A stretch of DNA of 64,000 nucleotides from Terriglobia bacterium (GTDB lineage Bacteria > Acidobacteriota > Terriglobia > Terriglobales > Acidobacteriaceae). Position numbers and translations under genes: made by a program. Below are positions 1-64,000 of this stretch, one piece after another; position 1 is the stretch's first letter; each line of letters starts with the position of its first letter. The stretch is taken from NCBI GenBank assembly GCA_020073165.1, contig JAIQFP010000007.1:62001-126000 (forward strand), given 5' to 3'. The notes beneath the pieces were generated by a model. It was not told the origin of the DNA. It saw only the letters and a program-made list of their open reading frames with translations, and searched no databases.

Positions 1-1
1 T

Positions 2-163
2 GATGGCGACAGTCTATTGGAGCCAGAAGAACTCGCAACCGATGCAATCGCTGAACTTCAGGCAGCAGTTGAGGAACTGACAACCATAGTGGCTCTTCTG
101 GAAAACGGTACGGATGCAAACCACACGGAAAGAGCAACGGCCAAGAAATCAGTCTTGGCATAG
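2..163 (+). CDS. C-terminal fragment, probably type I modification subunit (HsdM)
   Basis: An open frame enters from the left edge and stops at TAG 161-163; it is too short at the window edge to be recognised by itself. The visible 53 residues are acidic and helical (EELATDAIAELQAAVEEL) with a basic tail. It ends 15 bases before the hsdS start, the usual place for hsdM, so the call rests on position rather than on a motif. No methyltransferase motif is visible because those lie upstream of the window. It could be any upstream partner of hsdS. Confidence 0.45.
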   Translation, partial: DGDSLLEPEELATDAIAELQAAVEELTTIVALLENGTDANHTERATAKKSVLA

Positions 164-178
164 AGAACACCTGCGATC

Positions 179-1699
179 ATGATCACAGAATTACCAGACG
201 GCTGGTCGATCATTCGGGTTTCAGACTACTTTGATAGCTGGGGAGGGATGACGCCATCTACCAGTAACTCAAGCTATTGGGGCGGCAACGTGCCGTGGCT
301 TTCGTCAAAGGACATCAAGACGCTGCGAATTACCGCTGGAGAGGAGTTCATCACTCGAAAAGCGTTGCAGGAGACCCGTCTGCGCCTCTGCCCAGCGGGT
401 ACGGTCGTCATCGTGGTGCGAAGCGGTATCCTTGCGCATACCTTGCCTATTGCGGTCGTTGACGCTCCCGTTTCGATTAACCAAGACCTCAAAGCATTTC
501 TTTCCCCGGACACTGGCCTAAATGAGTGGCTGGCTCTGGCCCTGCGAGCCTTATCCCCAGAAATCCTGTCGGAAAATCGTAAAGACGGCACAACCGTTCA
601 AAGCATTCGTTACGAAGAACTCTGCGATCTCAAGATACCTGTACCACCACGCGGTGAACAGCGCAGGATTGCTGCTCGGGTTGTTCAGCTTAGCGAAAAA
701 GTTGAGAACACGAAACAACGTCTTTCCCGAATCCCCGCGATCCTCAAACGCTTTCGGCAATCTATGTTGGCGGCAGCTTGTTCGGGGAGGCTCACCGCAG
801 ACTGGCGTGAACAACATCCGCAGGCGACAGTCGTGTTCGCCAAGAGTGACGGCCCCGCTAAGACTCGTCGTGGTGTACCTGCCAGAGTTGAGTGTCCGAA
901 CGATCTGGCTGAGTTCGAAATACCTCCGTCTTGGGCACTCAAGTCGGTCGCCGATCTCTTGATGCTGGGCACTCTGAAGGACATAAAAGACGGAAATCAT
1001 GGTTCAAATCACCCTAAGACTGCGGAACTTGGAGACCACGGTCTACCATTCATAACGGCTGCTCAAGTCAAGAACTACAAAATCGACTACGAAAGTGCTC
1101 CGAAGATAACTGGGCAACCATTGAAACGCCTTAAAGTGGGATTTGCGGAAAAGGGAGATGTAATTCTCACTCACAAAGGCACGGTCGGGAGAGCAGCGGT
1201 CAACACGAAGCCTTGTGTTCTAACGCCCCAAACCACGTACTATCGATGTGATCCAGAAGTACTCGACCCGGCCTATTTGGTTCATCTCCTGAATTCTCCG
1301 TTCTTTTACTCCCAGCTTGCCGCCGTCATGTCGCAGACTACACGAGACTTCGTTCCTATCAGTGAGCAGTATCGTCTGTTCCTAATTCTTCCTCCGGTGG
1401 AGGAGCAGCGGGAAATTGGCCGTCGTCTCGGTCTCTTGTTAGATGCTGCCGACAAAGTGCAGCAGGCTTTTCAAGATGCCACAGCACGAACAGATCGCCT
1501 AACCCAATCTGTCCTCGCCAAAGCCTTCCGTGGCGAACTCGTCCCCACCGAAGCCGAACTTGCTCGGCGTGAAGGCCGTGAATATGAGCCCGCCTCGGTG
1601 CTGCTGGAGCGCATCCGTGCAGAGCGGGAAAATCAGGTGAAGTCCCTGCAGGTTTCGAAGCACAAGTCGAAGAGATCCACTACGCTCGTCGGAGCGTGA
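179..1699 (+). CDS. hsdS: Type I restriction-modification specificity subunit HsdS
   Basis: This subunit recognises the two halves of the target sequence for a type I restriction-modification complex and would act with HsdM (and HsdR when cutting). The 506-residue protein has the HsdS plan: a first target-recognition domain (about residues 1-150, opening LPDGWSIIRVSDYF), a central conserved helix (PPRGEQRRIAARV, about 155-200), a second recognition domain (about 240-410), and a second helix repeat (PPVEEQREIGRRL) followed by the typical tail SVLAKAFRGELVP. Length fits the family. The next gene starts one base after its stop, so it is co-transcribed with unknown gene 1700-2668. No HsdR is visible within the next 5 kb. 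Recognition domains vary too much to predict the target. Confidence 0.93.
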   Translation: MITELPDGWSIIRVSDYFDSWGGMTPSTSNSSYWGGNVPWLSSKDIKTLRITAGEEFITRKALQETRLRLCPAGTVVIVVRSGILAHTLPIAVVDAPVSINQDLKAFLSPDTGLNEWLALALRALSPEILSENRKDGTTVQSIRYEELCDLKIPVPPRGEQRRIAARVVQLSEKVENTKQRLSRIPAILKRFRQSMLAAACSGRLTADWREQHPQATVVFAKSDGPAKTRRGVPARVECPNDLAEFEIPPSWALKSVADLLMLGTLKDIKDGNHGSNHPKTAELGDHGLPFITAAQVKNYKIDYESAPKITGQPLKRLKVGFAEKGDVILTHKGTVGRAAVNTKPCVLTPQTTYYRCDPEVLDPAYLVHLLNSPFFYSQLAAVMSQTTRDFVPISEQYRLFLILPPVEEQREIGRRLGLLLDAADKVQQAFQDATARTDRLTQSVLAKAFRGELVPTEAELARREGREYEPASVLLERIRAERENQVKSLQVSKHKSKRSTTLVGA

Positions 1700-2668
1700 A
1701 TGAGTTCAACAGAGATTCAACTCGTCTTCGAAGGATCAGCCGTTCAGTCCGGCATGATTGACGCTCGGATGTTTGCAGAATCTCTTGCAGGGTGCAGTGA
1801 AATCTTTCGGCGCACCAACGAGATTGCGAACGGCGAGGCCAGCGAAGCCGCTGTCTTGGTGGAATCCGAATTCAAAGCCGGATCATTTATTGCCGGACTG
1901 CAACTCGAACAGCACGTCATTGAGACCGCCAAGAACCTCATCACACACCACGAGTTTCTGACGGCAGGTGGACTGGCTGCGCTGATCGGGTTCATCAAGA
2001 AAAGCGACTCCATAGGCGAATCGTTAATTGATCTTTGGAAATGGCTGAAGGGCAAGAAGCCTGAAAGGGTGACTCAAGTCGGCAACAATACTGAAATAAC
2101 TCTTGGCCCTAGCAAAAAGACTGTCAGCAACGTTGTGTACAACCTTTACGGGGACTCGGCGATTAGAGCCGCCTTCGGCCAAGCGACCGAACCTCTGCGC
2201 CAGTCAGCGATAGACCGGATTTCCGTCAAGCAGGACGGCACCGAGCAGGTTGCGTTCGAAAAAGACGAAGCTCCCATCTTCGAGGCAGAGCCGCTGCAAC
2301 TGGAGGGGGATGCTTCGCCGACCGAAGGGGAACGAGACGCCGTGCTCATCGTATCGAAGCTGTCCTTCAAAGAAGGGAGCACGTGGACTTTCTTTGAACA
2401 AGGTGGAACGGTTGTTGCCAAAATTGAAGACAAAGAGTTCTGGCAAAAAGTTCACCAGCATGTCGTGACGTTCGGCGAGGGCGATAGCCTCAAAGTTCGG
2501 CTGCAATGGAAAGTGTTTGAGAAGAATGCCAAGCTTGTGCAGAAAAACAACATCCTCAGGGTTTATCAGGTTTTGGAGCGTCCCAAGCAAATGCGGCTCG
2601 ATGGCGGTAAGGATGATGAGGTCATGCCTGACCGACCAATCCGCAAGTTTCGATTGAAAGACGAATAG
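1700..2668 (+). CDS. Conserved hypothetical protein coupled to hsdS
   Basis: Function unknown. The ATG follows the hsdS TGA directly, implying translational coupling and a product linked to the restriction system. The 322-residue protein opens with a beta-rich segment (LVFEGSAVQSGMIDARMFAE), then EIFRRTNEIANGEASE and a FKAGSFIAGL stretch. A short hydrophobic helix (GGLAALIGFI, about residues 92-102) leads to a basic WLKGKKPERV turn; the C-terminal half (about 170-300) contains TFFEQGGTVVAKIEDKEFW. This plan resembles a widespread uncharacterised family of roughly 300 residues that I recall from many bacteria, but I cannot name it securely. There is no signal peptide and no nuclease motif. Confidence 0.85.
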   Translation: MSSTEIQLVFEGSAVQSGMIDARMFAESLAGCSEIFRRTNEIANGEASEAAVLVESEFKAGSFIAGLQLEQHVIETAKNLITHHEFLTAGGLAALIGFIKKSDSIGESLIDLWKWLKGKKPERVTQVGNNTEITLGPSKKTVSNVVYNLYGDSAIRAAFGQATEPLRQSAIDRISVKQDGTEQVAFEKDEAPIFEAEPLQLEGDASPTEGERDAVLIVSKLSFKEGSTWTFFEQGGTVVAKIEDKEFWQKVHQHVVTFGEGDSLKVRLQWKVFEKNAKLVQKNNILRVYQVLERPKQMRLDGGKDDEVMPDRPIRKFRLKDE

Positions 2669-2694
2669 AGATCGGCACTAACAGAGGATTACTT

Positions 2695-3480
2695 GTGACA
2701 AAAACAAGCCCTCCGGCAGAAACTCTCAACGATCCTTTCAAGAGAGTGATGGGAGTTCTCGGCCAGCTACAGGCTCCACCACTTCACGACAGTGCATGGA
2801 TTGCACCTTTCGAACAACTCGTCGGAGCGGCGTTCTCTCTCATCGAAAGCGAAAAGAGGGGCTTTTCTTGCCGACAGTACTCCCCCGTGTACCACCCCAG
2901 TGTACAGTGCAAGATTGTTGGATTGCTGCAAGAGCTTGGAGGCGGAAAGGAAAGCACAAAGAAGGACGCTCTGGACAACTGGCTCTCACGGTACTACTTC
3001 AATGCGGGCATACAGCGAGTGAACTTCGCAGCAGAACGATTGATTGCGACGTTCGCCGCTCTTCCATGCAAGTGTGGTGCACGTCCACCAGAAATCACTG
3101 TAAACAATCATCGACCGCCGAATTTCCAGCAGCGTCTCAGCGGTGCCCAAGCTCGGTTGACCCACGTGCAGGCTGAGTACACAACCCCTCTGCCGAAGCT
3201 GCAATCTGTGCTTGACCAATTCGGTTCTCGGTACGACAGGAATCATCCATTCGATCCATCCAAGGGTCTGGCGATGATAAGACGTGACGTGAACAGCAGA
3301 AAACATGCGGTCTACAAACGTTCGGAGGTACTCGATGCATTGCCACGCCCAGCTTCAGGAACAATCACATGGTCAAAAGCAGGGTTCAAGGCTCGGATGG
3401 AAACGGGCGTGCAGTGCCTTGAGCTTGTCGTCGGGGCGTACAGCGAATTGCTCGCGTGGTACCCTATGGCGAAATTCTGA
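2695..3480 (+). CDS. Hypothetical protein downstream of hsdS
   Basis: Unrecognised 261-residue soluble protein. It starts at GTG 2695, with AGAGGA about 9 bases upstream, and lies 26 bases after the preceding gene in the same direction, so probably in the same operon. Visible features are several cysteines (CRQYSPVYHPSVQCK; a CKCG pair near residue 124) and a helical, aromatic C-terminus. There is no signal peptide, no transmembrane segment and no catalytic signature I can defend. A defence-island accessory role is guilt by association only. Confidence 0.75.
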   Translation: MTKTSPPAETLNDPFKRVMGVLGQLQAPPLHDSAWIAPFEQLVGAAFSLIESEKRGFSCRQYSPVYHPSVQCKIVGLLQELGGGKESTKKDALDNWLSRYYFNAGIQRVNFAAERLIATFAALPCKCGARPPEITVNNHRPPNFQQRLSGAQARLTHVQAEYTTPLPKLQSVLDQFGSRYDRNHPFDPSKGLAMIRRDVNSRKHAVYKRSEVLDALPRPASGTITWSKAGFKARMETGVQCLELVVGAYSELLAWYPMAKF

Positions 3481-3509
3481 CTTGCGGGATGTTCGATTAA
3501 ACTTGCGAG

Positions 3510-4238
3510 ATGCTCATTCCCGATCCAGCCGTCGTGCAACGAGCAGGCGGAAAAGTAGAGTGGGTGAAGTCAAAAGGCCCAGAACACATTGTGCAGGAGT
3601 ACTGGATTTTCTGCTGGCTCGGCCCTAACGCCTTTTCAAAGCAAAAGCGAATCTTTGACCAAATATTGGCGTGCAGCCGTCAGCTTGGTTCTCTCGCCAT
3701 TATCTGGCGACGTTACGCTGCCGAGCGAAAGAGCATCGAGGACTTTCGTGAGAAGTATCTGACCGGGCCAGTCACAATTCCTATTGAGGAGTGGAATGCA
3801 CATCATCATCTTCTCGAACAGGTCGTAGTGGACACGGAGTCCTTCTTCTGGTTTGCCAATCGTCTGCTCACGAATGTGGCGCTGACGCTCAACTATTTTT
3901 TCAAGAAGGTGCGCAAGATTCCAATTCCCAAGGGTGAGCGAATTAGGGGTCACGCCAGTTTGGTTGAGTCCGATGTGTTGAAACAACTGCCGTCCCAGCT
4001 ACAGGAAATCGCTCTGAAGCTCAACGAAGAAGTCGCAAGCTTTCGGAATGAACGTGTCGAGCACGACATGGAATTTTGGCTTCGGAAAAGCACAAAGTCT
4101 ATTCATGAGCGGGGGATGAGTGCTGCACCAGAGGCCGCTCTGCACTTCGAGTGGAGCGGTAGGTCGTTATCTGAGATTTGGGTTTCTCTGCACGACTACC
4201 TGACCGAGGTAGCCAAATTCATTGGATCGGCAATTTAG
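3510..4238 (+). CDS. Hypothetical helical protein in hsdS-linked cluster
   Basis: Unrecognised 242-residue protein, 29 bases after the previous gene. It is predicted mostly helical, with long amphipathic stretches (LEQVVVDTESFFWFANRLL, about residues 95-113) and a charged C-terminal half containing EEVASFRNERVEHDMEFW. The segment RNERVEH has the R-x4/5-H spacing seen in HEPN-type RNases (RNERVEH, R-x5-H), which is suggestive and not more than that. There is no signal peptide. The four genes 1700-5165 are unidirectional with short gaps and look like one transcription unit attached to the restriction system. Confidence 0.7.
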   Translation: MLIPDPAVVQRAGGKVEWVKSKGPEHIVQEYWIFCWLGPNAFSKQKRIFDQILACSRQLGSLAIIWRRYAAERKSIEDFREKYLTGPVTIPIEEWNAHHHLLEQVVVDTESFFWFANRLLTNVALTLNYFFKKVRKIPIPKGERIRGHASLVESDVLKQLPSQLQEIALKLNEEVASFRNERVEHDMEFWLRKSTKSIHERGMSAAPEAALHFEWSGRSLSEIWVSLHDYLTEVAKFIGSAI

Positions 4239-4289
4239 AAGTCGTAGCCTGCTGTAGTCCGGCCTTGAAGCTTCCGGCATAATTCGAGC

Positions 4290-5165
4290 ATGGAAAATCA
4301 TAGGGACCCGAAGGCCGTAATGTCCGTCTACGGCTTTGCCGAAGAGGCGACCAAGTTTGACCTGCGTCATCCATTGTGGCATCAGCGAATGCCCCGACTT
4401 GCCCACACCATAGATTTGGCGTTCACCCGGATTCAGACGATGAACACTCCAGAAGACAAATTCGTCTATTTCTACGGCACGCTGGTGGCCGAGGATTTCA
4501 TGGAGACTCTTCTCGTAGCCGTGAACGGCTACGGCGTGGCAGCAATGAAGCTGCTGCGTTCTATGTACGAGCACACGGTCACGTTGCGTTATCTGCACGA
4601 CCATCCAGACGAGGTTGGGACGTTCATGGCCTATGACCATGTTCAACAGTACAAGCTAATGCGACCAATTGTGGAAACCTTCGGCACGGGCGTGCTGCCG
4701 TTGGAAACTGTGGCAGACGTGGAACGCAGATACGAAGAAGTGAAGAATCAGTTCATGGTTGCGGATTGCAAGAAGTGCGGCACCAAACGGGTCAATCACA
4801 CTTGGAACAAACTCGACTTCGTGGCGATGGCGAAAAAGACTGGAGCAATTGGTACGCTCATCGTTCCCGGCTACTTCTTCCCACTCCGACACGCGCACAG
4901 CACATTCCGGGCAATCACCGACAGGCTGGAGAAGAGGGACGGGCATTTGGGCTTCCAGCGAGAGTCGCAGCCGAAGTTGGCCGACGAAGCCCTCATGACG
5001 GCGCACAATTGCCTTCTCGTGACTCTGGAAATTCAGAACGAGCGATTCAAAATTGAGGGACTGGAAGCAGAGATACAGGGTTGCTTGAGTGATTGGGCAG
5101 AGATTTGGGCACCCGAGTCGCATTTGCTCATGGATGATGGAGGCTCCGGTTCGGACGTGAAATGA
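4290..5165 (+). CDS. DUF5677-like hypothetical protein
   Basis: Function unknown. The 291-residue helical protein carries LLRSMYEHTVTLRYLHDHP (about residues 86-104) followed by an AYDHVQQYKLM segment. That arrangement matches what I remember of DUF5677, a helical domain often found alone in accessory regions. A CKKCG pair near residue 160 could bind metal, though only two cysteines are obvious. It is the last plus-strand gene of the hsdS-linked run and converges on the nuclease cluster, with a hairpin between them. The family assignment is from memory and uncertain. Confidence 0.7.
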   Translation: MENHRDPKAVMSVYGFAEEATKFDLRHPLWHQRMPRLAHTIDLAFTRIQTMNTPEDKFVYFYGTLVAEDFMETLLVAVNGYGVAAMKLLRSMYEHTVTLRYLHDHPDEVGTFMAYDHVQQYKLMRPIVETFGTGVLPLETVADVERRYEEVKNQFMVADCKKCGTKRVNHTWNKLDFVAMAKKTGAIGTLIVPGYFFPLRHAHSTFRAITDRLEKRDGHLGFQRESQPKLADEALMTAHNCLLVTLEIQNERFKIEGLEAEIQGCLSDWAEIWAPESHLLMDDGGSGSDVK

Positions 5166-5236
5166 GCAGCTAGGGAATGCCGCTGCTGACCCAGTAGGTA
5201 CAGCGGCAAGGACGATGAGATAGTTGGCGAACGGCT

Positions 5237-5266
5237 AAAGGCGGTCGTCAGCCTCGACCGCCTACC
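5237..5266. terminator. Bidirectional terminator-like hairpin
   Basis: GGCGGTCG (5240-5247) pairs with CGACCGCC (5255-5262) around a 7-base loop. An A-run on the left and a T-run on the right (AAA and TTT) flank the stem, giving a symmetrical element between two convergent genes ending at 5165 and 5262. It overlaps the last base of the minus-strand stop codon. Confidence 0.6.
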
Positions 5267-6776
5267 TTTGGAGACAGCCGCGAGCTTCCAGCTTGAGTTT
5301 TTCGAGAACTTTGACCAACGCCAAACTGTCTTGTCCGCAGTAATCGAGCAGCGCCTTCCTCAGACGTTCACGTTCAGCCTGATCCCCAATGCCTCGTATC
5401 AGCGCCTCCCAAGCGAATCCGGCATCCCGACCGTTCGCAACCTCCATGCCTTTGTACGTCAATTCGGGTACGAGCGCGGGCAGCACCGATTTCAAGCTGT
5501 ACGATCCAGCAAACGCCGGATGGTAGACGTGGTTCCGAACGACAGGCAGCAGATCAACAATACGAGACTGGATTTGTTTGATCGGTTCAGCAAACTCCGG
5601 AAACCAATCCGCAAGTTCTGACAGCCTTGCCAATTCGAAAGCCGCGTTATAGACGGCGATATTGCCGCGTTGTCCCAGCGCATCGCACAGAGAGCCGATG
5701 AACTTGCGACGGGGATCGCTTCGATCCGCAGCAAGGAATTCGTAATGCTCAGGCTCGTTACCGGGTTTCCGTATAACATGAACCGACCATTGGAACGGTA
5801 AGTGGTCGTAGGGGCGCATGCCCGGAAAGCGGGGGATTGCGGGATTCACGGTCTCGAAATCCATGAACGAGAGCGGGTACTGGAGTGATTCCAGTTCCTT
5901 GCCAAGGTCGGGGCTGAACCAAGGCGTCCCGGTCCGCATGCTTGTTGCCGCTCGCCGCTGAATTTCTGTCAACTCGAAGTCATCAGGAATGTCGCCGATA
6001 GACTCGACGCCCATTTCCTCCAACTCCTCGACGGCGCTCGCATGGATATACGGAAGGTAACCGATATGGTCATCTGGTCGCGGTGTGTTGCAGTAATCCA
6101 AGAATTCGCACACAACAGGCTGCACGCAATGCCTGCCAGTGGGAAGATCGGGAGGCGCGTCCATCGCCAGCACTCGAAACTCTGACCGCAGTTGGAACAC
6201 CAGCTTCGGCTGCAAACTCTGAACCTTTCGAGTGATATTCCTAATTCGGAAGAAGCGCCATGGGTCAATGTCGCCGCCCGGAAAGACATATTGCCGATTT
6301 ACAGTTGCAAGATGACACGAAGCGACATCGAGTCCGCAGTTTGAGACCACGCTGTATTGAATAGCCACATCTTCGAGATGCTCCCCTTTCAGCGAGGCGC
6401 TCGATTTGACCTCGACCAGCCGCCAACGCCCATCACGACGGCGATGCAGGATGTCCACCCGAACGAATACGCCTTCATGTTCAAACGCTGCCTCGAAAAT
6501 CGCCGGAACGTCTGGATTCGCGATCAACTCTTGTGTGACGCGAATCGCCTCCTGTGGATCGCCAGTCCCGACTAAAACGCCGCCCGAAAACAGTTGTTGA
6601 GCGAGTTTGCCGACCTCGCGCCCTGTCTGCATCAGCGCAAAGTCTTTTTCAGTTTTGCCGCTGCCAAGCTGGGGAAAATTCACCAGCAAGTAGAGTCGCT
6701 TCAGGCATTGGACGCCTGCCATGTACTTCGACTTGGTTATCGTGATCGCCAAGGGCTTATTCCTCATCGTCCGCAT
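5262..6776 (-). CDS. DUF2779 protein: Cas4-like nuclease fused to RNase H-like exonuclease domain
   Basis: Likely a DNA or RNA processing nuclease; the biological role of DUF2779 proteins is not established. In the N-terminal half a PD-(D/E)XK core is visible: D108, then E122-V-K124, with Q140-Y141 downstream as in Cas4/RecB nucleases. C24 together with C217, C223 and C229 gives the four cysteines expected for a Cas4-type iron-sulfur cluster. The second half opens FMDFET (D306, E308), the first acidic pair of a DEDD/RNase H-like exonuclease. The 504-residue length fits DUF2779. It is the last gene of a minus-strand cluster starting at 8679 and overlaps the preceding gene by 20 bases (or 11 if Met4 at 6767 is the start). 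The first Met is kept; either is possible. Confidence 0.85.
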   Translation of the reverse strand: MRTMRNKPLAITITKSKYMAGVQCLKRLYLLVNFPQLGSGKTEKDFALMQTGREVGKLAQQLFSGGVLVGTGDPQEAIRVTQELIANPDVPAIFEAAFEHEGVFVRVDILHRRRDGRWRLVEVKSSASLKGEHLEDVAIQYSVVSNCGLDVASCHLATVNRQYVFPGGDIDPWRFFRIRNITRKVQSLQPKLVFQLRSEFRVLAMDAPPDLPTGRHCVQPVVCEFLDYCNTPRPDDHIGYLPYIHASAVEELEEMGVESIGDIPDDFELTEIQRRAATSMRTGTPWFSPDLGKELESLQYPLSFMDFETVNPAIPRFPGMRPYDHLPFQWSVHVIRKPGNEPEHYEFLAADRSDPRRKFIGSLCDALGQRGNIAVYNAAFELARLSELADWFPEFAEPIKQIQSRIVDLLPVVRNHVYHPAFAGSYSLKSVLPALVPELTYKGMEVANGRDAGFAWEALIRGIGDQAERERLRKALLDYCGQDSLALVKVLEKLKLEARGCLQR

Positions 6777-7170
6777 TGCCGTGGAGACAATGGAAGCAGC
6801 GATAATGTGGGTCAGTTCCCAGCGAGGTTTGCTTAGGCAGGTGCAATTCCTTCTTGATGGTCGCGATCAAGTGTTTCTGCTTCAAAATACACGTGTCTGC
6901 AAGAAGGGTAAATTTCTTTCCTTGCTTATCGCAGAGGACCCTGCCACGCGCATATTCCTCGTACTCCGTTTCGGCAGGAGCCTTGCCAACCTGCTGCCAA
7001 CCTTCCCACACGCGGATGTGGCTGCCGGGATAGTTCAGATGATCTCCGTAGTGTTCGCACTCGCTTAGCGGGGCGCTGTCGATCAGCAGTTTTCCATCGA
7101 CCAACCAACAAATACCCAATCGCGCTTCTGTTTTCGCATGGTTCTTCTTGCCCGTAGCGGGTTTTGGCAT
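6757..7170 (-). CDS. Small conserved hypothetical protein overlapping the DUF2779 gene
   Basis: Unrecognised 137-residue protein. The ATG at 7170 is preceded by GGAGG nine bases upstream, and the 3-prime end overlaps the next gene, so the two are translationally coupled. The sequence has a compact mixed core (ARLGICWLVDGKLLIDSA, then GSHIRVWEGWQQVG, about residues 50-62), a charged linker, and a C-terminal HYRCFHCL with a CxxC pair. It looks like a globular partner protein rather than a nuclease; no catalytic motif is evident. Similar short proteins seem familiar from acidobacterial genomes, but I cannot name a family. Confidence 0.75.
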   Translation of the reverse strand: MPKPATGKKNHAKTEARLGICWLVDGKLLIDSAPLSECEHYGDHLNYPGSHIRVWEGWQQVGKAPAETEYEEYARGRVLCDKQGKKFTLLADTCILKQKHLIATIKKELHLPKQTSLGTDPHYRCFHCLHGNADDEE

Positions 7171-7236
7171 TTAGCTGATCCTCCGTTCTGGTTCCCCTGA
7201 CGGTCTCAAGCTCGCGGGCTGGAATAAAGAAGCACA

Positions 7237-7422
7237 TCATGGGAATTTTAGATCGTACCCACACTCCACAAAATCGCGCCACTTTATGGTTCGGGTGTGG
7301 ACTATATCTCGGCGCTCCGGGAGGATAAGCAGAAACAGTCCCTCATCGCTAACTTCCAGCACCCGCCACAAGCGTCCTTCGTCGTCGGCGATAACGGCTC
7401 CGTGCTCAATCTCGATCCTCAC
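7237..7422 (-). CDS. Small beta-rich protein, 61 residues
   Basis: Unrecognised. The GTG start (7422-7420) overlaps the TAG stop of the preceding gene by one base, a strong coupling signal that supports this short frame. The sequence (VIADDEGRLWRVLEV, then TRTIKWRDFVECGYDL) reads as a single small beta barrel of the kind that binds nucleic acid or a partner protein. It sits between the PD-(D/E)XK-like gene and the 137-residue protein in the same operon. Confidence 0.65.
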   Translation of the reverse strand: MRIEIEHGAVIADDEGRLWRVLEVSDEGLFLLILPERRDIVHTRTIKWRDFVECGYDLKFP

Positions 7423-8396
7423 TAGCCGATCCTAGCTGTGGGCAGTTCGCATCCGCTCGGCATTTTCCTTCCTACACCGTCGCAGAGTTCCTGCAACCTG
7501 CCCCGGTACTTGGTTACCAACCCGGACGCTGAGGAGATCGCCTTGGTCGCCTTTCTTAGCTCGCTGTCGATGCGATCAAGATCGGCGAATGTGCGCCGGA
7601 CTTCGTCGGCAATGGCTGCATTCTTTTCCAAAAAGTCCGCTCCATGAAGCCGCATCCGTTCGAATAGGGGCTTGAGCACGTCGAGGTCTCGTGGGAACCA
7701 CTGGCGTGTGGTGCGTAATATCCAGACCCCGTCCTTCCGACTCCACCGACCCTCTTTGTCTACTTGTCGAAGCTGATCTTCAGTGCGGGAGACGAGCACT
7801 GCGACCGGAATGCTGCGGTCACGAGCATCCCGAACCAGTTTGTCGATGTCATTTTCGCCGACAATGGCCTTGTCTTTGTTATCGATTAGCATCCGGGGCT
7901 CGACAGGCGCACCACTCGAATCGCGGTAAGCCAATATGAAGTCCCCGTTGCGCGGAAGTTTCTCACTCACGGCAATTCCAGCCCAAGTCCTTGCTTCGTC
8001 CTCGAAACTAAGCTCTTCTAACTTTCCACGTCGTGCTGCCTTTGACATTTCGGCTTCCAATTTCTGATTTCGCTCCCTAAGCTCAGCAAAGTCCCGCAAT
8101 TGGTCTTCGACGCGGCAGGTCAGGGTTGTGTTCTGAACGGTGAGGGATTGGATTTCGCTTCGGTGTCGCAGTTCAATCTCGGCAGTGCGCTTCGTCAGTT
8201 CCGAGTCGAACCGTGCCCAAACATGCTGGCTGTCCTCACTGTGCTTCCGCTGAAGGAGGCCGAAAACCTCTTCTGCCGACAGTTGGGCAACCCTCGCGAG
8301 GTCTTTGACTCCGAGGCGATCCAGAATCTCTGAACGTTTTAGGCTTCCAACTCCCAAGCACAAAGGGCAGTCAATTGTCTCAGTCGATGTGTGCAT
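7422..8396 (-). CDS. Coiled-coil protein with DUF2130-like PD-(D/E)XK nuclease domain
   Basis: Probable DNA-acting protein of unknown role. The start at 8396 is preferred over an upstream one at 8444 because GGAGG lies about six bases before it. The 324-residue product begins with a CPLC zinc-finger-like pair (residues 10-13), followed by a long charged coiled coil (about 45-125) and a domain resembling DUF2130. There, GDF (D152) and LIDNKD (D172-N-K174) can be read as the D and (D/E)xK elements of a PD-(D/E)XK fold, with VAVLVSRTEDQ as the following strand. The E of ExK is replaced by D, which the fold tolerates. It is the second gene of the minus-strand cluster and is coupled to the 61-residue gene. 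Confidence 0.75.
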   Translation of the reverse strand: MHTSTETIDCPLCLGVGSLKRSEILDRLGVKDLARVAQLSAEEVFGLLQRKHSEDSQHVWARFDSELTKRTAEIELRHRSEIQSLTVQNTTLTCRVEDQLRDFAELRERNQKLEAEMSKAARRGKLEELSFEDEARTWAGIAVSEKLPRNGDFILAYRDSSGAPVEPRMLIDNKDKAIVGENDIDKLVRDARDRSIPVAVLVSRTEDQLRQVDKEGRWSRKDGVWILRTTRQWFPRDLDVLKPLFERMRLHGADFLEKNAAIADEVRRTFADLDRIDSELRKATKAISSASGLVTKYRGRLQELCDGVGRKMPSGCELPTARIG

Positions 8397-8463
8397 TCTG
8401 ACCTCCAGAGGATTCGGGAACGAAAGACAGGAGAGACAAAACAAGGTGGTTGCGCTGGGCTTG

Positions 8464-8679
8464 CTATTTGCGCCCGCCGAACAAGAGCCCCGGATCGGCG
8501 GTATCGACGCTGACTAAGTTGCCGCGAGCGTCTCGCGTGTTTTCAAAGCGGTGGTTGACCTTGCCAACGACGTGGTTCTCGCCATCACGGACGATCTCGG
8601 TTTCATCTGAGAATCCGGATGTAACGCTGGCGATGATCTTGCGATTTCCGTCGCGCACGTAGGTCTTGGTCAGTGACAT
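8464..8679 (-). CDS. Small conserved protein, first gene of the nuclease cluster
   Basis: A 71-residue protein with a strong ribosome site (GGAGGG, three bases before ATG 8679). It is made of short beta hairpins with glycine/asparagine turns (TYVRDGNRKIIASVTSGFSD, then VVGKVNHRFENTRD) and ends TADPGLLF. I recall similar short proteins in many bacteria, unassigned. It leads the minus-strand cluster and diverges from the recombinase operon across the inverted repeat at 8696-8833. Confidence 0.75.
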   Translation of the reverse strand: MSLTKTYVRDGNRKIIASVTSGFSDETEIVRDGENHVVGKVNHRFENTRDARGNLVSVDTADPGLLFGGRK

Positions 8680-8695
8680 TTGCCCTCCACTTATC

Positions 8696-8833
8696 TTCTA
8701 CCAATCGCGTTCGGGAAAAAGGTAAGGATTTCGAGAAATATTTTCGGAGCATGGCACGGCAGTCACATTTTTGTGTGATTACTCGAACTTTTTCTGCCAA
8801 TTCCTACCTTTTTTCGAGACCCGGTTGGTAGAA
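8696..8833. repeat. Long imperfect inverted repeat in a divergent intergenic region
   Basis: Left arm 8696-8728 (starts TTCTACCAA) and right arm 8802-8833 (ends TTGGTAGAA) are reverse complements with a few mismatches and one indel, separated by 73 bases. The outer 9 bases match exactly, as does a T-run/A-run block (TACCTTTTT / AAAAAGGTA). The element fills the space between the minus-strand cluster start (8679) and the serine recombinase operon (8887). It may be a recombination site for that recombinase, an operator for divergent promoters, or a degenerate element end. Confidence 0.7.
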
Positions 8834-8886
8834 CGTAATGAGGGCTTTGTCCGTTGCTCGAAAACCAGACGACAGAGGACAGTAGC

Positions 8887-9153
8887 GTGGAAGGACTCAT
8901 CGAGGCACAGCGCAGATGCTCGGTCTCCCCGAATCCATTTGAGCGCGTCGTGGGCTCCCTCCTCATGGCTGCACTTCTCCAGAAGAAACTTGCCGCTCTT
9001 TCAAATAGGGCAATCGGACAGTTGATGTCCGATCATCTTTGGAACGAACTGAATCTCCTGAGTCCGGAGATGACCATTTGTCAAGCAGCTACCGAACGGC
9101 TCCTCAATTCCTCCTCCGTTTTCAAAACCGAAAAGGAGAATGTCAACCAATGA
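8887..9153 (+). CDS. Small protein translated with the serine recombinase
   Basis: Unrecognised 88-residue helical protein. I chose GTG 8887, which has GAGGAC about eight bases upstream, over TTG 8854. The stop overlaps the recombinase start (ATGA at 9150-9153), so the two are coupled. The sequence is a pair of amphipathic helices (VVGSLLMAALLQKKLAAL; LMSDHLWNELNLL) without metal or catalytic motifs. It may be a recombinase accessory factor; nothing in the sequence proves that. Confidence 0.6.
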   Translation: MEGLIEAQRRCSVSPNPFERVVGSLLMAALLQKKLAALSNRAIGQLMSDHLWNELNLLSPEMTICQAATERLLNSSSVFKTEKENVNQ

Positions 9154-9794
9154 AGAAAGCCGCAATCTATGTTCGCGTCAGTACCCCCGACCAGCATGTT
9201 GAGTCTCAGTTGTATGACCTGCGACAACTGGCAGAACAGCGCGGACTGGAAGTGGTCAAAGAATACGCGGACAGAGGTGTTTCTGGGCTGAAGGCTCGGC
9301 GTCCGGGGCTGGACGCATTGATGGCCGAGGCTCGCCAGCGGAAGTTTTCTGTCGTGTTGGTATCGGCGTTCGACCGCGTGGCCCGGAGTACTAAGCATTT
9401 CCTGCATGTAATGGACGAGCTAGACAGTTTAGGCATTGAATTCGTCAGCAAGAGAGAGGGTGTAGCGACTGGAGACCCGATGGGAAGATTGTTCATGACG
9501 ATTATCTCGGCTATAGCCGAACTCGAACGGGCATTGACTGTAGACCGTGTAAAAAGTGGCATGGAGATGGCTCGACGAATGGGAAAGCAAATCGGTCGAG
9601 CGCGGCTGGATGTTGATCGGGAGCAAATCGTGCAGGATCGCCGCTCCGGGATGTCCCTGACGCAAGTGGCTCGAAAGCACTCGATAAGCCGTGCCAGTGT
9701 GTGCAGGATCATGAAAGAGGCCAACGAGAATCCTGTTACCGCAGCCCTTAGTCCCGCAGTCGAACTCGCGCAGCAAGCTGAAGCCGGACAATGA
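9150..9794 (+). CDS. Serine recombinase (resolvase/invertase family)
   Basis: Site-specific DNA recombinase that cuts and rejoins DNA through a 5-prime phosphoserine link. The 214-residue protein has the small-serine-recombinase layout: an N-terminal catalytic domain with YVRVST (nucleophile S11, R9), the DRVARS segment (R76, R79), EFVSKREGVATGDPMGRL, a long dimer helix (ISAIAELERALTVDRVKSG), and a C-terminal helix-turn-helix (MSLTQVARKHSISRASV). The start at 9150 is set by the family N-terminus and the ATGA overlap with the preceding gene; a longer frame from 9039 would add 37 unrelated residues. It lies just downstream of a long inverted repeat that could be its site, and overlaps the next small gene. 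Confidence 0.93.
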   Translation: MKKAAIYVRVSTPDQHVESQLYDLRQLAEQRGLEVVKEYADRGVSGLKARRPGLDALMAEARQRKFSVVLVSAFDRVARSTKHFLHVMDELDSLGIEFVSKREGVATGDPMGRLFMTIISAIAELERALTVDRVKSGMEMARRMGKQIGRARLDVDREQIVQDRRSGMSLTQVARKHSISRASVCRIMKEANENPVTAALSPAVELAQQAEAGQ

Positions 9795-9958
9795 TCTCAG
9801 ACAACCAACCAAACTCGGTCGCAGCCGACGAGCGTGTCGGCAAGGTCTTCGCTGTTGTCAGCGATGACCTGCGGATGTGCCTGATCTGCGATCAAATGTT
9901 CACCCGGCAAGGGTCGTTTGAGCATTCCAAGTTTCCGTGCCACCCCGCCAGCAGCTAG
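9791..9958 (+). CDS. Small cysteine/histidine-containing protein, 55 residues
   Basis: ATG 9791 overlaps the recombinase stop (ATGA), and the frame closes at TAG 9956-9958. The product ends with MCLICDQMFTRQGSFEHSKF followed by PCHP. C-x2-C, a histidine and a later C-x-H make a plausible single zinc finger of the Cys2-His/Cys type. I recall similar short proteins next to recombinases in acidobacterial genomes, without known function. The coupling to the recombinase gene is the strongest reason to call it. Confidence 0.65.
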   Translation: MISDNQPNSVAADERVGKVFAVVSDDLRMCLICDQMFTRQGSFEHSKFPCHPASS

Positions 9959-9982
9959 TGCCAATTGAGAGGAGGAGGAAAC

Positions 9983-10291
9983 GTGGTTACGAAGTTCCAG
10001 TTCCGCTTGAACGGGAACATCATCCCGCACCTGAAGGTTCGCCCTGCCGCAATCGATGGAGCCACGAATCACTGGGAACTCGTCGCCTGCCACGACACGC
10101 TCGGTGAGTTCGCCATCGACGACAACGATGGGCTTAACGATCCCGCGCTGCCCCGATTCATCCTCGAAATGCGTGACGTAACGATTCCGCCGATAGAGCG
10201 GCGATTCCTTCCGAACAAAGGCTGGAAACAGATGACAACCAGCGAGTGCCTCGCTGTGCTGGAAGGGTCAGGAGTGATCGATAGTCTGTGA
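9983..10291 (+). CDS. Hypothetical protein, last gene of the recombinase operon
   Basis: Unrecognised 102-residue protein. GTG 9983 has a very strong purine-rich ribosome site (GGAGGAGGA at 9971-9979) and is preferred to TTG 9965. The sequence is mixed alpha/beta (FQFRLNGNIIPHLKVRPA; ECLAVLEGSGVIDSL) with no signal peptide and no recognisable motif. It is 24 bases after the 55-residue gene and in the same direction, so probably part of the recombinase operon. Confidence 0.65.
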   Translation: MVTKFQFRLNGNIIPHLKVRPAAIDGATNHWELVACHDTLGEFAIDDNDGLNDPALPRFILEMRDVTIPPIERRFLPNKGWKQMTTSECLAVLEGSGVIDSL

Positions 10292-10426
10292 AGAACCGTG
10301 TCGTTACCTTCAGACCCTGACCGGATTTTGATCGCCATCTTCTGATGCGAGATTTCGTTCCGTGGGATAATTCCCTACGGTTCTTATTGCGCCTCGCAGA
10401 TCGACAGCGAAGGAGTAATTGCACAA

Positions 10427-11227
10427 TTGTCGGATCGGAACTTCGCACACTCAACTCCCGCACTTTACGACCGCTACATGGGTGCGCTCTTGTTCGAACC
10501 TTATGCGAAGCTCGTCGCTGAACGCTGCGCCCTTCTCCAGCCAGACCGCATCCTTGAAACCGCTGCTGGTACTGGTATTGTCACTCGGGCGGTGCTTCGG
10601 GCGGCTCCGCAAGCGCAGGTCGTCGCCACGGATATCAATCCCGCCATGCTTGACTTCGCAACGCACGCGCTGCGCTCCGAGCGTGTTTCGTATCAGCGGG
10701 CAGACGCACAAAACCTACCGTTTTCCGACAGTATCTTCGACCTAGTCCTCTGTCAGTTCGGAGTGATGTTTTTTCCTGACAAGATTCGCGCCAACCAAGA
10801 AGCACGTCGCGTGCTTCGGCCCAACGGTCACTACTTGTTAGTCACATTCGACCATCTGGGGTTGAACCCGATACCCAAGGCTGCACAAGACGCCGTCAGT
10901 GCGCTTTTCGCCCAAGAGCCCTTTGATTATATGGAGCGTGGCCCCTTCTCCTACACCGATCCAGCACAGATCAAGCACGACCTGTTAGCTGCGGGTTTCA
11001 CAGACATTGACATCGACACGATCAAGTTATCGATTTGCATAAATTCGTACGATGCCGCTCAAGGCTTAGTGTTTGGCTCTCCATTCCGGGCAGAGATCGA
11101 GCGACGTGACCCGTCCGCTGTTGACCGCGCTGCTGAGGCTGTTGCTCAGGCGCTGGTACGGTGGGATGGTAAAGACGCCCCGATGTCAGCACATCTGATT
11201 ACCGCAAGAAGCTCTGTCGCAACGTAA
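10427..11227 (+). CDS. Class I SAM-dependent methyltransferase
   Basis: Predicted small-molecule methyltransferase of the Methyltransf_11/UbiE-like type. The SAM-binding loop ILETAAGTGIVTRAVL (about residues 43-58) is motif I, VVATDINPAMLDFA is motif II, and the NLPFSDSIFDLVLCQFGVMF segment is motif III with an acceptor-site phenylalanine. The 266-residue length is typical. The start is TTG 10427, the only start in frame that leaves a complete N-terminus; AAGGAG lies 14 bases upstream, rather far. The substrate cannot be read. The gene stands alone between the recombinase operon and a convergent membrane-protein gene. Confidence 0.88.
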   Translation: MSDRNFAHSTPALYDRYMGALLFEPYAKLVAERCALLQPDRILETAAGTGIVTRAVLRAAPQAQVVATDINPAMLDFATHALRSERVSYQRADAQNLPFSDSIFDLVLCQFGVMFFPDKIRANQEARRVLRPNGHYLLVTFDHLGLNPIPKAAQDAVSALFAQEPFDYMERGPFSYTDPAQIKHDLLAAGFTDIDIDTIKLSICINSYDAAQGLVFGSPFRAEIERRDPSAVDRAAEAVAQALVRWDGKDAPMSAHLITARSSVAT

Positions 11228-11268
11228 AACCACCTAACAGCCACAGACGAATTTGCGCATACTAATTG

Positions 11269-11685
11269 CTAGACACTAGCTACCGATACTCGTTCGATTG
11301 GCAGCTTCGCCGGAGCCAGCGCGATCAACGCTACGCCGATGACAACAAGGACAGCCGATCCGACCAGAAATCCGACGCGCTGGTTGGCGATTTCGAGTCC
11401 TAGTATCGACATTGTGACGGCATGGGCGAAGCTCGACCACGCTGCGAAGGCGATTAGGCTGCGATGTGCCGATGGATTTCGCACGGCGATAAGCAGGAAG
11501 ATTCCGAGCGCGACATAGAGACTGAGCATCATCGTATCGCCAGTATCCGAATCAGCCGGATGCAGTAGAGAGCCGATCAGGGGATAAACGCCAGCCGTAA
11601 AGAGCAGCCCCACCAACACCAACACGATTTTCAGCGCCCGTTCTCGCCACATGGTGCCCATCCTTAGAGTGGTCGCGATCATCAC
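11269..11685 (-). CDS. DUF6632-like membrane protein
   Basis: A 138-residue integral membrane protein with four hydrophobic segments (about residues 18-37, 51-67, 77-96 and 104-123). RALKIVLVLVGLLFTAGVYP near the start, AVRNPSAHRSLIAFAAWSSF in the middle and ALIALAPAK at the end fit what I recall of DUF6632, which is uncharacterised. The first ATG at 11685 is used; Met9 or Met12 are possible alternatives. It converges on the methyltransferase gene and is unrelated to the kinase genes by motif. Confidence 0.75.
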   Translation of the reverse strand: MMIATTLRMGTMWRERALKIVLVLVGLLFTAGVYPLIGSLLHPADSDTGDTMMLSLYVALGIFLLIAVRNPSAHRSLIAFAAWSSFAHAVTMSILGLEIANQRVGFLVGSAVLVVIGVALIALAPAKLPIERVSVASV

Positions 11686-11797
11686 ATCCTATCGCGAGCA
11701 GCTATCGTAGCTTCGCGTACTCGGTTTTGGCTTGCTTTGGGATTGGAATGTCGAGATCGGCGTTTCCCTAGAGTTCGAAGAGACTTGGATGGACTTG

Positions 11798-14209
11798 CTA
11801 CTGCGGCAGCCCCACCTTACGTACCAACTCAGCAAACCGTGGATCGGATCGCAGAGGATCGAGTAAGAAATCAGTCTTCAAGCCCAGTAGATAGGTATCG
11901 CGTTCCTGATAAGCGGTATTGAGCCACTGAAAAGCCTGATCTTTGTCTCCCAAGTCAGAGTATAGGTCAGCAATTTGGTATGCAGAGACATAGCCATTCT
12001 TGCGTCTAGCTTTAGCGACTTCAATGCCTTTGGTTAGAGCACCCTTCCAACCCCCTGACCGAAATCCTTGCTCGATTGCAGAGGCAAAATTAGATTCATT
12101 CTTGTCACCGGAAAGCTGACCATACGCCTTCCATTCTTCAACAACCTGAGGATACATACGTTTCCCCCAATAGCCATAGGCTAGGCAATAGTGGGCTTGG
12201 CCGAATGCCGGGTTTTCATTTGCCAACTGCCTGCATACCGCGATGCCCTCGTCGTACCGTCGTGCCGAGATGTGAACGTCCCCGATTTGCTTGCTGATGA
12301 TCGCTGATAGCGGATCGAGTTGGTGAGCGCGAGTGATTTCCGCAAGGGCTTCCTGCTCTCTACCCCCAATCGACATAAGATCATTCGCGTACCATTGGTG
12401 TGCGGTGGCATCGTCGGGATCAAGCTCGAAAGCCTTCTTGTACTCAGCTTCTCCCCCGGCAAAGTTCCAGTCGTATTCCATTTCGTTGCCGCCCAGAACA
12501 GCGTGTGGGCGAGCCAAGCTCGTGTCCAACTCCAGCGCCTTACGGGCGGCGGCATTCGACTTCAGAATATCTTCACTGAGGGGAGTGCTGCCGTAGCCCG
12601 CAGCCAATAAGACATAGGCATCAGCCAAGCCTGAGTATGCCAGAGCATAGGCGGGGTCTTTGGCAATAGCTTCGTTGAAATACGAGATTGCGGCGGTAAC
12701 GTCCGAAGGAGTTCGTTTGTTCCACAAGTAACGACCTTTCAAATACAGTTCGTAAGCTTCTGGATTGTGCGTGCCCTGTTTCGTGACCTGCTGTTTTTCT
12801 GGGCTACTGAGCTTGGAACGTAACTTTTCGGCGATGTCGCCCGCAATCTGCTGTTGCAAGGAAATGATGTCTGTGCTCTTTCCGCTATAGTGCTGCCCCC
12901 AGATTTCGGTGTTATCCCGAACGTCGGTAAGTTCGGCGCTGACTTCCACATTCTCCCCGTGCGGCGTGACTCGTCCGCTCACCAGCGCCCTCACCCCCAA
13001 GTCGTTGCCCGCCTTCTGCGCATCGACGTCCTTCCCCTTGTAGCGGAAGACGGAGTTGCGGGACTTCACCTTGAGTTCGGGTACATGCGTAAGGCTTGCA
13101 ATCAGCGATTCCGTGATGCCGTCGCTCAGGTAATCGGCATTGGCATCTCCGCTCACGTTATTGAAAGGGAGCACGGCAATCGAATCAATCTGCGATGCTC
13201 TGCTGAGACGCAAATACCAAGTGCCACCTGCCGCGAATCCGAGGACGATAATGCAGACGGCTCCAACGATCCAGAGCTTGCCGCGTTTAAGTGGCTTGTC
13301 AGCCGATGCTGGGATGCCGACCACCTTGCTGGACTCTGTGTCTCTCTTAAGCCGTTGCAAGTCGGTGCGAATCTCAGAGGCGTGTTGGTACCGGAGATTT
13401 CGATCCTTTTCCAAACACTTGTTGATGATGCGTTCCAGTTCGGCTGGCAAGTCAGGATTCAAACGTACTGCCGAGGTTGGGGTCCCATCCAGAATGGCTT
13501 TGAAGATTACACCTGAGGTTTCTCCTCGAAACGGCAAGGCTCCGGTCGCCATCTCGTAGAGCACCGCTCCAAACGAGAAGAGGTCGGTTCGGGCGTCTAG
13601 CTCCTTGGCTCGGACTTGTTCTGGCGACATGTACGCTATGGTTCCAACCGCCGAACCCGGACTGGTCAAATGCTGGGCACTGGATTCGATAGTTGCTTGC
13701 GACGTTCCTGCCGCCGCCCCCATCACGGTGCCGCTGATGGGAGTAACCTTCGCCAGTCCGAAGTCAAGAATTTTGGCATTGCCACGTTTCGTGACGAAGA
13801 CGTTTGCAGGCTTGATGTCCCGATGAACGATTCCAGCGGAGTGAGCCGCATCCAGTGCGTCGGCGATTTCGATGGCGAGGGGGAGAAGGACTTCCATTTC
13901 CAGAGGACGCCCCGCGATCCGGTGCTTCAGCGTCACACCGTCCAGAAACTCCATCGCAATGAAGGACTGGTCACCATGTTTACTGATTTCGTAGATCGTG
14001 CAGATATTGGGATGGTTGAGCGCGGAGGCGGCACGCGCCTCGCGGCGAAAGCGTTCCAACGCCTGTGGGTCTCGCGCCAGTTCATCGGGCAGGAATTTCA
14101 AAGCGACGAAGCGGCCAAGCTCGGTGTCTTCGGCTTTGTAGACGACACCCATCCCACCGCCGCCCAGCTTCTCAACAACGCGGTAGTGAGAGACGATCTG
14201 GTCGATCAT
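11798..14209 (-). CDS. Transmembrane Ser/Thr protein kinase with TolB-like and TPR regions (copy 1)
   Basis: Membrane-bound Hanks-type kinase, probably a sensor. The start at 14209 ([20 protein letters not shown]) follows the paralogues and a promoter just upstream; a longer frame to 14398 would add 63 unrelated residues. Domains in order: kinase about residues 10-290 (glycine loop [33 protein letters not shown], all present), one transmembrane helix about 320-340, a TolB/FlgO-like domain ([13 protein letters not shown], then [10 protein letters not shown]), and C-terminal TPR repeats ([14 protein letters not shown]). The 803-residue length equals copy 3. All catalytic residues are intact, so it should be active. 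It lies 246 bases downstream of copy 2 with its own promoter. Confidence 0.93.
13482..13531. repeat. 50-bp tract identical to 18536-18585
   Basis: Within the kinase domain of copy 1, 50 consecutive bases are identical to the matching stretch of copy 3, while flanking bases already differ at synonymous sites. This suggests recent gene conversion or duplication between the paralogues. Confidence 0.85.
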
Positions 14210-14233
14210 GCGTGGCGCAGGACTCAGGCTGCA

Positions 14234-14262
14234 ATAGTAAGGGCGTGAAGAAGCTGAGTCAA
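14234..14262 (-). promoter_or_regulatory. Sigma-70-like promoter of kinase copy 1
   Basis: On the minus strand TTGACT (14262-14257) and TACTAT (14239-14234) are separated by exactly 17 bases. The kinase start codon at 14209 lies about 18 bases beyond the expected transcription start. It supports the choice of 14209 as the start and separate expression of copy 1. Confidence 0.6.
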
Positions 14263-14455
14263 CGACGTACGGACGCACGCGAATGGGGTGGAAGGACTCA
14301 AAACCGAGCGGTTTTAGACTGATTCTGAGAAGCTTACCCGTCCTGTTCCAAAAGGGGTCTCCCGCAGCAGCCGCAATCGAATGATTCCATTGCGCCAAAA
14401 TTTAGAATTTGGATGGTCAGCCCGGTATACCTTTTGAGCAGTGGTGGCAAGACCT

Positions 14456-16846
14456 TTACTCAGGCAGACCCACACGGCGCAATATCTCCGAAAAGCGGGG
14501 GTCAGAATGCAGATTGTCAAGGAAAGGATCAGTCTTTAGATATACCAAGCTCCCAGAGCGTGCCTCAACTGCAATACCTAACCAGTGAAATGCTTTCTCA
14601 TTGGCATGGAGACCCGCATAGACTGACGCGATCTGGTACCCATCAACATATTTTTCGCCAGCCAATTCCTCGAACTGGGAAACAATCTTCAGCGCCTCGT
14701 CACGCTTACCAGACACAGCGTAGACATATCCGAGCCCTCCGGAAAGCAACTGATCTGTTCGAGGACTCGGAAGTTTAGGAATCTTCTGGTATTCGGCTAT
14801 CGCTTCGCTTGTCTGTCCCTTAAAGGCATAGTTCCAAGCCAGTTCCGCGTGACCGATATTGCTGTTGGGATCAAGCTCAAGCCCCTTCCTGTACCAAGGC
14901 ACTGCTTCATCAAACCTACGCGCAAGAGTGTAGATGTAGCCAAAATCCACGTTCACAATGAGCGAGAGCGGATCAAGCTCTTGCGCCCGTTTGCACTCTG
15001 CGACTGCTTCATCGAAGCGACCCATCGTGCTCAGCATGTAGCCATAATGAAAATGAGCTACGGCACTGGTTGGATTAAGCTCAATAGCACGCCTAAATTC
15101 CTTCTCTGCCGCAGACCAATCCCAGTCATACCACCAACTGACTTCCGCTAGTGCCGTGTGCGCCTCGGGCAACGAAGGATCAATATCGAGCGCCTTGAGT
15201 GCGGCAGCCCGCGCCTTAGGGAAACTTTCGTTGGGCGGGAGGAAATCAAGATTACCGAGTTCCGCGTATGCATCGGCCATGCCTGCGTATGCGGGAGCGT
15301 AGTTGGAGTCCAAGCGGATCGCCTGTTCGAAGTTCTGAATCGCTTGCTTAAGGTCATCTTCACTATCCTTGCCCCAATGGTATCTGCCCTTCAAGAACGC
15401 TTGATACGCTTCGCCACTCTCGGTATATCGCTTTGTCACTCGTTCCTTCTGTTGGCTTGTGAGCCGCCCAAGCTTGTCGGAGATGTGGTTTGCAATTTCT
15501 TCCTCTACCCTGAGCGCATCTGTGATTTTGCGATTGTATTGCTCACCCCAAAGCTGTTTGTCTTCGTGCGCATATACGAGTTCGGCGCTTACTGAAACAT
15601 CATCGCCACGCTGAACGACCCTTCCCATCACCAAGGCTTCCACGCCAAGCTCTTTCGCCACTTTTTCAGGCTCGATGTCACGCCCCTTGAAATGGAAAGC
15701 TGATGTGCGCGAGATCACTTTCATATTCGGAAGCTCCGAAAGGCGATCAATGACACCCTCCGTGATTCCATCGCTCAAGTATTCCGTGTTTGGATCGCCG
15801 CTGGCATTAGAGAAGGGCAATACAGCAACCGAGTTGATGCGCGGGCGACCGCTGCTACCAAAATAGTAGGTTGCCGCCGCTATGACCACGATTACGAAAA
15901 CGAAAGCTACCGCGCCGATCAACATCGTCCACCGTGACCAGCGGGGTTCTGCTGCAAGACGTGCTACCCCCTTGCCCGTTTCTGTGTCCCGTTTCAGCCG
16001 TTGCAGGTCAGTGCAAACTTCCGAGGCATGCTGGTAACGCAGGTTGCGATCTTTCTCCAGACACTTGCTGATGATCTCCTCCAACTTCGAGGGTGTGTCG
16101 GGATTCAATCTCACAACCGGGGCTGGCGTTCTGTTGAGGATCGACTCGAAGATAACCCCAGATGTATCTCCCCGGAATGGCAGCATGCCAGTGCACATCT
16201 CGTACAGGACTGCACCCAAAGAGAACAGGTCAGTTCGAGCGTCCAATTCCTTTCCCTTGACCTGCTCTGGGGACATGTAAGCAACGGTTCCGAGAGTCGA
16301 GCCGGGACTGGTTAATTCTTCCTCCTCCACGCTGGACTTTGTTGACTCCCCAACCGCTCCCGGGTTGGTCAGGACGGGTATCATTTTAGCCAGCCCGAAG
16401 TCGAGAATCTTGGCGTGCCCGTGCTCGGTAACGAAAATATTGGCAGGCTTGATGTCGCGGTGAACCACGCCCTTGGCATGCGCAGCATTCAAGGCATCGG
16501 CGATCTCGATGCCCAGCGATAACACAGTTTCAATCTCTAGTGGTTTTCCGGCAATGCGGTGTTTCAGTGTCGTACCTTCCAAGAATTCCATCGCGATGAA
16601 GGATTGCTCGCCATGTTTGCCGATCTCATAAATCGTGCAGATGTTCGGATGATTAAGAGCGGAAGCTGCCCGTGCCTCGCGGCGAAAACGTTCAAGCGCC
16701 TGCGGGTCTTGCGCCACATCATCGGGAAGGAATTTCAGCGCAACGAATCGCCCAAGATCGGTGTCCTCGGCTTTATAGACCACGCCCATACCACCGCCCC
16801 CGATCTTTTCGAGGATGCGGTAGTGCGAGATGGTTTGGCCGATCAT
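14456..16846 (-). CDS. Transmembrane Ser/Thr protein kinase with TolB-like and TPR regions (copy 2)
   Basis: Same plan as its neighbours in 796 residues: [20 protein letters not shown] with the glycine loop, catalytic HRDIKPAN and DFGLAK, YMSPEQ in the activation segment, a transmembrane helix around residues 315-337 ([20 protein letters not shown]), a TolB-like domain ([20 protein letters not shown]), and TPRs to the C-terminus ending LRRVGLPE. It is more diverged than copies 1 and 3 are from each other, especially in the TPR region, so it may sense a different input. It begins 11 bases after the copy 3 stop, so the two are almost certainly co-transcribed. Confidence 0.93.
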
Positions 16847-16857
16847 GATTGAGAGGT

Positions 16858-19269
16858 TTACTGCGGCAGCCCCACTTTGCGCACTAGTTCAGAAAAGCGG
16901 GGGTCGGAACGTAAGGGGTCGAGCAAGAAGTCGGTTTTTAAATCTACAAGGTATCGATCATGTTCTTGATACGCCGCATTTAGCCACGTAAATGCTTCAT
17001 CTTTGTGACCCAAATCGGAATACAGCGTGGCAATCTCATACGCAGACGAATAGCCCGTTTTGCGCTGTGCTTTGCGCAATTCGATAGCCTTGCTCAAGGC
17101 TCCATTCCAGCCCGCCGACCCAAACCCTTCTCCCAGAGCAGAAGCAAAATCGACATCCCTCTTCTCACCGGAGAGTTGCCCGAATCTCCGGAATTCTTCG
17201 ATAACGTGCGGGTACGTTCGTTTCGCCCAGTAAGCATAGGCTAAGCAACGATGCGCTACCGCAAAGGTCGGATTGTCGCTTGCCACACGCCCACACACCT
17301 GAATAGCCTGATCGTATTGGTGCATGAAGATAGCAACTTCCCCGACCGTCTCATTTGTCATTGGTGATAAAGGGTCAAGCTGGTAAGCGCGATTGGCCTC
17401 TGCGACTGCCTCTTGTTCCCGGCCGCCGATCTCGGCCAGTCCGTGTGCATGCCAGTGACGTGCTGTAGCATCGTTAGTATCAAGTTCGAACGCTCTTTTG
17501 TACTCGGCATTACTTCCGTCAAAATCCCAGTCATATTCCATCTCGTTGTCCGCAAGCACCGCGTGAGGATGAGCGAGTGAAGCATCCAACTCCAGTGCCT
17601 TCCTCGCGGCGGCGTTCGATTTCGGATACGCCTCTCGTGGGTCGGCTCCGTAGGTCGGGAACACCGAATATGCGTCGGCTAAGCCCGAATACGCCAAAGC
17701 ATAAGCGGGGTCTGCGGAAATCGCTTGGTTGAAATAGGAGATCGCGGTGTGAATGTCGGCTGGTGTGCGCTTACTCCAGTAATGTCGGCCCTTCAGGTAT
17801 AGGTCGTAGGCTGCGGGATTCTGTGTACCTTGTTTGGTGACTTGCTGTTTTTCTGAACCGCTGAGCTTGAAACGCAACTTCTCTGCAATATCGCTTGCCA
17901 TCTGCTGTTGCAAAGAGATGATGTCCGCGCTTTTGCCTCGGTATTGCTGCCCCCACATTTCGGTGTTGTCACGAACGTCCGTAAGCTCAGCACTCATTTC
18001 CATAATGTCCCCGCGCAGCACCACTCTGCCGCTCACCAGAGCGGATACGCCCAGTTCATTCCCGACCTTCTGCATGTCAACATCTTTGCCTTTGTAGCGG
18101 AAGACTGAGTTGCGCGACTTCACCCTCAACTGGGGCACGTGAGCGAGGTTACCGATCAACGATTCGGTAATACCATCGCTGAGATAGTCATTACTAGCGT
18201 CTCCACCAACGTTATTGAACGGGAGCACAGCAATGGAATCGATCTGGGTAGCCCTGCCAAGTCGCAGGTACAAAACCCCAACTGCCGCCAGCGCGATAGC
18301 CGCGATGCACGCGGCAAGGATACCCCAACCTTTGCGAGGCTTGTACGTTTGGTCAGGCGATGCTTGCACAGCAACGATCTTGGTGGACTCAGTCTGGCGC
18401 TTTAGACGCTGGAGTTCCGCTCGCATATCCGAGGCATGCTGATAACGCAAGTCGCGGTCTTTGTCCAAAGCGCGATTGATGATCCGTTCCAATTCCACTG
18501 GGAGGTCGGGGTTCAGCCGCACTGCTGACGTTGGTGTCCCATCCAGAATGGCTTTGAAGATTACACCTGAGGTTTCTCCTCGAAATGGCAATGCTCCTGT
18601 CGCCATCTCGTACAACACCGCGCCGAACGAGAACAGGTCGGTGCGAGCGTCGAGTTCTTTGCCTCGCACCTGTTCCGGCGACATGTAGGCGACGGTGCCA
18701 AGTGTCGAACCGGGACTGGTAAGGTTCTCTTCTGTGTCTATGGTCGGGGCGCTCAAAGCGACGCTCTGTGGCTTGAGGGAGACCTTAGCCAGCCCGAAGT
18801 CGAGAATCTTCGCTTGCCCTCGATTCGTCACGAAAATGTTTGCGGGCTTGATGTCCCGGTGGATGATTCCTTTCGAATGTGCGGCGTCAAGGGCGTCGGC
18901 AATCTGAATGCCCAGATCGAGCACCGTTTCGATCTCCAGCGGCTTGCCATTGATCTGATGCCGGAGTGTCTGCCCCTCCAGCAGTTCCATCGCGATGAAG
19001 GTTCGTCCATCGGACTCATCTATTTCATGGATCGTGCAGATGTTCGGGTGGTTCAGGGAGGACGCAGCCTTGGCCTCCCGCTGGAAACGGCTGAGGGCTT
19101 GTGCGTCGTTGGCGAGTTCGTCGGGCAGGAACTTGAGCGCGACGTGGCGACCTAGTTTGAGGTCTTCAGCCTCATAGACCACACCCATCCCGCCCCCGCC
19201 GATCTTGCGGAGAATGCGGTAATGGGAAACCGTCTGCCCCACGGGTTGGGAGGGCGTGAACACTGGCAA
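16858..19269 (-). CDS. Transmembrane Ser/Thr protein kinase with TolB-like and TPR regions (copy 3)
   Basis: First gene of the kinase run, 803 residues. TTG 19269 is the start as drawn; GTG 19263, two codons later, is equally possible and neither has a clear ribosome site. The kinase domain has [27 protein letters not shown] and YMSPEQ; a transmembrane helix lies near residues 318-338 ([20 protein letters not shown]); the TolB-like part reads [20 protein letters not shown]; TPRs fill the C-terminus. Much of the kinase and TolB-like parts is nearly the same as copy 1. Such kinases are abundant in Acidobacteria; their ligands are mostly unknown. Confidence 0.92.
18536..18585. repeat. 50-bp tract identical to 13482-13531
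   Basis: Second copy of the exact 50-bp tract shared by kinase copies 1 and 3; see the entry at 13482. Confidence 0.85.
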
Positions 19270-19312
19270 GGATGGTAGGTTGCGGCTGAGGAAAGGTCAA
19301 TTGCAGGAACTC

Positions 19313-20308
19313 TCACAGTTGCGATGTAAAGTTAAGCGTGCCGCCGTCACGGAGAAGTCCTTCCGCCTGAGAGACCATCGAATTCACGATTGATTCAGCC
19401 GTTGGGCGATCTTTGAGAAGACCCACAACCTCTCCGCAAACAACCGCTTCGGTTTGAAGATCGTGACGAGCACGTGCCTCAGCGTATTGTTCAGATAACG
19501 TGCCGAATGCGCTGAACGCCTCGTTTTCTCGGCTTGCCCATTCGTCCGTAAGCTTGTTCTTCAAGAATCGAAGTGAGTACTCCTTCGGCCAAGGCGTCCC
19601 ACGCAGCGCATCGAGCACCTTAGTCCGAATGGTCGAGTCGCCTGTCGCAGCAATGGCTTTGTCTGTGTGTGCCTCTGGGGTCAGTGCTTCTGCCGACGCC
19701 CAAAGACGCGTGCCCACCACCACCCCGTCTGCGCCCAGCATCAGGGCTGCCGCCAATCCCCGGCCATCCGCTATACCTCCAGCCGCGAGCAGCAAAGTTT
19801 CAGGTGAGTGTTTTTTCAGGTAATCAGCGGCTTCCGGGACGAACGGGAAAGTCGAGCGAGATGCCCCGTGTCCACCTGCCTCGCTCCCCTGTACAACGAC
19901 TGCTGCGGCACCAACCTTCAGAGCCATGTCGATCTGAGACAGGAATTGCACCTGACAAATCAGGACAGCACCCGCTTGGGCGATCTCTGCTGCAAACGGA
20001 CTAGGGTCGCCAAAGGAGAGGAAGACGCAAAGAGGCGAGTATTGCAGCGCCTTCGTCAGCATCTTTGGCGCACGCTCCAGAGCCCATGTGATAAATCCAA
20101 CGCCGAATTTGCCGGATTTCGCCTGAGCAAGTTCAGTTTCTAAATCAGGTTCTCCCCCCACCGTGCCCGCATAACCTCCGCCAACGATTCCCAGTCCACC
20201 TGCGCGAGACACTGCGGCTGCGAGTTCCCCGCCAGTGACATACGCCATTGGCGCACACATGATGGGATGCTGGATGCCGAATCGCTCTGTCAGACGTGTC
20301 TTAATCAT
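19313..20308 (-). CDS. Nitronate monooxygenase / 2-nitropropane dioxygenase family
   Basis: FMN-dependent TIM-barrel enzyme expected to oxidise alkyl nitronates, or a related enoyl reductase-type flavoprotein. The 331-residue sequence has HPIMCAPMAYVTGGELAAAV at the N-terminus, the VVVQGSEAGGHGA segment (about residues 138-150, containing the catalytic-site histidine of the family), and the phosphate-binding LLAAGGIADGRGLAAAL and GADGVVVGTRLWAS motifs. The length is typical. The next minus-strand gene upstream is a DUF385-type protein, another predicted flavin-dependent enzyme, but operon structure is uncertain. Confidence 0.9.
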   Translation of the reverse strand: MIKTRLTERFGIQHPIMCAPMAYVTGGELAAAVSRAGGLGIVGGGYAGTVGGEPDLETELAQAKSGKFGVGFITWALERAPKMLTKALQYSPLCVFLSFGDPSPFAAEIAQAGAVLICQVQFLSQIDMALKVGAAAVVVQGSEAGGHGASRSTFPFVPEAADYLKKHSPETLLLAAGGIADGRGLAAALMLGADGVVVGTRLWASAEALTPEAHTDKAIAATGDSTIRTKVLDALRGTPWPKEYSLRFLKNKLTDEWASRENEAFSAFGTLSEQYAEARARHDLQTEAVVCGEVVGLLKDRPTAESIVNSMVSQAEGLLRDGGTLNFTSQL

Positions 20309-20325
20309 TGCAAGTCGGTAATGCG

Positions 20326-20694
20326 TTAATAGGTTGCGCTACCCATGTCCAACTCAATCCGAACCGCCACATCGAATTTCGAATAGTACTTTTTCACGTC
20401 CTTCGTCCCGTACTTCTCCCGGAATTTCTCGATCACAGGTTTCACAGTCTCGGCGTCATTCAATGGCATTGCTCGAAATTCCGCCTCCGCACCCCGCGCA
20501 TCAATTCGAATGGATGGGTTCTTCAGCACGTTCCGGTACCACTGTGTGTCAGAACCCTGCACGGGCAGGAGATACAGCTTTTCGGCTTCGAGCACGAACC
20601 AGACCGGAATTGAGATTGTCTTCCCGGACTTTCTTCCAACCACACTGATCTTAATCTGGCGGTAGCGGGCGAGGCGATCTTTTGAGCTTTCCAT
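20326..20694 (-). CDS. Deazaflavin-dependent nitroreductase-like protein (DUF385)
   Basis: Small split-beta-barrel protein of the F420/deazaflavin nitroreductase family (PF04075). The 122-residue sequence carries RYRQIKISVVGRKSGKTISI followed by PVWFVLEAEKLYLLPVQGSD and WYRNVLKNPSIRI, the family's signature strand order. Related proteins bind F420, heme or fatty acids, so the cofactor is not certain. It is a distant paralogue of the gene at 21943-22335, on the other side of the phosphoesterase gene. Confidence 0.85.
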   Translation of the reverse strand: MESSKDRLARYRQIKISVVGRKSGKTISIPVWFVLEAEKLYLLPVQGSDTQWYRNVLKNPSIRIDARGAEAEFRAMPLNDAETVKPVIEKFREKYGTKDVKKYYSKFDVAVRIELDMGSATY

Positions 20695-20706
20695 GGGAAA
20701 GGCTCG

Positions 20707-21891
20707 CTATGCTGCCGATTTCGCAGGCATCCTGAATGGCTTCGTGAGCTTAATCACTCGGTCGAATTTCGGAAACCATCCTTGCGGTGCAAAGTCGCTG
20801 GTGTGCAGGTAACACTGTGCAGCTACTTCGTCGCTAGCCTCAGTAAACGTCAGAACCCAGCTTCTTGGGATGCAATTTTGAGGCGAGCCCATATACTTCG
20901 TTAGCCCAGCGACATTAATGAACGTGGTGCCCCAGCGTTGCTCGATGTGCGACTTGCCGCCATAGGTATCGTTTGGGGCGGTGTGGGTGTGCGCTCCGAG
21001 CCACAAGTCAACGCGACCGGGAGAGGCATTCAGAACGTTCTCGAACGCACCTGAGTCCTGTTTGCTATCCACCCAATAGAGGTATGATGCACCGCGAGGG
21101 GAGCCCTTGCCTTCGTAGTAGCCGTGGTACCAATCCTTCCACTGGCCTTTTTCATCGCGGCGGAATCCCTCCCAATCGCCGGAAGCCACAGTCGTGTTCT
21201 TGAGCACGTAATGATGTGCACTGATGATGATCGAAGAGGCGTTCTGTTCAACCATGCGCTGCCACCAGCGGAATGTATCTCCACTAACCACTCCCGCAGG
21301 ATTTCCCCCCAACGTGCCGCGCCCCAATTTTTGGCTGGGCTCGTTGATATCACCCATCATGAGGAATAACAGATTGCCAACGCGGAAGGAGTACCGCTCC
21401 CAAGTGCCTTCAATTGGGAACGGTCGTTTTGACGCGCCAACGTGCGAGAATTGCGTATGTTCACCCGTGGGGTCAACCCATTTTCGCCACCACCATTCTT
21501 GTGGTTCATCGAGACCACTGCGATCATGATTCCCGCCTAAATCGTAAACTTGCTCGCGACGGTGCTTCTTTAGCGCATCGAATTGCCGGACGACCTCTTC
21601 GCCCTCGGCATCTTTAGGCAGGCCAACATCACCGGAAATGTCGCCGAGATCGAGGGCAATGTCCCAATCAAAGCCCGATGGCGATTCCGACTGACGAATA
21701 GCATCGGCGAGGCTCTCACGGCCATTTCCGTATTTCAGGTCTCTCCCAACATGCGGATCAGAGAATACCCAGACTCGGAATTTTCCCGATTGTGGGCTTG
21801 CGGTACTCTGCGACAAGGTACCAGCAGGCAAGAACGTACTAAATCCAAGTGCGGCGAGTGAACGTAGGAAGTCGCGTCGGCGGGAATTCAT
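20707..21891 (-). CDS. Tat-exported calcineurin-like metallophosphoesterase
   Basis: Secreted phosphoesterase. The start at 21891 gives MNSRRRDFLRSLAALGF, a twin-arginine signal with RRRDFLR and a hydrophobic core; the longer frame from 21927 adds 12 residues in front. Metal-binding motifs are in the family order: DPHVG (D and H), GDISGD, GGNHDRSG, ISAHHY and GAHTHTAP. The length is 394 residues. The substrate is unknown. The Tat signal suggests folding with metal in the cytoplasm before export. It is flanked by two DUF385-type genes in the same direction. Confidence 0.88.
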   Translation of the reverse strand: MNSRRRDFLRSLAALGFSTFLPAGTLSQSTASPQSGKFRVWVFSDPHVGRDLKYGNGRESLADAIRQSESPSGFDWDIALDLGDISGDVGLPKDAEGEEVVRQFDALKKHRREQVYDLGGNHDRSGLDEPQEWWWRKWVDPTGEHTQFSHVGASKRPFPIEGTWERYSFRVGNLLFLMMGDINEPSQKLGRGTLGGNPAGVVSGDTFRWWQRMVEQNASSIIISAHHYVLKNTTVASGDWEGFRRDEKGQWKDWYHGYYEGKGSPRGASYLYWVDSKQDSGAFENVLNASPGRVDLWLGAHTHTAPNDTYGGKSHIEQRWGTTFINVAGLTKYMGSPQNCIPRSWVLTFTEASDEVAAQCYLHTSDFAPQGWFPKFDRVIKLTKPFRMPAKSAA

Positions 21892-21942
21892 TGCCGAATT
21901 GTGCAGCATGACGGCGTATCGTTTCAACTGGGTGCGGAAGCC

Positions 21943-22335
21943 CTAGCCAGCCAAAGTGACCTCAAACGATCCCGTGTCGTCGCGCATCACGCCCATGGCG
22001 GTGAGAATCCGTCCCAGCGCGATCACGGGTCGAAACATCCAGTACTTCCGCCGAATGGCAGCCATGGCGCGTTCGTGCTCGGCGTGGTCGGCGAGGAATC
22101 GTGCCGTGCCCTCGAACGTCTCGCCGCCAATGGACAGCCTAATCTGAGGCGTCTTCTGGACATTGCGCACCCACTGGCGTTTCACGTTCGCGGTGCCGAT
22201 GTAGAGCTTATCGTCATCCAGTACGAACCAAATCGTGACTTCGTTGGGCTTCCCGGTCTTCCGTCCATAATGAGTCAGGGTCGTTGTCTGCTTGCCCGTT
22301 ACCCTCTTCAGTCGCGTAAGTACATTCGGTTCCAT
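21943..22335 (-). CDS. Deazaflavin-dependent nitroreductase-like protein (DUF385), second copy
   Basis: A 130-residue split-barrel protein with TTLTHYGRKTGKPNEVTIWF, LYIGTANVKRQWVRNVQKTP and IRLSIGGETFEG, matching the PF04075 fold. The start at 22335 (MEPNVLTRLKRVTG) has GAGAG in front and is favoured over 22371. It is related to the 20326-20694 protein, with which it shares about the same core. It lies 42 bases after the zincin-like gene, so may be in its operon. Confidence 0.85.
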   Translation of the reverse strand: MEPNVLTRLKRVTGKQTTTLTHYGRKTGKPNEVTIWFVLDDDKLYIGTANVKRQWVRNVQKTPQIRLSIGGETFEGTARFLADHAEHERAMAAIRRKYWMFRPVIALGRILTAMGVMRDDTGSFEVTLAG

Positions 22336-22377
22336 AAGCTCTCGTTTCGCAAACTGCAACAGAATCAGCAAAAAATA

Positions 22378-22734
22378 CTAAACGTCCCTAAGTTGTTCCT
22401 CCGTCATGCCGAAATAGTGCCCCAGTTCATGTATGAGAGTCTGGCGAATTTGATGACGCACTTCGGCCTCGCTTGAGCAGACCGCCTCAATATTTTTCTG
22501 ATAAAGCACGATGTGATCCGGTCCCGTGGGGAGGTTGAAGACGCTCCTCTTCGTCGCAGGCACGCCGTGAAAGATGCCTAGAAGCAGTCGCCTGCGCTGC
22601 CCCAGCTTGGCTGGTCGCTGGTTCGCCGGAAAATCTTCAACGAGGATCGCGACGTTCTGGATGCGGATTCGGAACTCTTCCGGCAGCGAATCCAAAGTCT
22701 CTTCTGCAACCTTGACGAAATCTTCGCGCTTCAT
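22378..22734 (-). CDS. Zincin-like metallopeptidase family protein (DUF1025-type)
   Basis: A 118-residue minimal metallopeptidase-like protein. HELGHYFGMTEEQL near residue 103 is an HExxH zinc site with the downstream helix of the PF06262 group, and VEDFPANQRPAKLG, then LLLGIFHGVP and DHIVLYQKNIE match that family as I recall it. The activity of these small proteins has not been well defined. A complete length and intact HExxH indicate a functional gene. Confidence 0.85.
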   Translation of the reverse strand: MKREDFVKVAEETLDSLPEEFRIRIQNVAILVEDFPANQRPAKLGQRRRLLLGIFHGVPATKRSVFNLPTGPDHIVLYQKNIEAVCSSEAEVRHQIRQTLIHELGHYFGMTEEQLRDV

Positions 22735-22761
22735 CCTTCACCCGCTGAAGCAAGGGCACGC

Positions 22762-22938
22762 TCACTCCGAATAACCGTCATCGTCATTGTCGTCATCATC
22801 TTTATCTTCTTTGCCGTCGCCTTCCTCTTCCTCTTCCTCTTCGTCCTCCTCATCTGGCTCTTGTCGAAGGACGAACTCGGCGGCTGCCGACCGATCACAA
22901 GGGTCTGAGTCGGGGCTTTCCGGATGTATTCTGCTCAT
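22762..22938 (-). CDS. Small acidic low-complexity protein
   Basis: A 58-residue protein ending in an almost pure Asp/Glu tract (EEDEEEEEEEGDG, then DDDDNDDDGYSE), preceded by AAEFVLRQEPDEE. I recall short proteins with this RQEP-acidic-GYSE pattern in acidobacteria and cyanobacteria, of unknown role. The start at 22938 avoids overlapping the divergent SDR gene at 23039; a longer frame to 23145 would run through that gene. The reverse strand here is a serine-rich shadow. Confidence 0.6.
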   Translation of the reverse strand: MSRIHPESPDSDPCDRSAAAEFVLRQEPDEEDEEEEEEEGDGKEDKDDDDNDDDGYSE

Positions 22939-23038
22939 ATCCAATGGTAGTCCTCGTAGCCCGTTGACGAGAGCAGCGAATGGGGGTGTGGATTGCTGAC
23001 GGATTGACTGGGCACAGGACGAATCGGAGTAGGAAGCC

Positions 23039-23770
23039 ATGAAAGATTTGAAGAATCGAATCGCCCTTGTAACGGGCGGTAGTCGCGGAATCGGTGCTGC
23101 GGTCGCAGTCGCACTGGCTAAGGCTGGTGCCGATGTCGCCGTCAACTACCGCGAGCGTGCCGATGCAGCGAATGGCGTGTGCTGCGAAATCATGGGCACC
23201 GGACGCAAGGCAATAGCGGTGCAGGCCAATGTGTCGGTCGCAGCCGACGTGAAGCGCATGGTCGCGGAGGTCGAGGCGAACATCGGAGGGATCGACATCC
23301 TCGTCAACAACGCTGCAATCGCTCATCCGCGCAAATTGGAAGACATCACCGAGACGGAATGGGACGAGGTTCTCACCGTGAATCTGAAGTCTGTCTTCTT
23401 GGTGACGCAGGCGGTCGTCGGCAGGATGCGGCAAAGAAAATGGGGACGGATCATCAATTTGTCCTCGGTTGCCGCGCAAACGGGTGGGGCGGTGGGAGCG
23501 CACTATGCGGCTTCGAAGGCGGGAATTATCGGGCTGACTCACTCCTGCGCTTCAGCTTTCGTGAAGGACGGGATTACCGCAAACGCTATCGCCCCTGCGC
23601 TTATCGAGACTGATATGGTGACCAGCAACCCGAACGCCAACCCGAATCTTATTCCGATGGGGCATTTTGGCTCGGTGGACGATGTCGCATCCGTGGCGGT
23701 GATGCTGGCGATGAATAACTACATGACCGGGCAGACGATTTCGGTCAATGGTGGGTGGTACATGAGCTAA
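23039..23770 (+). CDS. SDR-family NAD(P)-dependent oxidoreductase (FabG-like)
   Basis: Short-chain dehydrogenase/reductase, 243 residues. The Rossmann motif TGGSRGIG is at residues 12-19, NNAAIA at 90-95, and the catalytic triad S143-Y156-K160 (YAASK) is intact. The substrate loop ends APALIETDM. This resembles beta-ketoacyl-ACP reductase but the absence of fatty-acid genes nearby leaves the substrate open. It is followed six bases later by a P-loop kinase gene. Confidence 0.92.
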   Translation: MKDLKNRIALVTGGSRGIGAAVAVALAKAGADVAVNYRERADAANGVCCEIMGTGRKAIAVQANVSVAADVKRMVAEVEANIGGIDILVNNAAIAHPRKLEDITETEWDEVLTVNLKSVFLVTQAVVGRMRQRKWGRIINLSSVAAQTGGAVGAHYAASKAGIIGLTHSCASAFVKDGITANAIAPALIETDMVTSNPNANPNLIPMGHFGSVDDVASVAVMLAMNNYMTGQTISVNGGWYMS

Positions 23771-23830
23771 GGAAGGATGCTGCTAAAGAAGCAAAATTCA
23801 TTCGGGAAAAAGCTCGATAGCATTACTCTT

Positions 23831-24334
23831 ATGACGACACTAATCGCCTTTGGCGGTCTTCCGGGGACAGGCAAGACCGTAATCGCACGGGAACTTGCCC
23901 GCGAAGTGAATGCGGTGTACGTCCGAATCGACTCAATTGAGCAGGCAATCCGCGCCTCCGGGGTACTGCACAGAACGATTGACGACGCGGGCTATCGTGT
24001 CGCATACGTCATCGCCGAGGATAACCTGCGCATGGGCAGAACTGTTGTCGTAGATTGCGTTAATCCCATTCAGATAGCCCGTGATGCTTGGATCGGTGTA
24101 GCGAATCGTGCACAGGCAAAAACCGTGGAGGTCGAGATTGTATGCTCCGATCCGCAGCAGCATCGGCTGCGAGTCGAGAACAGAGTCTCTGATATTCCCG
24201 GTCTGAAACTGCCCAGTTGGGACGAGGTCATTTCAAGGGAATATGAACCGTGGCAACGCAAACACATTGTGATCGACACCGCCTGCCGTACAGTGAGCGA
24301 TAACGTGAACGAACTTCTGCAATTGCTTCGTTGA
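23831..24334 (+). CDS. P-loop ATPase / small-molecule kinase-like protein
   Basis: A 167-residue protein with a Walker A at the N-terminus (FGGLPGTGKTVIARELA) and a DCVNP turn where nucleotide kinases place their second acidic motif. The fold resembles the Zeta-toxin/AAA_33 group of kinases that phosphorylate small molecules or nucleic acids. I start it at 23831, where the P-loop sits in its normal place; an upstream ATG at 23777 with purines directly before it would add 18 residues. It follows the SDR gene and converges with a zinc-ribbon gene. The substrate is unknown. Confidence 0.82.
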   Translation: MTTLIAFGGLPGTGKTVIARELAREVNAVYVRIDSIEQAIRASGVLHRTIDDAGYRVAYVIAEDNLRMGRTVVVDCVNPIQIARDAWIGVANRAQAKTVEVEIVCSDPQQHRLRVENRVSDIPGLKLPSWDEVISREYEPWQRKHIVIDTACRTVSDNVNELLQLLR

Positions 24335-24342
24335 GGGCCGGA

Positions 24343-24636
24343 TCAGCTTGCATACCAATCGGAATGCAGCGACCATCGACTACACGCGAGGCACTGTGTT
24401 TCGGCCCAGTGGTGAAGGCACGCTGGGCAGACGCCTCCCGTATCAAAGGTATTCCACGAATGTCCGCACTCGCAGAACCATTTGTCTTCCTTTCGGGGCG
24501 ACCAACCGCAGAGCGGGCAGCGGATGCGCGGGCCGGAGGGATCGTGGCCCTTCTTTTCGTCGAGTTCGCGATCCAAAACAACTGACGACTTGGCAAGGTA
24601 ATCCAAAATGTCACCGCTAGCCGAAGTGGAAAGCAA
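24343..24636 (-). CDS. Zinc-ribbon protein
   Basis: A 97-residue protein with four CxxC-like knuckles: CPLCG, CECGH, CPACLHHW and CLACS. The order IRCPLCGWSPRKEDKWFCEC is followed by GHSWNTFDTGG. This probably makes two zinc ribbons. I recall nearly the same sequence in acidobacterial genomes with no known function. It converges on the P-loop gene, eight bases apart. Confidence 0.8.
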   Translation of the reverse strand: MLSTSASGDILDYLAKSSVVLDRELDEKKGHDPSGPRIRCPLCGWSPRKEDKWFCECGHSWNTFDTGGVCPACLHHWAETQCLACSRWSLHSDWYAS

Positions 24637-24643
24637 CTAAGGC

Positions 24644-25201
24644 TTAGGGACGCTGATTAATCATAAGATGGGAGTATGGCGTGCCAGCCCACATGATCCA
24701 AGTTCCAGTCTTCAGCTTCACTTGTGTGGGCAAGCCAGTTGTTGCAGCGTCGAACGGCCACAAAATTATCCAGTGAGGTCCTTCTGTGAACGGCGTCCCG
24801 GAAGTAGCATAAGGGTCAGTGGCGCTCCGGTATGTGCCCCCAGCAAGCATGTACTCAAAGCCCGGTTGCGTATTAGTGGGGTTGGGTCTGTGCGCGTGCC
24901 AGTCTTCTTCCCATTTCAGAGCATCAGCATTCGCACAGTAAGATATATCGTCCACAACCCACGGGTGTCCGGGGAAGCAAGTAAAGCCATTGTGACCTTC
25001 GCGCAGAACGGTCTCTCTGCCGTTCTCATCTCGATCAACTATCTTAGCTGCCTCTGCGATGTTCGCTGGCGCTGCGGAGAGAGCACGGGCGATCTTCGCT
25101 TCCTTAGTGTCCACTCTTGGTTTCGCAGGCATTTGCTGAGCGGTGACTTCAATTGCCGTCAGACCAATGAGCAACAACCCTGAAATCGCAATCTCCTGCA
25201 T
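24644..25201 (-). CDS. Secreted hypothetical protein
   Basis: A 185-residue protein with a Sec signal (IAISGLLLIGLTAIEVTAQQ, cleavage after AQQ likely). The start at 25201 has AAGGAG about eight bases upstream; the longer frame from 25255 lacks this. The mature protein contains GHNGFTCFPGHPWVVDD (about residues 68-84) and a C-terminal GTWIMWAGTPYSHLMI. Two or three cysteines could pair. I recall similar proteins in soil bacteria annotated as hypothetical. No enzyme motif is visible. Confidence 0.78.
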   Translation of the reverse strand: MQEIAISGLLLIGLTAIEVTAQQMPAKPRVDTKEAKIARALSAAPANIAEAAKIVDRDENGRETVLREGHNGFTCFPGHPWVVDDISYCANADALKWEEDWHAHRPNPTNTQPGFEYMLAGGTYRSATDPYATSGTPFTEGPHWIILWPFDAATTGLPTQVKLKTGTWIMWAGTPYSHLMINQRP

Positions 25202-25306
25202 AGGAGGCTCCTTCGGCGTCGTGATTATATTGGGCACTGCCGAGTTCAGCAACAACTGGGACGCAGCGACGTGGGGAAAGACAGGAATCGCGGGCTTGCC
25301 GTTGTG

Positions 25307-26008
25307 CTAGAACAGACGATCTTGAACCGCCTCGGACTCCACCGGTCGCGAGCACTCCTCGTCATCATTCGCCACGTGATTGATCCGCGTGCTCACGGGG
25401 AAGCACCGCATCTCGCGAGCGTCGTAGGGCTTCAACAGTTCGCAGACCACAGCCACGTTGTTCATTCCCGGATCGAGCCAGAGGTCATAGCTGTCGGGCT
25501 CAAGGATGACTGGCATTCGGTCATGGACAGGTGAGGTCACCGCATTTGGGGTGGTGGTGAGGATCGAACAGGTCTTGATCCAATTGTTACCGGGGTCTTT
25601 CCAGCGATCCCACAACCCAGCGAACGCAAAAAGGTCACCATCGTTCACTTCAAAGCAGTAGGGCTGCTTGGATTTTCCCGTTTGTGCCCACTCGTAAAAT
25701 CCGTCAGCGGGAATCAAGCACCTGCGAGATTTCAGCGAATCGCGGAACGCGGGCTTCGAGCTTGCTGTCTCCGACCTCGCGTTTATCATCCTTGCCGCAC
25801 CCGAAGGGTCTTTTGCCCATGACGGGATCAGTCCCCAGCGCATCAGCGACAATTCGCGGAAGGGTTCCTTGGGGTGCTGGCGGATCACGGGAACGGGCTG
25901 GGTCGGCGCGACGTTGAAGCGCGGAGACCAGTCGTCATCGCAGGGATCGCAGTCAAAGTGTTCCTCGATTAGCTGCTTCCGCCGCGACAGTCGGTAGCGC
26001 CCGCACAC
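25307..26008 (-). CDS. yedK: SRAP-family DNA-protein crosslink protein (YedK/HMCES-like)
   Basis: Protects abasic sites in single-stranded DNA by linking to them through an N-terminal cysteine. The family needs Cys2 exposed after Met removal. The longer frame from 26014 begins M-P-V-C; starting instead at GTG 26008 gives M-C-G-R-Y-R-L-S, which is the family N-terminus, so I place the start there. Other conserved parts are visible: the NARSETASSKPAFRD segment, RRCLIPADGFYEW, PVHDRMPVIL and LDPGMNNV. Length 233 residues is typical. It faces away from the HNH gene at 26078. Confidence 0.93.
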   Translation of the reverse strand: MCGRYRLSRRKQLIEEHFDCDPCDDDWSPRFNVAPTQPVPVIRQHPKEPFRELSLMRWGLIPSWAKDPSGAARMINARSETASSKPAFRDSLKSRRCLIPADGFYEWAQTGKSKQPYCFEVNDGDLFAFAGLWDRWKDPGNNWIKTCSILTTTPNAVTSPVHDRMPVILEPDSYDLWLDPGMNNVAVVCELLKPYDAREMRCFPVSTRINHVANDDEECSRPVESEAVQDRLF

Positions 26009-26077
26009 AGGCAAGAATTATCGCAGAAGGAGGGCGGAGTGTTTACCTGAAGCAAAAGACCCTAGTACGCTGGAAGG

Positions 26078-26851
26078 ATGAAGAGATGTGCATTTTGCCC
26101 GACCGAAGCAACCAAACTGAGCGGAGAGCACATTTGGGACGATTGGCTAAATCGGGCACTCCCCACGAAGCGATTCAAGGTTCGGCAAAAATGGAGCCGA
26201 CTTGATCCATTTAGAGAGTACGACGCTCGGATCATAAAGGAAAAGCTTCCAGTCGTATGCGAAGAGTGCAACAACACATGGATGAGCGATCTGACCAATC
26301 GCACAAAACAAGCCTTTTCGGAACTGATCGTTAACGGCACGCCCACCACTTTGCAACCTAAAGACATTGATCTTCTTGCAGCCTTCACTTTTATGAAAGC
26401 TGTGGTTGCGGATCACGCGACCGTAAAGGATGATCCGTTTTTTGTAGCGGACGTTCGAGAACAATTTCGAGGATCGTTCTCCGTTCCTTCCCACGTTCAA
26501 ATGTGGATTGCCGCGTACCAAGGGGTTTATCGGTACAGTGGAAGGTTCGTCACTAACGTTCTAACGCCAGATAAGCCCGGCCCCCTGTACGGGATCGAGT
26601 TTTACAGTTTCACGTATGTTGTCGGGCGGGTTGTCCTTCAACTTCTCGCGGCACGATGGAAAGACATACGCCACAAAGGCTATCCGCTGCCCGTCCTTAA
26701 CCCTAACGCCTACTGGAACCCGGCGGTCATCGAATTCTGGCCGAATGCAGACGCTCCCATTTCATGGCCTCCATCGAAATGGATTGGCGACGACGTGATC
26801 GAAAAGTTCATCGAACGGTTTAACGTACCAATTAACCTTAGGATCGCATGA
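26078..26851 (+). CDS. HNH-like zinc protein, first gene of a two-gene unit
   Basis: A 257-residue protein whose N-terminus looks like a treble-clef HNH domain: C4-x2-C7, GEHIW (H18), and C61-EE-C64-NNTWM. A GEHI/CxxCNN pair is typical of HNH-type nucleases and of related zinc folds that lost activity, so cleavage is plausible but unproven. The remainder (about residues 75-257) is a mixed domain of unknown type with several aromatic motifs (GRVVLQLLAARW). Its stop overlaps the next start by four bases (ATGA), implying that the two products work together. Confidence 0.75.
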   Translation: MKRCAFCPTEATKLSGEHIWDDWLNRALPTKRFKVRQKWSRLDPFREYDARIIKEKLPVVCEECNNTWMSDLTNRTKQAFSELIVNGTPTTLQPKDIDLLAAFTFMKAVVADHATVKDDPFFVADVREQFRGSFSVPSHVQMWIAAYQGVYRYSGRFVTNVLTPDKPGPLYGIEFYSFTYVVGRVVLQLLAARWKDIRHKGYPLPVLNPNAYWNPAVIEFWPNADAPISWPPSKWIGDDVIEKFIERFNVPINLRIA

Positions 26852-27372
26852 AACGGGATAAGCCGTGGATGAGTAGCGAGCCATCAGGGTATCGCACGCA
26901 CAGTGAACGATACCCAATGGATTTGTTTTCATACACGCGAGAAGCAGCACACTGTCTTCAAGGGCGCAGATTCCTTGCTGTGATAGCCATGTCCTCGACC
27001 GCTGTCGAGTTGATAGTCAACAGGGACAGTCGTACCCGCAAGCTCACTTCGTTGAAAAGAATCGCTGGTTGGGCCACTATCAACAATCAAAACTTGAGAA
27101 TCGCCAAGGAACACGGTCTTCCCGTCGATGCTTTGCTTGGCGCTGGAGAAGACCTGAGCGGTGCTAACCCGATTATGTTTGTTCTTCTTCGCAATAAGGT
27201 TGCTCACGGCGAAATTGAACCGTTCATTTCCGATCTTAGCGACTATGACCCCAACGCCGAAAAACTGGCGACCGAGCATGAGGCTAAGATGCGTAAGTTT
27301 GTCAGCGAATGGTACAACACCGCTCCAGATGTGCAGGAAGGACGCATCCGCAAACATGAGTGGCCTAAATGA
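26848..27372 (+). CDS. HEPN-like protein coupled to the HNH-like gene
   Basis: A 174-residue helical protein containing LLRNKVAHG: R115-x4-H120, the RNase motif spacing of HEPN domains, in the right place after two helices. A helix before it (GRRFLAVIAMSSTAVELIVN, about residues 39-58) is where HEPN and DUF4145-type proteins have their first core helix. HEPN proteins are often RNA-cutting toxins or defence effectors, but many DUF4145-like proteins carry RNxxxH without proven activity. The ATGA overlap with the HNH-like gene suggests a two-component system; a defence or toxin role is inference. Confidence 0.7.
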   Translation: MKRDKPWMSSEPSGYRTHSERYPMDLFSYTREAAHCLQGRRFLAVIAMSSTAVELIVNRDSRTRKLTSLKRIAGWATINNQNLRIAKEHGLPVDALLGAGEDLSGANPIMFVLLRNKVAHGEIEPFISDLSDYDPNAEKLATEHEAKMRKFVSEWYNTAPDVQEGRIRKHEWPK

Positions 27373-27424
27373 CCACTCTGTCAGCGGTATCACTTCATGA
27401 CCTCCGTAACTTTGTCTCGGCCCC

Positions 27425-28981
27425 GTGTTGTCGCAGACTCTCTTTGTGACTGCCCTGATCCGATACGACGCTGCCCGCAAAGCCATCGCGTCCGCCTACC
27501 GTGTTGACGAGGCGAAGAAAATCCGCGACAAGGCGGAAGCAGTCAGAACTTACGCGAAATTGGCGGGCGATCTCGAAATGCAAAACATGGCTGCCGAGAT
27601 CAGAATTCGCGCCGAGCGACGTGCAGGTCAACTCCTGTCTGACATGGAGAAGAATCCCGGCACGAGGGGGGAGGGGCGACCAAGGAAGGACGGCACGAAA
27701 TTTACGCGGTCGAGCAGAACGACTGCCTACCCTCCGAAGCTAGAGGACATCGGCATCACGAAGGATCAATCTTCGAAATGGCAGCGGCTCGCGTTGCTTG
27801 TTGATGAAGGTACATTCGAAAAGGCGCTCGCCCAAGCGCGGGAGAAGAATGGCGAATTGACGAATGCGGCTCTGCTCCGCGAAATCAGAGAAATCGTTAC
27901 GCCAGTCGAAGTCTTGACGGAGCCCGATATCAATGTGGTCGCGTCAGAACTGATCCGCGACATTGAGTCGGTAAGCAGGAAGGAAAAACTGGAGACCGTA
28001 CTTCGACTCCGAAAACGGTTGAACCCCACAATCAGGAAAAAGCTCATCTTGGCATTGAAGAACTCGGCGGCGGACGTATCGGATTGCGAGGCGCAGCTTT
28101 CGAAGGATTTCAGGGATTTTCCGGTCAGCGGAAAAGCCTTCCAGCGTGTAATTCGAGAACGGATGGCCGAAGAGCCTGATCCTCTGCTGGCTGAAAAGCG
28201 TGCACTCGCAACTGATTTCAAGAATGCCAGTGTGCGAGAAATTTCCCTCGCCGACGCTAAAAACGTAATTGTCGCCCAAGAGTGGCTGGGCACGCTTGGC
28301 AGTCCCGAACACGCCTTTGGATTGTTTTTCGGCGACCATATAGCCGGAGTTGCTTGCTTTGGAAACACAGCGGGAACGAATGTCAGAGCATCGGTCTGTG
28401 GTTCCGAGCACGAAGACAAGGTGATTTCTCTCACGAGGGGCTGTTGCCTTCATTGGGCTCATCCTCATAGCGGGTCTTTTTTAGTCAGTTCAGCCTGTCG
28501 CGAAATGACGAAGAAAGGCTTCCATGTGATCGTTGCCTATGCTGATCCTGAAGCGGGCGAACGGGGAGTGATTCTGCGAGCTTGTAATTTCCTGTATTGC
28601 GGAACGACTAATCCGACTGAGAAGTTCCGCCGCCCAGACGGCAAGGTCTATGATGCACGAAACGTTCATCTCTTGACCCGTGATCGACGTTTTGGGATGC
28701 TGCGGTACAAGCGGAGCCGAGCAGAGCAGAAGAAAATCCTCATTGAAGAGGGCTGCGAGTTTTTCAAGGACACCGGGTGCAAGCATCGTTTTGTTGGGAT
28801 ATTTGGGGATCGGAGGATGAAGCGAATTCTCCGACGCGCCCTCAGGTGGGAAGTGCTGCCTTTTCCGAAGCCCGAAGCGCAACGAGCTATGGCTGCGGCG
28901 GCATCCGGAGGATCAGCGAGCATTGATCTTTCAGTGCCGCTCCAATCCACGGCAATTAGTCTTGCCGAACTGGATCACTAG
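27425..28981 (+). CDS. Phage-type protein with C-terminal Mom-like DNA-modification domain
   Basis: Two parts are visible in 518 residues. The N-terminal part (about 30-160) has RAERRAGQLLSDMEKNPG and DIGITKDQSSKWQRLALL, typical of a phage/plasmid helical domain. The C-terminal part (about 268-425) has ISLADAKNVIVAQEWLG, FGLFFGDHIAGVACFG, LTRGCCLHWA and AYADPEAGERGVILRACNFL with YCG after it. That series resembles Mom, the phage Mu GNAT-fold enzyme that makes a carbamoylmethyl adenine to resist restriction. The recognition is from memory of the family pattern. The start is uncertain (TTG 27425 or GTG 27446). It converges with the DUF3102-like gene, one base apart. Confidence 0.78.
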   Translation: MLSQTLFVTALIRYDAARKAIASAYRVDEAKKIRDKAEAVRTYAKLAGDLEMQNMAAEIRIRAERRAGQLLSDMEKNPGTRGEGRPRKDGTKFTRSSRTTAYPPKLEDIGITKDQSSKWQRLALLVDEGTFEKALAQAREKNGELTNAALLREIREIVTPVEVLTEPDINVVASELIRDIESVSRKEKLETVLRLRKRLNPTIRKKLILALKNSAADVSDCEAQLSKDFRDFPVSGKAFQRVIRERMAEEPDPLLAEKRALATDFKNASVREISLADAKNVIVAQEWLGTLGSPEHAFGLFFGDHIAGVACFGNTAGTNVRASVCGSEHEDKVISLTRGCCLHWAHPHSGSFLVSSACREMTKKGFHVIVAYADPEAGERGVILRACNFLYCGTTNPTEKFRRPDGKVYDARNVHLLTRDRRFGMLRYKRSRAEQKKILIEEGCEFFKDTGCKHRFVGIFGDRRMKRILRRALRWEVLPFPKPEAQRAMAAAASGGSASIDLSVPLQSTAISLAELDH

Positions 28982-28982
28982 A

Positions 28983-29609
28983 TCACTGGGGGAGAGGCTC
29001 AACTAGAAATCCCGCAGATACAGAATCCGCAACAGTTGTCTGCTTAACGGGCCGCAATACCACGAACCCTTCTTCGGTTTCCTTGCGATGTACCTCGAAT
29101 GAGGATGCCAGCAGATCGATAAAGCGATAGACACTCGCTGGTGTCCGCAGCACCTTGCGCAGTTTCGGTGCGAGCTTCGCCAAGATGTTTTGGATTTCCT
29201 GTTCACTCGGTTCGGTAATCTGCTCAGTGAGGCAATTCGAGTCGGATTGGAGGGACCGTTCATACTTGGCGACGAGCCGATCAGCCGTGGCTCTGGATAT
29301 GCGGTTCTGCTTTAGCCATCCGCTCCATTGCCCATTCCGGCCCGGACGGGCGAGAACCTGTTTCATCTCCGCGAGCTTCCTTCCCAGTTCGGCGCGGAGG
29401 GAGCGAAGGTTTTCTGTTTGGTTCTTGATCGTGCCTTTGTAATCGGTGTGCAACCGCCAAAGCTTCGTTATTTTCGCGCTCAGAACCGCTTCGTCCTGCG
29501 CCAGATGTTCTGGCTCTGGAGTCCGTGGTTCCGAGGGCTGTGCCGGAATCTCTGCTGCTGGGAATTCTGATACTGCGGGTGTCTGAATCTGCTCTGTTGT
29601 TTCTAACAT
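28983..29609 (-). CDS. DUF3102-like phage/plasmid protein
   Basis: A 208-residue protein. After a proline-rich, charged N-terminus (about 1-40) comes a helical block with LRSLRAELGRKLAEMKQVLA, then GRNGQWSGWLKQNRISRATA, the pattern I recall for DUF3102 and related mobile-element proteins, where the helix-turn-helix-like part could touch DNA. The C-terminal third has KLRKVLRTPASVYRFIDLLA. The role is unknown; it lies at the left side of the iteron region and might take part in replication or partition. Confidence 0.75.
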   Translation of the reverse strand: MLETTEQIQTPAVSEFPAAEIPAQPSEPRTPEPEHLAQDEAVLSAKITKLWRLHTDYKGTIKNQTENLRSLRAELGRKLAEMKQVLARPGRNGQWSGWLKQNRISRATADRLVAKYERSLQSDSNCLTEQITEPSEQEIQNILAKLAPKLRKVLRTPASVYRFIDLLASSFEVHRKETEEGFVVLRPVKQTTVADSVSAGFLVEPLPQ

Positions 29610-29880
29610 GTCGCCTCACACTACGAATTGATTTGCGGAGCAAATTGCACGCCCGTGAGCGCGAGTTGCTCTCATACAAACAATTTGAAATTGGGAAAAC
29701 GTGAGGACTGACGATGTGAATTGTTTTTGCAGATCGTTTGACGAAAACGTATCTAGGACCGCGCGGAGCCTCTGATCTGGTCGAACCCAAGAGTTGTAGC
29801 GGCGAGTTCCCTGTTACCCTCGTGCAGGTCGGCCTGCCATTTCGTTTGCGCTGTAAGGGCGATTCAGAAGCAGAGCAGCG

Positions 29881-29937
29881 GGTTTGGAGGACGCCCTGAG
29901 GTTTGGAGGACGTATCCGGGTTTGGAGGACGCTTCGA
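29881..29937 (+). repeat. Three 19-bp direct repeats (iterons)
   Basis: GGTTTGGAGGACG occurs at 29881-29893, 29900-29912 and 29919-29931, each start exactly 19 bases after the last; the remaining six bases of each unit vary. Two weaker copies (TTTGGGGACG at 30018; reversed at 30115) lie to the right. Regular near-two-turn spacing is typical of initiator-binding iterons in plasmids and phages. Confidence 0.8.
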
Positions 29938-30136
29938 AGGCGTACCGGAATTCGTACTCAGGGTCGTACCGCCGCTCTGTTTGCGTGCGCACCGCAAAGC
30001 CGTCATTGAACGTACATTTTGGGGACGATAAAGCACGCAGGCCAGTATCCGCTGACCCCGCCGTGTACGCGCACACGGAGGTTTCACCTAATCAACAGGC
30101 GCGGTTCACACCGTCGTCCCCAAACCTTCAAACTTT

Positions 30137-30164
30137 GGGGCGGCGGCTCTTCGCCGCCTGCCCC
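30137..30164. terminator. Strong GC hairpin downstream of the replication gene
   Basis: GGGGC-GGCGGC pairs with GCCGCC-GCCCC (one bulged T) around a 6-base loop. It lies 58 bases beyond the stop of the minus-strand replication gene. There is no T-run on that strand, so it may act as a factor-dependent terminator or as an origin structure. Confidence 0.45.
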
Positions 30165-30221
30165 GGTTCGGTGTGCGCGTAGGCCATGTCCCCACATTCC
30201 TCGGCACGCCGAAATTCAAAT

Positions 30222-31676
30222 TCATGTGTTGCCCGCTTTCTTCTTCTCCGGTTTAATACTTCCCGTCGCCTTGGTTTTGAATGGCTCAGGCAGTTCATAG
30301 TCCAAATCGTGCTGACCCCAATCCTCCCGGATCAGGATGGGCTGCCAATCCTGCGAGTCGTCATCAGGCTCTGCAAAGACGGGGACACCGTCGTCACACA
30401 CTTCCTCGACCCGGCTATCCGCGAAGGGATCAGGAATGGGCTCAGGGCATAACTCTTCGCGTGCGTACATCTCGTTCTCTTCGGCCACATCATCCGGGTC
30501 AGCGCCGGGGTCTTCAGTACAGACTTCGGCGTGCGCCCGAAGCTCAGAGCCGAGGCTAAAAAAGCCGTAGCAGTACGGGCACTGATGATCCTCTTTCAGG
30601 TGCTCAAGGCTTTTGCCCTTCTCGGTGAGAAGCTCAAATTGATCGAGGATGGACTTAGACCGAACATAGAACTCCCGGCAGCCGGATGTCTGCGAGACCC
30701 AGATCGCCAGTTCGATTTCGGCGCGACTCGCGCCGTGATCGAGCAGGGATTGGAAGTCGGCGCTCCAATACTCCTCCCACTTGGGCAAGATCATGATCTT
30801 CTCCCCCATGGACTGCCTTCCCCGCAGGAAGAACCAGAGATACGTTGCGCAGCAACGAGCCTCTGTGAATTCAGGGATGTCGTCCAGTTCAGGTTCAGGT
30901 TCGGGTTCGGAGACAGGATCAGGATTCAGGTCATCAGGGATGGAGTCAAACTCTTCATCCTTAAGTCCAGACATCCCCATGTCCCCACAAGGGGGGGGTG
31001 GGGGCGCAGCCCCCATGGGGTTGGGGATGAATTTCCGATTTTGAATTTCGACGAAGTCGCGGTCAAGCGCAGGAGATGTCGATGCAGTTGGCTGCGCAGC
31101 AGCATTTGCAACTGCATCTCTTGCGTGACTGTCGCCGCCGAACCCCTCGCTTCGCTCTAACCCCAACCCCGTGGGGGGAGACCCCCCACACCCCCCAGCA
31201 CGGGACTCAACTCCACCACTACTCTCACCACCACCCAACGGCGTACCGCTTGTAATAACATCTACAGTGCAGCCCACTTTCCGGGGTAAGGTCGGTACCC
31301 CATTTTCTGGGGTACGGTGAACCTTCTTTTTACCGGAGCCCACTTTCTGGGGTACCGTGGGTGCGGTGCCGATCTTGATCTCGTATTCGTTGGTGTCCCA
31401 GCACCCGGTTGCCGCTCGCGCACCGATCCCGACAATCCAGCCGTACTTCGTGAGCAGCGCCTTGGCTTCATCAACAACGTTGTGGCTGATTCCGGTGTCC
31501 TTGATGATGAATTTGTGAGCGAGGCAGAGGATGTTCTTCTTGGAATGTTCCTGCCATTCGGCACGCAGGTACATGAACGACCACAGGCAATACGCCGACC
31601 GGGAGGCACGCATGAGTGCCAACATAGCCGGACGGTCTTTGTAGTTGAGTTTCTTGAAGCCTGTGCTTTCTGCCAT
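30222..31676 (-). CDS. Phage-type replication initiator-like protein (lambda O/HTH type)
   Basis: A 484-residue protein in three parts. The N-terminal 105 residues (KDRPAMLALMRASRSAYCLW, then LAHKFIIKDTGISHNVVDEA) look like the winged-helix domain of phage replication proteins. Residues about 107-135 are a repetitive linker (VPQKVG, TPENGV, LPRKVG) encoded by DNA repeats. The C-terminal half is acidic and proline-rich, with a zinc finger CPYCYGFFSLGSELRAHAEV-C near residue 400. The start at 31676 lies one base after the stop of the helix-turn-helix gene; a longer frame from 31883 only overlaps that gene. By analogy with lambda O it may bind its own gene as the origin. A transcription regulator is the alternative. 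Confidence 0.72.
   Translation of the reverse strand: MAESTGFKKLNYKDRPAMLALMRASRSAYCLWSFMYLRAEWQEHSKKNILCLAHKFIIKDTGISHNVVDEAKALLTKYGWIVGIGARAATGCWDTNEYEIKIGTAPTVPQKVGSGKKKVHRTPENGVPTLPRKVGCTVDVITSGTPLGGGESSGGVESRAGGCGGSPPTGLGLERSEGFGGDSHARDAVANAAAQPTASTSPALDRDFVEIQNRKFIPNPMGAAPPPPPCGDMGMSGLKDEEFDSIPDDLNPDPVSEPEPEPELDDIPEFTEARCCATYLWFFLRGRQSMGEKIMILPKWEEYWSADFQSLLDHGASRAEIELAIWVSQTSGCREFYVRSKSILDQFELLTEKGKSLEHLKEDHQCPYCYGFFSLGSELRAHAEVCTEDPGADPDDVAEENEMYAREELCPEPIPDPFADSRVEEVCDDGVPVFAEPDDDSQDWQPILIREDWGQHDLDYELPEPFKTKATGSIKPEKKKAGNT
31273..31354. repeat. Three intragenic repeats within the replication-like gene
   Basis: The motif CCCACTTTCTGGGGTA or a close variant occurs at 31273-31288, 31299-31314 and 31339-31354. 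The middle copy sits in a dyad, GTACCCC-7-GGGGTAC. They fall exactly in the linker after the winged-helix domain, like the iterons inside phage lambda gene O. Confidence 0.75.
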
Positions 31677-31677
31677 A

Positions 31678-31956
31678 TCAACCTTCGTCCACGGTGTTGG
31701 AGACGAGGACGAGTCCGCCCCCGCCTTGACCGTTCTCAGTTCTTTCCTGCGTTTCCACGGTGCTAATTGAAAAGCGTTCCAGCCGATCAGCCAGCACGCC
31801 CGGATCAAAACGGATCGTGTCCGCCACGCGAATCGCCAGAAGCTCGCGATTGCGGACCCAGCGTTGCACCGTGGACTCGGCAACGCCGAGCAGGTCGGCG
31901 ACCTCTCTCACATTCAAGGGCACTATTCGTCCCCTTAGTTGTTCAATCATCGACAT
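31678..31956 (-). CDS. Helix-turn-helix (excisionase/MerR-type) DNA-binding protein
   Basis: A 92-residue protein with a single helix-turn-helix of the excisionase type: LNVREVADLLGVAESTVQRW followed by VRNRELLAIRVADTIRFDPG. The start at 31956 has GAGGT about eight bases upstream and is preferred to 32067. The C-terminal 35 residues are polar and glycine-rich. It is one base upstream of the replication-like gene and probably regulates or co-acts with it. A perfect palindrome at 32020-32032 is a candidate binding site. Confidence 0.82.
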   Translation of the reverse strand: MSMIEQLRGRIVPLNVREVADLLGVAESTVQRWVRNRELLAIRVADTIRFDPGVLADRLERFSISTVETQERTENGQGGGGLVLVSNTVDEG

Positions 31957-32262
31957 TGCTCTACCTCGCTTGGGCAGGAATGAACCTGTTCGACCGCATC
32001 TGCCCTCATAAACAGCAAAGTCGAAGTTCGACAACGCATTCACCGTGTTTTTAATTTCTTCGAACATACGAAAAGTCCCAGTAGAAACCGCAAAATCACT
32101 AGCGTGCAGCCCACCAACTCACATTCGAGAAGCAGCCGCCAAAGTAGTTCCGTCGCCCTCAAGCTCTCGCGTGGCGGTCTGGACGGCGCGATAGCTGAGG
32201 ACTCTGGCATTCGCGATCTCAATCGACGCTTGCGAGTGGAGCAGCAGTGGAGTTACTCCTAG
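31957..32262. other. Non-coding leader of the helix-turn-helix/replication genes
   Basis: I see no gene supported by a ribosome site in these 306 bases; a 60-codon minus-strand frame at 32040-32222 has arginine-rich shadow-like composition. The region contains the palindrome at 32020-32032. Confidence 0.4.
32020..32032. promoter_or_regulatory. Perfect 13-bp palindrome, candidate operator
   Basis: GTCGAAGTTCGAC is symmetrical around its central G and lies 64 bases upstream of the helix-turn-helix gene start on the minus strand. It is a plausible autoregulatory site; no footprint-type evidence is available. Confidence 0.4.
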
Positions 32263-32529
32263 CTAACCCAAACCCTTCACACTCTTGAAAACACGGTCAC
32301 GAGCAACATTCCAACTGTTGCAGATTTCGATGGTGATGGTTTTCACAGGGCGTCCGATGGGCTTGAACCGTTCGACGTAAACAGAGTTGCCGCCTTCGGA
32401 CTGCGTGGCGATCAGGGTAAGTTGTCCTTTAAGCCGCTCGACAAGAGCAGGCACTTTGACTTCGAGCAGATAGGGACGTTTGATATGCGTACAATCGTTG
32501 GGCCAGATAGCACACTCGCATTTATTCAT
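32263..32529 (-). CDS. Small hypothetical protein of the phage-like operon
   Basis: Unrecognised 88-residue protein. GGAGG lies 10 bases upstream of ATG 32529. The N-terminus MNKCECAIWPNDCTHIKRPY has several cysteines and a histidine, like a small metal site; the rest is a beta-rich segment (VYVERFKPIGRPVKTITIEI) with ICNSW. It is between the Acb2-like gene and the helix-turn-helix gene in the same orientation. Confidence 0.7.
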   Translation of the reverse strand: MNKCECAIWPNDCTHIKRPYLLEVKVPALVERLKGQLTLIATQSEGGNSVYVERFKPIGRPVKTITIEICNSWNVARDRVFKSVKGLG

Positions 32530-32657
32530 CCGTTTTATCCTCCAATTCGTAGGAATCTCGTGCCTCAGGAATTTGAGCCTCCTGAGCAGGCATGTTTAAT
32601 GCCGCAACCTCAATGCAGTCGCGAAATCTGCCCAGCTTCCATGGCAGCCGGGACGTG

Positions 32658-32909
32658 TTAGCCGTTTTGTCTTGCGATCTCCGCTGGTTGCTCGTGCTCA
32701 ACTTCTGACCGGAGCACTGCGAGATACAAAAACTGCTGCGACTCTTGGAGCTTGCGCAGGCAGATCATTTGCTCAGGGCATTCCGCAGTGTTGATGACGA
32801 TATTGCCCGCCAGCTTGTAGAAAGCAGTGCCAAATTGCTTCAGCAGATCGACCTGCTCTCCTCTGAGTGCATCGTGGATGAACATCGTTTTCAGTTCGGA
32901 TTTCAGCAT
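32658..32909 (-). CDS. Acb2/Tad1-like small protein (possible cyclic-nucleotide sponge)
   Basis: An 83-residue helical protein. The start at 32909 has GGAGG eight bases upstream. Phage Acb2 proteins (about 94 residues or fewer) bind cyclic oligonucleotides of CBASS, and Tad1 proteins bind gcADPR of Thoeris; both share a helical hairpin with the pattern F-x-x-H, E-Q, small residues, N-T-x-x-C-x-x-Q and L-R-K-x-x-E. Here MFIHDALRGEQVDLL leads to GNIVINTAECPEQMICLRKL, then QES, with the same order and spacing as I remember it. The assignment is from memory and the protein lacks the usual alanine-rich last helix, so it could be a plain helical hairpin. Its place, first gene of a phage-like operon, suits an anti-defence gene. 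Confidence 0.62.
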   Translation of the reverse strand: MLKSELKTMFIHDALRGEQVDLLKQFGTAFYKLAGNIVINTAECPEQMICLRKLQESQQFLYLAVLRSEVEHEQPAEIARQNG

Positions 32910-33252
32910 TCGTATCCTCCAGTGAAGTGCATGGATAACCCCCATTCGTGTATACCGGGGTGCTGTCCGATTCGGTTAGGACCGGAAATGGCACCAAGGT
33001 GGCGGCGGGCGCATAACAGCAAGCTCGCCGCGTTCTTTGAGAATGGCACCCGGAGCCTTCCTTCTCAGGCAGAAAGAAGACGAACAAAAAGCCGAGACAT
33101 CGAGTCCCAAGCGTAGCCGGAAGCCAAACCTATTCAGTTGTCGTACGGGTGCTTGTTCGGCGACTATGTGCCTACTTCAAGCTAATAAAATAAGAAGGTG
33201 GGCGGCGGATCGATCAAGAGTAGGTGCCCACTGCGCCTGCTCCCATTCCTGC

Positions 33253-33355
33253 GGTTACTACAATTTCTAGCCTAACATACTTTCCAATGCTGTCAAGATT
33301 CGCGCCAGAAAAATTGGATGAGTGCGGATGGGTCGCTTCGTAACCAGTAGTAACC
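33253..33355. repeat. 9-bp inverted repeat flanking a promoter
   Basis: GGTTACTAC at 33253-33261 and its reverse complement GTAGTAACC at 33347-33355 lie on either side of the minus-strand promoter candidate; a further GTAACC half-site is at 33340-33345. This is an arrangement expected for repressor operators in phage switch regions. Confidence 0.4.
33269..33296 (-). promoter_or_regulatory. Candidate promoter for the phage-like operon
   Basis: On the minus strand a perfect TTGACA (33296-33291) is followed after 16 bases by TAGGCT (33274-33269), a weak -10. It points to the operon starting at 32909 and would leave a leader of about 350 bases. The -35 is strong, the -10 poor, consistent with an activated promoter. 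Confidence 0.4.
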
Positions 33356-33443
33356 ACCGGAAAAGTTCCGCCGCAAAGCGCGGATATTCGGAGGTCGTGC
33401 ACGTCGCTGTGAGTCGTCCGACAAATACCAATCCGTAATTCGA

Positions 33444-33722
33444 ATGGATGTCATTGAAAACACTCTGAAAAAACCGCGAAAAATAGAGCTTAGAAATGGG
33501 ACGCGAAGGCGGGTGCGCACGGATGAAATTGAGCGTGCCGCTGCGGATCGCAAGCGCAGAGCGACATCACACGGCCCCGGCTGCTACTCGAACCGACTGA
33601 ATTTTGGAGGAATTTTGCCTTCAAGATCAGCAGGATGCCGAGAATGGATTGTTCGAGGAGCCTGTGACCCATCGTCTCAGCGACCGCGAATTGTCGCGTT
33701 CCGAAACGCCTTAGTACTTTGA
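33444..33722 (+). CDS. Possible small basic protein
   Basis: A 92-codon frame beginning MDVIENTLKKPRKIELRNGT. The first 40 residues are charged and plausible for a small regulator, but the rest has cysteine/arginine-rich, shadow-like composition and there is no ribosome site. It is the only plus-strand frame in this stretch that might be a divergent regulator opposite the phage-like operon. Confidence 0.25.
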   Translation: MDVIENTLKKPRKIELRNGTRRRVRTDEIERAAADRKRRATSHGPGCYSNRLNFGGILPSRSAGCREWIVRGACDPSSQRPRIVAFRNALVL

Positions 33723-34256
33723 GCACAGCAGGCGCTTCAAGAGGCAGTATTAGTAGTCATGCGGTTTCTGTGATTCTGGGGGCATCCACGAACTCACAGG
33801 AACTTCATACGACCTGCATGAGTCACCACCGCCCCACAAAGCGATGGTTGGCTCAGACCCCGAATTCTGGGCGCGGACGCCGAAGTTGTCTGCAAACGGA
33901 GAGACACGGAAGGAAGCAGGCTGCACGGTCCGCCGATGCTCCGGCTAACACCGTCAGCCGACCAACTGGAGGGTGGGCGCGAGCGCCCTTGGAATTGATG
34001 TGGAGGTAGTCATGCTTGAACTCAATCGAATCGCAGTCACATTGCAATGAGTCTGTTTCCGCTGAACTGTTCTCCGACCTACTTGCGCGGAAGCCATATC
34101 TAATCCAACGCCGAATCAACAGGGGCGATAGTGGGGTTGTAAAGAGCTCCACCTTACCGAATCTGCCCAGAGTCACCGCAGATCGCGACCGTCATCGGAT
34201 ATTTAATCCGCTGCATCCTTCGGGAACCCGCCTCTTTTGTGGTTTCAGCAACATCC
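33723..34256. other. Non-coding region left of the excisionase/integrase genes
   Basis: I see no supported gene. A short GC hairpin (GGGCGC-GA-GCGCCC, 33975-33988) is present. Frames on both strands lack ribosome sites. Confidence 0.35.
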
Positions 34257-34285
34257 TGTGCCCAGACTGTGCCCGACCTGTGCCC
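34257..34285 (+). repeat. Three TGTGCCC repeats phased at 11 bp
   Basis: TGTGCCC occurs at 34257-34263, 34268-34274 and 34279-34285. The 11-bp period puts all three on one face of the helix. They lie just upstream of the excisionase start, where integrase or excisionase arm sites are expected; reverse-complement copies lie at 35665 and 35676. Confidence 0.7.
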
Positions 34286-34311
34286 AACCTGATCTTGCGG
34301 GAGGGTGCATA

Positions 34312-34533
34312 ATGTCTGCTGGCAAGAAAGAGACGCAAGTTGTCGGCGTGCCCCGCCGCCTCTATAAGGTAAAGGAAGCTGCCTACTATCTCGGAATGAG
34401 CAAGTCAAAGGTGCGACAGCTTGCGTGGACTGGCAGTCTTCCTTTCGTGCAAGACGGCGAGAATACACTGATGCTGTTCGATGTGCGCGACCTTGATCGC
34501 TGGATTGATTCCAACAAGGAAGTCATGCAATGA
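34312..34533 (+). CDS. xis: Excisionase-like helix-turn-helix protein
   Basis: A 73-residue protein with a winged-helix excisionase motif: RRLYKVKEAAYYLGMSKSKV followed by RQLAWTGSLPFVQDG and an FDVRDLDRWID tail. The start at 34312 has GGGAGGG about six bases upstream and is preferred to 34237. Its stop overlaps the integrase start (ATGA at 34530). In integrative elements such a protein steers recombination toward excision or regulates the integrase gene. Confidence 0.87.
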   Translation: MSAGKKETQVVGVPRRLYKVKEAAYYLGMSKSKVRQLAWTGSLPFVQDGENTLMLFDVRDLDRWIDSNKEVMQ

Positions 34534-35750
34534 GGCGTGAGCGGGGAACGGGCAGCATCTACCCACGCGGCGGCGTCTGGTGGATCAAATACTACAAAGA
34601 TGGCGCACCAATCCGCGAATCTTCCGGGACGACATCGAAAACACGAGCCAACAGACTTCTCCAGAGAAGATTGCGGGCCGTGTCGAGTGGTGAGCCCTTT
34701 CGCCTTGGGATGGAGAAAATCAAAGTCTGCGAGTTAGCAGAAGATTTCTTGCAAGACTATCGAATCAACAGGCTGAAGTCCCTTGACGATGCGGAGGCAC
34801 GTTGGAGGCTCCATCTCCAGAATTGGTTTGGGCATCTGCGAGCAGCATACGTTGGAACTGACACGATTAAGGGTTACATCGAGCAGCGCCAGCAAGAGGG
34901 CGGGAGCAACGGGACGATCAACCGTGAGCTCGCGGCGTTGAGACGGATGTTCTCGCTGGGCGTGAAGGCCACTCCGCCTAAGGTTTATCGTGTGCCTCCG
35001 ATAGCTAGATTGAAGGAGAACAACGTTCGGAAGGGATTTGTCACGATTGAGCGGTATGCGAAGCTCGCGGATGCTTGCTCTTCTGTAGGGCTGTGGCTGA
35101 GAACCATGCTTGAGGTCGGATACACATTTGGTTGGCGCGTGTCCGAGGTCAAGAAGTTGAAAGTTGGACAAGTTGACATGGGAAGCAGCCGAATTTTACT
35201 TGACCCCGGTACTACGAAAAATGATGACGGTCGGGTAGTGAGATTTAAGCCGGGATCGGTTCTCGCAAATCTCTTGGTAGCCTGCTGTCAGGGCAAGCAA
35301 GTGGATGATTGCTTATTCACACGAGAGGACGGGAGTCCGATTCGAGACTTCCGGACCGCATGGGCGAAGGTCTGTTGTGCCGCTGAACTAGGACAGATGG
35401 TCTGCCCGCAGTGCAGCAAGGTAGTTGACGCCAAGGGGCGTTGTGCTAAGTGCTCGGTCGAATGGAAATTCAAGGACTTGAAATATGTGGGTCTCATTTT
35501 TCACGACCTACGCCGAAGTGCGGCTCGTAATGCCCGTGCGAGTGGCGTAGCAGAAGGTGTGATTATGAAGATGGGTGGGTGGAAGACTCGCTCAGTGTTT
35601 GATCGATATGCTATTGTTGCAGAGAGCGACATGGTCGATGCCATTGAAAAAGTTGAAGCACTTCGGGCACAGATTGGGCACAATCAGCGGGAATCTGAAC
35701 CTAAAGAAGTGCAGGATCATGGATCGAGATTTAAAGGCAACTTGCAGTAA
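34530..35750 (+). CDS. int: Tyrosine recombinase / integrase with zinc-ribbon insertion
   Basis: Integrase of the phage type. The 406-residue protein has an arm-binding N-terminus (SIYPRGGVWWIKYYKDG), a core-binding domain (about 65-150) and a catalytic domain with R203 (GWRVSEV), K230, H325-x2-R328 (FHDLRRSAARN), W351 and nucleophile Y360 (FDRYAI). Between K230 and H325 there is an inserted zinc-ribbon, C292-x2-C295 and C305-x2-C308. All catalytic residues are present, so it should be active. The gene ends 22 bases before the tRNA-Leu gene, which is the likely attachment site. Confidence 0.95.
   Translation: MRRERGTGSIYPRGGVWWIKYYKDGAPIRESSGTTSKTRANRLLQRRLRAVSSGEPFRLGMEKIKVCELAEDFLQDYRINRLKSLDDAEARWRLHLQNWFGHLRAAYVGTDTIKGYIEQRQQEGGSNGTINRELAALRRMFSLGVKATPPKVYRVPPIARLKENNVRKGFVTIERYAKLADACSSVGLWLRTMLEVGYTFGWRVSEVKKLKVGQVDMGSSRILLDPGTTKNDDGRVVRFKPGSVLANLLVACCQGKQVDDCLFTREDGSPIRDFRTAWAKVCCAAELGQMVCPQCSKVVDAKGRCAKCSVEWKFKDLKYVGLIFHDLRRSAARNARASGVAEGVIMKMGGWKTRSVFDRYAIVAESDMVDAIEKVEALRAQIGHNQRESEPKEVQDHGSRFKGNLQ
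35665..35682 (-). repeat. Two GGGCACA repeats phased at 11 bp
   Basis: GGGCACA at 35665-35671 and 35676-35682 are reverse complements of the TGTGCCC repeats at 34257-34285 and keep the same 11-bp period. They lie in the last codons of the integrase gene, about 90 bases before the tRNA. Together the two sets look like the two arms of an attachment region. Confidence 0.65.
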
Positions 35751-35772
35751 CTAAAACTTTTACCTTCCACGC

Positions 35773-35860
35773 GCCGGGATGGCGGAACTGGCAGACGCAG
35801 CGGACTCAAAATCCGCCGGTGCTTAGCACCTTGGGGGTTCAACTCCCCCTCCCGGCACCA
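35773..35860 (+). tRNA. tRNA-Leu: tRNA-Leu (anticodon CAA)
   Basis: Acceptor arms GCCGGGA and TCCCGGC pair fully, followed by A and an encoded CCA. The anticodon loop CTCAAAA gives anticodon CAA (codon TTG). The D-arm (GGCGGAACTGGCAGACGC), a class II long variable arm with GGTGCTTAGCACC, and the TTCAACT T-loop are present. The gene is complete in 88 bases. The integrase gene lies at its 5-prime side. Confidence 0.95.
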
Positions 35861-35906
35861 GCACTAAACCCACAAAAATTGAGTAAGGGATGCGGAGCGG
35901 TTGTGT

Positions 35907-38900
35907 TCAGTCGCCCTCGGATGGACTGACAGCATCGCTCCGTCGGGCAAACACGCGGTTCTTCCGCTCTCTCCACGGCAGAGCTTTGAGTTCAGTGAAA
36001 TATGAGTATGCGACCGGAACCACGAGCAGGGTCAGTAGCAGGCACAGGGTCTGCCCACCGATGATGGTAACCGCAATCGAGGCACGCTGCTCCGAGCCGG
36101 CGCCGAGGCCGATGGCGACCGGGATCAATCCCGCGATGATCGAGAATGTCGTCATCAGAATCGGGCGCAGACGCACGCGGTTCGCCTCCAGGATTGCCTC
36201 CTGTAAGGGCATCCCTTCGGCGATCAGGCGGTTGGTGTAATCCACCTGCAGGATTCCGTTCTTCTTGACGATCCCCAGCAGCAGAAACATGCCAAGCGCG
36301 CTCCACAGGCTCAGCGCACGCCCCGTGATCCACAAGGAGAACAGCGCGAACGGCACGCTCAGCGGCAGCGTGAGCATGATGATGAATGGATAGGAGAAAC
36401 TCTCAAACTGCGCCGCCAGGACCATGTACATGAAAATGGACGCCAGCAGCATCGCCAGAACCAGATTCCAGGTGGTCTCTTCGAGAACCTTTACCTGCCC
36501 GGAGAAGCGGTATGAATAGCCGGCTGGCAGTCCGATCTCTTTGATGGATTGCACGGTGTGGGCTGCGGCTACGTCCAGGGGATAGCCGGAAGTCACATTC
36601 GAATACACGCTAACCTGAAATTCCCGGTTGTAGCGCCAAAGCGAAGCAGGTCCAAATCCGCGCCCGATGGTGGCAACACTCTCCAACCGCACCTGACCTA
36701 GTTTGGACGAGGGAACCATCATGCGATTGAGAACATCGGGGTTGTCCCGCTGTTCCGGCAGCAGCTGCATGGTGACAGGATATTGCTCCGAGCCCTCCTT
36801 GAAGCGCGTGATCTCGTCTTCGCCGGAGTAGAACAAGCGAACCGCATCGCTGATGTCCGTCATGCGCACACCGATATCGGCGGCCCGCTGCCGATCCACC
36901 TTCACTTGCAGCTCTGGTGTATTCAGGTTCAGGCTGGGGTTCACGTCCACCAGGTCCGGATACTGCCTCATGCGGTCTGCAACTTTCTTGCTGATCTCTG
37001 CCAGTTGGTTGATGTCCGGTCCGCGAATGATGGCAGAAACCGGAAAGTAGATTTCGCCTCCGAGCACCGAGGGCAGGCGCACGTTATAGGTGACGTTGCG
37101 ATAGCCGGCGAGGATGCCTCGGACCTTGGTGGCGAGCTGCTGATGGGTCAGCTTTCGCTGGTTGCGCGGCACCAGTCCGATGAAGAGGTGCGCGTGATTG
37201 GTGGGGCCGTGGGTATAGCTCTGGACAAAAGCTACCTCGGGGAGAGCCGCTATGTGCCGGGCCATGTCCGATGCGATCGCGCTGGTTCTTGCCAGCGATG
37301 TGCCCTCGGGAAGCGTGAACGAACTCTGCAGCTCGGACTGGTCATCAGCCGGAATCCAGTCTCGGCCCACCAGGCGGTACAAACCGAAGGTGGAAAGAAA
37401 AGTGACCGCGCAGATCAGGGCAATCATGCCGCGATGCGCCAGCGACCACCTCAACATCTTCAAATAGCTTTCTTCTATGGCCACCACAGCTTTCCCTGAG
37501 TGTGATGTCTTCCCGCGGTTGTCCAGCCGCAACAGCCGGGAGCTCATCATTGGCGTCAGGGTGAAAGCGACCAGCAGCGAAACCAGGATGGCCATGGCCA
37601 TCGTCCAGCCAAACGAATTCACATACTTGCGCGCGTAGCCGGTCATGAAGGCGATGGGCAGGAAAATGATGATCAATGACAAAGTGGTCGCCATCACCGC
37701 GAGACCGATTTCTCGAGTAGCCTCGATCGCAGCCTGGACCCGGTCTTTTCCCTTCTCCTCCATGAAGCGAAAGATGTTTTCCAGAACAATGATGGCATCG
37801 TCAATGACAATCCCGACGGCCAGAGTCAACGCCAGCAGGGTCATGTTGTTCAGGGAGAAATCCATCGCGCGCATGAGCGTGAAGGTCGCCAACACCGATG
37901 CGGGAATGGCAACGGCGGCGATGATCACCGCCCGCCAATTGCGGATAAACAACCAGACGACCAGACTGGCGAGAATGCTGCCGAGAATGAGATGTTCAAT
38001 CAGCGAGTGGACCGACGCCTTGATGAAGTCGGAGATGTCGTGGACCACGAGCAATTGCACGCCTGGAGGCATTTGTTTCTGCAGCTCGGCGACTTTGCTC
38101 CGTACCTCATCCGCAACTCTCACGGTGTTGGCGCCGGACTGGCGCAGGACTTGAATGCTGACCACATCCTGCCCCGGGTTGTTCTTGGTAAACAACGCTG
38201 ACCACGTGCGAAGTTCCTGCTCGCTGTCTTCGACCTGAGCAACATCGCGAATGCGCACGGGAATTCCGCCCTGGGTGCCAACCACCACGTCGCTGAACTG
38301 ATCGGCGGAGGTAACCCGTCCCAGGGTGCGAATGCCCAGCTCCTGCGGGCCCGTGATCATGCGACCGCCTGGGGCTTCGATATTTTCCCGCTGTAGCGCC
38401 TGGCGTACGTCCAGCACCGTGAAATTATGGGACGTCAGTCTCTGCGCATCGAGCAGCACGCGGATCTGTCGTTCCTGCCCACCGTTCAGGTCAACGCTGC
38501 CGACTCCGTCCACCGTCTGAATGGCGCGGCGCACCTGCTTATCGGCGATTTCCGTCAACTCCCGGCGGCTCATCGAGCCACTCACCAGCAGAGTCATGAT
38601 CGGATCGGACTGAGGATCCTCCTTGGTGATCACCGGAGGCAGAGTCTCGCGGGGAAGCTGGTTGATAGCAGCAGCCACTTTCTCGCGGATGTCCTGGGCG
38701 GCGCCTTCAATGTCGCGCTCCAGCACGAATGTGCAGGTAAGGTCGGCAAATCCTTCGGACGAGTAAACCGTGATCTCATCAATGCCACTCACCGAGGAGA
38801 TAGCGTCCTCGAGTGGCAAGACCACTCCGGTGATCATTTCCTCAGGAGTGGCCCCCGGCAAGTTCACACTCACGTCCACGGTGGCGGGATCCGCTTTGGG

Positions 38901-39011
38901 GAAGAGGTCCACGGCCAAGCCACGGTAGGAAAACACGCCCAGCGTCACCAGAAAGGCGATCAACATCACCGTGAACACCGGGTGCTTGACGCAGATTTCG
39001 GTGAGCTTCAT
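35907..39011 (-). CDS. RND-family efflux permease (HAE1/AcrB type)
   Basis: Inner-membrane proton-driven pump subunit that would pair with the adaptor encoded just upstream and an outer-membrane channel encoded elsewhere. The 1034-residue length is right for the family. Visible landmarks: N-terminal VKHPVFTVMLIAFLVTLGVF helix, porter-domain motifs (SVNLPGATPEEM; VVLPLEDAI), VGIVIDDAIIVLENI in TM4 with the two proton-relay Asp residues, and PFIIMLTLPLSVPFALFSLW in TM8-9. The start at 39011 (MKLTEICVKHPVF) is typical. It follows the adaptor gene by 21 bases. The substrate cannot be inferred. Confidence 0.95.
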   Translation of the reverse strand: MKLTEICVKHPVFTVMLIAFLVTLGVFSYRGLAVDLFPKADPATVDVSVNLPGATPEEMITGVVLPLEDAISSVSGIDEITVYSSEGFADLTCTFVLERDIEGAAQDIREKVAAAINQLPRETLPPVITKEDPQSDPIMTLLVSGSMSRRELTEIADKQVRRAIQTVDGVGSVDLNGGQERQIRVLLDAQRLTSHNFTVLDVRQALQRENIEAPGGRMITGPQELGIRTLGRVTSADQFSDVVVGTQGGIPVRIRDVAQVEDSEQELRTWSALFTKNNPGQDVVSIQVLRQSGANTVRVADEVRSKVAELQKQMPPGVQLLVVHDISDFIKASVHSLIEHLILGSILASLVVWLFIRNWRAVIIAAVAIPASVLATFTLMRAMDFSLNNMTLLALTLAVGIVIDDAIIVLENIFRFMEEKGKDRVQAAIEATREIGLAVMATTLSLIIIFLPIAFMTGYARKYVNSFGWTMAMAILVSLLVAFTLTPMMSSRLLRLDNRGKTSHSGKAVVAIEESYLKMLRWSLAHRGMIALICAVTFLSTFGLYRLVGRDWIPADDQSELQSSFTLPEGTSLARTSAIASDMARHIAALPEVAFVQSYTHGPTNHAHLFIGLVPRNQRKLTHQQLATKVRGILAGYRNVTYNVRLPSVLGGEIYFPVSAIIRGPDINQLAEISKKVADRMRQYPDLVDVNPSLNLNTPELQVKVDRQRAADIGVRMTDISDAVRLFYSGEDEITRFKEGSEQYPVTMQLLPEQRDNPDVLNRMMVPSSKLGQVRLESVATIGRGFGPASLWRYNREFQVSVYSNVTSGYPLDVAAAHTVQSIKEIGLPAGYSYRFSGQVKVLEETTWNLVLAMLLASIFMYMVLAAQFESFSYPFIIMLTLPLSVPFALFSLWITGRALSLWSALGMFLLLGIVKKNGILQVDYTNRLIAEGMPLQEAILEANRVRLRPILMTTFSIIAGLIPVAIGLGAGSEQRASIAVTIIGGQTLCLLLTLLVVPVAYSYFTELKALPWRERKNRVFARRSDAVSPSEGD

Positions 39012-39032
39012 GGATAGGCAGTAATGCTCGTC

Positions 39033-40271
39033 TTACCGGGCGGCAGGCTGCGACATTCCAGCCTGTTCCTGAATGGTGTCGCCGTCGTGCAGTTCCCCGG
39101 AGACTGCCTCCGCCACCCGATCCCCGGGCTTCAGGCCCTCGGCCACTTCAAACCGCCGGCCCTTCTCATCTTCCGTTTGTCCGGCAGGTCGAATTTGCCG
39201 CTCGAAGACACGATCACCATTCAGCAGAAAAACCTTGTAAACACCGTAGCGATAGTTCACCGCAGCATCCGGGACGAAAATCGCCTTCTCTTTCTTCTCG
39301 CTCGGCACAGAGGCTTGCACGAAGAAACCGGGTTTGAGGCGGCCGCTCTTGTTATCGAGCAGAGCCTCGGCTTCGAAGGTGCGCGAATCCTGCGATACTG
39401 CCGGATTGATCCGCGACACCCGTCCCTGAAACGTCTCTCCCGGAAATGCTTCCACCTGTAAGTCGACGGTTGCGCCGTCCTTAATCCACCCCGCCCAACG
39501 CTCCGGCACAGCCAATCGCGCGCGCAACGTGTCCGTGCGGACCAATACCATTACCGGGCTCTCCACCCGAAGGTATTCGCCGGGATGAATATTCCGCGTC
39601 TTAATGGCGCCTGGATAGGGAGCACGAATCGTGGCATCGCTCAATTTCTTTTCGGCCAGCTTTTCGCCGGCCTCGGTCGAAATCAACAGCGCTTTCAGGC
39701 GATCCACCTCTTGCAGCGCCAGATCGTAGGTCGCCTTAGTGCTCTGGTATCGGCTTGTCGCTTCATCCAACTGCTGCTGCGAAATCAGGTTGTCTTTGAA
39801 CAATTCCTTCGCACGGTTGTACTTCCGATCGGCGTCAAAGAGGTCTGCCTGTGCATGCTGCACGGAAGCCAGTTTCTGCGAGTCGGCAGGAGGCGGTTCA
39901 TTCGGCCCGATGCCGAGCTGCGCGCGCACCTCACGCACCGCGCCCTGCTGGCGATCCAGATCAAACTGGAGCTCTCGCGGATCGAGCAGGACGAGCGGCT
40001 GGCCTTCGGTTACTGTGTCGCCCACATCCACCAACACCTTGGAAACGACGCCCTCAACTTCTGCACTCAACGTACTTTCCTCAAGAGCGAACAGCGATCC
40101 CACGGCCTGAACGCGGCGTTGCGTGGTTTCCTCCGCGACCGTGTAGATGTGAACCGCAACCGGCTTACGCACATCGGCGGAGGCGCCGTTGGAATTCGCG
40201 CAGCCAACAGTCACAAGAGCGGAAAGAAGCGAGACCAACAGGCCGCCCGATTTGAGGCAATAAGAGTGCAT
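39033..40271 (-). CDS. RND efflux periplasmic adaptor (membrane fusion lipoprotein)
   Basis: Links the RND permease to an outer-membrane channel. A start at 40271 gives a lipoprotein signal (SLLSALVTVGC, lipobox VGC at residues 22-24) and a 412-residue adaptor; the longer frame from 40814 adds an unrelated leader. The lipoyl/barrel-sandwich halves are visible (GVVSKVLVDVGDTVTEGQPL; IRAPYPGAIKTRNIHPGEYL), separated by a coiled-coil hairpin (about residues 115-195), then a beta-barrel and a membrane-proximal domain (GLKPGDRVAEAVSGEL). Promoter candidate at 40410. Typical HlyD/AcrA organisation. Confidence 0.92.
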   Translation of the reverse strand: MHSYCLKSGGLLVSLLSALVTVGCANSNGASADVRKPVAVHIYTVAEETTQRRVQAVGSLFALEESTLSAEVEGVVSKVLVDVGDTVTEGQPLVLLDPRELQFDLDRQQGAVREVRAQLGIGPNEPPPADSQKLASVQHAQADLFDADRKYNRAKELFKDNLISQQQLDEATSRYQSTKATYDLALQEVDRLKALLISTEAGEKLAEKKLSDATIRAPYPGAIKTRNIHPGEYLRVESPVMVLVRTDTLRARLAVPERWAGWIKDGATVDLQVEAFPGETFQGRVSRINPAVSQDSRTFEAEALLDNKSGRLKPGFFVQASVPSEKKEKAIFVPDAAVNYRYGVYKVFLLNGDRVFERQIRPAGQTEDEKGRRFEVAEGLKPGDRVAEAVSGELHDGDTIQEQAGMSQPAAR

Positions 40272-40396
40272 AAGAAAGGCTGGCTTACTGAGATTCGCTA
40301 CCCCACTAGCGTACGTGAATGGCTCGCCACTGGAATATTTCAGCTTGCTGCAGGGAACGCACAACAGCAGCGGTTGGCTGGCACCCCAGCGGGAAG

Positions 40397-40435
40397 CATA
40401 GCAGCTGGTATTATAAGCTGACTTGCCATAGCAGC
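40397..40435 (-). promoter_or_regulatory. Promoter of the RND operon with flanking direct repeats
   Basis: A perfect minus-strand TATAAT (40415-40410) lies about 140 bases upstream of the adaptor start. CATAGCAGC occurs at 40397-40405 and 40427-40435, 30 bases apart, flanking the -10 and the spacer. The repeats could bind a regulator; no regulator gene is adjacent. Confidence 0.45.
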
Positions 40436-41068
40436 CATGCTTCTGGTCCCCAGGCGCGCCCCCTTGGCCTCGGCCTGCCTTTAGACAGGTGTTAAGTGTG
40501 AAGCTGTGACTTTCAGACGTACTATCGTCCAGAGGGTTAGTTTTGTTCCCCATCCGCGACGACCTCGGCGACCTCCTGAAGAAATGAAAAGCTTTGTGCG
40601 AGCGGAGCTGGGAAGCAAGGCTTTTTCTTGCCTTCTGGTGCCGCGAGCTTCCGCATTGGGCTGTAGTAAAAGTGTAGTTGCAGCAAATCCCGCTCAGTGA
40701 GCAATGGTGAGTCGAGTTTTCTCGGGGCCGAGTGCATTTACGACATAACGCACCGCCAAGGTGCCCATGTCGTTGCTGTCGTAGAAATGTTCCGGGGTGA
40801 TGGTTTGCGCGCACCTTTTAGAGCACTGTTCCGGGAGCAGGCGGGGTCTTGAAGGCACTGGCAAACGCCGGAAGCATGAAGGAAGCATTTGGCCGGCCGA
40901 GGCTCGTGAGCCGGATCTCGCAAGTTTCACGCAACAATACGGCAAAAAGACCGGATGCTGCGTGCACAGGGGTTGATCCGCAGGGCATCTAAATCTCTGG
41001 ACAACATCACCGAAACTATTTGCAGGTCTTGGGTTTATTCACCTAGACCCCGCAAACCGGAGATGACC
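40436..41068. other. Intergenic region between RND operon and lipoprotein gene
   Basis: Short frames on both strands here lack ribosome sites and do not resemble proteins. I see no RNA gene. It must hold the promoter of the 41069 gene, but no convincing -10/-35 pair stands out. Confidence 0.35.
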
Positions 41069-42520
41069 ATGAGATTCCTCCCCCTCAAGTTTGCCATCCT
41101 GCCGGCCACTTTGACCCTATTGCTGATCTGGACTGCGTGCGGAGGCTCCGCCTCCAGTGTCACCCCGGCGGCGGCCACTCTGTCCGCTTCCACGGTGACC
41201 TTTGCCGGCCAGACCCTGGGCGGCAGCAGTTCGGTGGCGGTGTCGCTGACCAACACTGGCGGTTCCACCCTGAACATCAACGACATGGCTCTCGCCGGAG
41301 CCAACAGCAGCGACTTCTCCGGCGGCACCACTTGCGGTCAGAGCTTGGCGGGAGGCGCCAGTTGCTCCATCACGCTGTCCTTCACTCCCGCCGCAACCGG
41401 CCTGAGGACGGCTAGTCTGACCATCTCCGATAGTGCCTCCGGTAGCCCGCAAACCATTGCGATCACGGGCGCGGGCCTCAATCCGGGAGATACGGTGGAT
41501 CCTCTCGGGGTTGCAGCCGCCACATCGGTTTCCTGCTCCTCTGCCGACGGTGGAGACCAGGGCGAACCCAATGGCACCTGCTATAACGTGAAGGTTTCCT
41601 GTCCGGGCGTGAATGACGAGATCGCCGGAGTCAAAGTCAATGACCCCACCGGGGCCAAGGGCACCGTCACCTACATGGTGGGAGGCGGCGGAAAGCCCTG
41701 GTACGACACCAATTTCATGTTCGGAGTGACCGCCGTCGACATGGTAGCGTCCGCTGGATTCAGGACTGCACAAGTTGATTTCTACTCCAAGCCCACCGGG
41801 TTTCCCGGCAATGGGGTCTTTGCCGGATGGCTCACCGGCCCGGGAGGGATTCGGGCCCTCTCGTGCCGCTTTTCGACCGTCTCCAAGTGGATTTATGACA
41901 ATATCCGCCAGCCCGGCACCCCGTTTTGCCACACTGGAAACAGCGGAGGCGCGGCCGCCCCAGCCTACGCTCTCGCCTATCACGGCTTCGACGCGTACTA
42001 CAAGTTTGTTGAGCTGACCAGCGGCCCCGCGTTCACGCGGATCGACAAAGGCTGCATCTGCGATCCCCTGAATTCTCACAATGTAACCTGCGGCTCCGGC
42101 GGGCCGGAACCGCCCACACCCCAGGCCGAGTGCTACCTCGCCGACGGGACCGCGTTTGTTGACCCGTCTTACAGCCCCACTACCCACGATTGCACCGACT
42201 CGATGAGCGGAGATTTAACATTTCAGCAGACGTTTTACGACGATAGTATTGCCACCCCAGACGCCGTCTATTCCTTCCCTCATGTAAAGATGAACTTCGT
42301 CTTCGGCGGCCAGGATACCGGCTCTGCCAAACCCCAGGGCTACGAGTGGATTGATGGCGGATCCACGTCTCCAGACGGACTGTTTACCTCGCCGCCTGTC
42401 ACCGGCCTCAACGGCGCCGCACCGACGCGGGCGTGCGTGGCCGACGCTCCACATCCCATCCCCGATGTTCTTGATGGCGCGCAGCAGATAGCCAACGATT
42501 TGATTGCAAACTGCCAGTGA
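41069..42520 (+). CDS. Secreted lipoprotein: choice-of-anchor-D domain plus hydrolase-like domain
   Basis: Exported protein of 483 residues. The start at 41069 has GGAG six bases upstream; an upstream ATG two codons earlier is also possible. The N-terminus is a lipoprotein signal (LLLIWTACGGS; lipobox TAC). Residues about 40-145 form an ASPM-SPD-2-Hydin/choice-of-anchor-D Ig-like domain (VSLTNTGGSTLNINDMALAG; TCGQSLAGGASCSITLSFTP). The C-terminal half contains FCHTGNSGGAAAPAYALAYH: GNSGG fits a GxSxG nucleophile elbow, and the region has paired cysteines, so an esterase/peptidase-like alpha/beta hydrolase is plausible. It is isolated and convergent with the E1 beta gene. Confidence 0.8.
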   Translation: MRFLPLKFAILPATLTLLLIWTACGGSASSVTPAAATLSASTVTFAGQTLGGSSSVAVSLTNTGGSTLNINDMALAGANSSDFSGGTTCGQSLAGGASCSITLSFTPAATGLRTASLTISDSASGSPQTIAITGAGLNPGDTVDPLGVAAATSVSCSSADGGDQGEPNGTCYNVKVSCPGVNDEIAGVKVNDPTGAKGTVTYMVGGGGKPWYDTNFMFGVTAVDMVASAGFRTAQVDFYSKPTGFPGNGVFAGWLTGPGGIRALSCRFSTVSKWIYDNIRQPGTPFCHTGNSGGAAAPAYALAYHGFDAYYKFVELTSGPAFTRIDKGCICDPLNSHNVTCGSGGPEPPTPQAECYLADGTAFVDPSYSPTTHDCTDSMSGDLTFQQTFYDDSIATPDAVYSFPHVKMNFVFGGQDTGSAKPQGYEWIDGGSTSPDGLFTSPPVTGLNGAAPTRACVADAPHPIPDVLDGAQQIANDLIANCQ

Positions 42521-42590
42521 TATTGGCGACAGGGAGCCTTCGCGAACCGCGGCACCGCCTCTCCTCGCATTCGCCAACCTTGAGTGGTGA

Positions 42591-43583
42591 TTACGCCGTC
42601 AGGGCCGAACTCACCGGCTGACCCGTCAACACCGACCTGACCGCTTGAATGATCTTGTGCTCGTCCGGCAGGACAAAATTCTCCAGCGGCTCGCTGAATG
42701 GCACCGGGGTATCCATCGCCGTGATCATTCGCACCGGCGCTTTGAGGTGCTTGAATCCCTGCTCCGCGATTTCGCCCGCGATAATGACCGCAGCCGACGA
42801 GTGACGCGGCGCCTGGTCCACCAGCACCAGATGCCCGGTCTTCTTCACCGAGTTCACGATCGTCTGCACGTCCAGCGGCGCCACCGTGCGTGGGTCGATC
42901 ACTTCGACGCTGATCCCTTCTTTTGCCAGGCGCTCGGCCGCGGCTAGCGACTTCTTTACCATCCAGGCCGTCGCAACCAGCGTGATATCACTGCCGGAAC
43001 GCTTGATGTCAGCCACTCCGAACGGAATCACATATTCCCCGTCGGGCACTTCACCTTTGTCCAAGGTCAGCATGTAATGATGCAGATAGACCACGGGGTT
43101 ATCATCGCGGATGGCGGCCGCCATCAGGCCCTTAGCATCGGCCGGAGTGGACGGCAAGGCCACCTTCAGGCCGGGGATCCCCATCATGGTGTGGTAGATG
43201 CAATTGGAGTGCTGGCCAGCCCATCCCGCGGCAAATCCGAAGCCCGCCTTGAACACCACCGGGACCTTCACCTGCCCGCCCGACATATAGCGGAGACGCG
43301 GCGCCTCGTTGATGATCTGGTCAAAGGCGACCAGCATGAACTCGCTCATCCACAACTCGACAATCGGGCGCAAACCGGTCATGGCCGCCCCAATCGCAAT
43401 ACCCGTCTCCGCCGTCTCAGAAATGGGAGTGATGCGCACGCGATCTTTGCCAAACTTCTTGAGCATGGGATCGCGTTCCGTCATGCCCATGTTCTGGCCA
43501 TAGAAAATGACGTTGGGATCGCGCTGCATCTCTTCGGTGATGGCCGCCGCGATCGCGTCCGCGTACATCATTTCACGCGCCAT
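42591..43583 (-). CDS. 2-Oxoacid (acetoin/pyruvate-type) dehydrogenase E1 beta subunit
   Basis: Beta subunit of the thiamin-diphosphate E1 of a 2-oxoacid or acetoin dehydrogenase. The 330-residue protein starts MAREMMYADAIAAAITEEMQ with a strong AGGAGG site; typical parts are SETAETGIAIGAAMTGLRPI, ELWMSEFMLVAFDQI, GQHSNCIYHTMMGIPGLKVA and VEVIDPRTVAPLDVQTI. It needs the alpha subunit encoded just upstream and, normally, E2 and E3, which are not visible here. It ends the minus-strand operon that starts at 48920. Confidence 0.93.
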   Translation of the reverse strand: MAREMMYADAIAAAITEEMQRDPNVIFYGQNMGMTERDPMLKKFGKDRVRITPISETAETGIAIGAAMTGLRPIVELWMSEFMLVAFDQIINEAPRLRYMSGGQVKVPVVFKAGFGFAAGWAGQHSNCIYHTMMGIPGLKVALPSTPADAKGLMAAAIRDDNPVVYLHHYMLTLDKGEVPDGEYVIPFGVADIKRSGSDITLVATAWMVKKSLAAAERLAKEGISVEVIDPRTVAPLDVQTIVNSVKKTGHLVLVDQAPRHSSAAVIIAGEIAEQGFKHLKAPVRMITAMDTPVPFSEPLENFVLPDEHKIIQAVRSVLTGQPVSSALTA

Positions 43584-43592
43584 GAATGCCTC

Positions 43593-44624
43593 CTATGCGT
43601 ACACGTAATTGCCGGCTTGCTGGGGATCGGGATATGGACTGGCCAGCGCGAACTGCACCGCGTCGGCCACCTCCGCGCGCGCGACTTGTTCGATTCCCTT
43701 CACATCGTCTTCGGCTAGACCTACCTCCCGGACCAGCCGCGACCGGAACTGCACGATGGGGTCCTTCTTCTGCCACTCCTGGAACTCCGCCTTGTTGCCA
43801 TAGACCGCGATGGCTTCGTGCTCGGGAAATTGCGTGGGCAACGGGGGCACAGTGATGACATTGCCGTGGGCGCTGAGGCGGTAAAACTTCGACTCCACCA
43901 GGCTGGGTCCCTCGCCGGCCCGCGCCCGCTCCGCCGCCTTGCCCACCGCCTCCGACACCTTCACCGGGTCGGTGCCATCCACGGTCACGCCGGGGATGCT
44001 GAAGGCTTCCGCTTTCTTGGAAAGCGGGTCACCGGCGATGCAATTGGCATCCTCCAGCCCGACGTGCGTGTAAGCCTGATATTGATTGTTCTCGAGCACA
44101 TAAACAATGGGCAGCTTCCACACCGCGGCCATGTTCACTGACTCAAAGAATGCGCCTTGTTTGGAAGCGCCGTCGCCGAAAAAGCAATACACGATCTGCC
44201 CGGTTTTCTTTACCTGCGCGCTGAGCGCCGCGCCAGTGGCATGGGCAATGCTTTGCCCAATAATGCCCGATGTTCCAGGGAAGTAACGCGCAGGATCCGC
44301 CAGGTGCATGGAGCCGCCAAAACCCTTGCACAACCCGTCCTTGCGGCCAAACACCTCCGCCATGATGTTGCGCATGGGCGTGCCCAGCACGATCGGGTAT
44401 CCATGGCAGCGATAGCTCGGCATGACGACGTCGGTGCTATTGCGTGTGGACAAAGCGCCGACGATGGAGGCTTCCGCGCCATCGCCCAGATGGGTATGCC
44501 CGCGGATGACTCCGGGATGCTCGATGAAGGCGCGCTTGACGGCTTCCTCAAACTCCCGGATGCGCACCATCTGCGTGAACATCCAGATCAGGCATTCGTT
44601 CCCGACGCATTCCTTCTTCGGCAT
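43593..44624 (-). CDS. 2-Oxoacid (acetoin/pyruvate-type) dehydrogenase E1 alpha subunit
   Basis: Thiamin-diphosphate-binding alpha subunit. The start at 44624 has GGGAGGG five bases upstream; a frame from 44684 is longer by 20 residues without a site. In 343 residues it has MVRIREFEEAVKRAFIEHPG, RGHTHLGDGAEAS, the FGGSMHLADPARYFPGTSGI block and the TPP motif GDGASKQGAFFESVNMA with VLENNQYQAYT. It is nine bases upstream of E1 beta. Substrate is not settled; acetoin-type enzymes are the closest by general look. Confidence 0.93.
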   Translation of the reverse strand: MPKKECVGNECLIWMFTQMVRIREFEEAVKRAFIEHPGVIRGHTHLGDGAEASIVGALSTRNSTDVVMPSYRCHGYPIVLGTPMRNIMAEVFGRKDGLCKGFGGSMHLADPARYFPGTSGIIGQSIAHATGAALSAQVKKTGQIVYCFFGDGASKQGAFFESVNMAAVWKLPIVYVLENNQYQAYTHVGLEDANCIAGDPLSKKAEAFSIPGVTVDGTDPVKVSEAVGKAAERARAGEGPSLVESKFYRLSAHGNVITVPPLPTQFPEHEAIAVYGNKAEFQEWQKKDPIVQFRSRLVREVGLAEDDVKGIEQVARAEVADAVQFALASPYPDPQQAGNYVYA

Positions 44625-44641
44625 GGTTTCCCTCCCTGCGG

Positions 44642-44905
44642 TCAGGATTGTGGTATTGCTTCGCCCGGTTGGCCGATGTGGCACAAAGGATCGCCCACCG
44701 GCACCTCCGTGGACTCACCCGCCACAATCTTGAGCAACACGCCTTCGGCTGGAGATTCCAGTTCGTAACTCACCTTCTCCGTCTCCAGTTCAACAATGGC
44801 CTCGCCCTGCTTGATGGCGTCACCTTCCCGCTTCAGCCAATGGACGACGTTGGCCTTGGTGGTGGTAACCCCGCCGGACTTCGGAACAATGACAGTCGTG
44901 ACGAT
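44642..44905 (-). CDS. Stand-alone lipoyl-carrier domain, non-standard start
   Basis: A frame on the minus strand ends at TGA 44644-44642, 17 bases before the E1 alpha start. It encodes TTVIVPKSGGVTTTKANVVH followed by WLKREGDAIKQGE and ELETEKVSYELESPAEGVLL, a textbook lipoyl domain with the modified lysine in ETEKV (about residue 44). It is only about 87 residues, with no catalytic acyltransferase domain. No ATG, GTG or TTG lies in frame between the upstream stop and the domain; ATC 44905 with GGGGG five bases before is the best candidate, and rare ATT/ATC initiation or coupling to the thiolase stop (44919) is the alternative. It would carry the acyl group from E1. Confidence 0.78.
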   Translation of the reverse strand: MVTTVIVPKSGGVTTTKANVVHWLKREGDAIKQGEAIVELETEKVSYELESPAEGVLLKIVAGESTEVPVGDPLCHIGQPGEAIPQS

Positions 44906-44918
44906 GGTATCCCCCTGC

Positions 44919-46175
44919 TCAATTTGCTTTTTCGAGAATGGTTACCGCGCAAGCGGCAAAGTCGTTACCGATGAGGCCGCCACCATTCTCTGCCAGGCCC
45001 ATGCGTGGCGCTTTGGGCACCTGAATATCGCCCGCCTCGCCGCGAAGCTGCAGGCAAAGTTCGTTCAGCATCATGAGACCAGTGGCGCCGATCGGATGCC
45101 CTCGCGAAACCAGCCCACCGGAAGGATTCACCGGGATCTTGCCGTCCCGCGCGGTCGCGCCGGAGGCGGTGAACGGGCCGCCATGTCCGCGCGGACACAG
45201 CCCCAGGTCCTCCACCATGTGAATCTCCGCGAACGAAGTTGCATCGTGCAATTCGATCACGTCCAGCGCCGCCGGACCGATTCCCGCCATCTGGTAAGCG
45301 CGGCGCGCGGCGCGAACCGGAGCGCGCTCGTCTTCCCACGAAGCTTCCATACGGCCGGACGCAACTGCGTGCCCGCAGACCTTGACCGCACGACGGCGTA
45401 CCTCAGTGGGCAGGCCGCGCAGGTACGATCCCGAACAGATCAAGGCAGCCGCCGCGGCGTCGCCGATGGGAGCGCACATCGCCCGGGTGAGCGGCTCCAC
45501 AATCATGCGATCACCGAGCACCGCATCCACATCCATCGGGAAACGGTATTGGGCGCGGGGGTTGCCCACCGAGTTGGTGTGATTCTTGGCGGCGGCGTGC
45601 GCAATTTGTCGGGCGGTTGTGCCATATTTTGCCATGTGCGTCTTGGCCCAGAGCGCATAGATGTCCATCGCAATAGAGCGATCGGGCGCCTGCTCGAATC
45701 GCCCGCCGCAACCGGCAGCCATTCTCTGGTAGAGATCAATCCAAGCCTGCGGATCGAGGAAGTCGGTGCCCTTCTCCAGGCGCACGAAAAACTCCGCTTT
45801 CCGGGTGGGGTCATACATCTTTTCCACCCCAATGGCGAGCGAGAGCTGGCATTGACCTGACAGAATGTCCTTCCACGCTCCGTTGAAGGCTAGGCTGGCG
45901 CTGGCGCAAGCTGCCTCAACGTTGGTGGTGGCCACACCAACCGGCAAGACGCCTTCCTCGACCAGGGGCATTAGGCAAACCTGTCCCTTGACGTTAGGCT
46001 GCCCCCAGAAGTCCAGCATCATGTTGCTGAACCAGATGTGGCCGATAGCGCTGCCGTCCAGCCCGGCATCCTGCAGCGCTCCCAGGTACGCCGTACGAAC
46101 CAGTTCCTTCGGGGATTTCTCGAAGAACTTGCCCGTTGGCGTGCTGTAGATCCCGACGATGTAGACGTCTTCCAT
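44919..46175 (-). CDS. Thiolase-fold acyltransferase (SCP2/lipid-transfer type)
   Basis: Probable carbon-carbon bond cleavage or condensation of acyl-CoA. The 418-residue protein has VEAACASASLAFNGAWKDIL (nucleophile Cys in EAACASAS), a LHDATSFAE block and VSRGHPIGATGLMML with the catalytic histidine. The usual C-terminal catalytic cysteine segment (CxGGG) is replaced by AENGGGLIGND, as in several uncharacterised thiolase-like proteins, so the reaction may be atypical. DUF35/OB-fold partners, often adjacent, are absent. It lies between the acyl-CoA synthetase and the lipoyl domain. Confidence 0.88.
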   Translation of the reverse strand: MEDVYIVGIYSTPTGKFFEKSPKELVRTAYLGALQDAGLDGSAIGHIWFSNMMLDFWGQPNVKGQVCLMPLVEEGVLPVGVATTNVEAACASASLAFNGAWKDILSGQCQLSLAIGVEKMYDPTRKAEFFVRLEKGTDFLDPQAWIDLYQRMAAGCGGRFEQAPDRSIAMDIYALWAKTHMAKYGTTARQIAHAAAKNHTNSVGNPRAQYRFPMDVDAVLGDRMIVEPLTRAMCAPIGDAAAAALICSGSYLRGLPTEVRRRAVKVCGHAVASGRMEASWEDERAPVRAARRAYQMAGIGPAALDVIELHDATSFAEIHMVEDLGLCPRGHGGPFTASGATARDGKIPVNPSGGLVSRGHPIGATGLMMLNELCLQLRGEAGDIQVPKAPRMGLAENGGGLIGNDFAACAVTILEKAN

Positions 46176-46217
46176 GGAACCTGCACTGTGAACTTTGTTG
46201 GATGCGTCGGTAGCGCC

Positions 46218-47786
46218 CTAATGCACCGCTCGATCCGCATTCACCCAGTACGGCTTGCGGATCGCCTTGCGATCAATCTTCCCCGCGTACGTCTTGGGAA
46301 TGTCCTCCCAGAACTCCACCGACTTCGGCGATTTCACCCCACCGAGTTTGGCCTTGCAATGTGCGATGACTGCCTGCGCACTGAGGGATTCCCCTGCCCT
46401 GAGCACCACAACCGCTTTGACCGCCTCTCCCCAATTGTCATCGGGCACGCCAATCACCGCGCACTCCTGCACTTGCGGGAGCGCCATGATGCCGGCTTCG
46501 ACCTCCGCACAGAAAACGTTGAAGCCCCCTGTGATGATCATGTCCTTCTTGCGATCGACGATGTACACGTAACCATCCTCATCCATGTAACCCACGTCGC
46601 CCGTGTGGTGCCAGCCATGTTTCCGTATCTCCGCCGTCGCCTCTGGCATCTTGTAGTAGCCTGCCGTCACCAGGGTGCCCCGCGCCACGATCTCCCCGAC
46701 CCGGTTAGGGGGAAGAAAACCACCCTCGTCGTCCATGATCGCCAGGCGCACTGATGTGGTCGGCCGCCCGCAACTCCGCAGTCGCTCGGGGTGTTCGCCA
46801 GCGGCTGCCGCCGCCACCGTTCTCTGGTCCAGCCAGGTGAGCAGCATCGGCGCTTCCGTCTGCCCGTAGCTTTGACACATGCAGGGGCCGAAGACTTCGA
46901 CGCCTTGCTTCAGCTTGTCCGGTGACACCGGCGATCCCGCCAGCAGGAACACCCGCAGGCTGGAATAGTCGAACTTGCCGACGTCAGGGTGCCCCAGCAA
47001 ATTGTAGAAAGCGGTGGGCGGCAGGAACAGATGGGTGGCCCGGTCGCGCTCAATGTTCTGCAACACCTCCAGCGCATCAAACCTCGGCATGATGACGTTG
47101 GTTGCTCCAATCGCCAACATGGTGAATGCCACCACCCCTGCAGCATGAGACAGAGGGGCACTGTTGAGGCAAACCTGATCGACGCTGTTGCTGCGCCAAT
47201 AGTGGCAGGCCATCTCCGTCATGCTTCCCCAGGCCTGGTTGGTGACCCGCACGCCTTTGGCCGGACCGGTAGTTCCGCCCGTCGGGACCAAGCCGACCAA
47301 GCGTTCAAGATTTCCGCTGGCGTCGCCCCACTCACTCCCCCCGGCATCGCTTCCCAGCGCCCGGAACCTCTCCAGCGACGGATTCGAGCCGTCTTCCTGG
47401 TCGAGGCAGATCAAATGACGCAAGCTCGGCACGCGACTTCTCAGTTCCTGCACCTGATCCCGAAACGCACTGTGGTAGAAGAGCCAGGCTGTCTCCACGT
47501 AATTCATGTACTCGGCATTGGCCTCGATCGCATTGCGATAATTGACCGGTACCCATACTGCGCCCGCGCGCATAATGCCTAGCATGCAGAGCAGGACCCG
47601 GGCGTCGTTCGGCGAGTAGATTGCCGCCGCGCTCTCGTTCTGCAAGCCATACGCCCGCATGGCGCGTGCAATCTGCTGCGTGATGGCCTGCGTCTCCCGA
47701 TAGGTGTAGCAGGTCGCGCCATCCACCATCGCAATCCGTTCCTGATTGGCGTCAGCCGCTTTATCGAAATAGTCAATGGCTCGCAT
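46218..47786 (-). CDS. AMP-forming acyl-CoA synthetase
   Basis: Activates a carboxylic acid to its CoA thioester with ATP. The 522-residue protein contains the P-loop-like VPTGGTTGPAKGVRVTNQ, YGQTEAPM, GWHHTGDVGYMDEDGYVYIV, the DRKKDMIITGGFNVF hinge motif and a C-terminal KTYAGKIDRKAIR with the catalytic lysine. All are intact. It precedes the thiolase-like gene in the operon, suggesting substrate activation before cleavage. Substrate specificity cannot be read. Confidence 0.92.
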   Translation of the reverse strand: MRAIDYFDKAADANQERIAMVDGATCYTYRETQAITQQIARAMRAYGLQNESAAAIYSPNDARVLLCMLGIMRAGAVWVPVNYRNAIEANAEYMNYVETAWLFYHSAFRDQVQELRSRVPSLRHLICLDQEDGSNPSLERFRALGSDAGGSEWGDASGNLERLVGLVPTGGTTGPAKGVRVTNQAWGSMTEMACHYWRSNSVDQVCLNSAPLSHAAGVVAFTMLAIGATNVIMPRFDALEVLQNIERDRATHLFLPPTAFYNLLGHPDVGKFDYSSLRVFLLAGSPVSPDKLKQGVEVFGPCMCQSYGQTEAPMLLTWLDQRTVAAAAAGEHPERLRSCGRPTTSVRLAIMDDEGGFLPPNRVGEIVARGTLVTAGYYKMPEATAEIRKHGWHHTGDVGYMDEDGYVYIVDRKKDMIITGGFNVFCAEVEAGIMALPQVQECAVIGVPDDNWGEAVKAVVVLRAGESLSAQAVIAHCKAKLGGVKSPKSVEFWEDIPKTYAGKIDRKAIRKPYWVNADRAVH

Positions 47787-47807
47787 ACAACTTCGAGTCG
47801 ACTCCCC

Positions 47808-48920
47808 CTACGAATACATCTTGGCTTTCGCCAGCCCGTGGCTTTCGACGACGCGAAGGAGTTCGTGATGTCCAAAAGCTTCCGCCGGCGAGGCGAAGCC
47901 CACCTTCCTCGGTGCCGTGTGGATCAGGCTGTGCGCGGCCCACGCCTGAATGAGACCCGTCTGCCGGTAGGCACATGTTCCAACCACGACGCACTGGGCA
48001 AAATCGGTCGTGCCCCGACCTACGACCACATCAATCGTGCGCTGTTCGCGCGTGTTCTCCCGCGGCGGTGTAGTGCCTTGCACCGAACTGGCCATCGCCG
48101 CCAACTGCCGCTCCTGCTCGGCCTTGGGCAAGGGACGGATGTTCTCCTCAAAGTGTTTCTCGGTCGCGGCGACAGTTTCCATGATCTGCCGGTCCAGCAG
48201 GCCACCGAGGGAGCGCACATTCGCGACCTGGGGATGGTTCTTGAACCACACGGGCTGGGGAAACCCGCCCCAGGCCAGGGCCAACTGGGTTTGAATCAGT
48301 CCGGGCACAACCACTTCGTATTGCTTAGCTCGCGGCCACGGTTTGAGTTGGTTCTGCTCAAGATAGAACGCATCGGTTGGAATCACCGCGAAGATAGTCT
48401 GAGTCGAACCGAATGTCGGAATTCCCTTGAACATGGTGAGGGTCTCCAGCGTATCGATCGCTCCCGCCTCCAGGCACATACGCGCTGCCGCGTCGCTGAC
48501 CGCCGACATAAACGCGGTCCCGGGCGCCGCGAGCAGCCCGCGTTCCGCGAACCTGTCCCCCCACTTGTCCGCCACCTCGCGCGACCAAGCCTGCTCCCCT
48601 CCAATGTCGATATAGTGGCAGCCCGCTTTCAGGCAGGCTTCAATCACCCGCGGGCCGTTGTAGATAAAGGGCCCCGCCGTGTTGCAGACCACCTTGCTCC
48701 CCTGGAATAGCTGGACCAGGGCCTCCACCGACTCGCCCACCGTGGCGATTTCGAAGTTGGCAGTCTCGATGCCTGGAACATGGTTCATCACATCCTGGAG
48801 CTTGTCGCGGTTCCGTCCCGCGGCCACAAACGGAACGTTGTACTCCCGCAGAAATTCCGCGATCAGCCGCCCGGAAAAGCCGTTGGCTCCATAGATGACC
48901 ACGGGCTTGGTGCCGCTCAT
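47808..48920 (-). CDS. Saccharopine dehydrogenase-like / enoyl reductase-like NAD(P) protein
   Basis: A 370-residue Rossmann-fold protein: PVVIYGANGFSGRLIAEFL (dinucleotide-binding loop), VPFVAAGRNRDKLQDVM, and NTAGPFIYNGPRVIEACLKA with GCHYIDIGGE, the signature of the saccharopine dehydrogenase / trans-acting enoyl reductase family. AAGGAATA lies just upstream of ATG 48920. As first gene of the operon, and divergent from the HxlR regulator, it likely reduces an intermediate of the pathway, or modifies a lipid. Confidence 0.87.
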   Translation of the reverse strand: MSGTKPVVIYGANGFSGRLIAEFLREYNVPFVAAGRNRDKLQDVMNHVPGIETANFEIATVGESVEALVQLFQGSKVVCNTAGPFIYNGPRVIEACLKAGCHYIDIGGEQAWSREVADKWGDRFAERGLLAAPGTAFMSAVSDAAARMCLEAGAIDTLETLTMFKGIPTFGSTQTIFAVIPTDAFYLEQNQLKPWPRAKQYEVVVPGLIQTQLALAWGGFPQPVWFKNHPQVANVRSLGGLLDRQIMETVAATEKHFEENIRPLPKAEQERQLAAMASSVQGTTPPRENTREQRTIDVVVGRGTTDFAQCVVVGTCAYRQTGLIQAWAAHSLIHTAPRKVGFASPAEAFGHHELLRVVESHGLAKAKMYS

Positions 48921-49007
48921 GACTATTCCTTTCGCTCCATGAAATGTCCGAAACAGTGAACAAAACTGCGCAAAAAGGCACAGGTTGCCTGTCGCCTGCG
49001 GGACGAT

Positions 49008-49018
49008 TTTAGGCTAAA
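49008..49018. promoter_or_regulatory. Candidate operator between HxlR gene and operon
   Basis: TTTAGGCTAAA is an 11-bp palindrome in the divergent 173-base gap between the operon start (48920) and the HxlR gene (49094). A site for the HxlR-type regulator is likely here; this is the best symmetrical candidate. Confidence 0.3.
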
Positions 49019-49093
49019 GTATTAAAAATGCCAGTAGGCACCTCCATGTAACTCGGTATCTGGGAGGGCACGCGAGAGTCAGGAGACCGCAAG

Positions 49094-49429
49094 ATGGAAG
49101 AGTTTCATTGCCCCGTGAAAGTAACGACGGATGTCATCGGCGGAAAATGGAAGCCGATGATCCTGTTTTTCTTGGAAGGTGGGACACGCCGCTTCAGCGA
49201 ACTGCAAAGACTGATCCCGGGAATGACGCGCAAAATGCTCACGCAACACCTGAGAGAACTGGAACGCGACGGTATCATTCTTCGTAAGGTCTATCCCCAG
49301 GTCCCTCCGAAGGTGGAGTATTCGCTGACCAAGCATGGCCAGAGCCTCAAGCCGATTTTGAAGTTGATGTCCGCCTGGGGAACCAAGCACCGTACCCGCT
49401 ACGGCGCCAGCAAACTGGTGGCAGTGTAG
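49094..49429 (+). CDS. HxlR-family transcriptional regulator
   Basis: A 111-residue winged-helix regulator. CPVKVTTDVIGGKWKPMILF (conserved Cys near residue 6 and GGKW), RRFSELQRLIPGMTRKMLTQ, LRELERDGIILRKVYPQVPP and VEYSLTKHGQSL are textbook HxlR segments. Cys6 is the redox- or electrophile-sensing residue in several members. A ribosome site AGGAGA lies 8 bases before. It is divergent from the saccharopine-dehydrogenase-like operon and presumably controls it. Confidence 0.93.
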   Translation: MEEFHCPVKVTTDVIGGKWKPMILFFLEGGTRRFSELQRLIPGMTRKMLTQHLRELERDGIILRKVYPQVPPKVEYSLTKHGQSLKPILKLMSAWGTKHRTRYGASKLVAV

Positions 49430-49436
49430 CTGTAGC

Positions 49437-49453
49437 GCCGGCGTCCCGCCGGC
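49437..49453. repeat. GC hairpin repeat between convergent genes
   Basis: GCCGGCG and CGCCGGC form a perfect 7-bp stem with loop TCC. It lies eight bases after the HxlR stop and before the amidohydrolase gene. The sequence resembles a GCCGGCGTCCCGCCGGC repeat that I recall from acidobacterial intergenic regions. It could serve as terminator or be a dispersed element. Confidence 0.5.
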
Positions 49454-49483
49454 TATAGTGGGCCCCACATCCGAAGCGCACCC

Positions 49484-50326
49484 CTAGGCCGGCCAGAGCC
49501 GCAAAGCCGTGCGGCTCAGGATCTGCTGTTTCGCCTCTTCGCTCAGTGGCAATGCCTGAAAGTCCCGTAGATTTTTCCCGATGTCCGGAACCCCCGGGCC
49601 GGGCCAGTCCGTCCCGAACAGCGTCTTGTGGGCAATCTCCTCCAGGCGTGGGAAGTACCGCAGCAAGGTCTTCGGAGGAATCCCGCTGATGTCGAGGAAC
49701 ACGTTGGGATGCCGCCGCAGCAGGAAGAATGCGCTGTGCATCCAGAGCGGCCGTCCGCCGTGCGCCAGCAGAATATTCATCTTAGGAAAATCGACGGCGA
49801 CGTCGTCCAGGTACATGGGGTCCCCGTACTTGTTGCGCGCCCCCGCAAAAATCGAGGTCCCGGTGTGAAACATCACTGGAATGCCGTTAGCCTCGGCTGC
49901 GCGGTAGATGATCTCCAGTTCCTTGACTCCGTTCAGGTAGTCGTTCGGATACAGGAGTTGGTGCGGCGGGTGGATCTTGATCATGCGGATCTTCAGCCGC
50001 AAGATCTGCTCCACGTCGGCCAGGATGTTGCTGGTGTGCCGCGGATGCAGGCCGCCGCACGAGATCAACCGCCCGGGACACTCCTTGGTGTAGTCCGCAA
50101 TGTACTGGTTCACCCCTGAGGTAAAGCCGATCACTTCCGGCGCGACGTAGTTGATCAGCACGGCACGATGTATCCCGGCCGCGTCCAGGTGCCGGAGGAA
50201 GGCCTTGGGAGACTCGCAGAATTCCGCAATCTGATCGAAATTCGCCCGTTTCTTCTTGATCAGTTCCAGGGCCGCGGGCTTGAACATGCTCAGAGGCTGG
50301 ATATGAATGTGGCAGTCAGTGATCAC
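49484..50326 (-). CDS. Amidohydrolase-family metal enzyme (ACMSD-like)
   Basis: TIM-barrel metal-dependent hydrolase or decarboxylase, 280 residues. ITDCHIHIQP gives the HxH metal site, KIHPPHQLLYPND and GIPVMFHTGTSI the next histidines, and FGTDWPGPGVPDI the terminal Asp. This order matches the PF04909 (Amidohydro_2) group, which includes decarboxylases of aromatic acids. It lies downstream of the TetR gene in the same direction and might work with the carboxylase block. Confidence 0.88.
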   Translation of the reverse strand: MITDCHIHIQPLSMFKPAALELIKKKRANFDQIAEFCESPKAFLRHLDAAGIHRAVLINYVAPEVIGFTSGVNQYIADYTKECPGRLISCGGLHPRHTSNILADVEQILRLKIRMIKIHPPHQLLYPNDYLNGVKELEIIYRAAEANGIPVMFHTGTSIFAGARNKYGDPMYLDDVAVDFPKMNILLAHGGRPLWMHSAFFLLRRHPNVFLDISGIPPKTLLRYFPRLEEIAHKTLFGTDWPGPGVPDIGKNLRDFQALPLSEEAKQQILSRTALRLWPA

Positions 50327-50470
50327 AGTAGTATCTACGGTTTGTTTTCGGCACTCCCTAACCAGGAATCTTGAAACGGATGCGCACGGATACTGCTTGA
50401 TCAGAAATCAGTGATGCGACGGTCAACCGCTCTGCGCCCTGAAAAGACAGGAAGGCGCCCCCAACTGGGC

Positions 50471-51100
50471 TCAGGTCCTTGCACTGGTGGCATAAATGCC
50501 CCGCAAGAAAACATCCCCGATCTGGCGGGCCAGCGAGGGGGCATCTCCATCCACTTGCGGGTTGTACCAGGTATGAAGCCAGTTGATGCTTCCGAACAGT
50601 CCCATGATGGCGATGCGGCTGTTGAACTTCAAACCCTTCTCCCGCTTCAGTGCCTCCACCAGGCCCGCGCAACTGTGGTAATACTCACGCTTGAGCGCGA
50701 AGATTTCGTCCCCCAATTCGTCCTGCAGGACGTCGTCCTCGTGGGAAAGCACTTTATAAGCTTTGAAGTGGGCGACGAAATACTCCAGGTGGTTCTGGAT
50801 AAACGTGCGCACCCGCTCCTCGGGATCGGATACGTCCTTCAACCGCTCACTGAGCTGCCCCATCACGGTCGTAAAGTAGTGCTTCTGAATCAGGTACAGC
50901 AGCTTCTCCTTGGATTCGAAGTAGTAATACAGCCCCGCCAGCGACAAACCGCTCGCCCGGGACAAATCGCGCATGGTGGCGTTCTCGTATCCCTTCTCGC
51001 AGAAAACCGCGGTGGCATGTTCGAGGATCTTGGCCAGTTGGCGCTCGAAGCGGGTCTCCGGCGAGCGCGCGGACAGGTCGGAAGCGAGGGCGGAGGTCAT
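50471..51100 (-). CDS. TetR/AcrR-family transcriptional regulator
   Basis: A 209-residue repressor-type protein. The helix-turn-helix is at about residues 22-60 (HATAVFCEKGYENATMRDLS, then RASGLSLAGLYYYFESKEKLL), the rest is the helical ligand domain. I chose ATG 51100 over 51139 because the latter would overlap the operator. A 14-bp site directly upstream (51105-51118) recurs at 60388, so it probably regulates itself and the carboxylase/ligase promoter. The ligand is likely an aromatic or acyl-CoA intermediate by analogy with FadR/PaaR types; that is inference. Confidence 0.92.
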   Translation of the reverse strand: MTSALASDLSARSPETRFERQLAKILEHATAVFCEKGYENATMRDLSRASGLSLAGLYYYFESKEKLLYLIQKHYFTTVMGQLSERLKDVSDPEERVRTFIQNHLEYFVAHFKAYKVLSHEDDVLQDELGDEIFALKREYYHSCAGLVEALKREKGLKFNSRIAIMGLFGSINWLHTWYNPQVDGDAPSLARQIGDVFLRGIYATSART

Positions 51101-51104
51101 ACTG

Positions 51105-51118
51105 ATCGAACGTTCGTT
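51105..51118. promoter_or_regulatory. TetR operator candidate, site 1
   Basis: ATCGAACGTTCGTT lies immediately before the TetR start codon region and contains the perfect 10-bp palindrome CGAACGTTCG. A minus-strand TAAAAT (-10-like) is just upstream. The same sequence with one difference occurs at 60388-60401. Confidence 0.65.
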
Positions 51119-51252
51119 CCCTATTTTAAGCGCAATCACGAATCCCGGGCAAGCTGCGGAAGCCTTTCTTATTGTTTAAGTTACGTGTTTTCACATTCGA
51201 ACGGCGAAGCGCCCACACCATTCACTTGCCGCAGGTCACCCCCTCGCATCCC

Positions 51253-52284
51253 CTACCCGTGTTCTGCCCCCGAGCCCTCCTCCCGCAAAGACTTCAGCAC
51301 AACTCCGACGTGTTTCAGATCGGCGGTCGTCGGGAGGTCGGCCGCCGAAGTCAGCAGCACCGGCTTGAGATCGCGAAGCCCGACACACACCGAACTCATG
51401 AGACGGCCGTCGTCGTCTCGTCCCACGAAGAGGTCACTAGGCAAGGCAATTCCGAACACTGATGTTATGGATTGCCAATTCCAAGATTTCGGTTCCGCAG
51501 CAGGATTTTCCAGACTGCTGACAAGACAACCGTCGCTCTTCAGCAAACCTGGCAAGACTGATCTCCCCCGAGCCGGGGCATTCAACATAAGCGCCGGCAA
51601 GCAGTCGTAAAACCGAATCAGGTTGATCACCGGCTCCAGCAACGCAGCCCACTGCTCGTAACTCTCGACAGGCAACTCCGGGAAAGAATCTTCCGTGAGT
51701 AAAACAACATCTGCTCCCGACACGACGAATTCCTTGGCCACGCAGGCAGTCACTTCGGCTACAAATTCGATGAGGCCGGATGGCAGCGAAGGCCGCGAGT
51801 TCTGATCGTCGAGATTCGAGAGCTGCGCTGCCAAGGTCAGCGGTCCGGTCAGTCGCACCATCAGCGCGGGTTCGTCCTTCAGCATGGCCTTGAGCCGCTG
51901 GAGCACGTCGCAGGCCACCCGAATCCGCCCTTTTTCACAGATGCTATCGGGAGATTTCAACTTTTGGCGCAGATCGTCCACATCCGAGAACGGCGGCGGA
52001 ACCAGCCTGCGCGTTCCGTCCGGGAGCCAATCCAGCTTGCAGCCGAGCGCCTCCGCCTCCAGGAACGGGTCGAAGTAGCAGGCAACCCCGTCAACCTTCA
52101 AGACGCTGTGGATCTGCCGCAGCGCGTTCGCGATCTTGGTAGGGTTGGAATAGAAATCACGCAGCGCCAGATTCTCCAACCGTGAGCCCAATGAGAAAAT
52201 AATCGGCAAGAGCAGCGGGCGCGACGGGGCCTCGCCGCGAAGTAGGGCCTTGATCACGCCTCGTGGAGTCGTCGGCTCGCCCAT
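51253..52284 (-). CDS. Uroporphyrinogen decarboxylase-like protein of the carboxylase operon
   Basis: A 343-residue TIM-barrel protein of the URO-D/methyltransferase superfamily: TPRGVIKALLRGEAPSRPLL, an ALGCKLDWLPDGTRR loop, MVRLTGPLTLAAQLSN and FVVSGADVVLLTEDSFPEL. Length is typical. It lacks the haem-pathway context and starts five bases after the HyuB-like gene, so it is part of the carboxylase operon. In acetophenone carboxylase clusters a fifth, about 34-kDa, subunit gene sits at this position; whether this is the same family I cannot verify. Confidence 0.8.
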   Translation of the reverse strand: MGEPTTPRGVIKALLRGEAPSRPLLLPIIFSLGSRLENLALRDFYSNPTKIANALRQIHSVLKVDGVACYFDPFLEAEALGCKLDWLPDGTRRLVPPPFSDVDDLRQKLKSPDSICEKGRIRVACDVLQRLKAMLKDEPALMVRLTGPLTLAAQLSNLDDQNSRPSLPSGLIEFVAEVTACVAKEFVVSGADVVLLTEDSFPELPVESYEQWAALLEPVINLIRFYDCLPALMLNAPARGRSVLPGLLKSDGCLVSSLENPAAEPKSWNWQSITSVFGIALPSDLFVGRDDDGRLMSSVCVGLRDLKPVLLTSAADLPTTADLKHVGVVLKSLREEGSGAEHG

Positions 52285-52289
52285 GTTGG

Positions 52290-54350
52290 TTAAGGCCTGA
52301 AGATGGGGCCCGTCGGCTTGGCATCAGGCCAGGAGCCGTACCACTCCAGAATTTCCTTGGGTGGAGATTTCTTGCTCCACTCCTTCATGAATTCTTCGTA
52401 GGACTTGCCTCGGGCGCGGCGCGCCTGCCGCTCGCCACGTCGCAGTTCCTCCGTCTGCGACTGGTTGGCTTTGCGTCCCTCTGCATCGACCGCAACCTGA
52501 TACACGTTCTTGGCGGTCCACTCCGAGATGATCTTCTTCTTCAGATCCTCCATCACCGACTCTGCCGGCCGTTCCAGGGGATCGCCGTAGCCGGGACCAC
52601 CGCCGCTGAAGCCAAACAGCAAATCGCCTTCCGCATACATATCGGGAGTGCGGGCGATGAGCTCAAACTTCCAATCGCCTTGAATACCCTGCTTTTCAAA
52701 CAGGGTGCGATGATCGAGCACCAGATCCGGATCGCCATCCTGCATTCTCTGCTTGAGATCGGCATGCTTCACGCTGATTCCGGGAATCGGCGCGGAAGCA
52801 TAACCGCCGAAGAGCGGTTGCCCCAGCGGCACCTTGCTGCCGTTGCCCATGCACAGCGACAGCATCTGCGGCACCTTGTGGATCATCCACTGCTGCACCG
52901 CGCCTGAGCCCCCGCGATGCAGCCCGGGGCCGGAGGAATCCTTCCAGTGTTGCGAGAGCGTGACTGTCAGAGGCAGTTCGCCCTCCACCTGCTCGCAGTC
53001 GGGCGCGCGCCCAAAAGCGCACCAGGCAAAACCGTAGGCGTCCATGCCATCGTCGGCGGCCCGTCCGCCCTGGCCTTGCGTGTTGAGAGAAAACGAGAGC
53101 ACATCAGAGACAGCGAGGTTCCACTGCGAGTGTCCGCTGCAGATCTGCGCGGTATGCTGGCTGCCCGGTGCCGACGCCACCTGGCGCCACCCGCTGCCAC
53201 TCGAGAACATCATCTTGGCAAAACAATTATGCGTGGCGCACCGGGTCTGCATGCCGATGTACACACAGCAACTGGTCGCCGCCAGCTTGTCCGGATTGAG
53301 CAGGATGCCTTCCGGAAACACAAAGTCAATGGGAGCAAACGTGGAGCTGCAGATGGGCAGATCGTGGAAAAAGTATTCGTACATGAAATTGGCGATGTGC
53401 CCCACCACCGCCTGGGTATGGACGTTGTACGACGAAGGGTTCTCGGGTGAAGTGCCATTGAAATCGAACGTGAGGCGGTCGCCCTGCTTGGTCAGCGTCA
53501 GGAAGCAAGCGCGGACCAGCGCGGGATGCCAGCCAATCGCATCATTGAAAACGACGCTGCGGAATTTGCCGTCGGGCAGCGACTTCACTTTCTGGAACGC
53601 GCCCGCCTCCGCCGTATCCAGCATCTTTCGCATCAGCCCAACCACAAACTCCACTCCCCGCTTCTCCACCTGCTCCAGCAGTCGAACTCGAACGCGGTCC
53701 GCCGTGGTACAGCGGGCGCGCAGGTCGGAGTGGAACATGGCCGGCGCACGCAGTCCGTAAACCGAGTAGAACTCCAGGAAATCGTTCCGCAGTTTGAAAT
53801 TCTCCCCGATCTTGATCGGTGGCAGATTCAGGCCCTCTTCAAAGCGCGACTTCGCGGTGACCGGCATGCCCCCCGGCTCGATGGCGCCGGTCTCCGTTGT
53901 GTGCAGTGCCGCAGTCGCCCACGCGATCAGCCGCCCGTCGTGGAACACGGGCATGATCGCCACCTGGTCGGGATTGTGAATTCCGCCGTACAGGGCATCA
54001 TTGGTGTAGAAAATGTCGCCGTCGCGAATGCCGGGATTCTCCTGGTAGTACTTGCGGATGAACTTGATGATGATGGGCTGAATGATGGCGTGGAGATAGG
54101 TGCCGCAGGAAGCATTGATGAGATCGCCCTCTGCCGTGAAAATCGCCACCATGGAGTCGCCGGAGACGCCAAAGTAGCTGCGTGAGGAGCGAATGAAAAT
54201 TTCCATCGCCTCGTCCAGGATGTCATTGGTGATCTGCACGCCAATTTCGTAGTCTCCCGGCCGCACAGCTTGCGCGCACTCTCTCTCAAACTCGGTGGCG
54301 GGAGCGGGTTTCAGCCACTGCAGCTTCTCCGCTAAAGTTGGGATTGGCAT
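52290..54350 (-). CDS. HyuB-like (hydantoinase B / ketone carboxylase) subunit
   Basis: Large subunit of the hydantoinase/carboxylase superfamily (PF02538). The start at 54350 (MPIPTLAEKLQWL) has TAGGAG eight bases before; the longer frame from 54533 overlaps the HyuA gene. In 686 residues: FGVSGDSMVAIFTAEGDLIN, NPGIRDGDIFYTNDALYGGI (family signature), HNPDQVAIMPVFHDGRLIAW and a C-terminal GFSGGGPGYGDPLER. In acetone and acetophenone carboxylases this type of subunit forms the carboxylation site. It is followed directly by the URO-D-like gene. Confidence 0.92.
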   Translation of the reverse strand: MPIPTLAEKLQWLKPAPATEFERECAQAVRPGDYEIGVQITNDILDEAMEIFIRSSRSYFGVSGDSMVAIFTAEGDLINASCGTYLHAIIQPIIIKFIRKYYQENPGIRDGDIFYTNDALYGGIHNPDQVAIMPVFHDGRLIAWATAALHTTETGAIEPGGMPVTAKSRFEEGLNLPPIKIGENFKLRNDFLEFYSVYGLRAPAMFHSDLRARCTTADRVRVRLLEQVEKRGVEFVVGLMRKMLDTAEAGAFQKVKSLPDGKFRSVVFNDAIGWHPALVRACFLTLTKQGDRLTFDFNGTSPENPSSYNVHTQAVVGHIANFMYEYFFHDLPICSSTFAPIDFVFPEGILLNPDKLAATSCCVYIGMQTRCATHNCFAKMMFSSGSGWRQVASAPGSQHTAQICSGHSQWNLAVSDVLSFSLNTQGQGGRAADDGMDAYGFAWCAFGRAPDCEQVEGELPLTVTLSQHWKDSSGPGLHRGGSGAVQQWMIHKVPQMLSLCMGNGSKVPLGQPLFGGYASAPIPGISVKHADLKQRMQDGDPDLVLDHRTLFEKQGIQGDWKFELIARTPDMYAEGDLLFGFSGGGPGYGDPLERPAESVMEDLKKKIISEWTAKNVYQVAVDAEGRKANQSQTEELRRGERQARRARGKSYEEFMKEWSKKSPPKEILEWYGSWPDAKPTGPIFRP

Positions 54351-54361
54351 GATTCGGTCTC

Positions 54362-56479
54362 CTACTCCAGAATGCCCAGGCCGTGTTCGTCGATGGAAAA
54401 TCGCAGCGAAGAAGGTACCACCAAGGTGGTGTACTCCCCCTCGACGACTGCCGGGCCCTCCAGCATATTGCCCGGACGCAGCTTCTCGAACGCGTAAATC
54501 CTGGTCGTGCTGTAATCCTTTTTGTCGGCCCAATACACGGAACGAGTGCCCTTCTGCGCCGCTGCAGGATCGCTTTTTTCCAGCGGCAGCTTGGGCAGGC
54601 TCGCTTTCTTCGTAGGCACAATCGCTTTCAAGACAAAGCTCTCTACAAAGACACCCCCGTCGGGATTCACCACGAAGGGACTAAAGGCCTCGCTGAACTC
54701 CTTGTCGAAAGCATCGCAAAGGGCTCGCACATCATTCTCGTTTTGCAGACTAAGCAGCGGCGAGAGCGTGCGTTTCACGTGGAACTGGCCGCCATAAAGC
54801 ATGTCGAGTTCCAGCACGAACTTCGCGGTCGCCGCATCCAGTCCTTCTCCCGCGAGGTCTCGCTGTGCATTTTCAATCAGGGATTCCACCGCGCTGTTGA
54901 ACGCCTTGTATTCCTGGGTGAGCGTGCGCGTGACCGGCTCCATGAGCGTGAGCCGCCTGGAAAGCTCATACACATGCATGATGTCCATGGTGGACGATCC
55001 GTACGCGCAGAACACCGGGGAGAAAGGAAAGATCACGGCTTTCGGCACATCCGAGCGGAATCCCTCAACATGGGTAGCGCCCGCCCCGCCGGCAACGAAC
55101 AGAATGAATTCTTCTGGGCTGTATCCGCGCAGGTGGACTTCCTTCATGATGGCCGACGACATGTTGCCGCCGACGATCTTGCGAATGATGGCGGCGGCCT
55201 CTTCCACCTCGATGCCCATCGGCTTCGCAATCTTGTCGCGAATGGCGTTCACCGCTTTTTCCTTGTTCAGGACCAGCTTCCCGCCGTAATAAAAGTCGGG
55301 ATTGATGTAGCCCAAGGCCACGTCGGCGTCGGTCACGGTCGGCTCCGTGCCACCGCGATTGAAACACACCGGGCCGGGCAGAGACCCAGCGCTTCGCGGT
55401 CCGACCTCAAGCCGGTTGTGCAGCAGTTTGTTCAGCCGCGCGATGGAGCCTCCACCCGCTCCGATCGAAAGCGTCTTGATCATGGTGATGCCGACCATCC
55501 AGCGGTCGATCACGGGGCGGAACTCGTAGCTGCGCACGCTGTCTTTCACCACCATGCCGACATCGAAGCTGGTACCCCCCATGTCCGCCATGATCACGTT
55601 GTGAAATCCCAGCGACTTGGCTACGTGGTGCGCGCCCATCAGGCCTGAGACAGGGCCACTATTGAAAGTGCGGCTGGCAGCAGTCTTGAAAACCTCCGCA
55701 ATCCCGCCTGAGCTCTGGATCATGGACAGCGAACGCTTGTATCCACGGTCTCGCAGCTTGTCCCAGCAGGTAGAAAGCTCGATCTGCATGGAACGTTGCA
55801 GATAGGCATCGAGAATCGCGGCCATGCTCCGCTCGTACTCACCCAACTTGCCCACCACCTGCCCTGCCAACACGACAGGCATGTAGCCGATGTGAAATTC
55901 CTGGTACTCACTGCGAATAATTTCCTTCACCCGCTTCTCATGCACCGGGTTCAGGAATCCCCACAGCAGCGAGACCACGAAGGCGCGTGCCCCTTTGCCG
56001 ACCAGATAGCGGACCTTTTCGCGAACATCATCTTCATTCAAGGGACGAATGATGCGGCCCCCGGAATCGATGCGCTCTTTCACCCCTACGATCAGCTCGC
56101 GAGGAATCAGCGGATCGGGCTTCTTCTGAATACTCAGGTTGCGGCGCTCCTGTACGCGCGTGCCGTCAATCCACTGCGCGCCGCGGCCCAGCAAGGTCGT
56201 GTCCTCGTGGCCTTCCGTCGTGATCAGCCCCAGTCTAGGCCCCTTTCTTTCGAGCAGGCGGTTGAGCGCAATCGTGGTCGAGTAGCGGATCATGTCGATC
56301 TCGGGCAGCAGGGTCTCCATCCGCAGGCCGAGCGCTTCCGCCCCCTCCCGAATCACATCGGAGAAGCAGACCGACAGGTCGTACGGCGTGGTGGGAACTT
56401 TCCGGATGATGGTCTGGTCACCGTAGCTCAAGACCATATCCGTGAAAGTGCCGCCCACATCAATGTCAATCGAGTTCAT
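54362..56479 (-). CDS. HyuA-like (hydantoinase A / ketone carboxylase) ATP-binding subunit, second copy
   Basis: ATP-dependent subunit (PF01968/PF05378), 705 residues. DIDVGGTFTDMVLSYGDQTI is the N-terminal actin-like phosphate loop, MADMGGTSFDVGMV the second, and GAGGGSIARLNKLLHNRLEV the third, with GPRSAGSLPGPVCFNRGGTE. The start codon overlaps the stop of the preceding gene (ATGA). Its partner HyuB follows 11 bases later. Together with the 677-residue paralogue it gives the two-HyuA plan seen in acetophenone carboxylase. Confidence 0.92.
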   Translation of the reverse strand: MNSIDIDVGGTFTDMVLSYGDQTIIRKVPTTPYDLSVCFSDVIREGAEALGLRMETLLPEIDMIRYSTTIALNRLLERKGPRLGLITTEGHEDTTLLGRGAQWIDGTRVQERRNLSIQKKPDPLIPRELIVGVKERIDSGGRIIRPLNEDDVREKVRYLVGKGARAFVVSLLWGFLNPVHEKRVKEIIRSEYQEFHIGYMPVVLAGQVVGKLGEYERSMAAILDAYLQRSMQIELSTCWDKLRDRGYKRSLSMIQSSGGIAEVFKTAASRTFNSGPVSGLMGAHHVAKSLGFHNVIMADMGGTSFDVGMVVKDSVRSYEFRPVIDRWMVGITMIKTLSIGAGGGSIARLNKLLHNRLEVGPRSAGSLPGPVCFNRGGTEPTVTDADVALGYINPDFYYGGKLVLNKEKAVNAIRDKIAKPMGIEVEEAAAIIRKIVGGNMSSAIMKEVHLRGYSPEEFILFVAGGAGATHVEGFRSDVPKAVIFPFSPVFCAYGSSTMDIMHVYELSRRLTLMEPVTRTLTQEYKAFNSAVESLIENAQRDLAGEGLDAATAKFVLELDMLYGGQFHVKRTLSPLLSLQNENDVRALCDAFDKEFSEAFSPFVVNPDGGVFVESFVLKAIVPTKKASLPKLPLEKSDPAAAQKGTRSVYWADKKDYSTTRIYAFEKLRPGNMLEGPAVVEGEYTTLVVPSSLRFSIDEHGLGILE

Positions 56480-56862
56480 TCCGCGGCCTCGAGCCGTTGA
56501 TCTTTGATAACCAGTTCGCCGCTGCTCAATCTCGCCTTCAGCGCGTCGATGTTGATTTCAATGTCCCAGGTGATGGGATGCCCGGGTGGCAGGTACTCAG
56601 TCTCAATCTGTGTGCCACACTGCGGGCAATAGAATTCCACGATGCGGACCCACAGCGGGTCGGGCGAGAAACCATATGGCCCCTCTACGATGGGTGCATG
56701 GATCTCGCGTGGATCGCGATCATAGAGCAGGCAGCCCTTCTTGTAGTTGTCACGGGCCGGGCCGATGATGTGGCCGCAACGATTGCAACTCCATCGCTCC
56801 TGGTCGAGATCGAGGTCGAGGTATTCGGTGACGCGAATGCGCCGACTATCGTTGTTTGCCAT
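56476..56862 (-). CDS. Acetone carboxylase gamma-like zinc protein
   Basis: A 128-residue protein with two CxxC knuckles, CNRCGH and CPQCGT, and a DRDPREIHAPIV and YLPPGHPITWDIEI context, matching what I recall of acetone carboxylase gamma and the 15-kDa subunit of acetophenone carboxylase. It overlaps the upstream HyuA gene by 17 bases and the downstream HyuA start by four, so it is tightly coupled. Its expected role is structural or metal-binding within the carboxylase complex. Confidence 0.85.
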   Translation of the reverse strand: MANNDSRRIRVTEYLDLDLDQERWSCNRCGHIIGPARDNYKKGCLLYDRDPREIHAPIVEGPYGFSPDPLWVRIVEFYCPQCGTQIETEYLPPGHPITWDIEINIDALKARLSSGELVIKDQRLEAAE

Positions 56863-58879
56863 ACGAACGGCTCTCCTCGAGACTGGCTGCCGAGCGCGGG
56901 GTCGCGTCAGCGTCGCGTTTCAACTGGGCATTGCCGTAGGCATCGATTTGCAGGGTCCAGCCTTCGGGTACGAAGTACGTGCTGTTTTGGGCTTCGAGAA
57001 TCGCGCATCCTCGCACCTGCTGACCCGGCTGCAAAGACTCCCATTTGTATAGACTCGCATTCCCATCACCGCTGCCGTACGCAATTTTCCGCGTGCCTGC
57101 CACTACTCCAGCAGAATCCTTTGACGCGACTGCCTGGCGAACCATGGCGGGCCTGGCGATGGCTTTCTTCACCCGCACGCGAACCAGCTCCAGGCTGACA
57201 TCCTTTCCTGTCACACCGAGCTGGCGACGCAATTCCTGCTGGTCGGAGAAATGCAGTTGAGCGCATGCCACCACCCTGGGTCGACCCGCCTCCGCCAATT
57301 CAAGCTCCAGCGAGCACTCCGCGCCGTCGGGCTTGATGCCTTCTCCGAGCAAATCCCGGATTCCCGCTGCGCGCATTTCTTCAGTCAAGCGGTTGAGCGC
57401 AGAGGTGTCAGCCCCCTGCCGCAACGGCAAGTGGAAGGACCGTTCGTAAACATGCGAAATATCCGAAACTGAAGAACCAAAGGCGCTGAACACCGGCCCC
57501 AGCCCGAACAAATAAATGTTGCCGATCCCGGCACGCTCCGCCACTCCGCACGCAAACAAACCGCCGTTGCCGCCGTACGCAAATAACACGTGGTCGGAAA
57601 GATCACGATGGAGCTCCTTCCCGGCGCGGACAATCATGCCGGCCACCATGTCATAGGCGCGGTCAACAATGGCGCAACAGGCCTCCTGGATCGACATTCT
57701 TCCCGGACGCGCGACTTGTGCGTCGATCGCTTCCCGGGCCAGTTCCAGGTCCAGGTGCTTGCTTCCTCCAAGGAAATACTCGGGATCGATCAGCCCGGCA
57801 GTCACGAAAGCATCAGTCAAAGTCGGCTTCTCGCCCCCCAGTGCGTAACACACCGGCCCCGGAAACGAGCCCATGCTCTCCGGTCCCAGCTCGATTCCAT
57901 CCCCAACCCGCTTGACCACGCTTCCCCCGCCGAGAGCGATCGAGCGCAGATAAGGCAGACTCACCCGCACCGGAATGCCGAACAAGTCGCTCTCCTGCGA
58001 GTAGACCGGCTCGCCATTTTGAATGACGCCCACCTTGGCAGTCGTTCCGCCCACATCCAGCGCAATCACATTCTTCAGTCCGTACACGCCTGCCAGATAT
58101 TTGGTGCCATAGAGGCCAAGAATCGGCCCGGACTCCATGGTGTCGATAGCCCTTGTCTTGGAGACGCCCGCCACGCCGCCATTGATGTGGCTGATCAGGA
58201 ACGCGCGGGAATAGCCCTGCGTGTAGCGCAACTCATCTTCGGCCTTGAACAGAGTTGCGGCTAGCGCGCTGTGGGTGTAGGCATTGATCACCGCATAACA
58301 GGTGCGGGTCATGTCGTCGGTGTTCTGGCAGATGTCGCTCCCGGTGAGCACCGGCGCCGAACCGAGATAATGATCCGGATATTGCTCGTCGATGATCTGC
58401 TTGATCTGTTGTTCGTGCTGCGGATTCTGCAACGCACCTTGCAGGCTGATGCAGATTCGGCGCACACCATTTTCGAGCAACGACCGGACCACCGCCAGCA
58501 GCTTTTCCGGTGCGTAGGCCGCCTCGACTCCGATGATGTTCTTTTCGTCCACGATCCGGCTCAGGATGGGGCTCAGCCTTTGCTCCCCATAGAGGTCCCG
58601 TTCATGCCCCTGGGTGACAATCAGGCCGATTTTGGGTCCGCGCAGCTCGGCCAGAACATTCGACGTAATCGTGGTGGACCAGCGCAGCAGTTCGACGTGC
58701 TCCAGGAAGCTGGAGAGATCGGAGTACCCGAGTTGCGTCGCTCCCTGCGTGAGGCACTCGAACAGGCAGACCGTCAGGTCGTGAGGAGTGGAATCTACCT
58801 TGGCGCAGACCACGCTCCTGCCGTCGCTGAAGATGCCATCGGTCAGCGTGCCGCCGACATCAATGTCTACGCTATACAC
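56846..58879 (-). CDS. HyuA-like (ketone carboxylase) ATP-binding subunit, first copy
   Basis: A 677-residue HyuA-type protein: SVDIDVGGTLTDGIFSDGRS at the start, ALDVGGTTAKVGVIQNGE in the middle and LGGGSVVKRVGDGIELGPES with MGSFPGPVCYALGGEKPTLT. GAGAGAGG lies upstream of ATG 58879. It is the second gene of the block, 14 bases after the PaaK-like ligase, and differs clearly from the 705-residue paralogue, so the two were not duplicated recently. Confidence 0.92.
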   Translation of the reverse strand: MYSVDIDVGGTLTDGIFSDGRSVVCAKVDSTPHDLTVCLFECLTQGATQLGYSDLSSFLEHVELLRWSTTITSNVLAELRGPKIGLIVTQGHERDLYGEQRLSPILSRIVDEKNIIGVEAAYAPEKLLAVVRSLLENGVRRICISLQGALQNPQHEQQIKQIIDEQYPDHYLGSAPVLTGSDICQNTDDMTRTCYAVINAYTHSALAATLFKAEDELRYTQGYSRAFLISHINGGVAGVSKTRAIDTMESGPILGLYGTKYLAGVYGLKNVIALDVGGTTAKVGVIQNGEPVYSQESDLFGIPVRVSLPYLRSIALGGGSVVKRVGDGIELGPESMGSFPGPVCYALGGEKPTLTDAFVTAGLIDPEYFLGGSKHLDLELAREAIDAQVARPGRMSIQEACCAIVDRAYDMVAGMIVRAGKELHRDLSDHVLFAYGGNGGLFACGVAERAGIGNIYLFGLGPVFSAFGSSVSDISHVYERSFHLPLRQGADTSALNRLTEEMRAAGIRDLLGEGIKPDGAECSLELELAEAGRPRVVACAQLHFSDQQELRRQLGVTGKDVSLELVRVRVKKAIARPAMVRQAVASKDSAGVVAGTRKIAYGSGDGNASLYKWESLQPGQQVRGCAILEAQNSTYFVPEGWTLQIDAYGNAQLKRDADATPRSAASLEESRSYGKQR

Positions 58880-58893
58880 GGGCGCCTCTCTCG

Positions 58894-60237
58894 CTAAACC
58901 AGCACTTTCTTCTCGTACGCCTTCTTTATCAATTGTCCTTTCATCTCATATCGCGGCAAGGTACCAGATGCAACTAGGTCCACCAACACGGGGACACTCA
59001 GCGTCGCTTTGATCTTCATTTCAATCTCATTCTTAAGTCCCGCGAGATCGGACGTGCCGACGGCGAACTCGGCAACCACCTTCATCGGAGGCGCCACCTT
59101 GGGCCCCGGTTCGCTCAGCACAATCTGGATTTCCCCGGTCGTCCGAGGATGGAAGCTTGAGACCACGTCTCGCACGGCGGAGGGGAACACGTTGACTCCC
59201 AGCACGATCAACATGTCGTCGGTCCGGCCCACGCAGCGCAGTTTGAAGCCGGTGCGTCCGCACCGGCAAGAAGTATCTAACACGGTCACCCGGTCACGCG
59301 TGCGGAAGCGCAACAGCGGCACACACTCCCGCTCCAGACTGGTATAGACCAGTTCTCCCGTAACGCCTTTCTCAATAGGAAGCGACTCGCCACTCTCCGG
59401 ATCAATGATCTCTACCAGCACGAACTCCTGCCCGTTGAAGTGCATCCCCGACTGGTCGGGACACTCGCTGAAGATGATCGGCGCCATGTCAGCGTTCCCT
59501 AGCCCCTCGGTGACGCGCGCTCCCCAGTCTTCCTGGATTTTGGCGCGGACCGCAGGAATCCCGGCTCCGGGCTCGGCGCCACAGAAAAGTTTCTTCAGCC
59601 CCAGTTCTTTGGGATCCAGCCTGGCCTCGCGCCGAACCCAATCGGCAAAATAGGTCGCATAGGACGGTGTGCAATGCATGGCCGTCGCCTTCAACATCTG
59701 GATGGCCATGAGCGCCTTCTCCGACGCTCCTGTGCCAATCGGCACGAACATCGCCCCCACAAACTCAATGGCATCTTTCGCCGACAACCCCGCGACGAAC
59801 AGCGTGAGCCCGGCAGCGTGAATGACGATGTCTTGTTTCCGGCAGCCCTGCGTGTAGAACGAGCGGGCGGTGAGTGCTGTCCACATCCGGGCGTCGTGCC
59901 GAGTCAGTCCGACAAAGCTGGGCTTGCCGGTGGTGCCGGTGGAGCTGTGGATGCGAATTACGTCGTCCAGATCGCAGGCCATGTGCCGGCCCAGCGGAGG
60001 ACACGCGGCCTGACTCTCCCGCAACTCCTCTTTCGTGGTAAGGGGAAATCGCGTCACATCGCGCAGGCGACGGAAGTCTTTCCGCCGCAAGCCGGCGGCC
60101 CGCAATTTGTCCTGATAAAACAAGGACCGGGCCAAAAGATAATCGAGCTGGCGGGCCAGCTTGGCCTGCTGCAGTTTCTGGACTTCCTTCAGGCTTGCGG
60201 TCTCTATTTTCCTGTCCAGATACTCCGCGGATGGCAT
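58894..60237 (-). CDS. PaaK-like aryl-CoA ligase
   Basis: AMP-forming CoA ligase of the phenylacetate-CoA ligase type, 447 residues. The start at 60237 (MPSAEYLDRKIETASLKEVQ) gives the usual length; a frame from 60381 adds 48 unrelated residues and would run through the operator region. Motifs: IRIHSSTGTTGKPSFVGLTR, FCGAEPGAGIPAVRAKIQED, GLGNADMAPIIFSECPDQSG and GRTDDMLIVLGVNVFPSAVR with the C-terminal hinge. It starts the carboxylase block and probably activates the carboxylated product, as a benzoylacetate-CoA ligase does after acetophenone carboxylase. Confidence 0.92.
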   Translation of the reverse strand: MPSAEYLDRKIETASLKEVQKLQQAKLARQLDYLLARSLFYQDKLRAAGLRRKDFRRLRDVTRFPLTTKEELRESQAACPPLGRHMACDLDDVIRIHSSTGTTGKPSFVGLTRHDARMWTALTARSFYTQGCRKQDIVIHAAGLTLFVAGLSAKDAIEFVGAMFVPIGTGASEKALMAIQMLKATAMHCTPSYATYFADWVRREARLDPKELGLKKLFCGAEPGAGIPAVRAKIQEDWGARVTEGLGNADMAPIIFSECPDQSGMHFNGQEFVLVEIIDPESGESLPIEKGVTGELVYTSLERECVPLLRFRTRDRVTVLDTSCRCGRTGFKLRCVGRTDDMLIVLGVNVFPSAVRDVVSSFHPRTTGEIQIVLSEPGPKVAPPMKVVAEFAVGTSDLAGLKNEIEMKIKATLSVPVLVDLVASGTLPRYEMKGQLIKKAYEKKVLV

Positions 60238-60310
60238 GTTGACCGGTTCCCTATTTGTTGCCCGTACGACGGAGGGCCAGCCTAACTCGGCCGACTCACC
60301 CCCAATCGGC

Positions 60311-60341
60311 GTCATCCTGAGCCCGCCGCGGGCGAAGGATC
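60311..60341. repeat. Acidobacterial-type intergenic repeat
   Basis: GTCATCCTGAGC, a GCCCG/CGGGC mini-hairpin and GAAGGATCC form a 31-bp unit in the leader between the two divergent ligase genes. It looks like the GTCATCCTGAGC-GAAGGATC repeat that I recall as dispersed in acidobacterial genomes. Its function is unknown. Confidence 0.45.
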
Positions 60342-60387
60342 CGGCGCGCAGCGGAACCACCTTGGCGACGACGAAGGCCACGATGCT

Positions 60388-60406
60388 ATCGAACGTCCGT
60401 TATAAT
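60388..60406 (+). promoter_or_regulatory. TetR operator candidate, site 2, overlapping a TATAAT
   Basis: ATCGAACGTCCGTT (60388-60401) differs at one base from the site in the TetR promoter at 51105. It abuts and overlaps a perfect plus-strand -10 (TATAAT, 60401-60406) upstream of the acyl-CoA ligase at 60439 and lies about 150 bases upstream of the divergent PaaK-like gene. A bound repressor would block the plus-strand promoter and possibly the minus-strand one. Confidence 0.62.
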
Positions 60407-60438
60407 TTGCAAGCCGAAAACTGCACCTCGAGGACCCT

Positions 60439-62052
60439 ATGCGCGGCACCATGATGAACTACCCGCTCACGCTCGTGCACATCCTCGAGCGCGCGGGCAA
60501 GCTCTTTTCCCGGGTGGAAATCCTCTCCCGTCTGCCGGACCGATCCCTGCGCCGCGGCACCTACGGGGACTTCTACCGCCGCGCGCGCGCCCTGGCCGAG
60601 GCTCTGCAGAAGGCGGGGGTGCAGCGAGGCGACCGCGTCGCCACCCTGATGTGGAACCACTACGCCCACCAGGAGGCCTACTTCGGCATCCCTGTATCCG
60701 GCGCGGTCATGCACACGCTCAATCTCCGGCTGTCGCCGCACGATCTGGGCTACATCGTGAATCACGCTGGTGACCGCGTCCTGATCGTGGATGACGTCCT
60801 TCTGCCGCTGTACGAGAAGGTCAAGGACTCGGTGAATTTCGAGCATGTGATCGTGGTTCCACTCACCGGGAACCCCGTGCCGGCTGGTTACCAGAACTAT
60901 GAGAACCTCCTGGCCACAGCCTCCGGAAACTTCTCCTATCCTGACCTGGACGAAGACGAGGCTGCGTCGCTCTGTTACACCTCGGGCACCACGGGCGTTC
61001 CCAAGGGAGTCGCCTACACTCACCGGTCAGTCGTGCTGCACAGTTTCCTACAGACCACAGTGGACAACTTCGCCATTTGCCATGCCGACGTACTGCTGCC
61101 CGCCGTTTCCATGTTTCATGTGAACGGGTGGGGGCTGACGTACTCAGCCACGCTCGTGGGAGCCAAACAGGTTTTTCCCGGACCTCATCTGGATGCGGAG
61201 AGCCTTCTGGAACTGTGTGAGCGAGAAAAGGTCACGGTGACCGCCGGCGTGCCCACCATCTGGTTAGGTGTGGTGGATTGCCTGGAACGGCATCCGGGAC
61301 GCTGGAAGCTGCGCCCCATGCGGGTTCTGATCGGTGGGGCCGCTCCGCCGCTTTCCCTGATTTGCCGACTGCATCAACACGAGATGACGGTGATCCAGGG
61401 TTGGGGACTGACCGAGAGCAGCCCGGAAGCCACCACGCCCCAACTCATGGCGCACATGCTGGAATGGCCCGACGAGCAGAAGCATGCCGTCAAGGCCAAG
61501 GCCGGCATACCTGTGCCGTTCGTCGAAATGAGGGTGATCAGCGAAGCGGGAGAAGTGCCTTGGGATGCAACCACGTTGGGGGAGATCCAGCTCCGCGGCC
61601 CGTGGGTAGCAGCCAGCTATTACGATCTGCCCGAAGAAAAAGACAAGTGGACCGAGGACGGCTGGTTCCGCACTGGCGACGTGGGCACGATTGACGCGGA
61701 CGGCTATCTCAAGATCGCCGACCGCACGAAAGACCTCATCAAGTCCGGCGGCGAGTGGATCAGTTCGGTGGACCTGGAGAACGCGATTGTGGCGCATCCC
61801 GACGTGCGCGAAGCCGCCGTGATCGCCGTCCCCCATCCCAAGTGGCAGGAGCGGCCGGTGGCGGTGGTAGTGGCCAGAGATGGAGCAGCCCTCAAGCCCG
61901 AGCAGTTGCGCGAGTTTCTTGCCGGAAAGTTTGCCAAGTGGCAACTGCCGGACGCCTTCGTCTTCGTGGATGAACTACCGCACACCTCGACCGGAAAGCT
62001 GCTCAAGAAGGAGTTACGGCAGCGCAATCAGGATTGGAAGTGGGAACCCTAG
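60439..62052 (+). CDS. AMP-forming fatty/aryl acyl-CoA ligase
   Basis: A 537-residue acyl-CoA ligase of the long/medium-chain type. [20 protein letters not shown] is the ATP loop, [15 protein letters not shown] the A5 segment, [20 protein letters not shown] with [15 protein letters not shown] the hinge, and [12 protein letters not shown] the catalytic lysine. GAGG lies five bases before ATG 60439; ATGs four and five codons later are possible too. It faces away from the PaaK-like gene across a promoter with the TetR-type site. Confidence 0.93.
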
Positions 62053-62110
62053 CCAGGCAGTCCCCGAGACCGCAAGGCAAGCCTACCACCGGACCGCCGA
62101 AGCACCCGCT

Positions 62111-62548
62111 TCACTTGGCCTGCAGCGACTCAATGTAGCGATTCAGATTGGAGATGCGCTGCGTGACTTCGCCCTCGTGGCCGCCGCTCATGCGAAAGAA
62201 GACCGGCCCCCACACCGGCATCTCCTTGTTGCCATGGGCCGCAAGATTGGCCTCGCCGCGGAGGACGCTGGTCACCCTCATCGCAGGATATTTCCCGCCG
62301 TTCTTTCGGGCGAGCCCGGTCAAGTCCGCAGGCGCCACCGAGAGCGCAGAGGCGGCAGGCCCGTCGCCCTTGGCGTCGGTGCCGTGGCACGACGCGCAGT
62401 AGCTCACGAACATGTCCTTGCCGGAAGCCGCAGAAGTAATTGGCGCGGGTGCACGCTTGACCTCTTTGGCTTTCTGCTCCTGGGCCCCGGAGAACATCGC
62501 CACTACGAAAAAGAATAGAGCAACGCAGAATGCGCAACGACTAGCCAT
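62111..62548 (-). CDS. Secreted class I c-type cytochrome
   Basis: A 145-residue protein with a Sec signal (CVALFFFVVAMFSGAQ) and one haem motif CASCH (in SYCASCHGTDAKGDGPAAS). The start at 62548 has GGAGG six bases upstream; a frame from 62602 is longer by 18 residues. A methionine in the C-terminal part (MPVWGPVFF) is a candidate sixth ligand. The role in electron transfer is open; neighbours do not help. Confidence 0.9.
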   Translation of the reverse strand: MASRCAFCVALFFFVVAMFSGAQEQKAKEVKRAPAPITSAASGKDMFVSYCASCHGTDAKGDGPAASALSVAPADLTGLARKNGGKYPAMRVTSVLRGEANLAAHGNKEMPVWGPVFFRMSGGHEGEVTQRISNLNRYIESLQAK

Positions 62549-62626
62549 AAATGCCTCCTCTCGCTGCCAGTAACCGCCTGACTTCCCAGGACTGTTTTCC
62601 ACTCATCCGACAAAAGACTAAAGGGA

Positions 62627-62660
62627 GGGCTGGCCGTTCCCAAGTTTTGACGGCCAGCCC
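62627..62660 (-). terminator. Rho-independent-type terminator of the TonB receptor gene
   Basis: GGGCTGGCCGT (62627-62637) and ACGGCCAGCCC (62650-62660) form an 11-bp stem with a 12-base loop. On the minus strand it is followed by a T-rich tail (TCCCTTTAGTCTTTT). It lies 14 bases after the receptor stop at 62674. Confidence 0.7.
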
Positions 62661-62673
62661 CCGGTGGATCGTT

Positions 62674-64000
62674 CTAGAACGAAAACTTGAGCGAAATCTG
62701 TAACTGTCGCGGGTTCAGCATGGCTCTGGGTGTCCCCAGAAAAGCATTCGGTGGCGGCACAAAAGCACTCCCAGTGAGCCATGGTGCGTCCGCCGGCGGA
62801 GGTGGCGGCGCGGGCGGCAGCGGAGCAGGCGCCGCTGTACACGACACTTGACCTGCCTGGATGGCGCGCGTAGCCGCGTCATTGAAGCGTGTTGGGACTG
62901 CTCCGCAGATCTCCGGACCGCCGTAGACACTTACCACTTCGTCTATGTTTTGCCGGTTAAGCAGGTTGAACGCATCGAAGGCAATGTCGAGCCGTTTGCG
63001 CTCGCCTAACTGGAAGTATCGCGACACGCGCAGGTCCCAAGAATACAGGTGGTCACCGTAATACGTGTTTCTCCCGACCAGGCTCGGACGGTCGGTTACG
63101 GGATTGGAATCGCCATTCGAGTCACCGGTTCCTGTGAACAAAGTGAAGGGGCGCCCCGTCTGGGCGTTGATGATGCTGCTCAACGCGAAGTTGCGGAGAA
63201 AACTATTCTTTGGCCCCTCGGCGGTAAAGTTCAGCACAAAGCGGTGGCGGACGTCCTGATTGGAGTTGGCCCGCTCCGCGGCCGGGTCAAACTGGTTCTG
63301 CGGGAGGTTGATGAAGGTGGTGAAATTTCCTGAATCGATGGTGTGCGAGAAAGTGTAGTTGGCATCCAGGGTGAAGTAGGTACCCATTTTCTCTCGCGCG
63401 TGGATCGTCAGGCCATGGTAGATGGCGTTGTCGACGTCGTTGTTGTAATCCAAGAACCCGGCATTTTGGAACTCCAGCCCATTGCCGGGAAAATACGGCT
63501 TGCCGAATAGGAGCGGACCGGGCGTTCCGTTGCAATTGCTGAGCGTGCCGTTGGCATTGAGAAGCCCCTGGGCGTTGGGATCGGGCTTGCTCGTACCCAC
63601 AGGGCAGGCTTCGTTGATGCCATTGCCCTGGACCAGGCGGTGCGACTGCACCATCAGGTACCCAGCCCCAAGGGTCAGCCCCTTGCCAATCTCGCGCTCG
63701 ATCTGCAGGCTGGCCTGCTCCGCATACGGGGGCTTGCTGATGTGGCGATCCACCCCGCCAGCGCCGGCATAGCACGCTAGCCCGCCGTCCGTCAGGCAGA
63801 GGTCTGTAATAAACTCCAGCGGGTACTGGCCGGTCGTGAGTATCGACGCGGCCAAGTCAGCCGCCGACGAGAAGCAGGGCGTAACGCCCGGGATGGAGTT
63901 GGTACAGTTTATCCCCGGCGGAACAAAGCCAGGGGCAACGTTGAGGTTTAGTTGCCATCCCCCCTGGGCCGCTTCCGACTGGACCATGGGCAGGGTTATA
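62674..64000 (-). CDS. TonB-dependent receptor (Oar-like), C-terminal part
   Basis: The frame is open at the right edge of the window, so only the C-terminal 440 or so residues are seen. They form the outer half of a beta-barrel of the Oar/CarboxypepD-reg type common in acidobacteria: ASLQIEREIGKGLTLGAGYL, DYNNDVDNAIYHGLTIHARE, YTFSHTIDSGNF, RHRFVLNFTAEGP, WDLRVSRYFQLGERKRLDIA and a final aromatic ISLKFSF. A proline-rich stretch (about 40 residues) lies near the C-terminus. Function is uptake across the outer membrane or binding of large ligands; the substrate is unknown. Confidence 0.9.
   Translation of the reverse strand, partial: ITLPMVQSEAAQGGWQLNLNVAPGFVPPGINCTNSIPGVTPCFSSAADLAASILTTGQYPLEFITDLCLTDGGLACYAGAGGVDRHISKPPYAEQASLQIEREIGKGLTLGAGYLMVQSHRLVQGNGINEACPVGTSKPDPNAQGLLNANGTLSNCNGTPGPLLFGKPYFPGNGLEFQNAGFLDYNNDVDNAIYHGLTIHAREKMGTYFTLDANYTFSHTIDSGNFTTFINLPQNQFDPAAERANSNQDVRHRFVLNFTAEGPKNSFLRNFALSSIINAQTGRPFTLFTGTGDSNGDSNPVTDRPSLVGRNTYYGDHLYSWDLRVSRYFQLGERKRLDIAFDAFNLLNRQNIDEVVSVYGGPEICGAVPTRFNDAATRAIQAGQVSCTAAPAPLPPAPPPPPADAPWLTGSAFVPPPNAFLGTPRAMLNPRQLQISLKFSF

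Follow-up and report, generated by a model that had tools for sequence, protein, structure and literature searches.

Within the window, by which we mean the whole stretch of 64,000 nucleotides analysed here, a short gene on the minus strand encodes a protein of 83 residues, called P0001, with the sequence MLKSELKTMFIHDALRGEQVDLLKQFGTAFYKLAGNIVINTAECPEQMICLRKLQESQQFLYLAVLRSEVEHEQPAEIARQNG. The translation contains FIH (residues 10–12), EQ (18–19), NTAECPEQ (40–47) and LRKLQES (51–57) in this order, in agreement with the preliminary description, which had given the same frame and the same succession of motifs (FIH, EQ, NTAEC-x2-Q, LRKLQES). Translation from an alternative upstream ATG would yield 95 residues, but the 83-residue start is preferred because of the Shine-Dalgarno sequence. 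The frame is a real gene, and it is listed together with the surrounding features in Table 1.

Table 1. Features at the hairpin-gene locus (window coordinates).
Feature	Position	Strand	Evidence and remarks
Hairpin gene, P0001 (83 aa, predicted helical hairpin)	32658..32909	-	ORF, profiles, decoys, AF2, Foldseek BFVD, 39% viral relative
Shine-Dalgarno sequence GGAGG	32916..32920	-	Sequence; 6 nt 5' of the hairpin-gene ATG
88-aa ORF, next in the run	32263..32529	-	Sequence; own GGAGG (32539-32543)
HTH_17/excisionase-family DNA-binding protein	31678..32067	-	Pfam HTH_17 3.8e-8; TIGR01764 5.6e-7; 129 aa from first ATG, start uncertain
553-aa ORF	30222..31883	-	ORF list
208-aa ORF, end of the minus-strand run	28983..29609	-	Weak DUF3102 similarity, 2.2e-4, below Pfam cut-off
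518-aa protein with C-terminal Mom-like DNA-modification domain	27425..28981	+	Pfam Mom 3.3e-21; phrog_1384 2.7e-30
Excisionase-like HTH_17 protein	34237..34533	+	Pfam, PHROG, NCBIfam
Tyrosine integrase of the element	34530..35750	+	Pfam Phage_integrase 1.4e-13; phrog_1 9.5e-39
tRNA-Leu(CAA), attachment site	35773..35860	+	Bases 35773-35812 repeated exactly elsewhere

The hairpin gene is the first of a minus-strand run that includes a helix-turn-helix gene, as had been proposed, and this gene encodes an HTH_17/excisionase-type protein. The 88-residue frame that follows the hairpin gene has no family match in Pfam, PHROG or NCBIfam. The same holds for the 553-residue frame, which shows no significant match in these three collections, and its earlier label of a replication protein is thus a putative one. 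Relatives of this frame, sought as a synteny handle, were found neither in 349 class genomes nor in IMG/VR. Next to the end of the run, on the opposite strand, lies the gene of the Mom-like protein, the long N-terminal part of which matches phrog_33995. Relatives of Mom shield DNA from restriction.

On the other side of the hairpin gene, the integrase ends 22 bp before the tRNA-Leu(CAA) gene. The first 40 bases of this tRNA recur exactly at positions 53150–53189 of contig C26 (L180:13150-13189), which is 44,623 bp to the left. The left repeat, and hence the start of the element, is located 8.9 kb left of the window, and no second tRNA-Leu repeat was found within the window itself. Because of these exact 40-bp repeats, the window up to position 35772 seems to belong to an integrative element, either a single one or several combined into a composite. 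An integrase by a tRNA gene and direct repeats at both ends, the arrangement of a tRNA integrative element, are thus both present. The module of this ~44.6-kb tRNA-Leu element that is proximal to the integrase holds the hairpin gene and also the Mom-like gene. Partial copies of tRNA-Leu(CAA) are found 2–3 kb from the full ones in the related genomes G007 (L183) and G012 (L182), and half copies in G005 (L184), which point to this tRNA as a recurrent insertion site. Among the products of the insert in G012 is a protein distantly related (27%) to the HNH-like one encoded at positions 26078–26851 of the window.

The element contains frames that are read by eye as HsdR and HsdM, as well as a type I specificity subunit and a resolvase. 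The type I restriction-modification operon (HsdR, HsdM, HsdS) is apparently complete and extends from L180:18016 to position 1699 of the window, and it is flanked by DUF5677-type genes at window positions 4290–5165 and, by eye, at L180:15770-16816. Also within the limits of the element are three consecutive long minus-strand frames (11798–19269), which by eye look like serine/threonine kinases with C-terminal repeats. Inspection of the ORF lists of the element, of which many but not all entries were scanned, revealed no recognisable terminase, portal, capsid or tail genes. The setting, previously called a phage-like operon, appears instead to be an integrative island bounded by the 40-bp repeats. 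In the host genome neither a SMODS cyclase nor a ThsB_TIR gene was found, which says nothing against earlier hosts.

Since P0001 does not reach the Pfam cut-off, it is not assigned to PF24729 (Acb2_Tad1_hairpin). The Pfam scan gives no match to this family at E≤10 (the curated cut-off is 27 bits), and P0001 is also absent from the matches listed in the search of its own genome with PF24729. Nothing was returned by the PDB sequence search, NCBIfam or PADLOC. Searches of 399 class genomes, of GTDB contigs and of IMG/VR brought up no close homologue, and neither did those of plasmids and of phages (best E 7). In the direct hmmscan against PHROGs, phrog_5120 (E=0.011) and phrog_1761 (E=0.15) both match residues 23 to about 72. 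In tblastn, Ruegeria phage RpAliso supplies the best phage match with its protein RPALISO_92 (E=7), and since this protein itself belongs to phrog_1761/5120, the weak PHROGs and tblastn signals agree with each other. The family carries no annotated function. A Pfam match of P0001 to zf-CCCH_9 (E 0.1) was dismissed as chance, and the phrog_5120 matches in other class genomes, which are mostly within long open frames, were judged in the same way.

For the profile comparisons, two alignments were considered. The first, A1, contains 34 relatives of RPALISO_92, and thus represents the phrog_5120/1761 type, a family matched in 294 of 50,697 phage records and with 554 relatives of RPALISO_92 confirmed in IMG/VR. 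Its consensus is QFFxYxHLPPHLQxVSxPFxxLAxxIVxxLPRNPERTVALRKLLEAKDAAVRA. The second, A2, represents the Acb2-type hairpins and consists of T4 Vs.4 (Acb2), which matches PF24729 at 7e-20, together with same-class bacterial PF24729 matches and viral relatives. Hairpins above the Pfam cut-off of PF24729 are present in three same-class genomes (L118, L119, L120).

Taken as a single comparison, hhalign of P0001 against A2 gives 91.9% over 74 columns, with a p value of about 4e-7 to 7e-7, and the value is 92.7%, with a score of 38.2, when T4 Vs.4 is left out. Against A1 the result is 87.4% (p 4e-6, score 32.9), and A1 against A2 gives 93.9% (score 39.2), each again as a single comparison. The top scores reached by column-shuffled decoys, 150 per comparison, are 20.5 for P0001 with A2, 18.8 for P0001 with A1 and 17.3 for A1 with A2. 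The HMM scores of P0001 are 16.3 bits with A2 without T4 and 21.1 bits with A1, compared to 8.2 and 9.0 bits, respectively, for the best of 1000 shuffles of P0001. With the ORFs of the window and of other loci as background, the next-best ORF of the window does not exceed 4.4 and 5.1 bits, respectively. The homology of P0001 is well supported because the observed scores are far above those of the decoys, the shuffles and the other ORFs of the window.

A joint alignment of P0001 and its putative relatives, with Acb2-type rows included (A3), was also used. The scan with A3 identified a phrog_5120-type protein on an IMG/VR viral contig (L188) that is 39% identical to P0001 over 62 residues (36.6 bits), a similarity to the family that adds to the score with A1. 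A second relative was found in Novosphingobium, where it adjoins an integrase-like ORF. At L187:3743-4117 in Novosphingobium clariflavum, the phrog_5120-type hairpin forms the C-terminus of a 124-residue ORF, and an integrase-like ORF follows shortly after. The joint profile, which contains the Acb2-type rows, matches the solved 'Acb2 homolog 43' (9ptq) at 9e-6. From these sequence comparisons, P0001 is very probably a remote homologue of the Acb2/Tad1-type hairpins; a common ancestry with phrog_5120/1761, and a more distant one with the Acb2/Tad1 hairpins, is well supported.

The two-helix hairpin fold that had been suggested for the protein is predicted by AF2 at a pLDDT of 85 when relatives are included and weakly without them. 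For P0001 alone, the pLDDT is 56 and two helices are formed (residues 17–35 and 47–70). With A3, the pLDDT is 84.9 and the pTM 0.71, with helices at 3–10, 20–40 and 45–71, but this model cannot serve as independent evidence of homology, because A3 includes the putative relatives and the fold is partly inherited from them. The Acb2 protomer has one short N-terminal helix and two long antiparallel ones (PMC12043709, PMC10419184), and the predicted layout of P0001, with a short N-terminal helix and two long helices, matches it. Foldseek searches with the model give nothing at E≤0.001 in either BFVD or PDB. The top BFVD matches have probabilities of 0.96–1.0 with E values of at least 0.018, and many of them are named 'Acb2/Tad1 hairpin domain-containing protein'. 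Leading the list is a protein of Dinoroseobacter phage DFL12phi1, with a TM of 0.70–0.77 at 1.8 Å. No Acb2 or Tad1 chain is among the PDB matches listed, which may be due either to the short helical query or to a true structural difference.

The best explanation, to which we assign a probability of roughly 55%, is that P0001 is an Acb2/Tad1-related hairpin that acts as an oligomer and captures a host nucleotide signal for the benefit of the element. The protein would assemble through its two long helices, and the oligomer would bind a small nucleotide-type signal of host immunity, from CBASS, Thoeris or a related system. If the signal is captured while the element is being established, the incoming element would not be blocked by abortive infection. 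This proposal builds on the gene, its homology, the predicted helical layout and the element described above. For the sponge function as such, we consider the odds to be even.

In T4 Acb2, the mutations Y8A and F82C disrupt nucleotide binding (PMC12657218). At the places of the two ligand-stacking residues of T4 Acb2, P0001 has His12 for Tyr8 and Leu66 for Phe82, and so lacks these stacking aromatic residues. Concerning the Acb2/Tad1 link drawn in the preliminary description, the remote homology holds, through the profile–profile comparisons, the decoys and the gap-free register with Acb2-type sequences, while the PF24729 match and the T4 Tyr8/Phe82 pair are missing. The strongest competing explanation, which we regard as quite possible if not probable, is that P0001 has the ancestral hairpin fold but has lost the signal binding and has another job, for example as a small regulator or as a partner of replication or excision proteins. 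In favour of this are the loss of the two aromatic residues and that of KDAAVRA, a segment which proteins of the phrog_5120 type conserve. The position of the gene next to HTH genes and the host without a detected SMODS or ThsB_TIR gene point in the same direction. However, 'Acb2 homolog 43' reads FDTH at the Tyr position, where the alignment without gaps puts Thr. Proteins given this name can therefore do without the Tyr, and the hairpin core of P0001 (LAxxI and LRKLxES) is retained.

Returning to the signal-capturing hairpin, the altered residues of the cyclic-dinucleotide site suggest that the ligand of P0001, if there is one, differs from that of T4 Acb2. It is a tentative and rather unlikely extension of this that an island bearing restriction-modification genes, and not a phage, carries a sponge with a pocket re-shaped for a signal unlike that of T4 Acb2. 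If true, mobile elements that come with a defence of their own would be protected by counter-signalling as well.

Another option considered was convergence, in which P0001 is a short amphipathic two-helix protein with no kinship to Acb2/Tad1. Chance scores come easily to short helical proteins, and both Pfam and the Foldseek search of PDB are without a significant match. However, the shuffles and the column-shuffled decoys score far lower than the observed comparisons, the two profiles agree independently and also match each other, and the identity to the phage protein of the family extends over 62 residues, which makes this scenario improbable. Even less credible is that the frame is not expressed, or that it is what remains of an old phage gene in decay. 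The lack of close homologues in the genomes of the class, in the scans of GTDB and IMG/VR and in the plasmids would fit, but the frame is intact, its Shine-Dalgarno sequence is strong and it forms part of a run of intact genes.

The controlled profile comparison ties a widespread and unannotated family, phrog_5120/1761, to the Acb2/Tad1 fold, and if this link is true, the family would constitute a candidate pool of signal sponges. In addition, the analysis locates a putative hairpin protein of the Acb2/Tad1 type alongside the restriction-modification and Mom-like genes of an integrative element.

Finally, P0001 can be compared with the known systems. Tad1 (PDB 7uav, 8smd), which binds gcADPR, combines an N-terminal beta-sheet domain with a C-terminal hairpin. 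It matches P0001, via the Acb2-type profile, only in the second helix of this hairpin (RE..AL...EA), and there is no room for the beta-sheet domain in the 83 residues of P0001, whose model is all-helical and without beta strands. In Acb2 (T4 Vs.4, PDB 7uq2; PaMx33/PaP2 p26, PDB 8h2j), FxxxxxxxEQ and LxKLxEA/S occur in the same register as in P0001, the model of P0001 shares the layout of a short N-terminal helix and two long ones, and hhalign gives about 92%. Functional Acb2 is a homohexamer and binds cyclic di- and trinucleotides. The differences from T4 Acb2 are the His12/Leu66 replacements and the position under the Pfam cut-off. The hairpin of phrog_5120/1761 (RPALISO_92, 65 aa) matches P0001 without gaps, with the pattern F..LA..IV....P E....LRKL.E(A/S), whereas in P0001 the N-terminal F stands 4 residues further away from the hairpin, and the conserved HLP, R and KDAAVRA residues are missing. 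In Acb2 homolog 43, the spacing is equal to that of P0001 over 58 gap-free residues, with an identity by eye of about 22%, and the two proteins have in common that both are without the Tyr.
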